Positions 1 to 64,000 of a stretch of DNA of 64,000 nt are shown in pieces. The notes beneath the pieces are model-generated. The model did not search any database. It saw only the letters and a program-made list of their open reading frames with translations, and was not told the origin of the DNA. The stretch comes from Actinomycetota bacterium (GTDB lineage Bacteria; Actinomycetota; Actinomycetes; Actinomycetales; Microbacteriaceae), in contig JAUZFP010000037.1 in the NCBI GenBank assembly GCA_030838475.1, forward strand, positions 1-64,000, written 5' to 3'. Position numbers and translations under genes: made by a program. Each line of letters begins with the position of its first letter. Within the stretch, counting starts at the first letter, position 1.

Positions 1-377
1 GACTCGGTCGGATGGTCGAGCAGTTCGAGCACCCGGCGTTCGACCTGCTCGCTCATGACGTGCTCCCACCGGCAGGCCTCGTCGTGAACGTAGGCCCAGT
101 CGAGCCCGATCACGTCGGCGAGGAGTCGCTCTGCGAGTCGGTGCTTGCGCAGCACGTGCGTCGCGCGGCTGCGGCCCTCGGACGTGAGCTCGAGATGACG
201 GTCACCCTCGACAGCGACCAGACCGTCTCGCTCCATCCGGGCGATCGTCTGCGAGACGGTCGGACCGGAATGGCCGATGCGTTCCGAGATGCGAGCGCGG
301 AGGGGCACGATGTGTTCTTCTTCAAGATCAAGGATGGTGCGCAGGTACATCTCGGTCGTATCGACGAGATCGGTCAT
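1..377 (-). CDS. DtxR/IdeR-family metal-dependent transcriptional repressor (partial, runs off left edge)
   Basis: Minus-strand reading from ATG at 377: [69 protein letters not shown]..., typical DtxR winged-helix N-terminus. The ORF track does not list this frame because it is open at the window edge. Confidence 0.85.
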
Positions 378-418
378 CGATGCCTCCAGCCGTGAATCCC
401 TGACGGATTCAAGCCTAG

Positions 419-1591
<1,173 letters not shown>

Positions 1592-1613
1592 GTCAGAGGT
1601 AGGTCTCACGACC

Positions 1614-1723
1614 CCCTCGGGTCGAGTAGCCGTCGAAGGCGGCGTCATCGAGACCCTCACGGAGTTACCCGCATGGCCGGTCTCGATGACGGCGGGCCGC
1701 GCCGCGCCTACTCGACCTGAGGG
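1614..1723. repeat. Nested imperfect intergenic palindrome (REP-like)
   Basis: CCCTCGGGTCGAGTAG (1614-1629) pairs 15/16 with CTACTCGACCTGAGGG (1708-1723); CGTCATCGAGACC (1643-1655) pairs perfectly with GGTCTCGATGACG (1679-1691). Confidence 0.7.
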
Positions 1724-1771
1724 ATTGAGGGAGGCGCTTCGACTTGTCTCAGGGACCGTTACGCTGAATCC

Positions 1772-2005
1772 GTGCGCATTTGGCTCAAGGACAGCGAACG
1801 TCGAGCAGACCCGACGCCCGTTAAGACTGATGACCGCAAGATCGTGGTCATCGGGATGAGCATCTGGCTAGTCGCCCTGATCGTCCTGTTGTTCTTTACT
1901 GGCCCGCTTGCGGCGGCGGGGCACGCGTGGTGGGTTTTCACTCCCGCTGTCGCCCTTGGACTCGGGCTCATTGCCCTCGTCTACCTGCAGCTCCGGCGTC
2001 CCTAA
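1772..2005 (+). CDS. DUF2530-like small membrane protein
   Basis: 77 aa with two hydrophobic segments (VVIGMSIWLVALIVLLFFTG; WWVFTPAVALGLGLIALVYL). Confidence 0.7.
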   Translation: MRIWLKDSERRADPTPVKTDDRKIVVIGMSIWLVALIVLLFFTGPLAAAGHAWWVFTPAVALGLGLIALVYLQLRRP

Positions 2006-2527
2006 GCCCTCCACGTAGTCTTCGACGATCTCCGCCTCGGGCGTCAACTCGTCGTCGAGACCGTCGGCCTCATCGGTGTCGTCATCGATTTCGTCGATGT
2101 CGACGCCGTCCAGGTCGCCGCCGTGCAGATTGTCGCTACCGAACAGGTCTTCGTCGTCCTCGTCATCATCGTCGTCGTCTTCTTCCGAGTCCGACGCGGA
2201 TTCACCGAGGGCAAGCTGGGCGGCACGGTAGTCGTCCATGCGATCCGACCACGGAATCCAGTCGGGGGCGAGCAGCGCACCGTCGGCCGGCAGCAGTTCG
2301 CTCTCGACAACGGTTGGCTCCTCCTCGGGGAGGTGGGCAATCGCGATGGTCCAGTTCCAGCCGGGGTATCCCGGAAGCGTCGTCGCAAACCGATACGTGA
2401 CGACATAGTCGCCCTCATCGGTTTCACCGACAAACTCGCCGACCGTCGCCGGCGGCGTCACCTCGAGCAGGGCAGACAGTGCGAATCGCTGCTCATCGGA
2501 GAGTGCGTCAAGCATTGCGGGCGTCAC
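1868..2527 (-). CDS. DUF3027-like protein with acidic low-complexity region
   Basis: MLDALSDEQRFALSALLEVTPPATVGEFVGE...LPGYPGWNWTIAIAHLPEEEPTVVESELLPADGALLAPDWIPWSDR; poly-Asp/Glu tract. Confidence 0.75.
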   Translation of the reverse strand: MTPAMLDALSDEQRFALSALLEVTPPATVGEFVGETDEGDYVVTYRFATTLPGYPGWNWTIAIAHLPEEEPTVVESELLPADGALLAPDWIPWSDRMDDYRAAQLALGESASDSEEDDDDDDEDDEDLFGSDNLHGGDLDGVDIDEIDDDTDEADGLDDELTPEAEIVEDYVEGLGTPELQVDEGNEPESKGDSGSENPPRVPRRRKRASKEQQDDQGD

Positions 2528-2904
2528 GCGTCGAGGTCGTCGGCGACCTTGCGCAGCACGGCCGCGATCTTGGTACCGTGCGACTTCGCCGGGTAGCGGC
2601 CGTGGCGCAGGTCCGCCCCGATCCCGTCGAGAAGCTTCACGAGGTCCTCGACAATGATGGCCATGTCATCCGCAGACTTACGGTTCAGCTTCGCCATGGT
2701 CGGCGGAGCCTCCAGCACGCGCACTGAGAGCGCCTGCGCACCCTTTTTGCCGTCGGCGATGCCGAATTCGAGCTTCGAACCGGGCTTCACTGTGACGCCG
2801 GCAGGAAGCGCGGACGCGTGCAGAAAGACTTCCTGGCCATCATCAGAACTGATGAATCCGAAGCCCTTTTCGTCGTCGTAGAACTTAACCTTGCCGGTAG
2901 GCAT
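2524..2904 (-). CDS. Cold-shock domain protein with C-terminal extension
   Basis: MPTGKVKFYDDEKGFGFISSDDGQEVFLHASALPAG..., CSD motifs plus ~60 aa C-terminal extension; overlaps the DUF3027 gene start by 4 nt. Confidence 0.9.
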   Translation of the reverse strand: MPTGKVKFYDDEKGFGFISSDDGQEVFLHASALPAGVTVKPGSKLEFGIADGKKGAQALSVRVLEAPPTMAKLNRKSADDMAIIVEDLVKLLDGIGADLRHGRYPAKSHGTKIAAVLRKVADDLDA

Positions 2905-2996
2905 TGTGGGTACCTCTCTTTTACCGGGCTATTCCCGGTGCGCGTATAAGGATACGGGGTGCGGACGGCGCACGCTGCGACCCGTATTCTTACCTT

Positions 2997-3275
2997 GTGG
3001 CCAAGAAACCTGTAGTGACGCCCCCGCCCGCCGGGGCTTCGCGCGTGCAGCGCGTGCTCGGCTATGTGATCGCATCGGTGATCGGGCTGGCGATCTTCTC
3101 GATCGCGGCGCTGCTGATCGGCGCGGCCACCAAGCAGAACACCAGTGTCGGAGTCTGGCAGGCTGTCAACTTCGTTCCGCTGCTGGCGTTGCCGCTTGGT
3201 TTGATTCTCGTACTCGTCCTGCTTGGTATCACCTTCGCACGCCGTAGCCGAGCCGCTAAGGATGACGGCAAGTAG
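2997..3275 (+). CDS. Small two-TM membrane protein
   Basis: From GTG: VAKKPVVTPPPAGASRVQRVLGYVIASVIGLAIFSIAALLIG...FVPLLALPLGLILVLVLLGITFARRSRAAKDDGK. Confidence 0.65.
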   Translation: MAKKPVVTPPPAGASRVQRVLGYVIASVIGLAIFSIAALLIGAATKQNTSVGVWQAVNFVPLLALPLGLILVLVLLGITFARRSRAAKDDGK

Positions 3276-5079
3276 CGAGTCCACTCTCTCGCTGGCCGGT
3301 CGCCTGCGGGATCTGGGCGATACAGAACTGGTGGCCCTGCTCACCCTGCGCGAGGTGCGGGATGTTCGTGTGCGCGACTTCTTCGATCTTGCGGATTCGC
3401 TCCTCGATTCCGTAAGCATCCAGAAGGCACTCGCGGGGCTCGATCGAACCACCCTCGCTGCCGTGGCGACGCTGTCGCCGAAATCCGACCAGCCAGAACT
3501 GGAACACGCGTATTCGCTCGCCCTGATTGATCGCGACGATGACGGCTGGCTTTCGTACGAACCGGTAACCGAACAGCTCGCCAGCTGGCCATCAATCGGA
3601 CTCCCCAGCGTCGACGAACTCGTTGGTGAACCAGCCCCGGCGAGCCTGATGCCGGTCAGTTCGTCCGATACCCGATTCATCGACCACGCCGCCGGCGAAC
3701 ACGCCTTCAACGCGACAAACGCCGTCGCGGCGCTACTCGCCGAACTCCAGCGAGAACCCGCACGGGAATTGGCACGTGGAGGAATCGCGTTACCCGAAAC
3801 CAAGCGACTCGCGACCGCGATGACGCTCGAGCTCGAGGACGTCGCCCCCCTCGTCGACATCGCATCTCGTGCGGACCTTGCCAGCCTGGATGGCGGGACC
3901 TGGCTTCCCACGGACATTTCGACGGAGTGGATGCTGCGGTCGAACGACGAACGCTGGGCGCGCCTGGCCGGTGCATGGTTTGCACGTCTTCCCGACGACA
4001 TCCGTACATTGCTGGCAACGCGGGCCGGTGCTAGCTGGGGTGAACGCCTGGTCGACTACGTGCGTTGGCTCTACCCGGCTGGCGGAACGTGGATGCGTGA
4101 CCGCACCCTTGCCTTCTCGCGGGAGGCCGAGATCCTCGGCATTACCGCAAATCACACGCCGAGCACGGCCGGCAAGGCGCTGTTGACCAACGGCGAGGAC
4201 GCGGCCGCGAAGGCGATGGCGTCGCTGTTCCCGCCCGAGATCGACAAGGTCTACCTCCAGCACGATCTCTCGATCGTCGCCCCCGGTCCGCTGCTGCCCA
4301 GCCTGGATGCCCGCCTGCGCACGATCGCCGATGTCGAGACCCGGACCCTCGCGACCACCTACCGGGTGAGTGAAGGCACCATCAACCGCGCGTTGACGAC
4401 CGGCGAGACCGCGGACACCATCCGCGACTTCCTGAATGAGATCGCGCTCACCGGTATCCCGCAGCCGCTCGAGTACCTCATCGTCGGGGCCGCGGCGCGC
4501 TTCGGCTCTCTGCGAGTAGGCGCGATCATTGAGCCTCCGACGGCAGCCGACCAACAGGGTGCGCAGAGCTACATCACGGCCGAGGATGCGACGCTCATGT
4601 CCGCGATCATGGTCGACCACGGGTTGATCCCGCTCGGCCTCACGCGCATCGGACCCTACAAGGCGGTGAGTCGTTTCGACTTTCAGGTCGTGTTCTGGTC
4701 GCTCAGTGAGGCGAGATATCCGATCGCGGCCGAGGACGCCTCCGGCACGATCATCCTGCTTGACCGCGCCCGCGCGGCACGGTCGAGCGCACCGGTGCAG
4801 CAATCACCTGCCGAGGCGATCGTCAGCCGGCTGCGTCTCATCGGCGAATCCACGGTCGCGCAGGATGGCCAGGCCTGGCTGGAACGCCAGCTCGACACGG
4901 CGATCAAGGCGAAGATCGGTTTGACGGTCACGGTGGCGATGCCGGATGGATCATCCATCGACCTCCAGCTCGAGCCCGCCAGCCTCGCGGGCGGCAGGCT
5001 GCGGGCGCGCGATCGCAGATCCGACCTGGAGCGAACCCTCCCCTTGGCGAGCATCACCGCTGTCGCCCCGGCTGAATAA
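3262..5079 (+). CDS. Helicase C-terminal-like (XPB/Ssl2-associated) domain protein
   Basis: MTASSESTLSLAGRLRDLGDTELVALLTLREVRDVRVRDFFDLADSLL..., ~605 aa actinobacterial protein found next to XPB helicase. Confidence 0.75.
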   Translation: MTASSESTLSLAGRLRDLGDTELVALLTLREVRDVRVRDFFDLADSLLDSVSIQKALAGLDRTTLAAVATLSPKSDQPELEHAYSLALIDRDDDGWLSYEPVTEQLASWPSIGLPSVDELVGEPAPASLMPVSSSDTRFIDHAAGEHAFNATNAVAALLAELQREPARELARGGIALPETKRLATAMTLELEDVAPLVDIASRADLASLDGGTWLPTDISTEWMLRSNDERWARLAGAWFARLPDDIRTLLATRAGASWGERLVDYVRWLYPAGGTWMRDRTLAFSREAEILGITANHTPSTAGKALLTNGEDAAAKAMASLFPPEIDKVYLQHDLSIVAPGPLLPSLDARLRTIADVETRTLATTYRVSEGTINRALTTGETADTIRDFLNEIALTGIPQPLEYLIVGAAARFGSLRVGAIIEPPTAADQQGAQSYITAEDATLMSAIMVDHGLIPLGLTRIGPYKAVSRFDFQVVFWSLSEARYPIAAEDASGTIILLDRARAARSSAPVQQSPAEAIVSRLRLIGESTVAQDGQAWLERQLDTAIKAKIGLTVTVAMPDGSSIDLQLEPASLAGGRLRARDRRSDLERTLPLASITAVAPAE

Positions 5080-5082
5080 ATA

Positions 5083-5107
5083 GGGCGCCGCCGCCCCTGC
5101 GGCGCCC
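5083..5107. terminator. GC-rich hairpin between the two helicase-related genes
   Basis: GGGCGCCGC(5083-5091)...GCGGCGCCC(5099-5107), perfect 9-bp stem just after stop codon 5079; no U-tract. Confidence 0.4.
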
Positions 5108-5249
5108 CGCATTCCCGCCCGCTGGAGCTGTTCCTGCGGCACCCGGCGGCGCCTTCGAAGAGCTGATTGTCGCTTCGCTCCAATTGCGGGCACTCGTTCC
5201 GCACGGACCGGGGCCAGCCGCTGTAACTCCGCCCAGTTAGGCTTCAAGG

Positions 5250-6902
5250 ATGTCTGTGCCCGACGGTCCTTTGATTGTCCAGAGCGATCGCACCGTTCTT
5301 CTTGAGGTGGCGCACCCGGCCGCGGAGGATGCGCGACACGACCTGGCCGTCTTCGCCGAACTTGAGCGGGCTCCCGAGCACATCCACACCTACCGCATCA
5401 CACGTCTGGGTCTCTGGAACGCGCGCGCCGCCGGTCACACCGCCGAAGACATGCTCGCGACTCTTGAGAAGTACAGCCGCTTCCCGATCCCACAGAGCGT
5501 CTCGGTCGACCTCACCGAGACGGTCAGCCGGTATGGCCGCCTCGTGATCGAACGAGCCGAGGATGGCGCGCTCACTCTCACCGCGACAGACGCCGCGGTC
5601 CTCAGCGAGATCACCCGCGCCCGCAAGATTGCCGCGCTGCTGTTCGAGAAGCGCGGACCGCAGACCTACGTCATCCAGGCCTGGGCACGCGGGCAGCTCA
5701 AGCAGGAGCTCCTCAAGCTCGGATGGCCGGCCGAGGACCTGGCCGGGTACACGCCGGGAACTCCGCATCCGATGTCGCTCGTCGAGGATGGCTGGGCCCT
5801 GCGCGAGTACCAGAACAAGGCCGTCAGTAATTTCTTCGACCACGGCTCGGGTGTCGTCGTGCTCCCGTGCGGCGCGGGCAAGACTCTCGTCGGGGCCGGC
5901 GCGATGGCGACGGCACAGACGACCACGCTCATCCTCGTCACGAACACCGTGTCGGCACGCCAGTGGCGCAGCGAGCTGCTGAAACGTACGACGCTGACCG
6001 AGGAGGAGATCGGCGAGTACTCCGGTCTCGTCAAGCAGGTTCGGCCCGTCACGATCGCGACCTACCAGATCCTGACCGCGAGACGCCAAGGCGAATACAC
6101 GCACCTCGCTCTCCTCGACGCGCTCGACTGGGGTCTCGTCATCTACGACGAGGTTCACCTGCTGCCGGCACCGGTGTTCAAGCTCACCGCCGAGCTGCAG
6201 GCTCGTCGCCGTCTCGGCCTCACGGCGACGCTCGTTCGCGAGGATGGCCGCGAGGGGGACGTGTTCAGCCTCATCGGCCCCAAGCGTTTCGATGCCCCGT
6301 GGAAGGAGATCGAGGCGCAGGGCTTCATCTCCCCCGCGTCCTGCTACGAGGTTCGTATCGACCTCCCCGAGCAGGAGCGCCTCGAGTACGCCGCCTCCGC
6401 GGACGACGAGCGCTATCGGCTTGCCGCCACCGCGCCTGCGAAGCTTGGCGTCGTCAAGGCGCTCGTCAAGAAGCACCAGGGCGAGCGCATCCTCGTCATC
6501 GGGCAGTACCTCGACCAGATCGACGAGCTGGCTGATGTGCTGAAGGCACCCAAGCTCACCGGCGCGACGCCGGTGGATGAGCGCGAGCGACTCTACGAGG
6601 AGTTCCGCAACGGCACCACGAAGCTGCTGGTCGTGTCGAAAGTCGCCAACTTCAGCGTCGACCTGCCGGAGGCGACGGTTGCGATCCAGGTCTCCGGCTC
6701 GTTCGGTTCGCGTCAGGAGGAGGCGCAGCGTCTCGGTCGACTTCTGCGCCCGAAGGAGAGCGGACTCCCCGCAAACTTCTACACGCTGGTCGCCCGCGAC
6801 ACCGTCGACCAGGACTTCGCCCAGAACCGCCAGCGCTTCCTCGCCGAGCAGGGCTACAGCTACACGATCCTCGATCAGGACAACCTCGGCGAAGCAGCCT
6901 GA
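5250..6902 (+). CDS. XPB-type DNA repair helicase
   Basis: LPCGAGKTLVGAGAM (Walker A), IYDEVHLLPAP (DEVH), GLTATLVREDGRE, VSGSFGSRQEEAQRLGRLLRPK (motif VI). Confidence 0.92.
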   Translation: MSVPDGPLIVQSDRTVLLEVAHPAAEDARHDLAVFAELERAPEHIHTYRITRLGLWNARAAGHTAEDMLATLEKYSRFPIPQSVSVDLTETVSRYGRLVIERAEDGALTLTATDAAVLSEITRARKIAALLFEKRGPQTYVIQAWARGQLKQELLKLGWPAEDLAGYTPGTPHPMSLVEDGWALREYQNKAVSNFFDHGSGVVVLPCGAGKTLVGAGAMATAQTTTLILVTNTVSARQWRSELLKRTTLTEEEIGEYSGLVKQVRPVTIATYQILTARRQGEYTHLALLDALDWGLVIYDEVHLLPAPVFKLTAELQARRRLGLTATLVREDGREGDVFSLIGPKRFDAPWKEIEAQGFISPASCYEVRIDLPEQERLEYAASADDERYRLAATAPAKLGVVKALVKKHQGERILVIGQYLDQIDELADVLKAPKLTGATPVDERERLYEEFRNGTTKLLVVSKVANFSVDLPEATVAIQVSGSFGSRQEEAQRLGRLLRPKESGLPANFYTLVARDTVDQDFAQNRQRFLAEQGYSYTILDQDNLGEAA

Positions 6903-6918
6903 CGCAACCTCGATGGGG

Positions 6919-7656
6919 TTAGTGGGCGCGAACGTAGCGCAGGAGGAGCGTGTCCTCCGAACGAAGGATCCCCGCGAGTGACATTGCGCGCACATCAGGA
7001 ACGTCGCCTTTCACGATCCGGCCCGAATCGCCGCCGACCAGCAGCGGACTCACCGTGAGGCACAGCTCGTCGACGACGTCGGCGGCGAGCAGCGCGCCAA
7101 ACAGAGACGGCCCGCCCTCGCAATGGATGCGCGTCAGCTTCCGTTCGACGAGCGCCCGCACCAAGGCCACCGGGTCCACCGCCGTCGAGCCGCAGGTGAC
7201 GATGTCCGCGACCGCGGCGAGAGCCGGATTCCGTGGTGCCGATTCGGTCGTGATGACGAGGGGTCGAACCGGTGCCTTCGCGAACACGTCCGATGATGGG
7301 TCCAGGTTGAGAGATCCCGATACGATCGCGAAGCTGGGCTGCGGCTTCAGGCCACCCGCAACTCTCGCCGCGACCGCCGCCGCATCGAGAACCATCGCGC
7401 CGTACCCTTCCGTCCTGACGGTGCCCGCGGCGACAAGCACCACGTCACAGAGGGTGCGCAGGATGTCGAACACGCGGTGATCCGCCTCGCCGCCCAGCCC
7501 GCTCGACTTTCCGTCGACTGTTGCCGCGCCGTCGACGCTGGACACGAAGTTGACCCGCAGCCACGGTGAGCCCGCGTTCGACGAGTAGTGATCGCCGATT
7601 GCGATGTCATCAAGATCGCCAGCCAGATCGGGCAGCACAGAGACGATGTCGACCAC
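6919..7656 (-). CDS. RibD C-terminal / dihydrofolate reductase-like pyrimidine reductase family protein
   Basis: LRVNFVSSVDGAATVDGKSSGLGGEADHRVFDILRTLCDVVLVAAGTVRTEGYG; IHCEGGPSLFGALLAADVVDELCLTVSPLLVGG. Confidence 0.88.
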   Translation of the reverse strand: MVDIVSVLPDLAGDLDDIAIGDHYSSNAGSPWLRVNFVSSVDGAATVDGKSSGLGGEADHRVFDILRTLCDVVLVAAGTVRTEGYGAMVLDAAAVAARVAGGLKPQPSFAIVSGSLNLDPSSDVFAKAPVRPLVITTESAPRNPALAAVADIVTCGSTAVDPVALVRALVERKLTRIHCEGGPSLFGALLAADVVDELCLTVSPLLVGGDSGRIVKGDVPDVRAMSLAGILRSEDTLLLRYVRAH

Positions 7657-7658
7657 GA

Positions 7659-8537
7659 TTACTCCAGGTTGTGTCGGGCGTACGCGGGCTCCCGGAAACC
7701 GAGCAGAGCCTCGGTCATCCGAACGGCCGCGACCGTGGCGGGAACGTCGTGCATACGAACGATCCTCGCCCCCTTAAGGATGCAAAAGACAGCGGTTGCA
7801 ATTGTTCCCTCGAGCCGGTCCTGTTTTTCTCGATCCAGGGTTTCGCCGATGAAGTCCTTGTTGGAGACCGCCACCAGAGTCGGTGGTCCCAACCGAGTGA
7901 CCTCGTCGAGGCGTCGAGTCAGCTCCAGCGTGTGGAAGGTGTTCTTGTTGAGGTCGTGCCCGGGATCGACGATGAGCCGGTCGATGGGAATGCCCGCATC
8001 CTGGGCGATGAAGATTCGACTTCGCAGAAAGCTGACGACCTCGAGGGCGACGTCGTCGTACTCGGGCCGAACCGGTTCGCTCCGCGGCGGCCACAGGCTG
8101 TGGGTGAGTACGAGTGTCGCGGATGACGCGGCGACGACTTCGGCCATGTCGGGATCGAACAGGCCGCTCGTGTCGTTGATGATGGATGCGCCAGCGGCGA
8201 TGCTCTCCCGTGCGACCGTGGCACTCGTGGTGTCGACCGAGATCACAATCCCGGATTCTGCCGAAACCGCCGAGATCACGGGAACGACGCGGTCTAGTTC
8301 TTCCTGCGTCGACACGACCGGTCCGCGACCGAACGGCACGCCGCCGACGTCGACCATGTCGGCGCCATCAGCCTCGGCGGCGAGCGCGGCGCGCACCGCC
8401 GCTTCGAGGCCGAATGTTCGCCCATCATCGAAGAACGAATCGGGCGTGCGATTGACGATCGCCATCACTGCGACCTGACGGGCAAAATCGAACGTGCGAC
8501 CGCCGATCAACCTGGTGCTTTGCGCGTCAGAGTCCAC
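7659..8537 (-). CDS. folP: Dihydropteroate synthase
   Basis: MAIVNRTPDSFFDDGRTF...GADMVDVGG...ISVDTTSATVARESIAAGASIINDTSGLFD. Confidence 0.9.
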   Translation of the reverse strand: MDSDAQSTRLIGGRTFDFARQVAVMAIVNRTPDSFFDDGRTFGLEAAVRAALAAEADGADMVDVGGVPFGRGPVVSTQEELDRVVPVISAVSAESGIVISVDTTSATVARESIAAGASIINDTSGLFDPDMAEVVAASSATLVLTHSLWPPRSEPVRPEYDDVALEVVSFLRSRIFIAQDAGIPIDRLIVDPGHDLNKNTFHTLELTRRLDEVTRLGPPTLVAVSNKDFIGETLDREKQDRLEGTIATAVFCILKGARIVRMHDVPATVAAVRMTEALLGFREPAYARHNLE

Positions 8538-8629
8538 AAGCTGAACTGTATTACGGGTGACAGAGCATGCACCGTGGACAAGCGATCATCTCCCAGAAAC
8601 CTCACAGGGAACGCGCAGATACTGAGCCT

Positions 8630-9322
8630 ATGACTGATGGCCCCAAGATCCTGATTGTCGACGACGAGCCCAACATCAGGGACCTCCTGACCACGAGCCT
8701 GCGATTCGCCGGCTTCGCCGTTCGCGCCGTGGGCAATGGCGCCGGCGCGATCTCCGCCGTGCTGGAGGAGGAGCCTGATCTGATCATCCTCGACGTCATG
8801 CTTCCGGACATGAACGGGTTTGGCGTGACCAAGCGGCTGCGGGCATCCGGCTACACAGCACCGATCCTGTTCCTCACCGCGAAGGATGACACGGAAGACA
8901 AGATCACCGGCCTCACGGTCGGCGGCGACGACTACGTCACGAAGCCGTTCAGCCTCGACGAGATTGTCGCGCGACTCAAGGCCATCCTTCGTCGCACCAT
9001 GCACGACGACGAGGAAGCGATCATCCGCGCCGGCGAACTCAGCATGGACCAGGACACCCACGAGGTGACCATCGGCAGCGAGCAGGTCGAACTCAGCCCC
9101 ACCGAGTTCAAGCTCCTCCGCTACCTCATGCTCAACCCGAATCGCGTGCTGTCGAAGGCTCAGATCCTCGACCACGTCTGGGAGTACGACTTCAACGGCG
9201 ACGCGGGCATCGTCGAGAGCTACATCTCGTACCTGCGCCGCAAGCTCGACCAGTACTCGGAGGAGCCGGTCATCCAGACCAAGCGTGGGTTCGGATACAT
9301 GCTTCGCGCTGCAAAGGTTTAG
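8630..9322 (+). CDS. OmpR-family response regulator
   Basis: ILIVDDEPNIRDLL...LIILDVMLPDMNGFGV...KPFSLDEIVARL; C-terminal winged helix YLRRKLDQ. Confidence 0.93.
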   Translation: MTDGPKILIVDDEPNIRDLLTTSLRFAGFAVRAVGNGAGAISAVLEEEPDLIILDVMLPDMNGFGVTKRLRASGYTAPILFLTAKDDTEDKITGLTVGGDDYVTKPFSLDEIVARLKAILRRTMHDDEEAIIRAGELSMDQDTHEVTIGSEQVELSPTEFKLLRYLMLNPNRVLSKAQILDHVWEYDFNGDAGIVESYISYLRRKLDQYSEEPVIQTKRGFGYMLRAAKV

Positions 9323-9334
9323 CCTTACTCCCTA

Positions 9335-10951
9335 ATGCACGAGCAGCTCACGGAGTGGTGGAACGGGGTTTCACTACGCGGAAAGATCACGGGTGTCACC
9401 GTGATGCTGCTGACCCTGGGGCTTTTGGTTGCCGGCGTTGGCACCATGAGCTTCCTGCGGAGCTACCTGCTCAATCAGGTCTATACGACCCAGATCGACG
9501 TCTATGCCGGTCGTGCCGCCGAGGCCGCGACGGTCGCCTGCTCCGAATCGGCGAAGATTCAGCCTCGCTACTACTTCGCCGTCGTTAATTCGGCCGGCTC
9601 CACCGTGTGCATCAACGAACCGGATGGCGCCACCAGCCCAATGGTGAGCAGCAAGACACTGCCGAAGGTCATCAAGTCCGGGGTCGCGTTCACGCTCAGT
9701 GACAAGACCGACGACACGCACTGGGAGGCGGTCGGGTTTCCGTTAGTCGGCACCGATGGCAAAGCGGCAAATGCCGTCATCGTCGCCTACAACCTCGGCG
9801 AGAACGAGCAGATCATCGGGCAGTTCGCGTTGATCTTCCTGTTCTTCGCCCTCACGGTTGTGGTGCTCGGCGGCGCGCTTACTCGCCTCCTCGTGACTTC
9901 GACGTTCGCGCCCCTGCGGGAGGTTGAGCAGACGGCGGCCCGATTCGCGGCCGGAGACTTCAGCCAGCGACTCGAACGTGCCCCGCGAAACACGGAAGTC
10001 GGCCGGCTGAACGAGTCGCTCAACACAATGCTGTCCCGCATCGACGCCGCCTTCGCCGACCGGCTGAGAACGGTCGAGCAAATGCGCCGGTTCGTCGGCG
10101 ACGCGAGCCACGAGCTTCGAACCCCGCTCGTCTCGGTACGCGGATACGCCGAGCTCTACCGGATGGGGGCCCTGTCCACGCCGGAGGAGATCGCGCAGGC
10201 GATGGAGCGCATCGAGAAGGAGGCGATCCGGATGGGTGAGCTCGTGCAGGACCTGCTCGAACTCGCGCGCATCGACGAAGCCAAGCCCCTCAATCTCACG
10301 GCGGTCGACCTTGTGCCGCTCGCCAACGACGCCGCCCTCGATGCGATGGCATCCTCGCCGGATCGCACCGTGCGGGTGATTGTGACAGAACCGATCGTTG
10401 CGGAGCGCCTCGTAGAGGCACCGATCGAAGCGGTGGCAGCACCGTCGCTGCGCACCGGATCGGTCGCGACTCGAAGCATGGCCCTGGCCGGCGCGACGCT
10501 CGCCCGCCTCACTACGCGCCGTCCGCGGGCCCCGAAACCCCTCGCGACCCAGGTCGTCCTCGTGGATGATCCGAACCCGCCCACCGCGACAGTGCGCGCC
10601 GAGGAGAACAAGATCCGCCAGGTGATCACCAACCTCATGGGCAATGCGATCCGCTTCACTCCGGCGGGGAGTCCGATCGAGATCGGCATTCAGGTCGATG
10701 AGCCCGGCGACTCCGCGTACATCTCCGTGATCGACCACGGCGAAGGCATCCCGCCGCAGATCCGCGAGAAGATCTTCCAGCGGTTCTGGCGCGCGGATTC
10801 CTCACGCAACCGCGACACCGGCGGCAGCGGCCTGGGGCTCGCGATCGTCGCATCCATCGTCGCATCGCACGGCGGGACAGTGGATGTCGTCCCCACTCGC
10901 GGAGGCGGCGCGACTTTCCGCGTCCGGCTTCCCCTCCTCCACGACGCGTAG
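9335..10951 (+). CDS. Sensor histidine kinase (HAMP, HisKA, HATPase)
   Basis: FVGDASHELRTPLVSVRGYAELYRMG; NKIRQVITNLMGNAIRFTP; DTGGSGLGLAIVASIVASHGG. Confidence 0.93.
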   Translation: MHEQLTEWWNGVSLRGKITGVTVMLLTLGLLVAGVGTMSFLRSYLLNQVYTTQIDVYAGRAAEAATVACSESAKIQPRYYFAVVNSAGSTVCINEPDGATSPMVSSKTLPKVIKSGVAFTLSDKTDDTHWEAVGFPLVGTDGKAANAVIVAYNLGENEQIIGQFALIFLFFALTVVVLGGALTRLLVTSTFAPLREVEQTAARFAAGDFSQRLERAPRNTEVGRLNESLNTMLSRIDAAFADRLRTVEQMRRFVGDASHELRTPLVSVRGYAELYRMGALSTPEEIAQAMERIEKEAIRMGELVQDLLELARIDEAKPLNLTAVDLVPLANDAALDAMASSPDRTVRVIVTEPIVAERLVEAPIEAVAAPSLRTGSVATRSMALAGATLARLTTRRPRAPKPLATQVVLVDDPNPPTATVRAEENKIRQVITNLMGNAIRFTPAGSPIEIGIQVDEPGDSAYISVIDHGEGIPPQIREKIFQRFWRADSSRNRDTGGSGLGLAIVASIVASHGGTVDVVPTRGGGATFRVRLPLLHDA

Positions 10952-11021
10952 CTCGCCACCTCCATCCACCTTGCGGCCACGCGTGTCGGTCGCATGTGAC
11001 AGCACGATCTAACGTCGCTGC

Positions 11022-11312
11022 ATGACGACATATCAGGTAGACAGCGAGGCGGTCCTCGGCGCGACGGCCTCCATCCATGCATCAATGGAGCGACTCTCTG
11101 GCGAATCGGGTGCCCTGCTCGGGCAGCTCGTGAACCTGCAGGGTTCCTGGTCGGGGGCTGCGGCATCCGCCTTCCAATCCGTGGTCAGCGACTGGCGCGC
11201 GACACAACTTCGGGTCGAGGAGAGCCTCGGTTCGATCGGCCACGCGCTCGGGGCTGCCGCGCAGCAGTACGCCGAGGCGGAGACCACGAACGCGAGGCTG
11301 TTCCAGCGCTAG
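11022..11312 (+). CDS. WXG100-family (ESX-type) protein
   Basis: 96 aa helical, GSWSGAAASAFQSVVSDW contains the W-x-G motif. Confidence 0.85.
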   Translation: MTTYQVDSEAVLGATASIHASMERLSGESGALLGQLVNLQGSWSGAAASAFQSVVSDWRATQLRVEESLGSIGHALGAAAQQYAEAETTNARLFQR

Positions 11313-11396
11313 GCCGGGGGTCGAGGACTGCTAGCATTTGCCACGGATCACCCACGACCGCTGCAGCACTTCGTTGCCCAACCCGAGAGGCCCGAG

Positions 11397-12824
11397 TTGC
11401 AGCGACGCAGCCACCCCACGCCCCCAGCCTTCCGCCGCGTCCTCAGCGCACTCGCAGCACTTGCCCTCGCACTTCTCGGGGTCTCGATCGCGGCGCCGGC
11501 GTCGGCGACGGGCGTATTCACCATCTCAGGACACGTGTCAAACGACATCTCCGGCTATCCCGCCGGGGCCGTGCAGGTGTCGCTCGGCGACTACAACGGT
11601 GGCTCGTGGCACTACCCGTCGACGGCGGCGGTCGCAGCAGATGGAAGCTATTCGGTGAGCGGCTTGGCAATTACGGGCGTGTATGACCTGCGCTTCTCCG
11701 TCGCTGCCTACGATGTGCCCCTCTTCACTACCTATTTCGGTGCCGGCCTCGACGAACCGCTCGGCACAGATACCGCCGCTCCCGGGATAGTCGATTCGGT
11801 CGATGCGACCGACGACGTCACGCTCGTCGCGGCCGGGTACATCACGGGGGCCGTGACGTACCTGGGCACGCCCGTGGTCGGGGAACTTGTCGACGCGTAC
11901 GACTCCGTTCGTCCCCACGAGTACGACGCCGAAAACCTGACCGACGCGAGTGGAAACTACGTCATCAAAGTCGTTGCCGACACCAACTATCTCGTCGAGT
12001 CCGGCGGCGACAACGGTTACGAGTATCAGGCCTACAACGGCCACAACGGGTGTGGATGTACCTTCGACGCGGTCACGGTTGGTGCAGGCGCCACCCAACC
12101 GGGTATCGACTTCGCTCTGATCAAAACAGTCGAGTTTGATCTGGAGCAGGACACGACGGATGGCATCAGCGGGGGAGAACTGACCACAGGCAATGTAGTG
12201 CTCTACAACGCCGTAGCGGGAGGTTTTGCGCTCGCGGACAACGAGAGCATCGACCCGAGTTCGCCTGTTGACGTCTTCCTCGACGGAACGACTCCCGGAA
12301 GCTATCGGGTGAGAATCAATGACGGCAGCGGTCACTGGTACGCGATTGCCCACTGGATCTACTTCACTCTGGGCGGAGGCGTGCCGGTCAGTGATCCATA
12401 CATCACCGATTCCAGCCTGGATTCGACTCACGACGGCTGCTTCGTGCCCATCGACGGAACCGAACTCGGCGACCAGGTTGCAGTGTTCGTCGAGATAGAC
12501 ACCTCGGTGCACGCACCCGCCTGCGGCGATGAGCCGACTCCCCCAGCGCCAGTCGTGCCGAGCACACCGCGCAGTCACCATCACGCCACGACGCCAATAC
12601 CATCCGGGCTCGTGACGTTGCCAATACCAACCCCAACGGCGACACCAACGCCCACCGAGACCCCGAGCGCGAGCCCGTCACCGAGCGCCAGCGCCACCAC
12701 GACGCCGGCACCCGTGCCGACCTCGTCGAACGGCCCGATGCCGTGGCTGATCTGGTTGCTGATCATCATCGCGGTCATCCTGATTATCGCGGCGCTGGCA
12801 TTCGTTCTCCTGCGTCGCCGCTAG
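11397..12824 (+). CDS. Secreted, C-terminally membrane-anchored protein with carboxypeptidase-regulatory-like repeats and Pro/Thr linker
   Basis: Signal-like ALAALALALLGVSIAAPASAT; PTATPTPTETPSASPSPSAS linker; C-terminal TM plus RRR. Confidence 0.7.
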   Translation: MQRRSHPTPPAFRRVLSALAALALALLGVSIAAPASATGVFTISGHVSNDISGYPAGAVQVSLGDYNGGSWHYPSTAAVAADGSYSVSGLAITGVYDLRFSVAAYDVPLFTTYFGAGLDEPLGTDTAAPGIVDSVDATDDVTLVAAGYITGAVTYLGTPVVGELVDAYDSVRPHEYDAENLTDASGNYVIKVVADTNYLVESGGDNGYEYQAYNGHNGCGCTFDAVTVGAGATQPGIDFALIKTVEFDLEQDTTDGISGGELTTGNVVLYNAVAGGFALADNESIDPSSPVDVFLDGTTPGSYRVRINDGSGHWYAIAHWIYFTLGGGVPVSDPYITDSSLDSTHDGCFVPIDGTELGDQVAVFVEIDTSVHAPACGDEPTPPAPVVPSTPRSHHHATTPIPSGLVTLPIPTPTATPTPTETPSASPSPSASATTTPAPVPTSSNGPMPWLIWLLIIIAVILIIAALAFVLLRRR

Positions 12825-12980
12825 CCTCGAACACTGGCCGACTGCTCCCGTTCCCGTGAGGTGGAGGGAGAAACGCCGCGATGGGCGGCGTTGTAGCTCC
12901 GCCCATCGAACAGGATCTCCGCCCACGAGTTGCAGTTTCTCCCGCCACGTTCTCCCGGTGCTCGGGGGCGTTGGGACGCA

Positions 12981-13011
12981 AAAGGGCGGCTCCCGTGGGG
13001 AACCGCCCTTT
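12981..13011. terminator. Bidirectional hairpin terminator between convergent genes
   Basis: AAAGGGCGG (12981-12989) ... CCGCCCTTT (13003-13011) between stop of the 11397 gene and stop of groEL. Confidence 0.7.
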
Positions 13012-13103
13012 GCATTTGGCCACGACTTGGGTCTCGATACGATCCGCCGGAAAGGCGGATCACTCGACCTAGCAGCCTCGAAGCGCTTCGCGCTTCTCGA
13101 CTA

Positions 13104-14735
<1,632 letters not shown>

Positions 14736-14766
14736 TTACTTGTCCCTCTCGGACTAATGGTCTGCG

Positions 14767-14793
14767 TTAGCACTCAGTGGCGTCGAGTGCCAA
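14767..14793. promoter_or_regulatory. CIRCE element (HrcA operator) upstream of groEL
   Basis: TTAGCACTC-N9-GAGTGCCAA, one mismatch to consensus TTAGCACTC-N9-GAGTGCTAA. Confidence 0.92.
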
Positions 14794-14859
14794 AGACATT
14801 CTGGCACTCCCCCGGGGTGAGTGCAAGGCGAGCGCAATCGCCTGAGAGGGTGAAACGGG

Positions 14860-15063
14860 TTACGCCAGACGCACCGACTCCGCCTGTGGTCCCTTGCTGC
14901 CGGTGCCGATGTCGAAGATGACCTGCTGGCCCTCCTCGAGCACCTTGTATCCGCCCATGTCGATCGCGGAGTAGTGCACGAAGACGTCCTGTGCGCCGCC
15001 CTCGACGGTGATGAAGCCGTAGCCCTTTTCAGCGTTGAACCACTTGACGGTTCCGTTCGCCAT
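14860..15063 (-). CDS. Cold-shock protein (CspA family)
   Basis: [52 protein letters not shown]. Confidence 0.95.
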
Positions 15064-15209
15064 GTCGTACTCCCTTGCTTACCCGGGCGGCGCCGAACAG
15101 GCGACCAATTCCACAGATATTAGCGGAGCAAGGGGCGCGCGAAAGCCCCCGTGACAAGTATTAAACATGCCTGAAACACGCCCGCTGAACAGGAAAAAGG
15201 GGGCGGGCC

Positions 15210-15770
15210 CTATCCCTTGAAGTCGCTTCCGATCACGACGGTGATGGGCGAGCCAAGGAACGCGTTACTGAACTGGATGTCGTGGGCGCCCAACAGGATC
15301 TGGATGCCTTCCGCGACATCCTCGTCTCCGGCCGACGAATAGTAGACGGTCGAAGTCGTGATGTTGGTTGCCGTCGAGTTCGCGGTAGCGATGACGTTCC
15401 AGCCTTTGTCGGTCAACGTCTTGCCTGCCTTGTTTTGCAGGCCGACCGTGGAGGTTCCGTTGAGCACGGTGATCGTGATCTTGCGCGCCGCAACGTCGGG
15501 GGCCGTCGGATCCTCGATCGGGGTGATCACGGGCGTCGGTGTTCCGGTCGCGGTCGGAGTGGGATCGCTGCCCGCCCCGAGACCGAATTTGATTGAGGGA
15601 TTGAACGTCGACAGCACGTAGAGACCACCGATGACCAGCACGGCAGTGGCCAGAACGGCCCAGGCCAGGGTGATCCAGCCGCGACCCTTGACCTTCGGGC
15701 CGCGGTGGGCGCCAACCCGGTCAACGTTTTCAGGAAGGTTGTCGAACTGGTCTGTGCGGAAGTTCGCCAT
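15210..15770 (-). CDS. LytR C-terminal domain-containing membrane protein
   Basis: Single TM then ITVLNGTSTVGLQNKAGKTLTDKGWNVIATANSTATNITTSTVYYSSAGDEDVAEGIQILLG. Confidence 0.75.
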   Translation of the reverse strand: MANFRTDQFDNLPENVDRVGAHRGPKVKGRGWITLAWAVLATAVLVIGGLYVLSTFNPSIKFGLGAGSDPTPTATGTPTPVITPIEDPTAPDVAARKITITVLNGTSTVGLQNKAGKTLTDKGWNVIATANSTATNITTSTVYYSSAGDEDVAEGIQILLGAHDIQFSNAFLGSPITVVIGSDFKG

Positions 15771-15794
15771 GGCTAGTCGTGGATTCCTTGCGTG

Positions 15795-16106
15795 TCATTG
15801 ATGGCTAGGGGAGCCTTCGTTGCCTGAGCGGGTGAACGCGCGTACCGATCGCGCCTGCGTGCGCGCATCCCGTGCCCGCAATAAACGCTTAACAAGCATT
15901 GGATCATGGCGCAGCGCACCGGGCAAATCAATGACGGCGTTCAATAACTGATAGTAGCGAGCGGCGGAGAGAGAAAACTGGGAGCGGATCGCCGCCTCTT
16001 TTGCCCCGGCGTGATGCCACCACTCGCGCTCGAAGTCGAGGATCCGGATGTCACGCTCACTCAGCTCGGACTCGTTGGCCCGTTTGCGCGCCGGTTCCGC
16101 AGACAT
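15795..16106 (-). CDS. DUF3263-like protein
   Basis: LSERDIRILDFEREWWHHAGAKEAAIRSQFSLSAARYYQLLNAVIDLPGALRHDPMLVKRLLRAR. Confidence 0.8.
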   Translation of the reverse strand: MSAEPARKRANESELSERDIRILDFEREWWHHAGAKEAAIRSQFSLSAARYYQLLNAVIDLPGALRHDPMLVKRLLRARDARTQARSVRAFTRSGNEGSPSHQ

Positions 16107-16198
16107 CCACTCCTCCTCGCTTTGGCGCAATCCTAGGACCGTGCGGGAGCGGTTCCCCGGCGCAACGCCCGGGTGGGCGGGATCCTCAGAAACGGTGG

Positions 16199-17194
16199 TT
16201 AGAGCCAGTCGAGCCGGTCGCCGTGCGGGCCGGTGAACGCCATCGGCTCCTCGTTGACGGACAGCAGCATCTGCCCTGTCACCGGCGACACCCGCCCGTT
16301 CAGTTTTCCCGCGGCGACGGGCACGATTCCGGCACCCTCATTGGAGATCCAGGTCGCGTCGAGGGCACGAACGTAGTCGATGAATCGAGCACGCGGCTCC
16401 GGCATCAGGTAGACAATCGCGGCCGAACTGACGATCACGAGCGGGATGCCCGCGGGAACATCGGCAACGAGGGCCGGCAGGTCGTCGATGGCGTCGCCGC
16501 GCACGATCCGCGGAGGATCCGAACGAACGATGTCCATCGCGGCGCGAATGCGCTGGCGCCGCTCGTGCTGCTCGGGCCAGATGAGGGTTTCGAGCCAGGT
16601 CGTGTCTTCCTCATCGCTGACGTCGAGCGGGTTGAGGTCGATTCCGGCACGCCAGACGATCTCTGGGAGCGCCACGGGGATGGGCGGATCCCCCGTGGTG
16701 GAGCACTCCAGCAGCACGGTGCTCGGGCCGTCAACTGGGTCGATGCGCCGCCCGTCGTAGGAGTAGCTGTAGCGATCCGGGTACAGGCAGAGACCCGCGG
16801 ATGCGCCGACCTCGAGCAGTGCGATCGGCCCGGCCACCTTGGCCAGCACGGGAAGCAGGACGGCGCAGCGACGCGGTTCGTTGGTCTGCGTCCCGCGGAC
16901 CGCCATCTGCGCGGAGACGGCCGACCAGTTTGCAATCAGCCACTCGCGCCACTCGGCGTAGGGAACGAGCGGGCATCCGACCAGGCGCGAGCACGCGAAC
17001 AGCAGGTTGGGTTGTCGCTTGGGTCGTGGCAACTCGCCCAGCAGAGCGAGAACCTCGCCGTCGTCGGCGACACCGTACGCCCACCCCTCGAATAGTGCTG
17101 ATCGACCGGACGCCTCATGCTCGGCGAACCTCCGGTACCAGGCGACGGTCTTTTCGAGGTCCTCCCCGCCGTCGAACTCCCCCGGTTCCTTCAC
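16199..17194 (-). CDS. DUF2332-like protein
   Basis: WYRRFAEHEASGRSALFEGWAYGVADDGEVLALLGELPRPKRQPNLLFACSRLVGCP...LLEVGASAGLCLYPDRYSYSY. Confidence 0.8.
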   Translation of the reverse strand: MKEPGEFDGGEDLEKTVAWYRRFAEHEASGRSALFEGWAYGVADDGEVLALLGELPRPKRQPNLLFACSRLVGCPLVPYAEWREWLIANWSAVSAQMAVRGTQTNEPRRCAVLLPVLAKVAGPIALLEVGASAGLCLYPDRYSYSYDGRRIDPVDGPSTVLLECSTTGDPPIPVALPEIVWRAGIDLNPLDVSDEEDTTWLETLIWPEQHERRQRIRAAMDIVRSDPPRIVRGDAIDDLPALVADVPAGIPLVIVSSAAIVYLMPEPRARFIDYVRALDATWISNEGAGIVPVAAGKLNGRVSPVTGQMLLSVNEEPMAFTGPHGDRLDWL

Positions 17195-17652
17195 GCGTCG
17201 GCGGCGCGGTACATCGACTGGTGCGGGAGGCCAGCCTCTTCGAACACCGCGCCGAAGGGCTCGAACCCATACCGTGCGTAGAGCGGCGCGATGTATTCCT
17301 GCGCGTGAAGCAGCATCGCCTCCGAGCCGTGTCGGGCGATCACCTCGGCGAGGAGTTTCTGCGCGAGGCCCTCGCCCCGTCGGTCCGCGCGAACAACGAC
17401 GCGACCGATCAGGCGGTGCGCATCACGATGCGTCGGGTCACTGTCGAGGAGGGTGCGCAGGTAGGCTGCCGTTCCGGCGTCATCCGAGATCCAGTAGTGC
17501 CGGGTCTCGGATTCGCGGTCGCGATCATCCAGCTCGGTCTCGTCGATTTTCTGCTCGAGGAAGAAGACATCGGTGCGGAGCTTGAGAAAGGCGTAGACCT
17601 CGTCGGTGGTGAGTTCGCCCCACGCACGGTCGAGCGTGGAACAATCCGGCAT
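17191..17652 (-). CDS. GNAT-family N-acetyltransferase (ElaA-like)
   Basis: MPDCSTLDRAWGELTTDEVYAFLKLRTDVFFLEQKIDETELDDRD...IGRVVVRADRRGEGLAQKLL. Confidence 0.85.
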   Translation of the reverse strand: MPDCSTLDRAWGELTTDEVYAFLKLRTDVFFLEQKIDETELDDRDRESETRHYWISDDAGTAAYLRTLLDSDPTHRDAHRLIGRVVVRADRRGEGLAQKLLAEVIARHGSEAMLLHAQEYIAPLYARYGFEPFGAVFEEAGLPHQSMYRAADA

Positions 17653-17700
17653 GGCCTCGAGTTTAATGGTGCATACGGAGTTTCCCTTGAAGGAGGGCCC

Positions 17701-18096
17701 ATGAGCTACAACGTGACGAAGACCGAGGACGAGTGGCGCAAGGAGCTTGGGCCGAAATACACAATTCTGCGTGAGGCCGCCACCGAGCGCCCATGGTCGG
17801 GTGCACTTCTCGACGAAAAGCGTGAGGGCGTCTACACCTGCGGAGCGTGCGGCAACGAGCTCTTCCGCAGCGGAGCGAAGTTCGACTCGGGCAGTGGATG
17901 GCCGAGCTTCTTCGAGTCCGTCAACCCTGACGCGGTCGTGCTGCACACCGACAAGTCCCTCGGGATGACGCGCACCGAGGTGCTGTGCGCGAATTGCGGG
18001 TCGCACCTCGGCCACCTGTTCGATGACGGCTTCGGCACGCCGACCGGTGACCGGTACTGCATGAACTCCCTGTCGCTCGACTTCAAGCCGGAGTGA
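17701..18096 (+). CDS. msrB: Peptide-methionine (R)-S-oxide reductase
   Basis: YTCGACGNELFRSGAKFDSGSGWPSFFE...VLCANCGSHLGHLFDDGFGTPTGDRYCMNSLSLDF. Confidence 0.96.
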   Translation: MSYNVTKTEDEWRKELGPKYTILREAATERPWSGALLDEKREGVYTCGACGNELFRSGAKFDSGSGWPSFFESVNPDAVVLHTDKSLGMTRTEVLCANCGSHLGHLFDDGFGTPTGDRYCMNSLSLDFKPE

Positions 18097-18638
18097 GCAT
18101 TCGCGACGCCGTTGAACGTCGGCGGTCATACCCTCGGGTCACCGCGGACGCGCCAACCACGGAAGAGCTGCTGCCCCTGATTGCCGCCGCGGCGACCGGG
18201 CCAGACCATGCCTCCCTCCGCCCGTGGCGGCTCATCGAGCTTCGCGGGGACGCGCTGCGCCGCCTCGGGCAGGCGTTCGTCGAGGAGAGCGGGCTCACCG
18301 GCCCGGACGCCGACCGGTTGGCGGCGAAGCCGCTCCGCGCATCCCTTCTTCTCGCGGTCGTTGCGGTGCACAAGGAGAGCTTCAAGGTGCACGCGTGGGA
18401 GCAGGATGCCGCGGCGGCGGGAATCGCCCACCTTCTCGCCCTGCTGCTGGACGACGCGGGGTGGGGAGTCATGTGGCGCACCGGCGGACACACCCGCTCG
18501 GCCGCGGTTCGGCGGGTACACGAGCTGGCCGACAACGAGGAACTGCTCGGGTGGCTCTACATCGGCGGGAAGACGGCGGACTCTAAGCCGGATGCGCGTC
18601 AGTCGATCGACCCGGCATCCTTCATTTCGTCGGTCTAG
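18093..18638 (+). CDS. Nitroreductase-family protein
   Basis: AVERRRSYPRVTADAPTTEELLPLIAAAATGPDHASLRPWRLIEL; 4-nt overlap with msrB. Confidence 0.8.
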   Translation: MSIRDAVERRRSYPRVTADAPTTEELLPLIAAAATGPDHASLRPWRLIELRGDALRRLGQAFVEESGLTGPDADRLAAKPLRASLLLAVVAVHKESFKVHAWEQDAAAAGIAHLLALLLDDAGWGVMWRTGGHTRSAAVRRVHELADNEELLGWLYIGGKTADSKPDARQSIDPASFISSV

Positions 18639-19621
18639 CGCTCGGTTCGGCGAACGCGGATGGCCGTGCGGGAACGAATCGACGCAATGACGACCGCGAT
18701 CAGCGTCAGCACTGTGCCGGCGATCGTCAACACGGCAACGCCCGCGGTATTGGTCGGTGCAACGAAGTCGAGGACCAGCGCCATCAGCAGCTGACCCGAC
18801 ACCGCGGCGAGGCTCTGGAGCAGGACTCCGATGATCGGGATGACCGCGGCAAAACCCGCGATGAATAGCACACCGATGATGCCACCGAGGTAGAGCACCG
18901 GATTGGACGGAAAACCATGCGGTAGACCCGCAAGCAGAAGATTGATGGCCGCGAAGACGGCAAGCACAATGGTGCCGCCGACAAAGTTGAAGAACGTCGC
19001 GGTGGTAGCGGAGCCCGCGAGTGATTTGATCTGACCGTTGACTGCCTGCTGCCAACCGAGCAGAAGGCCGACACCGAACGGAAAGATAATCACCCACACG
19101 TTGGCCTGGTCGCTTATCTGGGGCAACACCGCAATGACAACTGAAATGAGGGCGAGAGTTGCTCCGACGATCCGGGTTACCGTGATCGCCTTCGGCGCTA
19201 CTGTTCCAATCCCACGAGAGTCGATGACCATGCCGCTGATCGTCTGACCAGCAACCGCTGCGACAGTGAACAGCGCGATGCCGAGCAACCCCACCACGAG
19301 CCCCTGGGACAGAACGAACAGGCCGCCGGCGACGCCGCCCGCGGTATGCCACCACGGAATCTCACGTCGTCGGATCGCGTCGATAACGGTGGTCACGCCT
19401 CGGCGTCCCGGCCGGGACACAAGCAGCACGAGCGAAATCACTATCAGCCCACTCCCGAACGAGATGAGCGCGGCGACGAAGCCGTCCCCAAGGTCGCTGC
19501 CAAGCTGGCCATTAATGCGAGACTGCAGGGCGACGGCGCAACCACACAGGGTGGCGAGTGCGACACTGAGGCCGACGCGAAGCCTGGATGCGGGCGCGGG
19601 CTTTGGGATGTTGTGCGTCAT
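18635..19621 (-). CDS. DMT/DUF606-type membrane transporter
   Basis: ~10 hydrophobic segments; LATLCGCAVALQSRINGQLGSDLGDGFVAALISFGSGLIVI. Confidence 0.8.
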   Translation of the reverse strand: MTHNIPKPAPASRLRVGLSVALATLCGCAVALQSRINGQLGSDLGDGFVAALISFGSGLIVISLVLLVSRPGRRGVTTVIDAIRRREIPWWHTAGGVAGGLFVLSQGLVVGLLGIALFTVAAVAGQTISGMVIDSRGIGTVAPKAITVTRIVGATLALISVVIAVLPQISDQANVWVIIFPFGVGLLLGWQQAVNGQIKSLAGSATTATFFNFVGGTIVLAVFAAINLLLAGLPHGFPSNPVLYLGGIIGVLFIAGFAAVIPIIGVLLQSLAAVSGQLLMALVLDFVAPTNTAGVAVLTIAGTVLTLIAVVIASIRSRTAIRVRRTER

Positions 19622-19698
19622 GGTCGTCAGTCAAACGCTACCGGTTCGCGCCACCGACCAGAGACGCGGGGTACCGATCCACTTGACTAGAGAGGCTT

Positions 19699-20967
19699 CT
19701 AGAGGAGGATCGAGATCGGGTTCTCGATCCTCCTCGTGAAGGCGGCGAGCCACCGGGCGGCGAGCGCGCCATCCACCGCGCGATGGTCAACCGACAGCGT
19801 GCATCGCATGATGGTGGCGACCGCGACCTCCCCGTTGACAACAACGGGCTGCGGTGTGGCCGCACCGATCGCAAGGATGCCGGACTGCGGCGGATTGAGA
19901 ATCGCCGAGAACTCTGTCGTCCCGTACATTCCGAGATTGGTCACCGCGAAGCTGCCGCCCTCCAGTTCGTCCTGGCGAAGTCGACCCGCGCGCGCACGGT
20001 CAACGAGATCCGCAATGGATTGACTCAGCTCGGTGATCGTCTTCGATTGAACCCCCCGGATGACCGGCGTCAGCAACCCTCCGTCTGTCGCGACTGCGAC
20101 GGCGATATCGACGGCATCCCATCGACGAAGGTGTGTGTCCGTCCACGTGATGTTGGCTTCGGGTACGTCGGTGAAGGCAGCCGCGACCGCTTTCACGACG
20201 AAGTCGTTGACCGACAGTTTGACCGGCGACAGTTCGTTTGCCTGCGCTCGTGCGGTGAGCAGGGCATCCACGTTGCAGTCTGTTGTCAGGTAGAAGTGCG
20301 GAACCGTCGACTTGCTCTCGGTGAGTCGGCGCGCAATAGCTTTGCGCATGGCGGTGTGCGGGATGGCGGTGTAACCGGCCCCGCTCTCGGTCGCCACCGC
20401 GCGTGTCGGTGACGGGGCGGGCCTCGCGGAAATGGCCGCCTCGACATCGACCCGCACGATGCGACCGTTCGGACCGGTTCCGCGAATTGCAGTCAGATCG
20501 ACTCCGTTCTCACGGGCTCGGATTCTCGCGATCGGGCTGATGAACAGGCGTTTGGACCCCTCGACAAGCTCGGGGACCGGAATTGGCTCGGGGACCGGAG
20601 TCGCTGCGGAGGCGGGAGCAGGAGCGAGGGCGGAGGCGGAGGCGGGAGCGGGAGCGGGAGCGGGAGCGAGGGCGGGAGCGAGGGCGGGGGTCGAGCCAAG
20701 GAGGGCGTCGATGTCGGCCTCGGTTTCGCCGCTGCTGATCAGCACCGCGATCGGTGCTCCGACCTGGGTGGAGTCTCCGGGTTTGGCGAGAATGCGACCG
20801 AGGATGCCATCCTGCTCGGCTGGCAGGTCGACCAGCGCCTTCTCGGTCTCCACCTCCGCGAGAGTGTCACCCGCCGAAAACGAGGCGCCAACCTCAACGG
20901 TCCAGGTTGAGACAACTGCCTCTGTCGCGTTTGCCAACACTTCCGGCATCCTCAGGATGGTCGCCAT
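19699..20967 (-). CDS. Dihydrolipoamide acyltransferase (E2)
   Basis: Lipoyl domain MATILRMPEVLANATEAVVSTWTVEVGASFSAGDTLAEVETEKALVDLPAEQDG; catalytic DHRAVDGALAARWL. Confidence 0.93.
   Translation of the reverse strand: MATILRMPEVLANATEAVVSTWTVEVGASFSAGDTLAEVETEKALVDLPAEQDGILGRILAKPGDSTQVGAPIAVLISSGETEADIDALLGSTPALAPALAPAPAPAPASASALAPAPASAATPVPEPIPVPELVEGSKRLFISPIARIRARENGVDLTAIRGTGPNGRIVRVDVEAAISARPAPSPTRAVATESGAGYTAIPHTAMRKAIARRLTESKSTVPHFYLTTDCNVDALLTARAQANELSPVKLSVNDFVVKAVAAAFTDVPEANITWTDTHLRRWDAVDIAVAVATDGGLLTPVIRGVQSKTITELSQSIADLVDRARAGRLRQDELEGGSFAVTNLGMYGTTEFSAILNPPQSGILAIGAATPQPVVVNGEVAVATIMRCTLSVDHRAVDGALAARWLAAFTRRIENPISILL
20620..20690. repeat. Hexamer-rich low-complexity tract encoding an Ala-Pro linker in E2
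   Basis: Repeated ggcgggagcggg/gggagc units; translates to APALAPAPAPAPASASALAPAP on the minus strand. Confidence 0.8.
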
Positions 20968-20968
20968 T

Positions 20969-23158
20969 TCAGCGCGAACCTCCCCTTGCCGCGAGCACAA
21001 ACTCAAGCCCGGCGACAACTTCTTCGGTCCTCGCGATTGCCGCGCGCTCAAGCACTCGCGAGATACTCGGACTGGCCTCTCCGCCGGTAACCCGCTGCAC
21101 CGGCTGGTCGAGCCAGTCAAAATAGCGGCGCTGGATCTCGTCGGACAGCCAGCCGCCGTAGGACGTTCCGCGAGCACCCTGCTCCACGATCAGAACGTTG
21201 TTGGTCTTCCTGACGCTCTCGCCGATGGTGTCCCAGTCGATCGATGCGCGGTCGAGCCACCGCAGGTCGACGAGATCGGCATCGACGCCCAGCTCCTCGA
21301 TCGCCTCGAGGCTGTGACCGACCATGGAGAGGTAGCTGATGACCGTGACGTCCGAACCCTCGCGCCGCAGGGCGGCCCTGCCGAGAGGCAGGTAGTAGTC
21401 GAGGTCCCCCGCCGGGACGTCCCCCAGTTGCTGATACAGATCGACGTGTTCGATCACCAGCACCGGATCCTGAAGTGCCAGGGCCGTATTCATGAGCCCG
21501 ATATAGTCGGCAGCCGATGACGGGGCGACGATCCGCCAGCCAACACTCGTCGCGAAGATTCCCGCCGGATCCATGAGGTGCTGCGAGCCGTAACCGGAGC
21601 CCATGGCGACCTTCGTGCGAAGCACGAGGGGTACGGGGTTCTCACCGCCGAACATGTGGCGGGCCTTGCCGATCTGGTTGAAGACCTGGTCGGCAGCGAC
21701 CCACAAGAAGTCCGGATACATGAACTCAACCACCGGACGGAAGCGCCCGTCGAGCGCCATCCCGCCACCGAGTCCAGCAAACGCGTTCTCGCTGATAGGT
21801 GTCCCGAGAACACGCCCGTCGAATTTCTTGGCGAGCCCCTTCGTCGCCCCGTTTGTGCCACCGTTCAGCTTGTGCACGTCTTCGCCAAGAATGATGATGC
21901 GGTCATCCTCGGCCATCCGGCGATCCATGACACCGGCGACGGCATCCACGAACTTCACGTTCTCGGTAGCACCCTTGAAGGTGGTCGGTTCGAGCGTGCG
22001 AACGTCGGCGAGTTCACTGCCGTCCCCGCGCACCCCCACGTTGACAAAATCGACGTCCGGCCACAGGTCCGGCTTGATGCGCCGCTTCCCGCTGTTCTCC
22101 GGATCGGGCTCGATCAGCTGGGCGACCGCATCACGCATGGCGGCCTGGGCCTGATCCCGCACAGAGACCAGTCCGGCATCGTCGATGAGACCGAGCGTGC
22201 GCATCTCGTTGCCGACCCGCTCGAGCGGGTCCCTCGCTCGCCAGGCCGCCTCCTCTTCTTTTGTCCGATAGCCGAAGGCACTCCCCGGGTAAGACCCGTT
22301 CTGGTGGAAGAAGCGATAGACCTCGACCTCGATGACGGCGGGCCCGCCACCTGTTCGCAGGATCTTCTCGGCGTCCTTCATCGCGAGGTGGACGGCGAGT
22401 GGGTCCATGCCATCAACTCGCCACGACGGGATGTTGAAGCCGAGCGCACGCGCGGACAGCCTCGGCTCGCCCGTCGCCTCAGCGACGGTGGTCGACACGG
22501 CATAGAGGTTGTTCTCAATGAAAAAGGTGAGCGGGATTTTCCAGGCCGACGCGAGGTTCATGGTCTCGAGCACCGAACCGATGTTGGTTGCGCCGTCGCC
22601 GAAGTACGAGACGGTGATATCGCTCGTGCCGGCGTGCTTCTGTGCCCAGGCATTGCCCGCGCCGAGCGGCACTCCTCCGCCGACAATCGCGTTCGTTCCC
22701 AGGGCTCCAGCCTCGAACCACTGCAGGTGCATGGAGCCACCGCGACCGCGGCAATAGCCCTGCGCAAGGCCGAGAATCTCGGCGAGCGTGCGCTGAAGCA
22801 CAGTCTGAACATCGGCATTCACGAGAGTCTTCGGGTCGATCACGCCACCGGTGACATGGTTCAGTGCTTTTGCGAGAAACTGATGGTGGCCACGATGCGA
22901 TCCATTGATCGCGTCCTTCGACGTCAGCCCGACGATGGAGCCGACGGCTCCTCCCTCCTGGCCGATGCTCGAATGTGCTGGGCCGTGTACGAGGCCCTCG
23001 CCAGCAAGCTCAAGCACGGTCTCTTCAAATGCGCGGATGAGATGCAGCTGACTCAACATCGTTCCGAGGAGTGCGGGATCCGCATTCTTCCAGTCGGCAG
23101 GAGTTGTGCTGAGCTCGACCCAGGGCGATCCGGGTTCCAAACGTCGTCGTTTCGGCAT
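20969..23158 (-). CDS. Fused alpha/beta thiamine-diphosphate-dependent E1 dehydrogenase
   Basis: N-terminal alpha half (GDGATNIGSVLETMNLASAWKIPLTFFIENNLYAVST) and C-terminal beta half (IILGEDVHKLNGGTNGATKGLAKKF...). Confidence 0.9.
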   Translation of the reverse strand: MPKRRRLEPGSPWVELSTTPADWKNADPALLGTMLSQLHLIRAFEETVLELAGEGLVHGPAHSSIGQEGGAVGSIVGLTSKDAINGSHRGHHQFLAKALNHVTGGVIDPKTLVNADVQTVLQRTLAEILGLAQGYCRGRGGSMHLQWFEAGALGTNAIVGGGVPLGAGNAWAQKHAGTSDITVSYFGDGATNIGSVLETMNLASAWKIPLTFFIENNLYAVSTTVAEATGEPRLSARALGFNIPSWRVDGMDPLAVHLAMKDAEKILRTGGGPAVIEVEVYRFFHQNGSYPGSAFGYRTKEEEAAWRARDPLERVGNEMRTLGLIDDAGLVSVRDQAQAAMRDAVAQLIEPDPENSGKRRIKPDLWPDVDFVNVGVRGDGSELADVRTLEPTTFKGATENVKFVDAVAGVMDRRMAEDDRIIILGEDVHKLNGGTNGATKGLAKKFDGRVLGTPISENAFAGLGGGMALDGRFRPVVEFMYPDFLWVAADQVFNQIGKARHMFGGENPVPLVLRTKVAMGSGYGSQHLMDPAGIFATSVGWRIVAPSSAADYIGLMNTALALQDPVLVIEHVDLYQQLGDVPAGDLDYYLPLGRAALRREGSDVTVISYLSMVGHSLEAIEELGVDADLVDLRWLDRASIDWDTIGESVRKTNNVLIVEQGARGTSYGGWLSDEIQRRYFDWLDQPVQRVTGGEASPSISRVLERAAIARTEEVVAGLEFVLAARGGSR

Positions 23159-23218
23159 GCACTATCTCCATTGGTTCTCGCCTTTTATCGGCTGTGCGTG
23201 CCAACAGCCTAAGCTGAA

Positions 23219-23292
23219 TTGAATCCAATCGGTAGAGAAATTCTCCATATTTGGGGAGAAAACACCCAATTGCGAGTATTTTGTATCCAATC
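23219..23292. promoter_or_regulatory. Candidate operator pair in the divergent E1/VOC intergenic region
   Basis: Direct repeats TTGAATCCAATC (23219-23230) and TTGTATCCAATC (23281-23292), each with a TTG-N4-CAA dyad, 62 bp apart; between them GAGAA-A-TTCTC and TTCTCC-N8-GGAGAA. Confidence 0.45.
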
Positions 23293-23316
23293 AGTCTCAA
23301 TGACGAGGAGCGACAT

Positions 23317-23850
23317 ATGACGACGGGGATCCCCGGGCTACGAGGTACCGAGCACATCGGGTTCACGGTGCCCGACATCGAAGAGGCGCACCGATTCTTC
23401 GTCGACATCATCGGATGCGAATATCTGTACAGCCTCGGCCCATTCCGTCACGATGACGACGACTGGATGCTCACCCACCTGAACGTCGACCCGCGCACAA
23501 TAATGAAACAGAACCGGTTCTACCGATGCGGCTACGGGCCGAACTTCGAGATCTTCGAATACCAGCCCGTTGGTAGCGCGGCCGCGGAGCCGCGAAACAG
23601 CGATATCGGCGGCCACCATCTTGCGTTCTATGTTGACGATCTCACCTCCGCGATCGCCCATCTGCAATCAAACGGCGTGCGCGTTCTCGACGGACCAACC
23701 TCGAGCTCGAGCCACAATACAGGGCAGCAGTGGATCTACTTCCTCAGTCCGTGGGGCATGCAATTCGAACTCGTGAGCTATCCGAATGGCAAGCAGTACG
23801 AGGCAACCTCGGCGACTAAGCTGTGGCATCCGGCGCATCCGGCGGAATAG
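23317..23850 (+). CDS. VOC (glyoxalase/extradiol dioxygenase superfamily) protein
   Basis: EHIGFTVPDIEEAHRFFVDIIGCEYLYSLGPF...GHHLAFYVDDLTSAIAHLQSNGVRVLDGP...FLSPWGMQFELVSYP. Confidence 0.85.
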   Translation: MTTGIPGLRGTEHIGFTVPDIEEAHRFFVDIIGCEYLYSLGPFRHDDDDWMLTHLNVDPRTIMKQNRFYRCGYGPNFEIFEYQPVGSAAAEPRNSDIGGHHLAFYVDDLTSAIAHLQSNGVRVLDGPTSSSSHNTGQQWIYFLSPWGMQFELVSYPNGKQYEATSATKLWHPAHPAE

Positions 23851-23882
23851 CCCACGGTCACAATCCCAGGAGAAAATGCCCG

Positions 23883-24548
23883 ATGACACCCTCCCCGAGT
23901 CGAAGCGGTGACGCGGGTTCGCGTATCGCGGATTCGCTTCGCGACTCCATCCTGAGGGGCGAGTTTGCACCGGGCTCGCGTATTCGACAGGAGGATGTCG
24001 CGGACAGGCTGGGAGCAAGTCGACTCCCGGTGCGGGAAGCTCTCCGCATTCTCGAAAGCGAGGGGCTCGTCACTCTGGTGGCAAATACCGGAGCCTGGAT
24101 TGCCCACCTCAGTCTCGAAGAGTGCCAGGAGCTCTACCAAATCAGGGAGCGAGTGGAGCCCCTTCTCCTGAGTTACAGCCTGCCTGGGCTCGACGAAACG
24201 GCGCTGGATCGACTCGCCGCGCTCGCCGACGAGATGCAGGCGGGGACCGATGTCGCCCGCTTCCTGCAACTGGATCGAGAGTTCCATCTGCTGTCATATA
24301 GTGGCGCGCGTACCGCGATCCTCGGCGACACCGTGTTGCGCCTGTGGAACTCCACCCAGCACTACCGGCGCGCCTTCACACTTGTGTCCGGGCCTGTCGG
24401 CAATCGCGCCGTTCACTACGAGCACCAACTTCTGGTCGGAGCGATCCGACGGCGCGACAATGACGACGCGGAGCGAGTGCTTCTCGGGCACATCCGGCGC
24501 ACCCGGCTTGAGCTGCTGTCGCACCCCGACCTGTTTGCTCGGGGTTAG
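23883..24548 (+). CDS. GntR-family (FCD-type) transcriptional regulator
   Basis: IADSLRDSILRGEFAPGSRIRQEDVADRLGASRLPVREALRILESEGLVTLVANTGAWI. Confidence 0.93.
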   Translation: MTPSPSRSGDAGSRIADSLRDSILRGEFAPGSRIRQEDVADRLGASRLPVREALRILESEGLVTLVANTGAWIAHLSLEECQELYQIRERVEPLLLSYSLPGLDETALDRLAALADEMQAGTDVARFLQLDREFHLLSYSGARTAILGDTVLRLWNSTQHYRRAFTLVSGPVGNRAVHYEHQLLVGAIRRRDNDDAERVLLGHIRRTRLELLSHPDLFARG

Positions 24549-25318
24549 ACGCTCTTTGCGAGGGTCTCGGCCGGACCTCGCGCACTGGCTCCGAGGTAGA
24601 GCCGCGCCACCTCGGGATCGTTGAGCAGCTCCTGACCTGTGCCGGTCAACGCGACAACCCCAGCTTCAAGAACCGCCGCGCGGTGGGCGACAGCGAGACC
24701 GGAACGTGCGTTCTGCTCAACGAGGAGCACCGTGCGCCCGTCTTCGGCAAGCTTGGAGATACTGGCAAAGACGGAGCTTCGCGCCCGTGGGTCGAGACCG
24801 ATAGATGGCTCATCAAGAAGGATAAGCGCGGGGTCGAGCATGAGCGAGCGCGCCAGTTCGACCTGCTTCTGCTCGCCGCCAGACAGCGATCCGGCGGATG
24901 CGCTGCGCCGTTTGGCGACAATCGGAAACAGCTCCGCGACCTCGGCAAGTCTTCGGCGCAGGAGTGCCTGGTCCGAGAGGATGAACGCGCCCATCGCGAC
25001 GTTCTCCCATACGGTCATTGCCGGGAAGAGACTCCGATCCTGCGGAACATGGACGACGCCGCGCGAAAGCCGTTCCCGAGACGTCAGGGCGCTGATGTTC
25101 TCGCCGCGGAACATCACCGCGCCCGACCTGGGCCGCAGAAGACCGCTCACGGTTTTCAAAACCGTGGACTTTCCTGCGCCGTTCGGCCCGATCAAGCAAA
25201 TGATCTCGCCGCGAGCAACGTCAAGGTTTACCCCCTTGAGGATGAGCCCTGCGCCATAGCCTGCGGTGACCTCGCTGATCTGGAGAATCAGTTCCGGAGT
25301 GGAATTCTTAGCCGCCAA
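24545..25318 (-). CDS. Branched-chain amino acid-type ABC transporter ATP-binding protein (LivF-like)
   Basis: LIGPNGAGKSTVLKTVSGLL; LSGGEQKQVELARSLMLDPALILLDEPSIGLDP. TTG start at 25318 overlapping the LivG stop. Confidence 0.93.
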   Translation of the reverse strand: MAAKNSTPELILQISEVTAGYGAGLILKGVNLDVARGEIICLIGPNGAGKSTVLKTVSGLLRPRSGAVMFRGENISALTSRERLSRGVVHVPQDRSLFPAMTVWENVAMGAFILSDQALLRRRLAEVAELFPIVAKRRSASAGSLSGGEQKQVELARSLMLDPALILLDEPSIGLDPRARSSVFASISKLAEDGRTVLLVEQNARSGLAVAHRAAVLEAGVVALTGTGQELLNDPEVARLYLGASARGPAETLAKSV

Positions 25319-26042
25319 GGTATGCCTCCAAAACCTTCGGATTCGATTGCACTTCGGCGGGAGTGCCAAATGCGATTGGTGCGCCTTGGTCGAGAACGAT
25401 GACCGGATCACACAGTCGCATCACAAGTTGCATGTCGTGCTCGACAATCAGGAAGGTCACGCCAGCGGCGTTGCGCTCCCTGATATGTCGTTCCATGGCA
25501 TCGATCATGACCGGATTCACCCCGGCAGTCGGCTCATCAAGTAACACCAGTTTCGGATTGCTCATGAGTACCGCCGCGAACTCCAGGAGTTTGCGCTGCC
25601 CATAAGAAAGATCGGAGGCTGGCAGTTCGAGGAGGGGTTCGAGCCGAAACTCGGCCAGCATCTGTCGAGCGAGTTCCTTGTCCGTCGCCGACACCCGGCG
25701 ACCGAAAAGCTGGCGCCAGGAGTATCCCGCGGCAACGACCAGGTTTTCCTCGACACTCAGCTCAGGAAATATGCGTGCCTGCTGAAAAGTTCGCGAGAGC
25801 CCCCGTCGATACAGGTCCGCGGGGCGAGGGCGCGCAATGGTGTTCCCCCTGAAGTGAATCTGCCCCGAATCGGCTTTGAGGTAGCCGGTGATCATATTGA
25901 ACGCCGTTGTCTTGCCAGACCCGTTCGGACCGATCAGTGCGGTGATCGAGCCCTCGTTGACGGTGAACGAACACTCGTCAACGGCGGTAACTCCGCCGAA
26001 CCGCTTGGTGAGGTGATCCACCTCGAGAAGTACCTCGCTCAA
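25308..26042 (-). CDS. ABC transporter ATP-binding protein (LivG-like)
   Basis: LIGPNGSGKTTAFNMITGYLK; DLSYGQRKLLEFAAVLMSNPKLVLLDEPTAGVNP. Confidence 0.93.
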   Translation of the reverse strand: MSEVLLEVDHLTKRFGGVTAVDECSFTVNEGSITALIGPNGSGKTTAFNMITGYLKADSGQIHFRGNTIARPRPADLYRRGLSRTFQQARIFPELSVEENLVVAAGYSWRQLFGRRVSATDKELARQMLAEFRLEPLLELPASDLSYGQRKLLEFAAVLMSNPKLVLLDEPTAGVNPVMIDAMERHIRERNAAGVTFLIVEHDMQLVMRLCDPVIVLDQGAPIAFGTPAEVQSNPKVLEAYLGG

Positions 26043-27088
26043 CGCGCGACCTCCGACGTGACGGGTGATTTCGACGCATCCTGAACCTCGGACAGTTGCG
26101 CCGCATCGCGCGCGTCTCCCTCGGCCGCCAAGCGCCGCCGTCGAAGTCGGTCCGAAATCGACGGCAGGATGCCCCGAGGGAGGAACAGCATGATCACGAG
26201 AAAGACCGCAGCGTAGGCCAGCAGGTAAAGCTCACTGGCCCCGAACGTCTGCGCGAAGAACTCCTGGGCGGGAACGAGAATGAATGATCCGAGTACCGGA
26301 CCCCACAGTGTCCCCCGGCCACCAAGAAATGCCATCAGCACCATCCCGATGGTGATGAGCGGGTCAACGGCGAACTGCGGATATATGAATCCGACGTAGT
26401 AGGCCCAGACACAGCCAACCATTGCCACCATTCCGGAGCTCACCGCAAAGGCGATCAACTTGACAGCGGTCACTCGCACACCGACACCGTGCGCCTTGTC
26501 TTCGTCGGCTCGCACCGTGGCGAGCGACAGTCCAATTTTCGAGCGGCTGAAATAGAAGGAGATACCCATGGCGACCGCGAGAAGCGCGAGCATTGCGTAG
26601 TAGAAGGGCCAGTCGTAGGTCGACACGTCAAAAGGTGGTGGTGCGACGCTCTTGCCTTGAGCGCCTCCCGTGAGGGAGTTCAGGTTGAATGCGAGCGTTT
26701 GCGTGATGAAGAGGAACGTGATGGTCACGATCGCAAAGACATCGGCCCGCGTTCGCATCGACACCCAGCCGATCGGGACGCTCAGCAGCGCGACAGCGAC
26801 GCCAACGACAGGCAGCGCGAGGAAGGGCGAGAATCCGTCGCCGACGCTTCCCTGGAACATGATCGCGAATGCGTATGCCCCGATTCCGAAAAACGCCACG
26901 TGTCCGAGGGACGGGTATCCGGCCAGACCGCCGAGGAGGTTCCACGAACTCGAAAGCGCCGCATACATGACCGTAAAGATCAGCATGTTCAACAGCCATA
27001 CCGGGCCACCGAGGATGGGAACGAGAATGAGCAGGCCGAAGAAGATCACGACGCGCAGCAGTCCGAACCGGCTGATCGCGCGCTTCAC
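26039..27088 (-). CDS. ABC transporter permease (LivM-like)
   Basis: NLLGGLAGYPSLGHVAFFGIGAYAFA...FLGGRGTLWGPVLGSFILVPAQE. Confidence 0.92.
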   Translation of the reverse strand: MKRAISRFGLLRVVIFFGLLILVPILGGPVWLLNMLIFTVMYAALSSSWNLLGGLAGYPSLGHVAFFGIGAYAFAIMFQGSVGDGFSPFLALPVVGVAVALLSVPIGWVSMRTRADVFAIVTITFLFITQTLAFNLNSLTGGAQGKSVAPPPFDVSTYDWPFYYAMLALLAVAMGISFYFSRSKIGLSLATVRADEDKAHGVGVRVTAVKLIAFAVSSGMVAMVGCVWAYYVGFIYPQFAVDPLITIGMVLMAFLGGRGTLWGPVLGSFILVPAQEFFAQTFGASELYLLAYAAVFLVIMLFLPRGILPSISDRLRRRRLAAEGDARDAAQLSEVQDASKSPVTSEVAR

Positions 27089-27963
27089 AGTGCCCCTCGC
27101 GTCTTCGCACCGAAGAGACCGCGCGGTCGCAGCAGCAGCACGAGTAGCAAAACGATGAAGAAGGTGAAGTCGGACCAGATCGGGGACGCAAGCGCGGAGA
27201 CGAGCGACGAGGCGACGCCCATGATCAGGGCCGCAACGACCGAACCACCGATGCTGCCGAGCCCACCGAGGACGACGATGGTAAGCAGCCGGCTAATCAG
27301 GTCGTAGTGGCTACCCGGGTTGAACGAGTTGAGCATCCCAAAAACGGAGCCCGCCGCCGCCGCCGTGGCCGCACCAAGGCCGAAGCCCAGGGCGGACACG
27401 CGATTCGCGTTGACCCCGAGTAGCTGCGCGGACATCGGGTTTTGTACCGTTGCCCGAACCGATCGCCCGAATTTCGTGCGCTGCAGGATGAAGTAGAGAA
27501 CTCCCAGCATCACGATCGAGAGAAGGAAGGCGACAAATCGGACCAGGCTGATCTGATAGCCGAAGACGGTCCAGCTGTAGTTCGCATAGGTGGGCTGCAC
27601 ATTCGTGAGGGTCGCGCCGTACGCGAACGAAAGGGCGCCCTCGATCGCTAGCGCGATCGCGAAGGTGACGAGTAGTGAGAGTTGTGCGACATCCTCACCA
27701 TGCAGTGGGCGCAGAAGCGCCCACTGCAATCCGATGCCCACGAGGAAGAGCAACGGCGTGGTGATGAGGATTGAGACGAACGGGTCAATACCGAGGGTGG
27801 TGAACAACGTGTAGGTCAGGTACGCACCGAGAACTACCAGTGCGCCCTGCGCGAGGTTCACCACCTTCATGATTCCGAAGATGAGCGTCTGCCCGCTTGC
27901 CATGAGGGCGTAAACCCCGCCGGTAAGGATTCCGAGAATGATTGCCTGGATCAGAGCGTGCAT
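27085..27963 (-). CDS. ABC transporter permease (LivH-like)
   Basis: GILTGGVYALMASGQTLIFGIMKVVNLAQGALVVLGAYLTY; GLGSIGGSVVAALIMGVASS. Confidence 0.92.
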   Translation of the reverse strand: MHALIQAIILGILTGGVYALMASGQTLIFGIMKVVNLAQGALVVLGAYLTYTLFTTLGIDPFVSILITTPLLFLVGIGLQWALLRPLHGEDVAQLSLLVTFAIALAIEGALSFAYGATLTNVQPTYANYSWTVFGYQISLVRFVAFLLSIVMLGVLYFILQRTKFGRSVRATVQNPMSAQLLGVNANRVSALGFGLGAATAAAAGSVFGMLNSFNPGSHYDLISRLLTIVVLGGLGSIGGSVVAALIMGVASSLVSALASPIWSDFTFFIVLLLVLLLRPRGLFGAKTRGAL

Positions 27964-27983
27964 CTTCGATCAGTCCTGCGTTT

Positions 27984-29243
27984 CTATCCGGCCCAGTTGG
28001 GCTTGGGTGCGATGGGCTTGGCTTGCGCCTTCGACGCCGGGTACACCGTCGTCAGCGTGTTGTCGATCCACTGGATCAGCAGGTAGGCACCCTTTGGCGC
28101 ACCGTATTGGTCCCAGCTGAGGTTTCCCACCAGCGTTGGCCAGGTGCCGCTGTGCAAGGTCTTGATGATGGTCGCGTTATCGACCTTGCCGGTCTTCTTC
28201 GCCACTTCCTGAAGAAGCATGCCGGCCGAGTACGCTTCGGCCGAGGTTGGGTCAATCTGCTGAACGGTTCCGCCGTACTTCGCGAGGTAGGCGGCGATGA
28301 AGGCCTTGCTGCCCGCGACCTGGGAGTCGGCGTACCAATCGGCGCTCGAGAACACACCATTGGTATTCGACGTCCCAACTGCTGCAGGGAAGTCGCCCGG
28401 CGAGTTTGCGCCGTTCGCCTCGAACAGCCACTTCGGGTTGAACTTCTGCTGGATCATCGCCTTCATCTGGGCGAACGCGTCGCCCTCCTGGGTGCCGCCA
28501 ACGACGACATCCGGATTCGCGGCGGCGATTCCAGCCACGATCGGAGTCATGTCTGCCGTCTCCGCCGGGTACGTTTGGTCGTAGACGGTCTTGATTCCCG
28601 CTGCCTCGAAACGCTTCTGGATGTTGGCGGCGATGGGAGCAGCGAACGGATCATCCAGCTTTGCGTATGCGGCCGTCTTCGGGCGCTTGCTCTTGGGCAG
28701 CGACAGGATGTAGTCGGCAAATACGTCGCCACCCGAGGTCGTGGGTGCCGGTTGCACGAAGAAGAGGTTCGTCAGTTTCTGCGCGAAGACCGCCGGTCCA
28801 CCGCCAGCGGGCTCGATGAACGAGTAGTGGTATCGGCTCGCGACTCGAGAAGCCGGCACCGTGAGCAGGCTAGAGAACGGCCCCATGACGATGTTGACCT
28901 TGGATTGTGTGATCAGGTTCGTGTAGTTGGTGACGACCTGATCGGGGCTCGAGGCATCGTCGACAACTTTCAACTCGACCTTTCTGCCGAGAACGCCACC
29001 CGCCTTGTTCGTCTCGCTCACCCACAGTGCATAACCGCGCTGCGCAGCCTTGCCCGAGTCGGAGAAGTCGCCGGTGAGCGATAGTGAAACACCAATGGTG
29101 AGGGGTGCCTTTGTCGCCGACTTTGACGTTGTAGTGGCGGTGCAGCCGGCGAGGGCCAGGCTGGTTGCCAACACCGCGCCGACCACCGTGAGAAGTCGCC
29201 GTGAGCGGCGGACCTCCGGCGTGTGAATTCGTAGTTGCATCAT
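27984..29243 (-). CDS. ABC transporter substrate-binding lipoprotein (Leu/Ile/Val-binding type)
   Basis: Lipobox LALAGCTA; PLTIGVSLSLTGDFSDSGKAAQRGYALWVSETNKAGGVLGRKVELKVVDD. Confidence 0.93.
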   Translation of the reverse strand: MMQLRIHTPEVRRSRRLLTVVGAVLATSLALAGCTATTTSKSATKAPLTIGVSLSLTGDFSDSGKAAQRGYALWVSETNKAGGVLGRKVELKVVDDASSPDQVVTNYTNLITQSKVNIVMGPFSSLLTVPASRVASRYHYSFIEPAGGGPAVFAQKLTNLFFVQPAPTTSGGDVFADYILSLPKSKRPKTAAYAKLDDPFAAPIAANIQKRFEAAGIKTVYDQTYPAETADMTPIVAGIAAANPDVVVGGTQEGDAFAQMKAMIQQKFNPKWLFEANGANSPGDFPAAVGTSNTNGVFSSADWYADSQVAGSKAFIAAYLAKYGGTVQQIDPTSAEAYSAGMLLQEVAKKTGKVDNATIIKTLHSGTWPTLVGNLSWDQYGAPKGAYLLIQWIDNTLTTVYPASKAQAKPIAPKPNWAG

Positions 29244-29315
29244 TGCTCCTAACGGAAGAGGACTTTGCTCAGGTGTTCAGAAAAGGTCGCGGTCTCGTGA
29301 AATCTCACGATTGAC

Positions 29316-29329
29316 TGCAATCGTTTGCA
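29316..29329. promoter_or_regulatory. Candidate LacI-family operator upstream of the liv operon
   Basis: TGCAATCGTTTGCA, near-palindromic, 73 bp upstream of the liv binding-protein start; matches the site at 30491. Confidence 0.7.
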
Positions 29330-29383
29330 ACACAATCGCACCACTTTCGAATCCTGTCAAGAGACCGGCCCGATCAGCTGCCC

Positions 29384-30400
29384 TCAGCGTGCCGGCCCGG
29401 TCGACTCCCGAATTACGAGCTCGACCGGCAGGGTGATTTTGAGTGCAGAGAGTTGCGAGCCGTCGATCTGTTCGAGAAGGAGCCGCGCCGATTCCGCACC
29501 CATTTCGAAATGCGGGGTGCGCACTGTCGTCATCGCGGGTTGAAAATCGCCGGCGAACGGCATGTCATTGAAGCCGACCACGGAGACATCTCCTGGGCAG
29601 GTCAGCGCGTGCAATCTGAGCGAATGATAGACACCCAGCGCAAGCAGGTCGTTGCCCGCCACTACCGCCGTCGGACGCGCCGTGACTTTCGAGTCGAGTA
29701 CGTCATCCATTGCGCTTTGCCCAGCCTCAACCGAATACGCGGCGCAGGGCACGACGTGGCCGTCCAATCCGAGTTCCGCACATCCCGAAACAAATGCTTC
29801 CGCGCGAATCCGGCTCGTCGAAAACGACGGCGGGCCCTCGAGGTGCATGACGCGACGATGGCCAAGCGCGGCCAAATGTCGCAGTGATGCCTTGATTCCC
29901 TCGGCGTCATCGCCTACAACAGCGGGATACGGAACACCGCCAGAGTCTCGATTTACCATGACCGCTTTGATATCGCGATCGAACGCCTCGCCGGCAATTG
30001 AGTGTCCGCTGTGGCCGGTGGCAAAAATCAGACCATCAACCTGGCGCTGCACCAGGGACTCGAACAGCAGACGCTCCGCGTCATCGCTGCCGTCGGTATT
30101 GACGACGACAGCCGAATACCCGCGAACCGCGAGCCTGCTGTCAATCCCGCGCACAATGGGCGGGAAAATGGGGTTCGTGAGGTCTGGAATGATCACCCCG
30201 ATGGTCATCGAGGAATTGGTGCGAAGGCCTCGGGCGATCGAATTGGGTGCGTAGCCGAGCTGCTTGGCTGCCTGCCGAACTCGAGCCAGCGTTTCGTGAT
30301 TGACCTGGTTTTCGGTCTTCTGGTTGAGCGCGCGCGAAACCGTTCCAGCGTGGACGCCTGCAACTCGCGCAACGTCCGCAATTGTCACGCGGCTCGACAT
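29384..30400 (-). CDS. LacI-family transcriptional regulator
   Basis: VTIADVARVAGVHAGTVSRALNQKTENQVNHETLARVRQAAKQLGYAPNSIARGLRTN. Confidence 0.95.
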   Translation of the reverse strand: MSSRVTIADVARVAGVHAGTVSRALNQKTENQVNHETLARVRQAAKQLGYAPNSIARGLRTNSSMTIGVIIPDLTNPIFPPIVRGIDSRLAVRGYSAVVVNTDGSDDAERLLFESLVQRQVDGLIFATGHSGHSIAGEAFDRDIKAVMVNRDSGGVPYPAVVGDDAEGIKASLRHLAALGHRRVMHLEGPPSFSTSRIRAEAFVSGCAELGLDGHVVPCAAYSVEAGQSAMDDVLDSKVTARPTAVVAGNDLLALGVYHSLRLHALTCPGDVSVVGFNDMPFAGDFQPAMTTVRTPHFEMGAESARLLLEQIDGSQLSALKITLPVELVIRESTGPAR

Positions 30401-30490
30401 GGGTCAACGCTAGCAGTCGGCTACGCGACGGGCCGAGAATCGTCGAAAGGTTGACGGCAGCCGATTTCTGACTGAATAATGGCCTAGAAC

Positions 30491-30504
30491 TGCAATCGAT
30501 TGCG
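30491..30504. promoter_or_regulatory. Candidate LacI-family operator upstream of the dehydrogenase/M24/ALDH operon
   Basis: TGCAATCGATTGCG containing the perfect palindrome GCAATCGATTGC, 26 bp upstream of the ATG at 30531. Confidence 0.75.
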
Positions 30505-30530
30505 GCGTTTCAATCCTCAAAGGGGAAGAC

Positions 30531-31478
30531 ATGAACACAACCGCCAAGCCCACCATCGGGTGGATCGGGGCCGGTCGCATGGGATTCGAGATGGTAAAGC
30601 GACTCCTCGAAGCGGGCTACGACGTCGCGGTGTACAACCGCACTCGCTCTAAGGCAGAACCCCTCGCCGAGCGGGGAGCGAGCCTCGTTGCTCGCCCGGT
30701 TGACCTGGCGGACCGCGACATCGTATTCATCATGGTGTCTGCGCCCAAGGACCTCGAGGCGGTCACGATCGGTGAGGGGGGCGTGCTGACATCCGATGCG
30801 AAAACGCCGGGCATCATCATCGATTCCTCGACCGTCTCCCTCGCGGTGTCCGCGTCGATTCGCAGCCACGCGGCGGGGCACGGTTCACAATTTCTCGCCG
30901 CCCCGGTCAGCGGGAATCCCTCGGTCATTGCTGCGGGAAAGCTGACGATCGCGGCCTCGGGTCCTCGCGAGACGTTCGATCGTGTGCACGACGTGCTGAC
31001 GACCATTGGACGCAGCGCAACCTATGTCGGCGACGGCGAGGTGGCTCGGCTGGTAAAGATCGCACACAACGTGTTCCTTGGCGTCGTCATCCAGTCACTG
31101 GTCGAAATCACGACCCTCACCGAACGTGGCGGCGTCAGCAGGGAGGCATTTCTTGAGTTTCTGAACGACTCCGTCATGGGCTCGACATTCACCCGCTACA
31201 AAACACCCGGAATCGTCAATCTGGATTTCACGCCAACCTTCACGATCCCACTGCTGTCGAAGGACTTCGATCTCGGGCTCGCCGCCGCGCACGAGCTGGG
31301 TATTCCAATGCCGGTCGCTGCGGCTACCGCCCAACTCGTGTCGTCCGCGATGGGTGCCGGCTACCTCGAGGAAGACTTCGCGGTGCTCCTTCTCGAGCAG
31401 GCCAGACGCGCAGGCATGGAACTCGTTTCGGAAGACGTTCACGTGAAGAGCGGTCTGGAGGTGGGCGCCGATGAGTAA
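30531..31478 (+). CDS. NAD(P)-dependent 3-hydroxyisobutyrate dehydrogenase-family oxidoreductase
   Basis: IGWIGAGRMGFEMVKRLLEAGYDVAVYNRTRSKAEPLAERGA...FLAAPVSGNPSVIAAGKLTIAASG. Confidence 0.9.
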   Translation: MNTTAKPTIGWIGAGRMGFEMVKRLLEAGYDVAVYNRTRSKAEPLAERGASLVARPVDLADRDIVFIMVSAPKDLEAVTIGEGGVLTSDAKTPGIIIDSSTVSLAVSASIRSHAAGHGSQFLAAPVSGNPSVIAAGKLTIAASGPRETFDRVHDVLTTIGRSATYVGDGEVARLVKIAHNVFLGVVIQSLVEITTLTERGGVSREAFLEFLNDSVMGSTFTRYKTPGIVNLDFTPTFTIPLLSKDFDLGLAAAHELGIPMPVAAATAQLVSSAMGAGYLEEDFAVLLLEQARRAGMELVSEDVHVKSGLEVGADE

Positions 31479-32715
31479 CCTCATTCCGCTGCAGGCCCCC
31501 GGGCACAGCAACGTCGACTACGAGATGCGTGTCGACATGGATCGGCTTCGCACCTACCGACTGGATCGCGCGAAGAAGTCGCTGGAGTCGAGTGAGTGCG
31601 GAGCGTTCCTGCTCTTCGACTTCTACAACATCCGCTACACGACCCAAACCTGGATCGGAGGTGCCCTCGGCGACAAGATGACTCGGTACGCCCTCCTGAC
31701 ACGGGATGGCGACCCCATGCTGTGGGACTTCGGTTCCGCTGTACGGCACCACCAGCTCTACTCGCCCTGGCTCAAGCCGGAGAATAACCGGCCGGGCATG
31801 CTGGGCATGCGCGGTGCCGTCGCGCCATCGGCGGGCCTCATGGAGTCGGCGGTCAAGGAGATCAAGTCTCTTCTCGTCGAAGCGGGGGTCGCCGACCTGC
31901 CGGTTGGCGTCGATATCGTCGAGCCGCCGTTCCTGTTCGAGATGCAACGCCAGGGACTGAAGGTCGTGGATGCGCAGCAGCTGATGCTGGACGCTCGCCA
32001 GATTAAGTCCGTGGATGAGATCATGCTGCTCAATCAGGCGGCCGCGATGGTCGACGGGGTGTACCAGGACATCGTGGACGTTTTGAAGCCCGGCATCAGG
32101 GAGAACGAAATCGTCGCGTTGGCGAACAAGCGACTCTACGAGCTCGGGTCGGACCAGGTCGAGGCGGTGAATGCGATATCCGGGGACCGCTGCAACCCTC
32201 ATCCACACAACTTCACCGACCGGATTATTCGGCCGGGAGACCAGGCGTTCTTCGATATCATCCATTCGTTCAACGGCTATCGCACCTGCTACTACCGGAC
32301 TTTTGCCGTGGGCAGCTCGACACCGAGCCAGCGCGACGCTTACACGAAAGCGCGCGAGTGGATGGATGCGGCGATCGATACCGTGCATGCGGGTGTTGGC
32401 ACCGACGAGATCGCGAGCGTGTGGCCGAAGGCTACGGACTTCGGGTTCGCGAATGAGCTTGCCGCGTTCGGCCTGCAATTCGGCCATGGCCTCGGGCTCG
32501 GCCTGCACGAACGTCCCATCATTTCCCGGCTGAACAGCCTGGACAACCCGGTGGAGATCAAGGCCGGAATGGTCTTCGCCCTCGAAACGTACTGCCCCGC
32601 CTCGGACGGGTTCTCGGCCGCCCGGATCGAGGAAGAGATCGTGGTCGCCGAAAACGGTGTCCACATTCTGACCCGGTTCCCCGCGCAGGAACTCTTCGTC
32701 GCCAACCCCTACTAG
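31471..32715 (+). CDS. M24-family (creatinase/Xaa-Pro peptidase fold) protein with a non-canonical metal site
   Basis: MDRLRTYRLDRAKKSLESSECGAFLLFDFYNIRYTTQTW...; GHGLGLGLHERP; FALETY; ARIEEEIVV. 8-nt overlap with preceding gene. Confidence 0.88.
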   Translation: MSNLIPLQAPGHSNVDYEMRVDMDRLRTYRLDRAKKSLESSECGAFLLFDFYNIRYTTQTWIGGALGDKMTRYALLTRDGDPMLWDFGSAVRHHQLYSPWLKPENNRPGMLGMRGAVAPSAGLMESAVKEIKSLLVEAGVADLPVGVDIVEPPFLFEMQRQGLKVVDAQQLMLDARQIKSVDEIMLLNQAAAMVDGVYQDIVDVLKPGIRENEIVALANKRLYELGSDQVEAVNAISGDRCNPHPHNFTDRIIRPGDQAFFDIIHSFNGYRTCYYRTFAVGSSTPSQRDAYTKAREWMDAAIDTVHAGVGTDEIASVWPKATDFGFANELAAFGLQFGHGLGLGLHERPIISRLNSLDNPVEIKAGMVFALETYCPASDGFSAARIEEEIVVAENGVHILTRFPAQELFVANPY

Positions 32716-32735
32716 CCCACCCAGGACACACCAGC

Positions 32736-34217
32736 ATGCTGATTCGCCACTCTCACACTGACGCCGACACCGCAGACCTCACGGGCTGGTTTACCCACGA
32801 TCTGGTGATCGACGGTGTGTCTCGCGCCGCGTCGACCCAGGAGCGCTTTGACGTGATCAACCCGGCGACCGGCGAAACGATCGCCAGCGTCGCAAGCGCA
32901 ACGGTTGACGATGCCCTCTCGGCGGTGCGTGCGGCGGAGCGAGCTCTCCCGATCTGGAGCGCTCGTGCCCCACGGGAACGGGCCGAGATCCTTCGCAAGA
33001 CGTTTGAGCTGATGCAGGAACGCTCGGAAGACCTGGCCCGGCTTATCGTGCTCGAGAACGGCAAGTCCCTCGCGGATGCTCGGGGCGAGATCGCGTACGC
33101 CGCTGAGTTCTTCCGCTGGTATTCCGAGGAGGCCGTGCGACTGCTGGGCAGCATGCAGGTGTCGCCAAACGGACAGAACCGCATTCTCGTGACGCATCAG
33201 CCCATCGGCGTCAGCGTTCTTGTTACGCCGTGGAACTTCCCGGCGGCGATGGCGACCCGGAAGATCGGTCCTGCGCTCGCGGCCGGGTGCACGGTCATCC
33301 TGAAGCCAGCGAGCGATACTCCGCTGACCGCGCTCGCGATCGGACAGCTGCTGTCAGATGCCGGAGTTCCAGCCGGCGTGGTCAATATCCTTCCGTCGCG
33401 GAAATCCGGCACGGTCGTCGGTGCGATGCTCGACGATCCTGCGGTGCGCAAGCTGTCCTTCACCGGTTCGACCGAGGTGGGCAGAATCCTGCTCGCGACC
33501 GCGTCAGCGACTGTCGTGAACTGCAGCATGGAGTTGGGTGGCAACGCTCCGTTCCTCGTCTTTGCCGATGCCGACATGGACGCTGCCATCGATGGCGCGA
33601 TGCTGGCAAAGATGCGAAATGGCGGCGAGGCGTGTACCGCGGCCAACCGGTTCTATGTGCACTCGTCCGTCGCGAGTGAGTTCTCCCGGCGCCTCTCCGA
33701 GCGGATGAGCGCGCTCAGTGTCGGGGATGGGCTGGAGGAGTCCGTCAACCTGGGGCCGCTCATCAATGAGGACGCGCGAACCAAGGTGCACAGCCTCGTT
33801 TCCGCCGCCGTTGCCAGCGGAGCCACCGCCCTGAATGGCGGCGCTCCGGACAACGGAGTTGGCTTCTTTTATCCAGCCACAGTTCTGGTGGATGTTGCTC
33901 CCGACTCCCCAATCCTGGACGAGGAAATCTTCGGACCCGTTGCGCCGGTTGTAACTTTCGAGACGGACGACGAAGCGGTCAGATTCGCTAACAACACCGA
34001 ATTCGGCCTGGTCGCCTACGTCTATACGTCCGATCTTGCTCACGGCCTCGCAATCAGCCAACGCCTCGAAACCGGCATGGTGGGTCTGAATCGTGGCCTG
34101 GTGTCTGACCCGGCCGCACCGTTCGGTGGCTTCAAGCAGAGCGGGATTGGTCGAGAGGGTGGCCACGAGGGAATGCTCGAATTCACGGAGTCCCAGTACA
34201 TCGCTGTCAGCTGGTGA
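32736..34217 (+). CDS. Aldehyde dehydrogenase family protein (succinate-semialdehyde dehydrogenase-like)
   Basis: MELGGNAPFLVFADADMD; GGEACTAANRFYV; APFGGFKQSGIGREGGHEGMLEFTESQYIAV. Confidence 0.93.
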   Translation: MLIRHSHTDADTADLTGWFTHDLVIDGVSRAASTQERFDVINPATGETIASVASATVDDALSAVRAAERALPIWSARAPRERAEILRKTFELMQERSEDLARLIVLENGKSLADARGEIAYAAEFFRWYSEEAVRLLGSMQVSPNGQNRILVTHQPIGVSVLVTPWNFPAAMATRKIGPALAAGCTVILKPASDTPLTALAIGQLLSDAGVPAGVVNILPSRKSGTVVGAMLDDPAVRKLSFTGSTEVGRILLATASATVVNCSMELGGNAPFLVFADADMDAAIDGAMLAKMRNGGEACTAANRFYVHSSVASEFSRRLSERMSALSVGDGLEESVNLGPLINEDARTKVHSLVSAAVASGATALNGGAPDNGVGFFYPATVLVDVAPDSPILDEEIFGPVAPVVTFETDDEAVRFANNTEFGLVAYVYTSDLAHGLAISQRLETGMVGLNRGLVSDPAAPFGGFKQSGIGREGGHEGMLEFTESQYIAVSW

Positions 34218-34266
34218 CGTAGGACAGCAGCGTTCGGCACGCATAGTAATCTTGAGCCCGGCGTAC

Positions 34267-34338
34267 GCCTCCTTAGCTCAGTGGTAGAGCACCGCTCTTG
34301 TAAAGCGAAGGTCGTCGGTTCAAATCCGACAGGGGGCT
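34267..34338 (+). tRNA. tRNA-Thr (anticodon TGT)
   Basis: Acceptor GCCTCCT/AGGGGGC pairs, D-arm TAGCTCAGTGGTAGAGC, anticodon loop CTTGTAA, T-arm GTCGGTTCAAATCCGAC. Confidence 0.95.
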
Positions 34339-34340
34339 CT
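34296..34340. repeat. Candidate attL: 3' half of tRNA-Thr
   Basis: tcttgtaaagcgaaggtcgtcggttcaaatccgacagggggctct repeated at 61579-61624 with one inserted A. Confidence 0.9.
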
Positions 34341-34367
34341 GGAAAAAGCTGATCAGAGGCTATTTTT
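34337..34367 (+). terminator. Weak terminator-like hairpin just downstream of tRNA-Thr
   Basis: CTCTG-N12-CAGAG followed by gctaTTTTT. Confidence 0.4.
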
Positions 34368-34547
34368 CACGCGTCATTTGCCGAGGTTTACTCGTTTTCT
34401 CAGTTTTGCCCACACTTTGCCCACATCTGATTGGGCAATTCGTGTCTTGCGAGGGACTTTGCGACACCCAATCTGTCTCCCCCGGTAGAAGCCTGAGCTT
34501 CCACGAATCCGAGAATGCTCGCAAGCGCCGTCGCTTAGCCCTAGGGT

Positions 34548-35678
34548 TTGTTCAACCGACTCGATGAGGAGACTCGCGTGGTAGCAGTGGAGTTTGAGGA
34601 GCGCCTAACCGCCCTCGCAACCAGGATCAAAACCCAGCGTGCGTCTGTAAAGACCGAGGAAGCTACCAAGAACGCCTTTGTGATGCCCTTCATCTCAACG
34701 ATCCTGGGCTACGACGTCTTCAATCCGCTCGAGGTCGTGCCCGAATTCATAGCGGACGTCGGCATGAAAAAGGGCGAGAAGATCGACTACGCGATCATGC
34801 GAGATGGCGTCGTGCAGATCCTCATCGAGTGCAAGTCAACGGGGCCCCTTCGAATCGAGAATGCGTCTCAGCTCTATCGATACTTCGCCGTTACAAGGGC
34901 ACGAATTGCAGTGCTGACCAACGGGGTGATCTATCAGTTTTTTACTGACCTAGACGCTCCAAACATGATGGATAATCGTCCCTTCTTGGTGTTGGACATG
35001 GAGAGCATTGATGAATCACTAATTCCTGAATTAGTGAAGATGAGCAAAGAAGTATTCGATCTCGATTCGATCATTAGTGCCGCCGAAGAGTTGAAGTATG
35101 TCGGAGCCATCAAACGCCTCATCGCTGCGCAATTCAAAGAACCGGAGGACGAGTGGATTCGCCTTCTGGCCACCCGCGTCTACGAAGGTTCCTACACCCA
35201 GAAAGTGAAAGAGCAATTCAAGAAGCTCGTGCCGCGAGCTACCGCACAGTTCCTGAACGACCAGGTGAACGAGCGACTCAAAACCGCTCTCGTCTCACCC
35301 CCGTTCAGTTCGGACGATGCACCCGTGGAGGCAATGGGCAGCGGCGCCATTGCTCATGAACAACTGGGTGGCATTGTTACAACCCAGGAAGAGCTCGACG
35401 GCTTTAACATCGTGAAGGCCATCGCCTGCAGCGAGGTGAAGCCGGAACGCATTATCGCCCGCGATTCGCAGTCGTATTTCGGCATCCTTCTCGACGACAA
35501 CAACCGGAAGACAATTGCCCGACTCCACTTCAATCAGAAGAAGCAGAAGTACCTCGGTCTGCTCGATGAGGACAAAGTCGAGACACGTCACGCAATCGCG
35601 ACGCTCGACGACATCTACCAATACGCCGAGGCGATTCGTACCACGGTGAAGCATCTGAGGGATTCGACTTCGGCCTAG
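34548..35678 (+). CDS. Stand-alone type I restriction HsdR_N-like (PD-(D/E)xK) protein
   Basis: KNAFVMPFISTILGYDVFNPLEVVPEFIADVGMKKGEKIDYAIMRDGVVQILIECKSTG...; D...ExK motif; no helicase domain. Start could be GTG at 34578. Confidence 0.8.
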   Translation: MFNRLDEETRVVAVEFEERLTALATRIKTQRASVKTEEATKNAFVMPFISTILGYDVFNPLEVVPEFIADVGMKKGEKIDYAIMRDGVVQILIECKSTGPLRIENASQLYRYFAVTRARIAVLTNGVIYQFFTDLDAPNMMDNRPFLVLDMESIDESLIPELVKMSKEVFDLDSIISAAEELKYVGAIKRLIAAQFKEPEDEWIRLLATRVYEGSYTQKVKEQFKKLVPRATAQFLNDQVNERLKTALVSPPFSSDDAPVEAMGSGAIAHEQLGGIVTTQEELDGFNIVKAIACSEVKPERIIARDSQSYFGILLDDNNRKTIARLHFNQKKQKYLGLLDEDKVETRHAIATLDDIYQYAEAIRTTVKHLRDSTSA

Positions 35679-35786
35679 ACACTGCAGAATTGCAAGGCAA
35701 CTTTGAGTTAGGGTCTGTCGCTGCGCCGGCTCGAGATGTGCATCTACAACCTTCTTCGGCCTAGTCAACGGCTAGGGGAAAATCAA

Positions 35787-36671
35787 TCAACTCGTGTAAA
35801 GGCTGCCCTTGTAGTACAGCCCGTCCTTGCGGTCCAGCCCCTCGTCCACTAAATAGTCGATCTCATATGCGAATTCCGCGACATAGACGTGAATCTTTCC
35901 GGTAACGACGTCGAACAGTAAGTCGCCGCACGAGTTTTGCGTGATCGTGTTGTAGCCCTCGTAGTAATGCAAATATTCTGACGGCGCTTCGCCGATCACG
36001 ATCATTTGGGGATTGAGCTTCTTGAGCCACTCGTGAGGCACCTTCCCAGACGTGCGGCCGTGATGGGGCGCAAACAGCACATCCACTTTCGGGATGTCAA
36101 CTTTCTCTTCGATTGCCTCCATGAAGTCGGTCTCGAGATCACCCATCCATAGAAATGTGCCACCTCCCTCCATCGAGTATTTGGTGATGCACGACATGTT
36201 GTTTGGCGAAAGACCCGCACTGGCGTCGGCGAGTGCAATTTCGAAGTCCGGGTCGCCAAGCTTCGGCCACAGGATATTCAAGCCCGAACTCTTACGCCCG
36301 TCCCCCTCACGGTTCATCCACTTTCGACTGCAACCCGCAAAGATATTGAAGGCCTTTGTAGAGTCTCGAAGGTCGCAATAGCGATCGAAGTCAGCGGTCG
36401 GCGCATCCTTCGTCGCTGCGTTGGCGACGCAGTAGAAATTCCTGATAGGCAAGACGTCATCTAGTTCGGCTAACCCAGACAAGTGATCCTGATCGGGGTG
36501 TGTGGAAATGAAACGAGTTATGTCTTTGTCAGCTGATTGAGTTTTGAGCTCAGCCAGGATTCCTCCGGCGCGATCAGCTAGGTTGCAGTCGATTATCGTG
36601 AAATTGTCGCTGTTATGGCGGATGTAAAACATGTCGCCATTGCCTACCGAGAACGATTTGATGAGTGTCAA
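35787..36671 (-). CDS. ComEC/Rec2-like MBL-fold metallohydrolase
   Basis: FSVGNGDMFYIRHNSDNFTIIDCN; STHPDQDHLSG (HxxxDH); FLWMGDLETDF; VLFAPHHGR. Confidence 0.85.
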   Translation of the reverse strand: MTLIKSFSVGNGDMFYIRHNSDNFTIIDCNLADRAGGILAELKTQSADKDITRFISTHPDQDHLSGLAELDDVLPIRNFYCVANAATKDAPTADFDRYCDLRDSTKAFNIFAGCSRKWMNREGDGRKSSGLNILWPKLGDPDFEIALADASAGLSPNNMSCITKYSMEGGGTFLWMGDLETDFMEAIEEKVDIPKVDVLFAPHHGRTSGKVPHEWLKKLNPQMIVIGEAPSEYLHYYEGYNTITQNSCGDLLFDVVTGKIHVYVAEFAYEIDYLVDEGLDRKDGLYYKGSLYTS

Positions 36672-36720
36672 TTGGTGCCGCCGATCTTTGAGTGGTTAGA
36701 GGCAACCGACGGCGAGACTC

Positions 36721-37464
36721 TTATTCCCCAGTTCGCCGGCTAGCGGTTACAACGGCGTTCAGCAGCTGTTCTGCGTAGCGAAAACCTGCCATTCTGGTCC
36801 GTTCCGCCGACGGCGCGAACGACCAGAATGCGGTAATTGCCAGACAGACAATTACTCCAACAACTGAGGAAACGGAGTAGTGCTCAGGTAGCAGCAAGAA
36901 CCCTATCGCGAACCCGAGGAGACTTGCATATGTTGCTGCACGGCCGATCCATCGAACAGCGAACAAATTCCGCTCGAAGCCATACTGCGCGCTCTCCTGC
37001 TCGATTAGCGGAAACTCCGACCTGCGCCCCAGAGGGCGAACCTGAGATATTGCGAGGTCGATAAGTTCGTCCGCACGGGAACCATAGCGTCGCTCGGCGC
37101 GCGCGGATAGAAACTTGATCCCGGTTACTTTCTGGATTGCGGCGCGCCTAGTTTCGCGGCGGATCGCTGTTTGAAGTGAACCGTCGCGACGAAGCAGTTG
37201 TGTCGTCGGTTTGCCACCCCAGGATCTGTACAAAGCGGGTTCAACCGCTCGACCGAAGTTGCCAACGAATAGTGAGAGCACAAACCCGCCCGCGCCCAGT
37301 GAAACAAGTCCGAGAACACCAGCAACGATCGGATACTTATCGAATCCAAGCGCAACTACAAGGTCGGCAATTGGTGCGATAACCAATAGCCCTGGAGCAA
37401 GTCGCGCCCTGCGCTCATATGCGCTGAGGACCGGTCCAAGACTCTTAATGGATGCGGAGCTCAC
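36721..37464 (-). CDS. Four-TM membrane protein (2TM - soluble ~90 aa - 2TM)
   Basis: Hydrophobic segments LLVIAPIADLVVALGF, IVAGVLGLVSLGAGGFVLSLFVG, AATYASLLGFAIGFLLLP, VVGVIVCLAITAFWSFA; GTG start overlaps the stop of the PIN gene (GTGA). Confidence 0.7.
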   Translation of the reverse strand: MSSASIKSLGPVLSAYERRARLAPGLLVIAPIADLVVALGFDKYPIVAGVLGLVSLGAGGFVLSLFVGNFGRAVEPALYRSWGGKPTTQLLRRDGSLQTAIRRETRRAAIQKVTGIKFLSARAERRYGSRADELIDLAISQVRPLGRRSEFPLIEQESAQYGFERNLFAVRWIGRAATYASLLGFAIGFLLLPEHYSVSSVVGVIVCLAITAFWSFAPSAERTRMAGFRYAEQLLNAVVTASRRTGE

Positions 37465-37874
37465 GCGGTGATTGGCCTAATCTTTACGCGTTGAAGCTGC
37501 GTATGAGGAACGGTCATGAGCGCGTAACTAGTCGGCCCCTCCATTTCATGCTCAAATACGAATCTCATGCCCGCCATCAACGTGGCAACGGTGATCGTAA
37601 TCTGCTCGAGACCTTTCAGACGCTTGTCAGCGACCCCAACCCAACGCATGCCCGAGCGAAGCACTGCGGTTCGCTCTAGAGGATCTTTCAGTTGATTTCG
37701 ATCACGTGTCACGATCGCGTCGAAACCGCGCGCCCTCAGGGCGTCCATGAGCGGTATGTCTTCGACACCCGCAAGATGCTCGTCTCTATACGTCGCGAAC
37801 TGATGTTGCTGGTACACGGCAGCAAGCGGCTGGGCTATGAGCGGAGGGAGATTCTCGTCAAGGTAAACCTTCAC
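37461..37874 (-). CDS. DUF5615/VapC45-like PIN-fold nuclease (putative toxin)
   Basis: MKVYLDENLPPLIAQPLAAVYQQHQFATYRDEHLAGVEDIPLMDALRARGFDAIVTRDRNQL; 137 aa; D residues at PIN positions (YLDEN, TRDRN). Confidence 0.8.
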   Translation of the reverse strand: MKVYLDENLPPLIAQPLAAVYQQHQFATYRDEHLAGVEDIPLMDALRARGFDAIVTRDRNQLKDPLERTAVLRSGMRWVGVADKRLKGLEQITITVATLMAGMRFVFEHEMEGPTSYALMTVPHTQLQRVKIRPITA

Positions 37875-38488
37875 GCCGCAACGCCCGTGATCGAGAGTTG
37901 GAAGTCGAGAGCATCTCGCGCCGCGTCAGCTGATACCTCTGGGTAGAAATCCGCAACCTGCTCCGGTGATACCGTCCCATCCGCGATCAAACCGGCAACG
38001 ACGTCAAAGGGGATTCGCGTGCCAACGATGGTGGGCCAGCCACCTAGTCGACCCGGATTCACCTCGACACCCTGTCGCGGGTGGAGAAGTGGATCGACCT
38101 TACGACTGCTCACTGTCTCGAATTCCGCAAAGATGTCGGCAAGGGTGCCGATCGCTGCCTGCCCCGGCTGCTTTGCGAGATCCACTACAGCCCCCGACGG
38201 TGGCTGAAACCCGATACTCGAGCCGAGCTTCATCAATTTGTAGCTCGCCGGGTGTTCAACCATGTCGAGTTCGCGCAACGTGTCGAGAGACTTTCGGATC
38301 AGCTGGAGCGGGTGGTCGCCTCGCAACCAAGCCAGCGTGCGCAATGCAACCACGTCACGGAACGAATATAGGTAGGGGGGCTTGACGGCCTCGATCTCTG
38401 GAATCAGGACGGATGTACGTCGCCAATAGGCAAGCTGATCGACTGAAGCACCGCTCATCTTCGAGGTCAGCGGTATAGGGAATGCCAT
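37871..38488 (-). CDS. MerR-like HTH plus DUF433 protein (VapB45-like putative antitoxin)
   Basis: SGASVDQLAYWRRTSVLIPEI...YSFRDVVALRTLAWLR; C-terminal GWPTIVGTRIPFDVVAGLIADGTVSPEQVADFYPEVSADAARDALDFQ; GTGA overlap with the PIN gene. Confidence 0.8.
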   Translation of the reverse strand: MAFPIPLTSKMSGASVDQLAYWRRTSVLIPEIEAVKPPYLYSFRDVVALRTLAWLRGDHPLQLIRKSLDTLRELDMVEHPASYKLMKLGSSIGFQPPSGAVVDLAKQPGQAAIGTLADIFAEFETVSSRKVDPLLHPRQGVEVNPGRLGGWPTIVGTRIPFDVVAGLIADGTVSPEQVADFYPEVSADAARDALDFQLSITGVAA

Positions 38489-38545
38489 ATCGATGCCCTC
38501 CGTTCCAGCGCAGCCTTAGTTTGGCAGATGCGCACGATATCGGTC

Positions 38546-39685
38546 TCAGCCAACGCTGTTCGTGTCGTCTGTTGATGCGTGGTCTCGGATTGCGTCAATT
38601 CCAATGACGAGACCATTTAGCTTCGCGGCTACGGCGTCAAGATCTTCGTCGAACAAATCGGCGTAAACGTCCAGGGTGATAGCCGCGGACGCGTGACCCA
38701 GCATTTTCTGCAGTGCTTTCACGTTCGCGCCGACCGAGACAGCGAGGCTTGCACACGTGTGCCTTAGCTCATGGGACGTGAGTCCCGGAATTCCGATCTC
38801 TGTCGCCGCGTCATTGAACCAATACCGCCGAAACGATTGGTTGCGAATCGGCATTTGGGTCCGTGCGCTCACGAACACTCGGTCCTCCGACATCTTGCCT
38901 TCAACGTGTGTGGCCAGCTGACTCATGACGAACTCCGGTACTGGAATGGATCGTTCCTCGTAGTCCTTTGGGGCGGACTCCTCGAAGTAGCCGCCGACCT
39001 CGAGCATGGTCTCTCGTACGTTGAGTCGCCGCCGCTTGAAGTCGAGGTCGCGCACGCGCAGGCCGGCGAGCTCGCCCCAGCGAAGCCCGGTGTACGCGAG
39101 CACGTAGATCAGCAGCCCGAATCCTTCGCCTTTCGCCCTTCGGTCTACCGCCGAGGCAAGGTCTGCGACCTGCTGGTAAGTAAGGAACTTCTTGCGTCTC
39201 TTCATCTGACGCGGGAGCTTAAGTCGCGCGGCGGGATTGCCGGGCAGTCTGCCGTCGTCGACGGCAGGCTGCCTTGCACCTGATAGCACGGTCGCGGCTT
39301 TGTGTACCGAGCCCGGATTGTGGGACGCGTTGAGTTGCGAAACGAACTGTTGGCACCGCAATCTTGTTAGCTCGGCCAACGGAATGGCACCGAGTGCGGG
39401 GTTTATCTGAAGTCTCGTCACTCCTTCCATTCGACTCAAGCTCGAACGCCGCAAGTCCGCTCTTGTCGAAATGTAGATCGCCATCCACTCGGCGACGGTG
39501 ACTCGCGCACGAGTCGGATCGATGTAGCGACCGCTGGCCTTAGCTACGTCAACGGATGCAAGGAACAGTTCGGCTTCGTGCTTGGTCTTGAACCCGCGCT
39601 TGTCGGTTTGCAATCGATCGGGCTTGCGATACCGAACCCGATAACGCCGGCCCGCGGCGCTTAGGTATGCGGCGATGCTTGCCAT
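38546..39685 (-). CDS. Tyrosine recombinase (phage/island integrase)
   Basis: TGLRWGELAGLRVRDLDF; LTSHELRHTCASLAVSVGANVKALQKMLGHASAAITLDVYADLF (R...HxxR...H...Y). Confidence 0.95.
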   Translation of the reverse strand: MASIAAYLSAAGRRYRVRYRKPDRLQTDKRGFKTKHEAELFLASVDVAKASGRYIDPTRARVTVAEWMAIYISTRADLRRSSLSRMEGVTRLQINPALGAIPLAELTRLRCQQFVSQLNASHNPGSVHKAATVLSGARQPAVDDGRLPGNPAARLKLPRQMKRRKKFLTYQQVADLASAVDRRAKGEGFGLLIYVLAYTGLRWGELAGLRVRDLDFKRRRLNVRETMLEVGGYFEESAPKDYEERSIPVPEFVMSQLATHVEGKMSEDRVFVSARTQMPIRNQSFRRYWFNDAATEIGIPGLTSHELRHTCASLAVSVGANVKALQKMLGHASAAITLDVYADLFDEDLDAVAAKLNGLVIGIDAIRDHASTDDTNSVG

Positions 39686-39880
39686 ACGAACAACTCGGGG
39701 ACCGACCGTTGACCGTCGAGTGAACGCGCCCGGATGCTACGTGTCTCAAGGGTCTCGTTGGGGTTGACTTCTTGGTCAGTGTCGACGCGCACTCGCTGGG
39801 GAATCGTCCGGAGGTGTCCATCCAGGTGCCGCGCTTGTCGAACGCGGTAGTCGTGATGAGCCGCCCTCATGCGGCGCCCG

Positions 39881-40255
39881 CTAGTTGGTTGACCACCAGT
39901 TGAGAATTGCCGCGACGATGACTATCACCAAAACCATGCCCTCGCCAATGGCACCAGCCCATCTGATGTTGGCCTCACGGCGACCCAACACGATCGATCC
40001 GACCAGGGTGAAAACCACCGCACAAACCACAGCTGCCGGAATTAGGTACCAGGAGCCGTAATAGAGCGGAAGATCGCACGTTTGTGAAGGGCTGCATGCC
40101 GCGATATGCGTGGCCTCAAGAACGACGAATATGTACCCGACCAGCCCGGTGACAATCTGAAGCAGAACAAGGCCAACCGTCACTGCAATGTCCGCAAACG
40201 TGGGTTTAGTGAACGGTTCGTGAAGCCCGTTTTGGGGAGATGAAATGACCTGCAC
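39881..40255 (-). CDS. Small multi-TM membrane protein
   Basis: 124 aa with three to four hydrophobic segments. Confidence 0.6.
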   Translation of the reverse strand: MQVISSPQNGLHEPFTKPTFADIAVTVGLVLLQIVTGLVGYIFVVLEATHIAACSPSQTCDLPLYYGSWYLIPAAVVCAVVFTLVGSIVLGRREANIRWAGAIGEGMVLVIVIVAAILNWWSTN

Positions 40256-40381
40256 CTATATTTCGAGTCGTCGCGACCTGGGACTGCGGGCCCGCCTTAT
40301 GTTCGTCTATTGCCTCGCCCGATAGCTGCATCCCACGCCGACAGCCCCAACGTGTCGAAGCTATCGGCGCGGGTGACTACC

Positions 40382-41239
40382 TCAGTTGTCCGTGACCCAA
40401 TTCATGAAGAACACCCACGCATTACCAATTACGGTAGAGGCGCCGTAGCTGCCGTGAATCGTTGCACCTGCTGGAGTGAAATTGCTCTGGCAGAACTCGT
40501 CACCTGTAAAGCAGTACGACTGGACGTAAGTCGACGGCTCGAGAGTGTCGTAGTTCGGTGGGAGGTAGGTGAGGTGCACGTTGTTCACGAACTGTCCGGT
40601 CGGGGCCTCGAGAATTCCGCCCCCGATGCCGTCGCCGGCGGCGTCCCACGCCTCCCCGGGACGGTACCTAGGGTCGCCGAATAACAACACGGAGGTGATG
40701 TGGTCCAGCGCCGCTGATGAAAGCGCGGGCACCGTCTCAAGGCTTGAGTGCGTCAGCCCAACCGATTCATCGATGACGTCCGCTCCTTGTGAGTACCCCG
40801 CCAAGATGATGTTGGTATAGGGACAGGCCCCAGCGACGCTGTTTATTTCGCCCACGAGATTAGTGATCCCGGTCTGCACACTCGATATGTATCCCAAGGT
40901 CGGCCCAGTTGCCGGGAGGATGACCGCTGGGTAGGAGATGGCTTCTTGGTATACCGGCAAGTAGGGTTCGCTGTTGGCATAGCCAATGAGGCTACTGAGG
41001 GTCGCTCCCGCCCCTCCAGATGCGTAGGTCCGACCGCCGTTGGCGGAGCCTGTTCCAGCGGCCTCGGAAGTGCCCCGCACCGAAATCATCGTCGCAAATC
41101 CACACCGATCGGTGGACGTTAGCGCTTGAGCCGGCGCCGCTCCGACAGCAACCGCCGCAACCGCGAGTGATAGGGCTGCACCTATTAGTTTCCAACTCTG
41201 CGCCGATTTTCTTCGTGTCGTTGATCGTGCAGGAAGCAT
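40382..41239 (-). CDS. Secreted cutinase-family serine esterase
   Basis: Signal-like segment LSLAVAAVAVGAAPAQAL; IILAGYSQGADVIDES (G-x-S-x-G); paired Cys; LLFGDPRYRPG. Confidence 0.88.
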   Translation of the reverse strand: MLPARSTTRRKSAQSWKLIGAALSLAVAAVAVGAAPAQALTSTDRCGFATMISVRGTSEAAGTGSANGGRTYASGGAGATLSSLIGYANSEPYLPVYQEAISYPAVILPATGPTLGYISSVQTGITNLVGEINSVAGACPYTNIILAGYSQGADVIDESVGLTHSSLETVPALSSAALDHITSVLLFGDPRYRPGEAWDAAGDGIGGGILEAPTGQFVNNVHLTYLPPNYDTLEPSTYVQSYCFTGDEFCQSNFTPAGATIHGSYGASTVIGNAWVFFMNWVTDN

Positions 41240-41471
41240 TTCAATCTCCTCAATATCATCGCCCGGACATTTGAGGAGAAATTTCCCCGAGCCTCAAGGT
41301 GATCGAACTCTAATCGGAGTACACATACCTGTCTGTCCGCGTTTCGGTGAACTTCACTAGCGGGTTTCTCTAACATGCAGGTCAAAGAAGATCAGACTCT
41401 GCCGGGAACCGAGTCACCTGATCTCGTCGCCCGCCTCTGATTCACGCTTAATCCGTAGCGAACTTGTACAC

Positions 41472-41792
41472 GTGCGTGTGATTGCCCAGTGGCTACACCG
41501 TCGCGAGCACATCGAGCAGCGGTCGGAACACAAGCGTGAGCCGGACCAGAACCAGCTGTCCGAACGAGCTGAGCGAGCTGGGGCGCCGACCTCGGCCCTC
41601 GCACGCGAGGATATTCTGGCATCCTTGCGCACCGCGGATGGGGACGGCATCGGGGCGAGGATGGAAGAAGCTCTGAGGCGCACACTGTCTCCCGACGTGC
41701 TCGCGAGCAAACAGGATTCCTCACAATATGCGCGCCATGAGCCCGCGGCCGCTAGCCGCGTCGTCGCGATCGACCAGCACTCCCAAGGTTAG
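41472..41792 (+). pseudogene. Chimeric remnant: toxin-like N-terminus fused to antitoxin-like C-terminus (module copy C)
   Basis: WLHRREHIEQRSEHKREPDQ (as in copy A toxin) joined to QLSERAERAGAPTSALAREDILASLRTADGDGIGARMEEALRRTLSPDVLAS (as in copy A antitoxin). Confidence 0.75.
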
Positions 41793-41815
41793 TCTCAACG
41801 CGCACGAACCAGAGA

Positions 41816-42175
41816 ATGTGGAGTGCGCCGTATGCAGCGAATCGCCGAGATGAGACGGGCTTGCGTGCTCGGGTTCGGGTGGATGACTGGTTGCACCGCC
41901 GCGAGCACACCGAACAGCAGTCGCAACGGAAGGGCGAGACGGAGCAAAACATTCTCGTCGAGTGGGCAGACGAGGCGTACCTTGACAAGTCAGGAGTGAC
42001 GTTCGACCCGGACTACGCCTCAGACACCGGTCTCTCGGCACGGACGATCGGCGGGTCGGACTCGGCCGGATTCCTCATCACCGTGATCACCGTCCGCGAT
42101 GAGGATGACCACCTGTGGGGCGCAACCGCGTTCCGCGCTAACAGCACGGATGAACGTCACTACTTAGGTTCGTAA
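41816..42175 (+). CDS. Small putative toxin-like protein (module copy A; faint BrnT-like resemblance)
   Basis: WLHRREHTEQQSQRKGETEQNILVEWADEAYLDKSGVTFDPDYASDTG...VRDEDDHLWGATAFRANSTDERHYLGS; start uncertain. Confidence 0.55.
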   Translation: MWSAPYAANRRDETGLRARVRVDDWLHRREHTEQQSQRKGETEQNILVEWADEAYLDKSGVTFDPDYASDTGLSARTIGGSDSAGFLITVITVRDEDDHLWGATAFRANSTDERHYLGS

Positions 42176-42184
42176 GGAGCAGCA

Positions 42185-42493
42185 ATGAGCATCGACGAGA
42201 CCCTCGCCGCCGAAGCGGCTCACGCCGAGGCCAACCGCGACGTGACACCAAGACCGGGTGTCCGCGCCCAGCGCCGTTCCGGTGCCGGCAGTCCCGCGGT
42301 GCTGTCCGTGCGTCTTACTAAAGAGCAGTACGACCAACTGTCTGAGCGGGCCGAGCGAGCTGGCATTCCCACCTCGGCACTCGCACGCGAGGTCATCCTC
42401 GCCTCCCTTGGTGACGCGGACGGCGACCGTGTTGCCGCGAAACTCGAAGAGGTTCTGCGCCGCACGCTCTTGCCTGACTTGCTCGCAGGCTGA
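42185..42493 (+). CDS. Ribbon-helix-helix/CopG-like putative antitoxin (module copy A)
   Basis: SVRLTKEQYDQLSERAERAGIPTSALAREVILASLGDADGDRVAAKLEEVLRRTLLPDLLAG; 10 bp after toxin stop, AAGGAGCAGC RBS. Confidence 0.75.
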   Translation: MSIDETLAAEAAHAEANRDVTPRPGVRAQRRSGAGSPAVLSVRLTKEQYDQLSERAERAGIPTSALAREVILASLGDADGDRVAAKLEEVLRRTLLPDLLAG

Positions 42494-42596
42494 CACACCT
42501 CACCGCGTTGTGTTGAGGTGTGGCCGCTATCTTTTGCGAGACCTGGACGCCTTCGGGACGACTGCGCTCATTCCCGACGGCGCTCTCATAGAGTCG

Positions 42597-43094
42597 CTAT
42601 AGCCAGCGTCGCAGGCCGACTGCCAATGGATTTGTTGTAGATCGCGTGCGGAGGACGACCGTAGTCAGCGAGTAGCGGGATGCCGATGGTGCGAACGCGG
42701 CGACCGCGGCGGAGAGGGCCATCATGATCGGGTATTGGGTGATCAGCTGGTCGGCGAACCAGTAGTTGCACAGTTCCGCCATCGAGACGAGTGCTGCGGG
42801 GAAGGTGAACATGCCGAGCACCAGCGCGATACCAAGGCAGGTCTCCAAGAGTGGCACCCCGAATCCGAACAGCTCGGGAGCCTTACCCAGGGCGTTTGCC
42901 GTGAAGAATTTGTAGAAGTCGGGAACTCTCGGGTTCTGCGCTGTGGAGTGTACGACCAGGAGGATATCCGCTCGACCGAATCCGGCGTGATACTTCAACA
43001 GTCCCTCGTTGATCCACAGCGCGCCGAGCGCGACCCGGGCGAGGGTGGTGACGATAGCCGCCACCCTCGCCCGGGTCGTGGTCGGGAATGTCAC
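42597..43094 (-). CDS. DoxX-family membrane protein
   Basis: LARVALGALWINEGLLKYHAGFGRADILL...PLLETCLGIALVLGMFTFPAALVSMAELCNYW. Confidence 0.75.
   Translation of the reverse strand: MTFPTTTRARVAAIVTTLARVALGALWINEGLLKYHAGFGRADILLVVHSTAQNPRVPDFYKFFTANALGKAPELFGFGVPLLETCLGIALVLGMFTFPAALVSMAELCNYWFADQLITQYPIMMALSAAVAAFAPSASRYSLTTVVLRTRSTTNPLAVGLRRWL
43031..43078. repeat. Perfect 18-bp inverted repeat inside the 5' coding region of the DoxX gene
   Basis: CGACCCGGGCGAGGGTGG (43031-43048), 12-nt loop, CCACCCTCGCCCGGGTCG (43061-43078). Confidence 0.95.
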
Positions 43095-43516
43095 TTTGAG
43101 AGTGGCGCGGCACCGAAGACGGCGAGGGCTTTGTCGCAGTGCTCGACTAGGTCCTTGTACTTCGAGGCATCAACACCAGAGGGGATTGTGAACGTCTGGC
43201 TGGATTTGTCCCACGCGACGGCCGCGATCTCGACCCCAGCAGTAGCCTCCGACTCGCTGGTCCCATTGGCAAGGTAGAGGTGAAGGTCAGGGCCCTGGTC
43301 GGAGGAGAACCCGGTCAGCTTGATCGTGTTGCCAGTGATGGTGACGTTCCCTGCGGCTTTCTTGCCATTGAGGCCAGCGAAGGTGCCAGTGAGCTTCACG
43401 CTCGAGGTCGCGGCGGCCGGCTTGGTACTAGCTGTGGGAGCGCTGCTGCAGCCCGCGAGGGCGGCGGCGAGGGCGATTGCGATGGCGCCGCTGGCGAGAA
43501 GAGTTTTGGTGCGCAT
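43091..43516 (-). CDS. DM13-domain lipoprotein
   Basis: MRTKTLLASGAIAIALAAALAGCSSAPT (lipobox); GTFAGLNGKKAAGNVTITGNTIKLTGFSSDQGPDLHLYLANG. Confidence 0.8.
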   Translation of the reverse strand: MRTKTLLASGAIAIALAAALAGCSSAPTASTKPAAATSSVKLTGTFAGLNGKKAAGNVTITGNTIKLTGFSSDQGPDLHLYLANGTSESEATAGVEIAAVAWDKSSQTFTIPSGVDASKYKDLVEHCDKALAVFGAAPLSK

Positions 43517-43538
43517 GAGGAATATGTCCTGTTCTGGT

Positions 43539-43577
43539 GTCTTGTGACTGCCGCAGCTGCGGCGACAACCACAAGAC
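43539..43577. promoter_or_regulatory. Extended dyad between the divergent DM13/DoxX and RR/HK operons
   Basis: GTCTTGTG (43539-43546) ... GCCGCAGCTGCGGC (43550-43563) ... CACAAGAC (43570-43577). Confidence 0.65.
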
Positions 43578-43689
43578 AATCAACCCGAGCGGGGCTGTTG
43601 GCCGAAGCTTTCAACGCCGTAATCGAACATTTCAGAGCCGTAATATTCATCCGCGGAATCGATCAGGCTTCCCGTCTACGCTCGAAGAT

Positions 43690-44388
43690 ATGCAAGCTGG
43701 AGCCCGGATCATGGTCGTCGAGGATGACGCCACCGTGCGCACTGTCGTCGCCGATCATCTTCGTGCTGCGGGATGCGAAGTCGTCCAGTATGCGGATGGC
43801 GAGAGCGCCCTCGCCGCAGTTCGGGCGCGGATCCCGGATCTTGTGATCCTGGATCGCATGCTTCCTGCCCTCGACGGAGACGAGGTTTGCCGCCTCGTAC
43901 GGGTGTTCTCCAACGTGCCAATCATCATGCTGACCGCGCTCGACAGCGTGGACGATCGAATCGCCGGCCTCGAGCATGGCGCGGACGACTATCTCTCCAA
44001 ACCGTTCTCCCTGCGTGAGTTGCAGCTAAGGATCAATGCCCAGTTGCGTCGGGCAACGACGACAACAGTCCCGCTGGAGTTCACAGCCGGCCGCTTCCGC
44101 GTCGACCCGGCCCACCGCCGGGTCTGGGTTGGAGGGCGGGAGGTGGCACTGACTGCCCGCGAGTATGAACTGTTTCTGTACTTGGTCCGCAACCCCGAAC
44201 GGGTAGTCAGCCGGGAGGAGATCCTCCGAGAGGTGTGGCAGTGGGCGTTCGGCGACGAATCCACCGTCACCGTTCACGTGCGAAGGCTCCGAGAGAAGAT
44301 CGAGACTGACCCCCGTTTCCCGTGCTTCCTGACCACGGAGTGGGGCGCCGGCTATCGATTGACGGTCGAAGAGGGTGTTCCATGTTGA
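43690..44388 (+). CDS. OmpR-family response regulator
   Basis: IMVVEDDATVRTVVADHL...DLVILDRMLPALDGDEV...SKPFSLRELQLRI. Confidence 0.92.
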   Translation: MQAGARIMVVEDDATVRTVVADHLRAAGCEVVQYADGESALAAVRARIPDLVILDRMLPALDGDEVCRLVRVFSNVPIIMLTALDSVDDRIAGLEHGADDYLSKPFSLRELQLRINAQLRRATTTTVPLEFTAGRFRVDPAHRRVWVGGREVALTAREYELFLYLVRNPERVVSREEILREVWQWAFGDESTVTVHVRRLREKIETDPRFPCFLTTEWGAGYRLTVEEGVPC

Positions 44389-45506
44389 AACTTGCCGAAC
44401 TGCTCCTGGTCGCGGTGACTACTCTGACAACGACAGCAGTGGTGACCGTGCTCACCTTCCTGTTGCTGCGGTTGGCGCGCAGGGCGGGAGCCGCGGCCAG
44501 GCTCGCGATCGTGCTCGGTGGTGCGGTGATTTCAATTGCGGCGTCGACGGTCGCTGTGGCGATCGAGATGTATCTCTCCGGCCACGATGTGATCGTGCTG
44601 GCTTGGGTGATCGGAGTTTCCGCGATCATGAGCACAGCCGCGGCATGGCTTATCGCCCGCTCGGCCGTGAAGTCATCGGTCGCCACCCTCGTCGCATCCA
44701 CCCGCCGCGTCGGCCACGGCGATGTCGTCGAGCCCTCCCCAACGGGTCTGCCCGAATTCGATGCCGTCTCCTCCGAACTCGCCGAAAGCTCCCAGCGACT
44801 AGCTGAAGCGCGCGCGCAGGTTGCAGAACTCGACAACGCACGCAAACAATTATTCGCGTGGATCTCGCACGACCTACGCACCCCTCTCGCCGGGATGCGG
44901 GCCATGGCCGAAGCGATAGAGGAAGGCACTGCGGCTGACCCCGACGAATATATTCGCCTCATCCGCGGCAAGATCGACACAGTCACCCAGATGGTCGGTG
45001 ACCTCTTCGAGCTCTCGAAACTCCAAACGGGCACGCTCGAACTCCATCCCGAACCCGTCATCCTCCTCGATTTGGTCTCGGACGCCGTCTCAGATGTACA
45101 TGCCATCGCCTCCTCCCGCGGAATCGACATCGCTCAGGACGGCATCGACGGCCACATCATCTGGGCAGACGCAAGAGAATTGACCCGCGCGATCGGCAAC
45201 CTGTTGGCCAACGGTGTCCGGCACGCGCCAGACGACAGCACAATTCTGATCCGTGCCGACACCCTCGAGGACGACCAGCTCATCCTCAGCGTCATCGACC
45301 AAGGCGCCGGTGTCACAGCCGAGAACCTCGGACACATGTTCGACGTCGGCTGGCGCGCTGACGCCTCCCGCACAACGCACACCGGCGGAGCAGGGCTGGG
45401 TTTGGCGATCGTGCGTGGCATCGTCGAAGCCCATGGTGGTCATGTGCAAGCGAGACGCACAGAGGCAGGATTCCAACTCGACCTGATCCTCCCGTCAAGC
45501 ACGTAG
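44382..45506 (+). CDS. Sensor histidine kinase
   Basis: FAWISHDLRTPLAGMRAMAEAIEEG; ELTRAIGNLLANGVRHAP; GGAGLGLAIVRGIVEAHGG; overlaps the RR gene. Confidence 0.92.
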   Translation: MLKLAELLLVAVTTLTTTAVVTVLTFLLLRLARRAGAAARLAIVLGGAVISIAASTVAVAIEMYLSGHDVIVLAWVIGVSAIMSTAAAWLIARSAVKSSVATLVASTRRVGHGDVVEPSPTGLPEFDAVSSELAESSQRLAEARAQVAELDNARKQLFAWISHDLRTPLAGMRAMAEAIEEGTAADPDEYIRLIRGKIDTVTQMVGDLFELSKLQTGTLELHPEPVILLDLVSDAVSDVHAIASSRGIDIAQDGIDGHIIWADARELTRAIGNLLANGVRHAPDDSTILIRADTLEDDQLILSVIDQGAGVTAENLGHMFDVGWRADASRTTHTGGAGLGLAIVRGIVEAHGGHVQARRTEAGFQLDLILPSST

Positions 45507-45634
45507 CGATGCGTCTGACGGCGCTGTACGCGACCCGCGGAATCGGGGGCCCGCTAGCCGTGCGAAGCAAAGAGTGCCGTGGGAGCCGATTTATCGCGGA
45601 CGGTGATCACGCTGATGAGGAACCTAGACGATCA

Positions 45635-46888
45635 TCAGCCGCCAGCGTCGTTGTCTGTCTCTAGGTCGTCAATCTGTCGCTCCAAGAATCTTCGGTCGGC
45701 CCCGGTCACTGCGAGCCGATGAGCACGAACAAACGCCGACTTTGCTTCGTTGCTGCGGCCGAGTCGACGTAGCGCGTTACCACGCGTCGCGTGCAGCAGG
45801 TAATAGTTCTCAAGGTCGGGCTCGATCTCCGCGAGGGCAGCCAGCAACTCCGCAGGGCCTTCGACTTCGCCGATAGCGATGGCCCGGTTCAGTGCCACCA
45901 CCGGGCTAGGCATGAACGAGTACAGCTGATCGTAGATGGCCACGATCTGCGGCCAGTCGGTTATATCGAAGGATTCCGCGTCGCAGTGCACGGCTTGGAT
46001 AGCGGCCTGGAGTTGGAAGGGCCCGGGTTGGTCGCGGCGTATGCAGTCGCGCACGATTTCGTGTCCTTCCAAGATCATCTGACGGTCCCAGCGGGTCCGG
46101 TCCTGATCGCGCAGGAGCACGATTTCCCCGGCGATGATGCGCGCGGGAACTCTCGACTCGGACAGCAGCATCAGGGCAAGCAGCCCGGCCGCCTCTGGCG
46201 CGTCGGGCATCAGTTGAACCAACACTCGCGTCAGCCGAATCGCCTCACCCCGCAACGGCGCACGGTCGGGATCGTCGGCACCGGCGTTGTAGATCAGGTA
46301 CACGACCGACAGGACCGACCGCAGCCGGGCCGGTAAGTCTGCCGTGGTCGGCACCCTGTACGAGATGTTCGCGGCCTTAATCTTGTACTTGGCTCGGACT
46401 AGACGCTTTGCCATGGTTGACTCGCTCACCAGGAAAGAGCGAGCCACTTCTTCGACACTCAGCCCGCCCAGCAATCGCAACGTGAGGGCTATCTGATGTT
46501 CCGTTCGCAGCGCCGGATGGCAGCAGGTGAAGATGAGCCGCAGCTGGTCGTCACCCATCGAACCTCCCTCCGTCGTGTCGGTATCCAGATCGCGCTGGAT
46601 TGTTTCTGTCGCCGCTTGTTGCTCCAGGTGACTACCTCGCGCTGATCGGCGGAGACCATCGATCGCACGGTTGCGTGCGGTCGTGATGATCCATCCGGCC
46701 GGGTTGGCAGGGATGCCCTCGCGCGACCACAGGTCCGCAGCGGCGACGAAAGAATCCTGCACTGCGTCTTCGGCCACAGTGATGTCACCGAACACGCGAA
46801 CAAGCGTGGCAACTGCCTGGCCGCGCACCTCGCGGAACACCCGCTCAACATCGGTCATCTCTGGGCGGGCACTGGCAGCGTTCCTCAC
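45635..46888 (-). CDS. ECF-type RNA polymerase sigma factor (SigJ/DUF6596-like)
   Basis: [59 protein letters not shown]...[31 protein letters not shown]. Confidence 0.9.
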
Positions 46889-47256
46889 ATTTCGACGCGA
46901 CCCGCAGCCGCGAAGGGTCGGACCTCGATCGGCTGCCCTATCGCGTCCACCACTTTGCCCGCCCAGCTCAACGCCTCATCCAGGTCGGCCGCCTCGATAA
47001 TGTAGAAGCCGGCGATGTGCTCCTTCGCCTCGACAAACGGCCCATCCGTCATTACTCGATCTGCATCAGTACCGCGAACGACCGTCGACGCATCGGGGCC
47101 GTGGAGCTGGCCCCCGAATACGAAGGTGCCACGCTTATCCATCTCGGCTTCAAGTGTGGCAACGCGCTGCATGAATGCCTGCATGTCCTCTGGCGCCATC
47201 GTCATCTCTGCGACAGCTCCCCCAGTTGCGTACGTAGAAAGCAGGTATTTGCTCAT
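46885..47256 (-). CDS. YCII-family protein
   Basis: [13 protein letters not shown]...[35 protein letters not shown]; 4-nt overlap with sigma gene. Confidence 0.9.
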
Positions 47257-47365
47257 CGGATCTCCCTATTACTTCTCGCGGGTCGTTCCCGCTCCTACCC
47301 TTCTTACGAACGGGATCCGACTAAAAGGACAGTCGCGAGAAAATCCTTCACCCATGTTCGGCAGG

Positions 47366-47728
47366 TCAGTTCTTCCCCTTCTTGGCGACCTTCGGCGGTA
47401 GCGCCGAAACCTTGTCGAACGCTCTGCGGACCCAGTCGGTCACCAACTCTGGTTGCTCCGCCCAGTCCGGGGGCAGCGAACGGTAGTTGCTCATCGGTCG
47501 CTCGGCTGGACCGTATGGGCCACTGCCTGGGACGCGGGCCAACTCGTCGAGATCAATCGACTCCTCCAATCGCACTCCCAAGTCTGAGCCGAACAGCCCC
47601 GCGAACATGTTGCCATTGACGAACGCGCCGAGGTTTCCGAACATGGGCTTCACGATCGCGCCCTCGAATGGCGCCATCGCCTCTATAAACGCCTGCTTGT
47701 CAGATTCGCTTGGCTTGGGGATCTGCAC
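47366..47728 (-). CDS. TfoX N-terminal domain-family protein
   Basis: VKPMFGNLGAFVNGNMFAGLFGSDLGVRL. Confidence 0.85.
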   Translation of the reverse strand: MQIPKPSESDKQAFIEAMAPFEGAIVKPMFGNLGAFVNGNMFAGLFGSDLGVRLEESIDLDELARVPGSGPYGPAERPMSNYRSLPPDWAEQPELVTDWVRRAFDKVSALPPKVAKKGKN

Positions 47729-47730
47729 GG

Positions 47731-48165
47731 CTAGCTCGCCATCGCCTCTGGTACCCGCTGGATGGCCGCGGCCTCTGATTCGACCTGCTTGGCGATCATG
47801 GAGCCCATTAGTTTCATCAGCCCCTTCGGCACGAGGTCGAGGGTGAACGACACTTCGGTCGAAGTGGACGAGAGCTTCACGAGTTCGAAGGAACCGATTG
47901 GCCGGGCCGGGCCGGCGATCACCTGGAAGTCGAGACGATTCGGTACATCCGCCAACGTGATTCGGTAGTCGCCCTTGATCGGGCGACCTCCCGGTCCCTT
48001 CATTGTCTGTGCATAGACAGCGCCGACAGTTGACGCGGCTCCGGATTCGAGGTGCACCTCGATCACATCAGGTCGCCACTTCGGATCGTTTAGACCGTCG
48101 GCCAGGAAGTCGTACACCTCGCCAATCGGACGGGGAACCGTGACCTTGTGCTTTGCGTGTGCCAT
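47731..48165 (-). CDS. SRPBCC-family protein
   Basis: MAHAKHKVTVPRPIGEVYDFLADGLNDPKWRPDVIEVHLESG. Confidence 0.8.
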   Translation of the reverse strand: MAHAKHKVTVPRPIGEVYDFLADGLNDPKWRPDVIEVHLESGAASTVGAVYAQTMKGPGGRPIKGDYRITLADVPNRLDFQVIAGPARPIGSFELVKLSSTSTEVSFTLDLVPKGLMKLMGSMIAKQVESEAAAIQRVPEAMAS

Positions 48166-48242
48166 GTCTGCAAACACTATCCGCGCCAGTGCCGGGGCGA
48201 CAGACGTCCGGTGGTGAGCACGCGTAGCGCCCTCAGGAACCA

Positions 48243-50816
48243 TCAGGACAGAAGGCCGAGCTGCTGCGCCTTAGCAATCGTGTCTTGGCGGGTAGTAGTG
48301 CCGAGCTTTGAGTAGAGCCTTGCGAGTTGTGTCTTTACGGTATTCACCGATACGAACTGCTGTTGGGCGATCTCGTTCCTCGAGCTAGTTTTTGAGAGCG
48401 CTTCAAGCAGCGATTGCTCCCGCGGGGACAGGCGGACCAGTGTCGCGTGGTCCGGGTAAGTGGGGCGGGGCGACGCCGAGTCAGGCAGAGCGATACTCAG
48501 CGTGACGCGGTCAATTGCCGTAATCGTTGCGAAGGCCGAGCGGATACCGGTTTCGTCGGCAATCGTTCGTGCGTTCTCGATGCGAGTTTGGGCGTCGCCA
48601 TGATTTCCGGTCCGGGCAGCGGCGGCCGCGTCGATGATGAGAGTGTCGAGTCGATCCCGTGGCGTCAGAACCTCTCTGGCTAGTAGGCGCGCCGTGAGAC
48701 CGCGAGCGCTACCGGGTTCGCCCGACAGGAGCAGAAGCCTGGCGAACGGAATGCCGAAAAACGGATTGCCGTGGTCGAGGTGGACGAGGTTCGAGCGAGC
48801 AAGCTGGGCACCCCCTCCGGCGGTGAGCAAGTCGGCGCGCGCTCTGGCGATGAGATTCGCGGCGATCCCCGCGTTGCGAGAAGACGGCTCGTGAGCGTGG
48901 ATGGCACGATTCACCGCGGACAACGTGTCGTAGGGGTCCTCGAACAGGAGCCCGTATTGGGCGTTCACATACACGACGTACGGCCAGAGGTCCAAGGCGT
49001 CTGAGCCGTCTCCGAGCACCGCCAACTCGACCTGGGCGCCCTCGCGGTCGAGTTGGTCCAGTGCCCGGATGGCCGCGGTAAGGTGCGCGCCGACGCCGAC
49101 CAGGTGATCGCTCCAGTAGGTCCCCGTGGGTCGACTCCGATAGCGCTCCTCCCAAAGCTTCGCGCGCGCAGGTTCCCCTCGCAATGTGTGCGTCATCGCG
49201 AGATTAGCGGCCGCGCTCGGCGCGACATAGGACGGGCCGCCAAGTTGGGCATACTCCCATGCGCGACGATAGTGTCCGATTGCAGTGTCGTTGTCCCCCT
49301 GCAGGGTGCTGTTCAGTCCACGCTGTAAATCCAACCAGGCGGTGAGCGCGTGGGCCGGTCTCTGTGTTGTACGAAGGCTCGCGGCTCGCTCCGCGACCTG
49401 ATCCCCATACGCGGCGGCCTCGTCGAATCGACCAGCCAGCCGCAGGCCGATGATGTGGCCAGCCGAGACGTAGAGCAGATCAGGGAGCTGGAGGCCACCA
49501 ATGCCTGCGGCCACTACGCGATCCGACGCATCGACCAGGGCGCGAACGGTTGCAACTCGTGAGTCGACGTCGGAATCGCCGGGGATGACCGAGGAGACCG
49601 CCTTGGTGACCGCCATTCCGGGGTATCGCTCGAGGACATCAGGCGGAGCGATGCTTAGCGTACGGGCGACGAGCTCGGGCCGGGTCATGTCCATCGCCAA
49701 CACATGGTCGGACCAAACGCAATACGCGAGTTCAAAATCCGCACCCGCTATCGCGTGGTGAAATGCCAGCACAGCGTCGGCTGGGTTTGCATTTTCAGCG
49801 AACCAGGTTGCCAGTCGTCGATGGAAGGCGCGAGCGTCCTCAGGCTTCCGCAGCATCCCCTCTCGCAACATTCTTTTCAAGGTGGCTGGGAACACAAATA
49901 CCTGCCGCCCATCGACAAAGCGCCGCTCCAGCAGACCCGGCCGCTCCATCACGCGAACCGCATCGAGCGCCCCGGTGTCCGCGGGCTCCGCCAGGTCTCG
50001 CACCATGGCGACATCAAGACGCTCCGCGAGCGAATATTGCATCAGAGAATCGACGAACGCCTTCTCGCGCCCCGACGGCATCGCAGTATTGCGGATGTAC
50101 TCTTCCGCGACCGCCTGCCACGGTTGCGCCACGCGTACAGACTCGATCATGAGGCGAAGCGCTGCGATCCACCCGCCGACCTCGGCGTGCATTTGGGTTG
50201 CCAGCTCCTGGCTTATTGCAATTCCCATTGCGCCCGAGAGCTCATGAACCTCGGCAACAGTCAGCTGAAGGTCCTCGGTCTGCAAAGTGGAAACTATGAC
50301 GGCTCCCGCTGCGAGGCGTTCAATCGGGTGCGGCGCGCGCACGCACAGCACCAGATGCAAATTCCGATGGCGTTGGACGAGGGTGACTAGATCGGCAGCC
50401 AGAGCTTCGTCGGCGAGGTGTCCGACATTGTCGATCACCACAACCACCCTGCGGTTATCGTCGAGCGCTTCGAGAGCCTCATCCAACTCGGTCAGCGGCG
50501 ATGCGGGTGGGTTGGTGACCGAGGATAGGCCGGCAGAGTTCATGCGACGCTTCAGGTGCGCGACAAATTGTTCTCGGCGTGCCAGCTCGGGGGTGAGGCT
50601 GACCCAGATCGTGACATAGTCCTCGGGCGGCAGGCTCTCGAGCCATCCCGTGACCAGAGTGGTCTTGCCAAATCCTTGCATCGCCCGGACGACGGTAACC
50701 GGTGCGAGCTCATTCAGCGATGCGTACAGCCGAGGTCGAACGAGGAGGCTCGCGGGAAGGCGAGGCAGACTACTGCCGCCGCGTGTCCGCCCCAAGTGCG
50801 CGCGTTCCCCCGTCAC
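48243..50816 (-). CDS. MalT-like LuxR-family ATP-binding transcriptional regulator
   Basis: VVRAMQGFGKTTLVTGWL (Walker A-like); C-terminal LSPREQSLLEALSKTSSRNEIAQQQFVSVNTVKTQLARLYSKLGTTTRQDTI. Confidence 0.88.
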   Translation of the reverse strand: MTGERAHLGRTRGGSSLPRLPASLLVRPRLYASLNELAPVTVVRAMQGFGKTTLVTGWLESLPPEDYVTIWVSLTPELARREQFVAHLKRRMNSAGLSSVTNPPASPLTELDEALEALDDNRRVVVVIDNVGHLADEALAADLVTLVQRHRNLHLVLCVRAPHPIERLAAGAVIVSTLQTEDLQLTVAEVHELSGAMGIAISQELATQMHAEVGGWIAALRLMIESVRVAQPWQAVAEEYIRNTAMPSGREKAFVDSLMQYSLAERLDVAMVRDLAEPADTGALDAVRVMERPGLLERRFVDGRQVFVFPATLKRMLREGMLRKPEDARAFHRRLATWFAENANPADAVLAFHHAIAGADFELAYCVWSDHVLAMDMTRPELVARTLSIAPPDVLERYPGMAVTKAVSSVIPGDSDVDSRVATVRALVDASDRVVAAGIGGLQLPDLLYVSAGHIIGLRLAGRFDEAAAYGDQVAERAASLRTTQRPAHALTAWLDLQRGLNSTLQGDNDTAIGHYRRAWEYAQLGGPSYVAPSAAANLAMTHTLRGEPARAKLWEERYRSRPTGTYWSDHLVGVGAHLTAAIRALDQLDREGAQVELAVLGDGSDALDLWPYVVYVNAQYGLLFEDPYDTLSAVNRAIHAHEPSSRNAGIAANLIARARADLLTAGGGAQLARSNLVHLDHGNPFFGIPFARLLLLSGEPGSARGLTARLLAREVLTPRDRLDTLIIDAAAAARTGNHGDAQTRIENARTIADETGIRSAFATITAIDRVTLSIALPDSASPRPTYPDHATLVRLSPREQSLLEALSKTSSRNEIAQQQFVSVNTVKTQLARLYSKLGTTTRQDTIAKAQQLGLLS

Positions 50817-50840
50817 AAATGCTCTTTCGTTGCTGCCCCG

Positions 50841-51320
50841 CTACGGGATTGATTCCTGTCGCGCCAATCCCAGAATAATGTCCTCCGCCGCGTACATCGG
50901 TTTGTCGAAAGCGTCCGCCTTTGTGTTTGGCAGGAGACCGTCGAGTCGCCATTGGTCCAGAACGGCGAAACTCAGATCTGTCAGCTCGAGCAACTCTGCA
51001 GCGTCAAGGAATCCGCTCCCGCCAGCCCGGTTGCGAATGCTCCCACTCGTCACGTCCATGGCCTCTGCGATTAGCGTCGCGGGATAGCCCGCAGACAGCG
51101 TCGCCTGAATCAGCTCCCGGGTTAGTTGCCAAGCTCGCCTCCGGTTGGTTCCCGTCGCTGCACGCTCAGATGAGCGGGCTCGAAGGAGCACACTGGCCAC
51201 TCGCGCCGGCAATTGGTGTGGAGTCCTCGATGGCTTCACCGCCTCGGATTGGGAACTATTCACTGTTCCCCCGAGCGACTCGACGCCTGCGGATCCATAC
51301 CAGGAGCACGACAGCGCCAA
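50841..51320 (-). CDS. Hypothetical protein with possible HTH
   Basis: AWQLTRELIQATLSAGYPATLIAEAMDVTSGSIRNRAGG; ORF overlaps the upstream same-strand gene, so the start is probably internal. Confidence 0.5.
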   Translation of the reverse strand: MALSCSWYGSAGVESLGGTVNSSQSEAVKPSRTPHQLPARVASVLLRARSSERAATGTNRRRAWQLTRELIQATLSAGYPATLIAEAMDVTSGSIRNRAGGSGFLDAAELLELTDLSFAVLDQWRLDGLLPNTKADAFDKPMYAAEDIILGLARQESIP

Positions 51321-51930
51321 TGACTACTGCGCCCAGAATGGGAATGAGGAGAACGTCTGCCTCGTTCGAGTGGTTCGTGGTTGACGGTTGCAATCCGACT
51401 GTATGCGCAGGGTCGACAACCCCGCGGATCGCGTCGGGGTCTGCCGTTCGTACCAGGATCTGGGTGCCGCTGCCCGCCGGATAGAGGGTCGCAATGGTGG
51501 TGAAGCGCACTTCGCTTTTGGGAATGGTACCTAGCTTGACGGTGACCTTTCTGCTGGCTGACTTCCCCGCGTCGACCGCGATTGGCCAACTGACGTCAGC
51601 GCCTTTGTGGTCGCTAGCGGCAGTCCCGACAAACGCTGCGTAGCTGGGTATCGTGACGTCCAGTCTGCCCCTGACGGGGACGGCTCCGGCGTTGAACACC
51701 GTCGCCGTGTAGGTCAGGGTGGCCCCGGACTGTGTCTGGCCCCGTGCATCGGAGAGCGTGATCGACAGTCCGGGTGGCGGGGCGGAAGCCGTAACCCCGT
51801 CATTTGACGCCAACGTGACCGCCGCGAGGGCGGGTGCCGACATCGTCGTGGCGAGAACGGTGACACCAACGAGGATCGCCAGGAGCATCGCCCGGCGGCG
51901 ACGTGCGGATGGCACGAAGGTCGAATTCAT
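51256..51930 (-). CDS. Secreted single DUF11-like domain protein with C-terminal TM anchor
   Basis: Signal peptide AMLLAILVGVTVLATTMSAPALA; TLTYTATVFNAGAVPVRGRLDVTIP; TM IPILGAVVIGAVVLLVWIRRRR. Confidence 0.7.
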   Translation of the reverse strand: MNSTFVPSARRRRAMLLAILVGVTVLATTMSAPALAAVTLASNDGVTASAPPPGLSITLSDARGQTQSGATLTYTATVFNAGAVPVRGRLDVTIPSYAAFVGTAASDHKGADVSWPIAVDAGKSASRKVTVKLGTIPKSEVRFTTIATLYPAGSGTQILVRTADPDAIRGVVDPAHTVGLQPSTTNHSNEADVLLIPILGAVVIGAVVLLVWIRRRRVARGNSE

Positions 51931-51953
51931 GTCAGCGACTACCTCCGGTCCGA

Positions 51954-54900
51954 TCAGTTGTGACTAGGACGGAATCGGATACCGACCACGATTACCGTGC
52001 CGATCATCAGGAGGACGAGCGCCCATATCAGGCTGGGTCCAATATCCAAGCCGGTAAAGGCGGTCACTCGTCCCGAGCCGGGGTCGGCGGGCGCGGCAGC
52101 CACCGTGACCATCGCGGCGCAAGTCGGATCGGTGTCGCCGACGAGGCAGTTGGAGATCGTTCCGGCTGAATCGACTGGAGTGGCCACGATGTTGAGCAAC
52201 GACTCACCCGTCGATGCTCCGACCGGCAACTGCACCGAGTACTTCACCTGGACAACTCCACCGACCGGCAGCGCACCTGACCAGCCGATGGTGGGGGCTG
52301 TGTAGGTTGCCCCACCGGATGCGTCATTGTCGTAGGTCGCGTTCTGCAGAACGTTGGTGAGGTCGTCGCTGAACGATGCTGGCTGGCCGGCCGTGAACGG
52401 CACCGCCCCGGTGTTCGTGACCGTGATCGTGTAGTCGATCACTCCCCCGGGCCGCACGGTCGTGGAGTTCGCCACCTTTGCAACTTCGTACGACTGCACC
52501 GGCACGGTGACCGAGCAGGCTGGGTCGGTGGAGCCTGCAGCGCAGTTGCCGGTAGGTGTGACCACCGTGTTCTTCAGAAGGTGATCGCCGACATCCGGTG
52601 TGTTCACCGTCACCGAATAGGTGACAGTGACCGCTCCGCCGATCGGAAGCGCACCCGCCCACGAGAGCGTCGGCGCCACGTAAGTCGCTCCGCTCGACGA
52701 GTCAAAGTTGTAAGTGGCGTCGTCCAGCACGTTCGACAGATCGTCGGTGAACGTTGCCGGTGCAGCGGACGTGTAGTCCACGATTCCGGTGTTCGTCACC
52801 ACGACCGTGTACGTCACGGTCGCCCCCTGGAGCGTGGTGGTCGCCGAGGCAGTCTTGGCGGCGGCATACGACTGCACGGGAACGTGCACGGCACAGTCCG
52901 GATCAGTGGTGTCCGCGGTGCAATTGCCGCCCGATCCAACCGGGGTCAGAACGGCGTTGTCCAACGAATGGTCACCGCCGTCCGGGCTGTTCACGGTGAC
53001 CGAGTAGGTGATTGTCTCCGACTGCCCGACAGCCAGCGCCCCCGACCAGGACAGCGTCGGCGCTGCGTACACAGCACCGTTGGTTGCGTCGTTGTCATAC
53101 GTGGCATCGTCGAGCACGCTGGAGAGATCATCCGTGAAGCTCGCCGGTGCACCCGCCGTGTAGTCGGTCGCACCCGTGTTGGTGACGACGATCGTGTACG
53201 TCACCTTCGCCCCTGGCGTCGTCGTGGTAGTCGATGCGGTCTTCACGACATCGAAGGCCTTGGTCGGCACCTGTGCGGCACACGACGGGTCGGTCGATGC
53301 CCCGAAGCAGTTCCCGGTCGACCCTGTGACGACCGCGTTCTTGAGCACCTGGTCGCCCGTGTCCGGAGTGTTGACTGTCACCGTGTAGGTGAAGCTAATG
53401 CTCGCACCTACCGCCAACGGTCCCGACCACGACAGAGACGTTCCATCGAAGGTCACGCCGGCCGTCGCGTCGCCGTCGTAGGCCGCGTCGTCCAGAACAT
53501 TGGTCAGGTCATCGACGAACGTCGCGGGGCTCCCGGCGGTGTAGTCCACCTGCCCGGTGTTGGTGATCGTGATCGTGTACGGCACAACGTCCCCGGGGTT
53601 CGCAGTCGTCGCCGTGCTCGTCTTCACCGCCCGGTACGCCTGCACCAGCGTCACCGTGGAGCAGGACGGATCGGTGGATCCGGTCGGGCAGTTGCCGACA
53701 CCCACCGGCGTGAACACCGTGTTCTTCAGCGAATGGTCGCCGTTGTCCGGGTTCTTCACGGTGATCGAGTAGGTGATGGTCTTGGTTGCCCCGATTGCCA
53801 AGGCACCGGACCACGAGATGGTCGGCGCCGCGTAGGTCGAACCGTTCGACGCATCGTTGTTATAGGTCGCATCATCCAGAACGCCGGCGAGGTTGTCGGT
53901 GAAGGTCGCCGGGGTGGTCGCGTTGTACGCAAACTGCCCGGTGTTCGTGACCTGGATCGTGTACGTCACCGTCGAGCCCGGGGTCGCCGTGGGAGCGGAG
54001 GCCGACTTGGCAACCGTGTACGACGCAACCGGCGTGTTCGTTGTGCACGCCGCCGGACTGCTGCAGGTGCCGCCCGACGCCGTCGGTGTCACCGCGTTTG
54101 TCAGCAGGTGGTCGCCAGCGTCAGGGGCGTTGACCGTGACCGAGTAGGTGACGATCTGACTCGCGCCCACCGCGAGCGCACCAGACCACGACAGGGTCGG
54201 TGCGGCGAAGGTCGCGCTGTTCGACGCGTCGTTGTTGTACGTCGCGTCATCGAGAACGGCCGTCAGGTCATCCGTAAAGGTTGCCGGGTTGGCGATCGTG
54301 TAGGCAACGGCCCCCGTGTTCGTCACCGTCACCGTGTACCGCACGGTGCCGCTGGGCGTCGTGGACGCCGTCGAAGCGGTCTTGGACACGGTGTACGACG
54401 CGACGGGAGTTTGGGTACCGCAGGCAGCCGCGCTCGCGCACGTCCCGCCCGAACCCGTGGCCGCCACCGTGTTCCTGAGCTCGTCGTCACCGGTGTTCGG
54501 CCTCTTCACGGTGACCGAGTACGTGATTGTCCGTGTGCCGCCGATGGCGAGAGAACCCGACCACGACAGGGTGGGCGAGGCGAATGTAGCGCCCCCGGTA
54601 GCGTCGTTGTTGTAAGTCGCGTCATCCAGCACTCCGGTGAGGTTGTCCGCGATGGTCGCCGGATTCGAGGGGGTGTAGGCGAGCTGCCCGGTGTTGGTGA
54701 GGACCAGCGTGTAGGTCACGGTCGCGCCCGGGGTTGCCGTCGCCGTCGAGACCGACTTGGTAACCGTGTAGGACGCGACCGGCGTGTTCGTGGTGCACGC
54801 GGGAGCGGACGCGCAGGTGCCCCCACTAGCAGTGGGAACGGCGGTGTTGGTGAGCACGTGGTCGCCCGTGTCCAGGTTGCCCACCGTCACGGAGTACGTG

Positions 54901-57900
54901 ATCGTCTTGGTGGCACCGACCGCGAGCGCACCCGACCAGGAAAGCGTCGGGGACGAGAACGCGGCGCCATTGGTAGCGTCGTTGTTGTACGTCGCATCAT
55001 CCAAAACGCTGGCGAGGCTGTCGGAGAACGACGCGGGAGCACCCGCCGTGTAGGCCACGGCACCCGTGTTGGTCATCGTGATCGTGTACGACACAGTGGC
55101 ACCCGGAGTGGTCGTGGTAGCCGACGCGCCCTTGGTGACCGTGTACGACTGCACGAGCGTCGTGGTGGCGCATCCACCCGCCGTCGCGCAGGTTCCGCCT
55201 GCAGCAGTGGGAACAACGGTGTTGTGCAGCGTGTGATTGCCCGTATCCGGGCTGCCCACGGTCGCGGAGTAGCTGACCGTCTGCGATCCGCCAATCGGGA
55301 GTGCGCCAGCCCAGGACAGGGTGGGGGCGACGTACGTCGCGCCGCCCGTCGCGTCGTTGTTGTAGGTCGCGTCGTCGAGGACGGCCGTCAGATTGTCCGT
55401 GAAGGTGGCCGGGCTCCCCACTGTGTAGTCGACGCCGCCGGTGTTGGTGACCAGCACGGTATACGTCACGCGCGAACCCTCCGTCGTGGAGGTCGTGGAG
55501 ACAGTCTTCGACACGGCGTACGACTGCACGGGCACGTGCACGGCGCAGTTGGGATCGGTGGTGTCGACCGGGCAGCTTCCCCCGGACCCGGCAGGAGTCA
55601 ATACGGCGTTGTCCAGCGCGTGATCCCCGGCATCGGGGTCCTCGATGGTCACCGAGTAGGTGATGGTTGCGGATGCACCCACCGCGAGCGCGCCCGACCA
55701 CGACAACGTGGGTGCGGCATACGCGGCACCATTGGTGGCGTCATTGTTGTAAGTCGCGTCGTCGAGCACTGCCGCCAGGCTGTCGGTGAACGAGGCCGGA
55801 GAGCCAGCCGTGTAGTCGGTTGCACCGGTGTTGGTGACCACGATCGTGTAGGTGACCGTGGATCCAGGCGTCGTGGTCGACGAGGAAGCCGTCTTCACAA
55901 CGTCGAACGCCTTGGTGGGCACCTGTACGGCGCACGAGGGATCGGTGGAGCTCGCGGAGCAGTTGCCCGTTGAGTCCGTGATCACCGCGTTTCTCAGCTC
56001 ATGGTCGCCGGCATCGGGCGTGTTCACCGTGACAGAGTAAGTGATCGACACGGTCGCACCGACCGCGAGCGGTCCCGACCAGAAAAGGGTCGGCGCGGCG
56101 TAGGTGGCGCCGTTCGTCGCATCGTTGTTGTAGGTCGCGTCATCGAGCACGCTAGCCAGCGAGTCGGTGACCGTGGCCGGGTTGCCCGCCGTGTAGGCGA
56201 CCTGCCCCGTGTTGGTGATGGTGATCGTGTATGGCACGACCTCGCCCGGGGTGACGGTCGTGGCGGTCGTGGTCTTCACGACTCGGTACTCCTTGACCGG
56301 GGTCAGGGTGGAGCACGCCGGATCGGTGGATCCGGCCGAACAGTTGCCGACGCCGGGTGGCGTGAACACGGTGTTCCCCAGCAGGGCGTCGCCGTTGTCC
56401 GGGGCCTTCACCGTCACCGAGTACGTGATGGTGTGGGTGCCGCCGATCGCAAGCGCGCCGGACCACGAGACGGTGGGTGCGGCGTAGGTGGCGCCGCCGG
56501 AGGCGTCGTTGTTGTAGACCGCGTCATCCAGAACCCCGGTGAGGCTGTCGGTGATGGTTGCCGGATTGGCTGCGGTGTAGGCGACCTGGCCGGTGTTCGT
56601 GACAACGATCGTGTAGGGGATGGTCGATCCCGGGGTCGCCGGGGTGACGGATGCGGTCTTGGCGACCGTGTAGGTGCCGACCGGGGTGTTGGTCTGGCAC
56701 GCGCCGGGTGCGCAGATGCCCCCACTGCCGGTCGGGGTGACGGTGTTGGTCAGCAGGTGGTCACCCGCGTCGGGTGTGTTGACGGTAATCGAATACGTGA
56801 CGGTCTGCACGGCGCCCACCGGGAGTGCGCCGGACCAGGACACTGTCGGTGCGGAGTAGGTCGCTCCGGCGGATGCGTCACCGTTGTAGGTCGCGTCATC
56901 CAGCACACCGGTCAGGTTGTCCGTGAACGATGCCGGTGAGCCGGCGGTGTATGCCACCATTCCGGTGTTCTTCACCGCCACCGTGTAGACAACTGTCCCG
57001 CCCGGAATGGTGGTTAGGGGTGACGCAGTCTTGGTTACTGTGTAGGCGGCGATCGGCGTGTGCGTGGTGCAGGCTCCCGGGGTCGCGCAGGTGCCGCCAG
57101 TCCCGGTCGGGATGACCGTGTTGTTGAGCATGTGATCGCCGGTGTCCGGACTCTTCACGGTCACCGAATAAGTGATCAGGGTGCTCGCGCCCACAGCGAG
57201 AGCGCCTGCCCAGGACATCGTCGGGGCGGAGTAGGTGGCGCCACTGGACGCATCGTTGTTGTACGTCGCGTCATCCAGCGCTCCGGTCAGGCTGTCGGTA
57301 AAGGATGCCGGGTTGCCCGCCGTGTACGCGGTTGTGCCTGTGTTCGTGACCGTGATCGTGTACGTGACCTGTTGGCCCTCGGCTGCGGAGCTTACCGATG
57401 TCGACTTGGCGACAGTGAATGACTCGACATCGAGGGTGACAACGCAGTTGGGATCCGTGTTGCCGGTGATGCAGTTGCTTCCCGGCCCGCTGGTCACGGT
57501 GTTTGTCATGACCTTGTCGCCGGTATCGGGGTTGCCGACCGTGACCGAATAGGTGATCGTGATCGTCTGCCCGGGCATGATCGAGCCCGCAGACCAATTC
57601 AGCGACTGCCCGCTGACCGTGGCGGTCCCGGCGCTGGAGGCAACATCTCCGTTGTAGGTTGCGTCGTCGAGGACGCCCGACATGTCATCCGTCAACGATG
57701 GGTTCAGCGACTGCGCCGCGCTCGCGGCTGGCTCCGAGACCGTCACCGTGTACGTCACCGTCGAACCGGGAGCGATGGCGGTTCCGGCCGCAGGAACGGA
57801 TGTCTTCGCGACCGTGTACGGGGCTGGAACCACAACCCCGGCCGGGTCGGTCGGGGTGAGGGTCGGACCTGTCGGAGGCGTCACGGTCGCCGACGCGGTG

Positions 57901-60900
57901 TTCACGGTCGTGCCGACTACGGCGACAGAGCTGCAGGTGTTCGATGCCGACGCCCCGGCAGCGAGACTCGCGACGGTGAAGTTACAGCCGGGAACCAGAG
58001 AGTCGGTGACCGGGATGTTGGTCAGCGTCCCGGTGCCCTTGTTGGTCACCGTGATCCTGTACGGCACGGTGTCGCCGACCGCGTACTGCTGGTAGTCCGC
58101 AGTGGTGTTCGCGTCATGCCAATCGGCGGGGTTGGCGGGATTTCCGCCTTTGAAAAGCACGTATTTCTTGAGGTCGAGGGCATAGCAGGCGCCGATGGTT
58201 GTGGTCGCGCTCGACAGCATGGGCAGCGCCGTGTGACCGGCGAACGACAGGGCAGAGTTCACCAGAATCTGGCCGGGCTTGTTGTCGGTGGCCGCGGGCG
58301 CGGTGCAACTTGTTCCCGTCGGCGTTGTAAACGCGACGCGAATTACCTGGGTCGCCCCGGGTGCGAGCGCTGGCGTGATCACCCGGATGGCGGTCGGATG
58401 TGCACTTGGGGTGGTCGTCCAGCCCACGGTATTGCCCGACACGGAGCCGGGGGTCCCACCGTTCGAGGCCGCACGTGGATCGTTGCTGAGCGAGGCGAGC
58501 GGCGCGGACGAGTAGTAGATCGTCGACCCGGTGGGCGCAGTGATGCCGGTCAGCGTGTAGGTACCATCGATGTTCGTTCCGCGAGGGTCCCCGGTCTTGG
58601 GCAGCACGTCGATCGTGTCGGTAAATGAATTCGAGACCGGGTCCTGCGAGTTGATGGTCAAGTCCCAGGCCGAACTGTCGCCGTAGAACGAAAGCACGTT
58701 GGACTCGACTGACTTACCGAGCGTTGTGGCTCCGTTGCTCGGCACGGTCACGCTCGCCGTCGCCTGACGCGCCCCGACCGGACGGTTGTCACCGGGAACG
58801 TTGACCTGTGCAGTGTTGGTCAGTACCGCTCCTGGCGCCACCACCGAGTTCGAGGGGATCTGAGCCTGGTACGTGATCGGCTGCGCGGTGTTCGCCGGCA
58901 CGTTGGTGAACGTGTACGCGAGCACCTGTTGGCCTGAGCCGTTCGTCGACAGGGTGGGAGTTGGCGTGCCTGATCCAGCCACGTACGCCATCCCCGTCGG
59001 CAGGGTATCGGTGACGGTGAAGGTTTGGCTCGGTGGGCTTTGCACAGCAAGGTCCGACTCCGCGGTGAGGTTGTAAACCACTGGCACCCCCGGCTGTGCC
59101 GTCGTGCTGGGGGTCGTCTTCGTGATCACGCCATCTGGGCCCTGGATGCGCATCGCATCGCGCTGGCCGTTTGTGTTCGGGCCATACGTGCTGCCAGGAA
59201 TGTTCGCGATGACGCTGGAGTTCGTGCTGATGTTGGTGTAATTGTTCAAGTTCGGGAATCCGGGGTACGTCGTCGCAACGTTGTACGGAGCGTTGAACGC
59301 TCCGACCGTCCACGACTCAGCACCGATCGGCGCGGTGGTGGGAACGTAGCCCCACACCCGCAGGAAGTGATGGAACTGCTTGTCCACTGCGGGGTTCCAA
59401 GTCATCTTCACAGCGGTGACTCCGGCGGGGAGGCTCACAATGCACTGGTCATCCGAGTACGCCGGGGAGATCGACGCTGTTTGGGTTGCGCAACCCGCGG
59501 GGAGCGGAGCAGAGATCCATGGACTTCCGGCGACCCCAACGGGTTCGCCGCAGGTCTCGGTTTTCGTGTTGATCGCGTCCGTACGGTACCAGAGGTGCGC
59601 CGTCGTCATGTTGGAGAACGACGCGCCATCAACCCCAACGAAGTCGACGTACCTGGGGGTGAAAGCTGCGGCGTTCTGGACCATGCTGCAGGAACCCGCA
59701 AGGTTGGCGCCGCCCGCGCCGGCGTATACGGACCAGGTCACGCTGTCGGCCTGGCTCATCATCGGCTGGTCGGCAGCAGTATATGGACCGGGGTTGGTCG
59801 ACGTCCCGGCTCCCGGCCACGGCAGGGTCAGGTCCTGCGCTGTTCCCGGCGCCGCCCAGAGGTTGGCGTCCCACGGCGAGCGTCCGACGGTGGGACCGCC
59901 CTGCCAGCTGATCGCGAACTGGCCCGGCAGCACGAGAGTCGTACCCGACACATCATTGGAGGTGTTGGTCTCGGGTTGGGTGACGCCGTCGGTGAAGGGG
60001 AACACGCTCGGGGTGGCGGTGAAGGTCACGCCGGTGCTCGTCGTGATCGGGGCGGTGTAGCTGAAGAGGAGTTGACCCGCGGCAATGAAGTTCGTTGTGG
60101 ATGGGATTGCGTTGCCGAGGCTGTCGACGGTCGGCACATGCTGGAGCGAGTAGTCGAGCCCGCTCAGGGTGACCGTGTAGTGCGTGCCGCTTCCACTGAT
60201 TGAACAGGTCGGTGCGTTGGTCCTGTTTGCGATACTGGTGGCAGAGTACGGAATCCCCGTTGCCTGTGCCGAGTTGTCGACGGGCGCACAGCCCTCCCAT
60301 TGGAGACCGGGTAGTTGCCCCGCAACAGACACTGCGAGGTCGACAGTAAATGTGTACGTCGATGGGCCCGAAATGCTTCCGGATGTCATGGCGACCCCGT
60401 AGTCGACCACGACGGTCGGACGGTTTCCGCCGCTGCGACTCGGCACGGTGGTTTGCTGGTAGTTCTGGTTCGGGGCGCTGAGCGCCAGGTCCATGCCGTG
60501 CGTTCCGGTGATCGGGAGCTGAGGTGTTGCGACGGGCCCAGCCGTGGCCGCAGCCGAGTCGGACGTTGCGCTCCCCGAAACCGACAGCTTTGACCCGACC
60601 GCTCCGGTCGCTCTGACCGGAGCTTGAATGACCGAAGCGGTCCCCTCGGTGATCGTGCCGAGATTGCAGAGCAGGATGGAGCCGTTTCCGGAGATCGCCG
60701 AGGCCGGCGTCACGCCCTTGGTCTTACAGACCGCGGGGATGCTCGCGAACACGCCGTTCGTGACGGTGAGCGTTGCCCGCACGTTGCTCACCGGATTGTT
60801 GGCCTGCGGATTTGTGGCGTCGTTTGTGCTGATGTGCCACTCAGAAGTGATCGCTTGCCCGAGCGGTGCCGTCGTGGGACTGCCGACCCAGTTCGTGGTG

Positions 60901-61181
60901 ATCTCGTGTACCGCTGTCGTTGCGGCATTCGCGACGCCGGACAGAGCGAACACAGAAAACCCAGCGATCGTCACCGCCACGAGGGCTGAGATTGCGCGAA
61001 ATCCGACAGTGGGCGAATCGGTGTACCAGAATAAGCCGCGCAAACCGACGGCACGACGGTGCCGACTACCGTGACCATTTGGCCGGCCCGCTGTTGTATT
61101 GCCCCTGCTTCGGCGCACGATCATTCCCCCCGTTGTTACTGTCATCCGGCTTGGATGGCCGCAACCCCAGACGCGACGCAC
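51954..61181 (-). CDS. Giant DUF11-type repeat surface protein (~3075 aa) with C-terminal TM
   Basis: ~15 tandem ~125-aa units of TPGxTVxYTIxVTNTGxxxYTxxxPAxFTDxLxxVLDDATYNNDAxxGATYxAPTLSWSGALAVG...; C-terminal IWALVLLMIGTVIVVGIRFRPSHN; start uncertain. Confidence 0.88.
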   Translation of the reverse strand: MRRVWGCGHPSRMTVTTGGMIVRRSRGNTTAGRPNGHGSRHRRAVGLRGLFWYTDSPTVGFRAISALVAVTIAGFSVFALSGVANAATTAVHEITTNWVGSPTTAPLGQAITSEWHISTNDATNPQANNPVSNVRATLTVTNGVFASIPAVCKTKGVTPASAISGNGSILLCNLGTITEGTASVIQAPVRATGAVGSKLSVSGSATSDSAAATAGPVATPQLPITGTHGMDLALSAPNQNYQQTTVPSRSGGNRPTVVVDYGVAMTSGSISGPSTYTFTVDLAVSVAGQLPGLQWEGCAPVDNSAQATGIPYSATSIANRTNAPTCSISGSGTHYTVTLSGLDYSLQHVPTVDSLGNAIPSTTNFIAAGQLLFSYTAPITTSTGVTFTATPSVFPFTDGVTQPETNTSNDVSGTTLVLPGQFAISWQGGPTVGRSPWDANLWAAPGTAQDLTLPWPGAGTSTNPGPYTAADQPMMSQADSVTWSVYAGAGGANLAGSCSMVQNAAAFTPRYVDFVGVDGASFSNMTTAHLWYRTDAINTKTETCGEPVGVAGSPWISAPLPAGCATQTASISPAYSDDQCIVSLPAGVTAVKMTWNPAVDKQFHHFLRVWGYVPTTAPIGAESWTVGAFNAPYNVATTYPGFPNLNNYTNISTNSSVIANIPGSTYGPNTNGQRDAMRIQGPDGVITKTTPSTTAQPGVPVVYNLTAESDLAVQSPPSQTFTVTDTLPTGMAYVAGSGTPTPTLSTNGSGQQVLAYTFTNVPANTAQPITYQAQIPSNSVVAPGAVLTNTAQVNVPGDNRPVGARQATASVTVPSNGATTLGKSVESNVLSFYGDSSAWDLTINSQDPVSNSFTDTIDVLPKTGDPRGTNIDGTYTLTGITAPTGSTIYYSSAPLASLSNDPRAASNGGTPGSVSGNTVGWTTTPSAHPTAIRVITPALAPGATQVIRVAFTTPTGTSCTAPAATDNKPGQILVNSALSFAGHTALPMLSSATTTIGACYALDLKKYVLFKGGNPANPADWHDANTTADYQQYAVGDTVPYRITVTNKGTGTLTNIPVTDSLVPGCNFTVASLAAGASASNTCSSVAVVGTTVNTASATVTPPTGPTLTPTDPAGVVVPAPYTVAKTSVPAAGTAIAPGSTVTYTVTVSEPAASAAQSLNPSLTDDMSGVLDDATYNGDVASSAGTATVSGQSLNWSAGSIMPGQTITITYSVTVGNPDTGDKVMTNTVTSGPGSNCITGNTDPNCVVTLDVESFTVAKSTSVSSAAEGQQVTYTITVTNTGTTAYTAGNPASFTDSLTGALDDATYNNDASSGATYSAPTMSWAGALAVGASTLITYSVTVKSPDTGDHMLNNTVIPTGTGGTCATPGACTTHTPIAAYTVTKTASPLTTIPGGTVVYTVAVKNTGMVAYTAGSPASFTDNLTGVLDDATYNGDASAGATYSAPTVSWSGALPVGAVQTVTYSITVNTPDAGDHLLTNTVTPTGSGGICAPGACQTNTPVGTYTVAKTASVTPATPGSTIPYTIVVTNTGQVAYTAANPATITDSLTGVLDDAVYNNDASGGATYAAPTVSWSGALAIGGTHTITYSVTVKAPDNGDALLGNTVFTPPGVGNCSAGSTDPACSTLTPVKEYRVVKTTTATTVTPGEVVPYTITITNTGQVAYTAGNPATVTDSLASVLDDATYNNDATNGATYAAPTLFWSGPLAVGATVSITYSVTVNTPDAGDHELRNAVITDSTGNCSASSTDPSCAVQVPTKAFDVVKTASSSTTTPGSTVTYTIVVTNTGATDYTAGSPASFTDSLAAVLDDATYNNDATNGAAYAAPTLSWSGALAVGASATITYSVTIEDPDAGDHALDNAVLTPAGSGGSCPVDTTDPNCAVHVPVQSYAVSKTVSTTSTTEGSRVTYTVLVTNTGGVDYTVGSPATFTDNLTAVLDDATYNNDATGGATYVAPTLSWAGALPIGGSQTVSYSATVGSPDTGNHTLHNTVVPTAAGGTCATAGGCATTTLVQSYTVTKGASATTTTPGATVSYTITMTNTGAVAYTAGAPASFSDSLASVLDDATYNNDATNGAAFSSPTLSWSGALAVGATKTITYSVTVGNLDTGDHVLTNTAVPTASGGTCASAPACTTNTPVASYTVTKSVSTATATPGATVTYTLVLTNTGQLAYTPSNPATIADNLTGVLDDATYNNDATGGATFASPTLSWSGSLAIGGTRTITYSVTVKRPNTGDDELRNTVAATGSGGTCASAAACGTQTPVASYTVSKTASTASTTPSGTVRYTVTVTNTGAVAYTIANPATFTDDLTAVLDDATYNNDASNSATFAAPTLSWSGALAVGASQIVTYSVTVNAPDAGDHLLTNAVTPTASGGTCSSPAACTTNTPVASYTVAKSASAPTATPGSTVTYTIQVTNTGQFAYNATTPATFTDNLAGVLDDATYNNDASNGSTYAAPTISWSGALAIGATKTITYSITVKNPDNGDHSLKNTVFTPVGVGNCPTGSTDPSCSTVTLVQAYRAVKTSTATTANPGDVVPYTITITNTGQVDYTAGSPATFVDDLTNVLDDAAYDGDATAGVTFDGTSLSWSGPLAVGASISFTYTVTVNTPDTGDQVLKNAVVTGSTGNCFGASTDPSCAAQVPTKAFDVVKTASTTTTTPGAKVTYTIVVTNTGATDYTAGAPASFTDDLSSVLDDATYDNDATNGAVYAAPTLSWSGALAVGQSETITYSVTVNSPDGGDHSLDNAVLTPVGSGGNCTADTTDPDCAVHVPVQSYAAAKTASATTTLQGATVTYTVVVTNTGIVDYTSAAPATFTDDLSNVLDDATYNFDSSSGATYVAPTLSWAGALPIGGAVTVTYSVTVNTPDVGDHLLKNTVVTPTGNCAAGSTDPACSVTVPVQSYEVAKVANSTTVRPGGVIDYTITVTNTGAVPFTAGQPASFSDDLTNVLQNATYDNDASGGATYTAPTIGWSGALPVGGVVQVKYSVQLPVGASTGESLLNIVATPVDSAGTISNCLVGDTDPTCAAMVTVAAAPADPGSGRVTAFTGLDIGPSLIWALVLLMIGTVIVVGIRFRPSHN
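52180..57830 (-). repeat. Tandem ~375-bp DUF11-coding repeat array
   Basis: Recurring gtcgcgtcgtcgagcac / ttgttgtaggtcgcgtc and ggtgttggtgacc motifs at ~375-bp intervals. Confidence 0.9.
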
Positions 61182-61578
61182 TAAAGCAGTACTGACTGGG
61201 GAAATTCAATCGCGTGCACCTACCGGTCTGGACATCAGTCAACAGAATTCACCCTCAAATTCACCCTCCTACGGCGGCTTACGATGCCGGACTACCCAGT
61301 CGTCCCACCCCCTTTTGGGCATAGACAATCCGCCCAGCGCGCGTAGGTTGAAGGTGTGCCGGTCGGGCGACTAGGGAAAGCGCCCGGACCGTGAAGGGAT
61401 CCCCCGCGAGAATCGGGTACTCGCGGGGATCCGCACATCTTCTCGACGCAGGGTTCCCGCCTTTTGCCCACAATTCCGTTAAGCCGAGATCGATTCAATG
61501 AAATCACATTGATCTCCAATAAGCCTTTGATCAGCTGTTAAGCAAAAACCGCCGCGCCGATTCAGGCACCCTTTTTGA

Positions 61579-61624
61579 TCTTGTAAAGCGAAGGATCGTC
61601 GGTTCAAATCCGACAGGGGGCTCT
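61579..61624. repeat. Candidate attR: duplicated tRNA-Thr 3' end
   Basis: tcttgtaaagcgaaggAtcgtcggttcaaatccgacagggggctct; no upstream acceptor/D-arm, so not a tRNA gene. Confidence 0.9.
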
Positions 61625-61633
61625 TTTCGAATC

Positions 61634-61690
61634 CGGGAGAGTTCGGCGGAGGCGGGCGGGCGCGCTGGCCCGTCTGGGCCGAACTCGCCC
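61634..61690. terminator. Imperfect hairpin immediately right of attR
   Basis: GGGAGAGTTCGGC pairs 12/13 with GCCGAACTCGCCC. Confidence 0.4.
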
Positions 61691-61751
61691 GGCCTCCGCG
61701 CCGTTTGGGAATCACCCTCGCCGCGAGCTTTTCCGTAGTAGACTCGTATAC

Positions 61752-62010
61752 GTGAGTGAGACCCCGGACTGGTTGGGCCGCCGCGACCACATCGAACGGC
61801 GGTCACACCGGAAGGGCGAGACGGAGCGGAGCATTCTCGTCGAGTGGGGGGACGAGGGACACCGGTCTCTCGATGCGAACGATCGACTGGTCGGACTCGG
61901 CCGGGTTCCTCGTCGACATGATCAGCGTCCGAAATGAGGATGACCACTTGTGGGGCGCAACCCCGTTCCGCGCTAACAGCACGGATGAACGTCACTACCT
62001 AGATTCGTAA
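61752..62010 (+). pseudogene. Frameshifted copy of the small toxin-like gene (module copy B)
   Basis: N-terminus WLGRRDHIERRSHRKGETERSILVEWGDE and C-terminus WSDSAGFLVDMISVRNEDDHLWGATPFRANSTDERHYLDS lie in different frames; 47 bp missing relative to 41976-42022. Confidence 0.85.
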
Positions 62011-62019
62011 GGAGCAGCA

Positions 62020-62319
62020 ATGAGCATCGAAGCGACCCTCGCCGCCGAAGCGGCTCACGTCGAAGCCAACCGCGACGCGGCACCAGGACCGGGTGTGCGA
62101 GGCCAGCGCCGTTCCGGTGCCGGCAATCCCGCTGTGCTGTCTGTGCGTCTCACCAAAGAGCAGTACGACCAACTGTCCGAGCGAGCCGGTATGCCAACTT
62201 CGGCACTGGCCCGTGAGGTCATCCTCGCCTCCCTCGGTGACGCCGATGGCGATCGCGTCGCGGCGAAGTTGGAAGAGGTTCTGCGTCGCACGGTCTCACC
62301 AGATCTGCTCGCGAGCTGA
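62020..62319 (+). CDS. Ribbon-helix-helix/CopG-like putative antitoxin (module copy B)
   Basis: Near-identical to 42185-42493: SVRLTKEQYDQLSERAGMPTSALAREVILASLGDADGDRVAAKLEEVLRRTVSPDLLAS. Confidence 0.75.
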   Translation: MSIEATLAAEAAHVEANRDAAPGPGVRGQRRSGAGNPAVLSVRLTKEQYDQLSERAGMPTSALAREVILASLGDADGDRVAAKLEEVLRRTVSPDLLAS

Positions 62320-62565
62320 GTGACTCCCGCGACGACCGGTGAAGAACTGGGGTTGCTCGTGCTCGGTCTACGTTGTCGAAGTACGTCGATCTTCCGGGAA
62401 TACCACTCGCCGTCGCAGGGTTTCGAATGCTGATCTACACCTAGCGATACCAGCGCCTAAGCCGAAGCCTCGCTCCGGGCGAAGCAGTGCAACACAACGA
62501 ATTGGACTCTCGGGGCAGTCAATCTACTACAGCTAGCGGGAAACAGCCTCCTCGAGGCCTTCTTC

Positions 62566-63780
62566 ATGTTCTGGGCAACCCTCTGGGCGCTCGTCTTCGG
62601 CTTTGCCCTGTCTGGGATCGTGCAGTCCTTCGTCAGTCGCCGCGATATGCAAAAGCTCCTTGGCGACCACAAGCCCAAGGCGATCGTTCGTTCGAGCCTT
62701 TTCGGGATGGCCAGCTCCAGCTGCTCATACGCCGCCTCCGCCCTGGCCCGCTCACTGTTCCAACGCGGTGCAGACTTCACCTCAGCGATGGTATTCATGT
62801 TTGCCTCCACGAACCTGGTCATCGAACTTGGGATCGTCTTGTGGTTGCTGCTGGGCTGGCAGTTCGCTCTCGCTGAGTTCGTCGGCGGCGCGATCATGAT
62901 TGCCCTGTTCGCGATCTTCGCCCCAAGCATCTTCCCCGCGAGGCAGATTGCCGAAGCTAGGGTGCGACTGAACGCTGTCTCAGGCGTGTCCTCCGAGGCC
63001 GAAGCGCTGGATGACCAGTTGCCATTGCGCCAGCGGCTGCGATCCCGATCCGGCTGGGTCGCCGCCGCGGGCTATGCAATTTCAGATCTGAAGATGCTGC
63101 GACGGGAATTGGTCATCGGCTACCTCGTCGCTGGGGTGCTCGTGGTGGCTGTGCCGACCTCGATCTACGGATTCCTGTTCTTGCAAGGCCACGGCATCTG
63201 GACCGAGATCGAGAATGTGATCGTTGGTCCCTTCATTGCGTTCGTCAGCTTCGTCTGCTCGGTCGGCAATGTGCCGCTGGCGGCGGCGCTGTTCAAGGGC
63301 GGTTTCAGCTTCGGCGGCACCATCGCCTTCATCTTCGCCGACCTCATCGCACTCCCGCTGGTCATCATTTACGCACGGTTCTACGGGCGACGCCTCGCCA
63401 TACGCTTGTTCTTCAGCTTCTGGGCAATCATGAGCGCCGCGGGCCTGCTGACCGAACTTCTTTTCAGGCTCATCCGCATCCCGGCGCCTGCGAGACCGAT
63501 CGTGATCGCACCGGAGCGGTTCGAGTGGAACTACACGACCTGGCTCGACATCGCATTCCTGGTTATCGGTGTCGTCATCTACGTGGTCTACCGAAACCGG
63601 GACCGCCTCGCGTCGACGAGCCAGTACGCACTCGACCATGTGTGCGGGATGCAGGTCGAAAAGGCGAATCCGGGCGCCACAGCGAGAGTGCAAAGTACCA
63701 CCTACTACTTCTGCTGCGACCAGTGCCGCGACAACTTCACCGCGAACCCCGACCGGTACCTCAAATCGTCTCTCGTCTGA
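62566..63780 (+). CDS. DUF318/YraQ-type permease with C-terminal YHS domain
   Basis: Multi-TM with MASSSCSYAASALARSLFQRGADFTSAMVFMFASTNLVIELG; C-terminal HVCGMQVEKANPGATARVQSTTYYFCCDQCRDNFTANPDRYL. Start may lie upstream. Confidence 0.85.
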   Translation: MFWATLWALVFGFALSGIVQSFVSRRDMQKLLGDHKPKAIVRSSLFGMASSSCSYAASALARSLFQRGADFTSAMVFMFASTNLVIELGIVLWLLLGWQFALAEFVGGAIMIALFAIFAPSIFPARQIAEARVRLNAVSGVSSEAEALDDQLPLRQRLRSRSGWVAAAGYAISDLKMLRRELVIGYLVAGVLVVAVPTSIYGFLFLQGHGIWTEIENVIVGPFIAFVSFVCSVGNVPLAAALFKGGFSFGGTIAFIFADLIALPLVIIYARFYGRRLAIRLFFSFWAIMSAAGLLTELLFRLIRIPAPARPIVIAPERFEWNYTTWLDIAFLVIGVVIYVVYRNRDRLASTSQYALDHVCGMQVEKANPGATARVQSTTYYFCCDQCRDNFTANPDRYLKSSLV

Positions 63781-63785
63781 ATCCG

Positions 63786-64000
63786 CTAGTGTGTGTGCGG
63801 CGTCGACAAAGGATCTGACCTCGTGGTCGTCGAGATATCGAACACATCTAGATTGGGCAGTTCTTGCGCAAGCTCGTGTTGTGCATCGTGAACGATGCGT
63901 TCAGCTTCCGTGAGCGTCATCTCGGCTACCTGAATTGTCGCGTTGCCCTGCAGTCGGTGGCCAACCCAGCGGAGCTTGATCGCGGGGACCGACAGCACGC
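63786..64000 (-). CDS. C-terminal part of a cation diffusion facilitator transporter (partial at window edge)
   Basis: VGHRLQGNATIQVAEMTLTEAERIVHDAQHELAQELPNLDVFDIS resembles the CDF cytoplasmic C-terminal domain; His-rich tail. Confidence 0.6.
   Translation of the reverse strand, partial: VLSVPAIKLRWVGHRLQGNATIQVAEMTLTEAERIVHDAQHELAQELPNLDVFDISTTTRSDPLSTPHTH

Follow-up and report, generated by a model that had tools for sequence, protein, structure and literature searches.

A conserved cysteine at the bridging-ligand position of M24-fold proteins from a predicted catabolic operon

Metallopeptidases of the M24 fold carry Asp, Asp, His, Glu and Glu at five metal-ligand positions. The same fold is found in ectoine hydrolase DoeA (EutD) and creatinase, which are small-molecule C-N hydrolases of catabolic operons, and in the DMSP lyase DddP, for which an extra ligand (Asp297) and the proposed catalytic residues Tyr366 and Asp377 have been described (PMC4108388). 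Here we present an M24-fold protein with a different ligand set, encoded in the draft genome of an actinobacterium of the Microbacteriaceae (GCA_030838475.1, contig JAUZFP010000037.1), within a stretch of 64,000 nucleotides that was analysed as a whole and is referred to below as the window. From the letters of this DNA, the original prediction proposed that Cys replaces the second Asp of the canonical pair (D-x10-C) while the downstream His and two Glu remain, and that the product has an unusual metal site or is a non-peptidase catabolic enzyme, with creatinase and the DMSP lyase DddP as precedents. The features of the locus are collected in Table 1.

Table 1. Features of the locus encoding the Cys-type M24 protein, with positions in the window.
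Feature	Position	Strand	Basis or remark
Lipoyl E2 acyltransferase	19699..20968 (start approximate)	-	TIGR01349, 416 bits
Fused E1 alpha/beta of a 2-oxoacid (or acyloin) dehydrogenase complex	20969..23158	-	Pfam E1_dh, Transket_pyr, Transketolase_C
VOC/glyoxalase-fold protein	23251..23850	+	Pfam Glyoxalase_4, 2.7e-12; in 33/80 relative loci
GntR regulator, recurring neighbour in relatives	23823..24548	+	
liv-type ABC transporter, two permeases and two ATPases	24545..27963	-	
liv-type periplasmic binding protein	27984..29243	-	Pfam Peripla_BP_6, 1.9e-51
Second putative operator copy, TGCAATCGTTTGCA, upstream of the liv binding-protein gene	29316..29329		genome pattern search
LacI-family regulator, divergent from the operon	29384..30400	-	RbsR/LacI-family matches
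Promoter-like TTGACG / AATAAT ahead of the operon	30451..30480	+	read by eye
Putative LacI-type operator, TGCAATCGATTGCG, palindrome before the M24 operon	30491..30504		best match in genome
3-Hydroxyisobutyrate/4-hydroxybutyrate-dehydrogenase-family oxidoreductase	30531..31478	+	Pfam NAD_binding_2, 3.3e-37
Cys-type M24 protein, two-domain creatinase/prolidase fold	31471..32715	+	414 aa, ATG start
Asp262, first metal-ligand position, kept	32254..32256	+	sequence; invariant
Cys273, at second (bridging) ligand Asp position	32287..32289	+	sequence; invariant
His339, ligand position, kept	32485..32487	+	alignments
His346, canonical substrate-side His	32506..32508	+	alignment
Glu372, ligand position, kept	32584..32586	+	alignments
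Glu387, ligand position, kept	32629..32631	+	alignments
Succinate-semialdehyde-dehydrogenase-like aldehyde dehydrogenase	32736..34217	+	Pfam Aldedh, 6.2e-161

Both the fold and the residue set can be read from the sequence. The product matches Pfam Peptidase_M24 (PF00557) at 7.8e-36 and 124 bits, against a gathering score of 23, and carries Asp, Cys, His, Glu and Glu where M24 metallopeptidases have Asp, Asp, His, Glu and Glu. In alignments to solved prolidases and dipeptidases, the second ligand Asp of PepE 4ege, 5cdl, 1pv9 and 4rgz pairs with Cys273 and no alternative Asp is available, a placement with which an alignment to 30 other M24 proteins agrees. The reading frame is real, the proposed D-x10-C pair lies exactly where it had been located, and the downstream residues correspond to ligand positions His339, Glu372 and Glu387. 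An AlphaFold2 model of moderate confidence (mean pLDDT 75.6, pTM 0.70) matches PepE 4ege at an E-value of 2.7e-23, DddP 4b28 with a query TM of 0.70 and DoeA 6twk with a query TM of 0.72, in each case over both domains; its confidence drops around residues 242-246 and 343-346, on either side of the pocket, which limits its value as a guide to site geometry.

The cysteine is not peculiar to this genome. A scan of GTDB species genomes returned at least 585 candidate stretches encoding relatives, of which the best 80 were kept; these are 77-95% identical, are actinobacterial wherever a lineage is given, and all 80 loci encode the motif CYYRT. A homologue from Diaminobutyricibacter is 94% identical. 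Every close homologue examined, including these 80 species loci and the paralogous subfamily B at about 57% identity, reads Asp, Cys, His, Glu, Glu, and an alignment of 51 sequences, two of them from subfamily B (56-57% identical), shows no variation at D262, C273, H339, E372 or E387. Plasmid records extend the family to Roseobacteraceae (62-63% identical), a Streptomyces plasmid (74%), subfamily B members of Paenarthrobacter and Rhodococcus opacus (54-56%) and haloarchaea (36-38%), with the Cys present in every aligned relative from this set. A DNA pattern with a wildcard codon at this position gave 32 matches in 29 of 397 Actinomycetota genomes, all 32 with a Cys codon; as the pattern was tied to the flanking motif, this shows that the Cys-type family has no Asp version there and is not a survey of all M24 genes. 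A private mutation or an assembly or sequencing error is ruled out by this universality, and on present sequences Cys273 is a family trait, fixed throughout a family that is widespread in bacteria and archaea. A pseudoenzyme is likewise unlikely, given the open frame and the retention of four ligands over large distances.

Two members of the family can occur in one locus. In three loci, subfamily A and subfamily B Cys-type M24 genes lie within a few kb of each other, with genes for HIBADH-family, alcohol and other dehydrogenases between or beside them, and the two subfamilies may act on related substrates.

Comparison across M24 groups places this exchange in context. The two prolidases and the DddP-like group included in the comparison retain Asp, Asp, His, Glu and Glu, as do the genome's own two more distant M24 matches, which are taken to be methionine aminopeptidases, while in DoeA and its relatives most of the five positions have changed together (EPYMT, ETYEI or EPYIS). 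In a maximum-likelihood tree, rooted only for display and with long branches in part of the outgroup, all 18 sequences of the Cys type fall into a single group with support of 98/94. This clade is marked by D-x10-C together with the motif GYR[ST]CYYRT and by retention of the His and both Glu, and the protein of the window shows all of these features. The exchange of a single ligand, with the other four fixed since before the bacterial and haloarchaeal lineages split, argues for a changed but working metal site rather than decay, and Cys-type proteins look like M24 enzymes in which one ligand of a retained metal site has been exchanged. The predicted unusual metal site is to this extent supported, through the conservation of four ligands beside the one that differs. 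The loss of the metal site in several small-molecule enzymes of the fold, such as the DoeA group, does raise the alternative that Cys273 acts as nucleophile or acid/base in a metal-free enzyme, as in creatinase and ectoine hydrolase, where the fold works without the peptidase metals; an invariant pocket Cys could act as a nucleophile. We consider this improbable, however, since a metal-free enzyme would not need the other four ligands, which are invariant even in very distant members.

The same tree identifies the DddP-like group as sister to the Cys-type clade (support 95/86). As DddP represents a lyase group, the chemistry of the Cys-type proteins may be elimination instead of hydrolysis, and the main rival to hydrolysis is a metal-dependent lyase like DddP, in which the metal site would bind a substrate carboxylate and a leaving group would be eliminated. 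Consistent with such a role, no NCBIfam model matches better over full length than that of DddP (NF043017), structural comparison also ranks DddP structures near the top, and an elimination product could be taken up by the hydroxyacid dehydrogenase encoded upstream. However, the score of 98.2 bits falls far under the DddP cut-off of 600; DddP Asp297, Tyr366 and Asp377 align with Ile264, Gly334 and His346, so that the DddP residues are replaced; and the last of these replacements retains the substrate His of prolidases. We therefore regard a DddP-type lyase as rather unlikely, if the most serious of the alternatives. The earlier comparison with DddP holds for kinship, in the form of a sister clade, and fails for catalytic residues and family score.

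DddP-like M24 proteins with the Asp kept were also seen on a Rhizobium leguminosarum plasmid and on pSymA of Sinorhizobium medicae, in betaine-type clusters encoding a ring-hydroxylating dioxygenase, hydroxyproline epimerase, a member of the trimethylamine methyltransferase family and betaine transporters, hinting at an undescribed role for this group there.

Public records label Cys-type M24 proteins as 'Xaa-Pro peptidase family protein', and an ordinary Xaa-Pro dipeptidase in which Cys can stand in for Asp would accord with this annotation, with the fold and with most substrate-side residues, which are as in prolidases. Against it, the protein scores below every peptidase equivalog cut-off (73.9 bits against 630 for PepQ); the position is always Cys and never Asp; and at the position of His346, which subfamily A keeps, subfamily B has Trp and haloarchaea have Tyr, in contrast to the constancy of the five ligand positions. 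Moreover, the operon partners are dehydrogenases and an E1/E2 complex, with no peptide uptake system beside the M24 gene within the window. Peptidase activity of this kind is accordingly very improbable, and 'Xaa-Pro peptidase' is a misnomer for the product, one that matters for the at least 585 GTDB stretches that encode relatives of a protein so named.

Gene context bears on the biological role. The dehydrogenase gene overlaps the start of the M24 gene by 8 bases, and in 67 of 79 relatives, too, the gene that directly precedes M24 on its strand is of the HIBADH family. The nearest solved match of the window's dehydrogenase is 3pef (1.1e-36), which we take to belong to the 4-hydroxybutyrate/succinic-semialdehyde reductase group, a kinship that fits the SSADH-like partner encoded downstream. 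That aldehyde dehydrogenase scores 570 bits against the SSADH subfamily model, under its cut-off of 646; such a gene directly follows the M24 gene in 35 of 76 relatives, and 58 of 80 loci contain one at any position. On Roseobacter plasmids the gene order is SDR, M24, E1 alpha, E1 beta, lipoyl protein, SSADH and E2, with Lpd following E2 in the M24 operon of a Phaeobacter plasmid. In other lineages of Actinomycetota the M24 gene adjoins E1 alpha/beta, with the aldehyde dehydrogenase next in some (three loci); these adjacencies come from quick gene calling that missed the M24 gene in several loci, and absences among them carry no weight. Subfamily B genes likewise have a HIBADH-family partner, joined in several genomes by the same E1/E2, VOC and GntR genes. 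A catabolic role for Cys-type M24 proteins is therefore well supported by gene context, and the catabolic half of the original prediction gains from the conserved operon, from the predicted LacI operator shared with the liv genes and from the proximity of E1/E2 genes in several phyla.

Several specific pathways were considered and set aside. Ectoine, DMSP and creatine catabolism were rejected on scores, residues and neighbouring genes: the DoeA model (TIGR02993) gives 58 bits against a cut-off of 613, and no eut or doe genes were found among the neighbours of the M24 gene in the window. As sources of a semialdehyde, the vitamin B6, pantothenate, nicotine/pyridine and trigonelline pathways do not match the conserved gene set. 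On a plasmid of Paenarthrobacter sp. R1 (7190-11362), a subfamily B M24 gene and a RidA gene adjoin the flavin reductase gene sulR of a sulfonamide-degradation cluster, and a second subfamily B copy resides on another plasmid of this strain. A paper on sulfonamide degradation makes no mention of peptidase or RidA genes (PMC10873849). The M24 family is also far older, and sulfonamide catabolism was rejected as its role, the adjacency to sulR being taken as transposition.

Beyond the operon, the window contains features of separate interest. A tRNA-Thr gene (34267-34339) lies just after the aldehyde dehydrogenase gene and is followed, up to position 39685, by genes for an HSDR_N-domain protein, a DUF433/PIN_10 pair, a phage-type integrase (38546-39685) and one protein without a Pfam match that resembles MBL-fold enzymes by eye; the region 34267-39685 is probably a small island inserted at tRNA-Thr. 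The small ORFs at 42185-42493 and 62020-62319 (MSIDETLAAEAAHAEANRD / MSIEATLAAEAAHVEANRD), each of about 100 aa and 20 kb apart, are near-duplicates of each other; the copy that was searched gave no Pfam match. A 3075-aa ORF of repeated DUF7927 and DUF11 domains (51954-61181) probably encodes a large surface protein.

The regulatory sequences bear on what the operon may act upon. The putative operator before the M24 operon sits just downstream of the promoter-like pair and is conserved in four further loci; it and the copy before the liv genes are the only two good palindromic matches in the whole draft genome (86% complete), and two further genome matches, with one mismatch each, are not symmetric. 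The pattern in the window is modestly above chance (two of 100 shuffles had at least three matches at two mismatches), and we give more weight to the placement of both sites and to the fact that the operon site recurs among relatives. A single LacI regulator therefore probably governs the liv transporter as well as the M24 operon, each being preceded by a putative operator copy. The transporter type differs between relatives (liv, ribose-type or dipeptide-type), which suggests that the substrate may differ between lineages.

Taken together, these observations lead us to favour, as an evenly balanced judgement, a non-peptidase enzyme that belongs to a catabolic regulon, depends on metal held in part by the Cys273 thiolate, and has C-N hydrolysis of a liv-imported compound as its likely reaction. 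Most of our confidence attaches to its being a catabolic, non-peptidase metal enzyme, C-N hydrolysis being the least certain step; the sequence itself shows the fold, the residue set, its conservation, the operon and the operator copies, whereas metal binding through Cys, the hydrolysis and the order of steps are what we infer. The liv-type transporter would bring in a small compound, and the LacI regulator would sense this compound or a product of it, releasing the liv genes and the dehydrogenase-M24-ALDH operon together. In the M24 protein, the Cys273 thiolate would replace the bridging Asp in a one- or two-metal centre with Asp262, His339, Glu372 and Glu387, which would activate water and most likely hydrolyse a C-N bond of an amide, lactam or ureide. 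The product may be a hydroxy-acid, hydroxy-ketone or semialdehyde, to be oxidised by the hydroxyacid and semialdehyde dehydrogenases, and the E1/E2 complex would cleave a 2-oxoacid or acyloin intermediate.

A more ambitious proposal, which we put forward tentatively and with some doubt, is that the D-C-H-E-E clade has a thiolate-bridged two-metal centre with chemistry new to the M24 fold, and performs the committed step of a widespread and undescribed catabolic pathway; this would comprise a transporter, hydroxyacid dehydrogenase, Cys-type M24 protein, E1/E2 complex and semialdehyde dehydrogenase, and would be common to Actinomycetota, Roseobacteraceae and haloarchaea. A search of the open-access literature found no description of a Cys-ligated M24 enzyme or of the M24 operon. 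Relative to that literature, the novelty lies in a family defined by the Cys-type ligand set and in its pathway, whereas the fold, operon partners and regulator types are of known kinds. If Cys273 is a metal ligand, the family offers a well-studied metal site in which nature has cleanly exchanged one residue, and with it a means of asking how a single ligand determines the choice of metal and the chemistry. The predicted LacI-liv regulon offers a direct route to the substrate of the pathway.

Set against known systems, the Cys-type protein resembles the prolidases and Xaa-Pro dipeptidases (PepQ and PepE; M24B) in fold, in four ligands (Asp, His, Glu, Glu) and in the substrate-side His346, but differs in having Cys for the bridging Asp, in its sub-cut-off scores and in its catabolic operon. 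With DddP it shares a sister-clade relationship, a full-length two-domain match and the same Asp, His, Glu and Glu ligands; in contrast, it has Cys for DddP Asp307 and lacks equivalents of Asp297, Tyr366 and Asp377. DoeA and creatinase share its fold and likewise belong to catabolic operons, but in enzymes of the DoeA type the set of metal ligands is gone (the aligned DoeA reads EPYMT), whereas the Cys-type proteins keep four of the five ligands.
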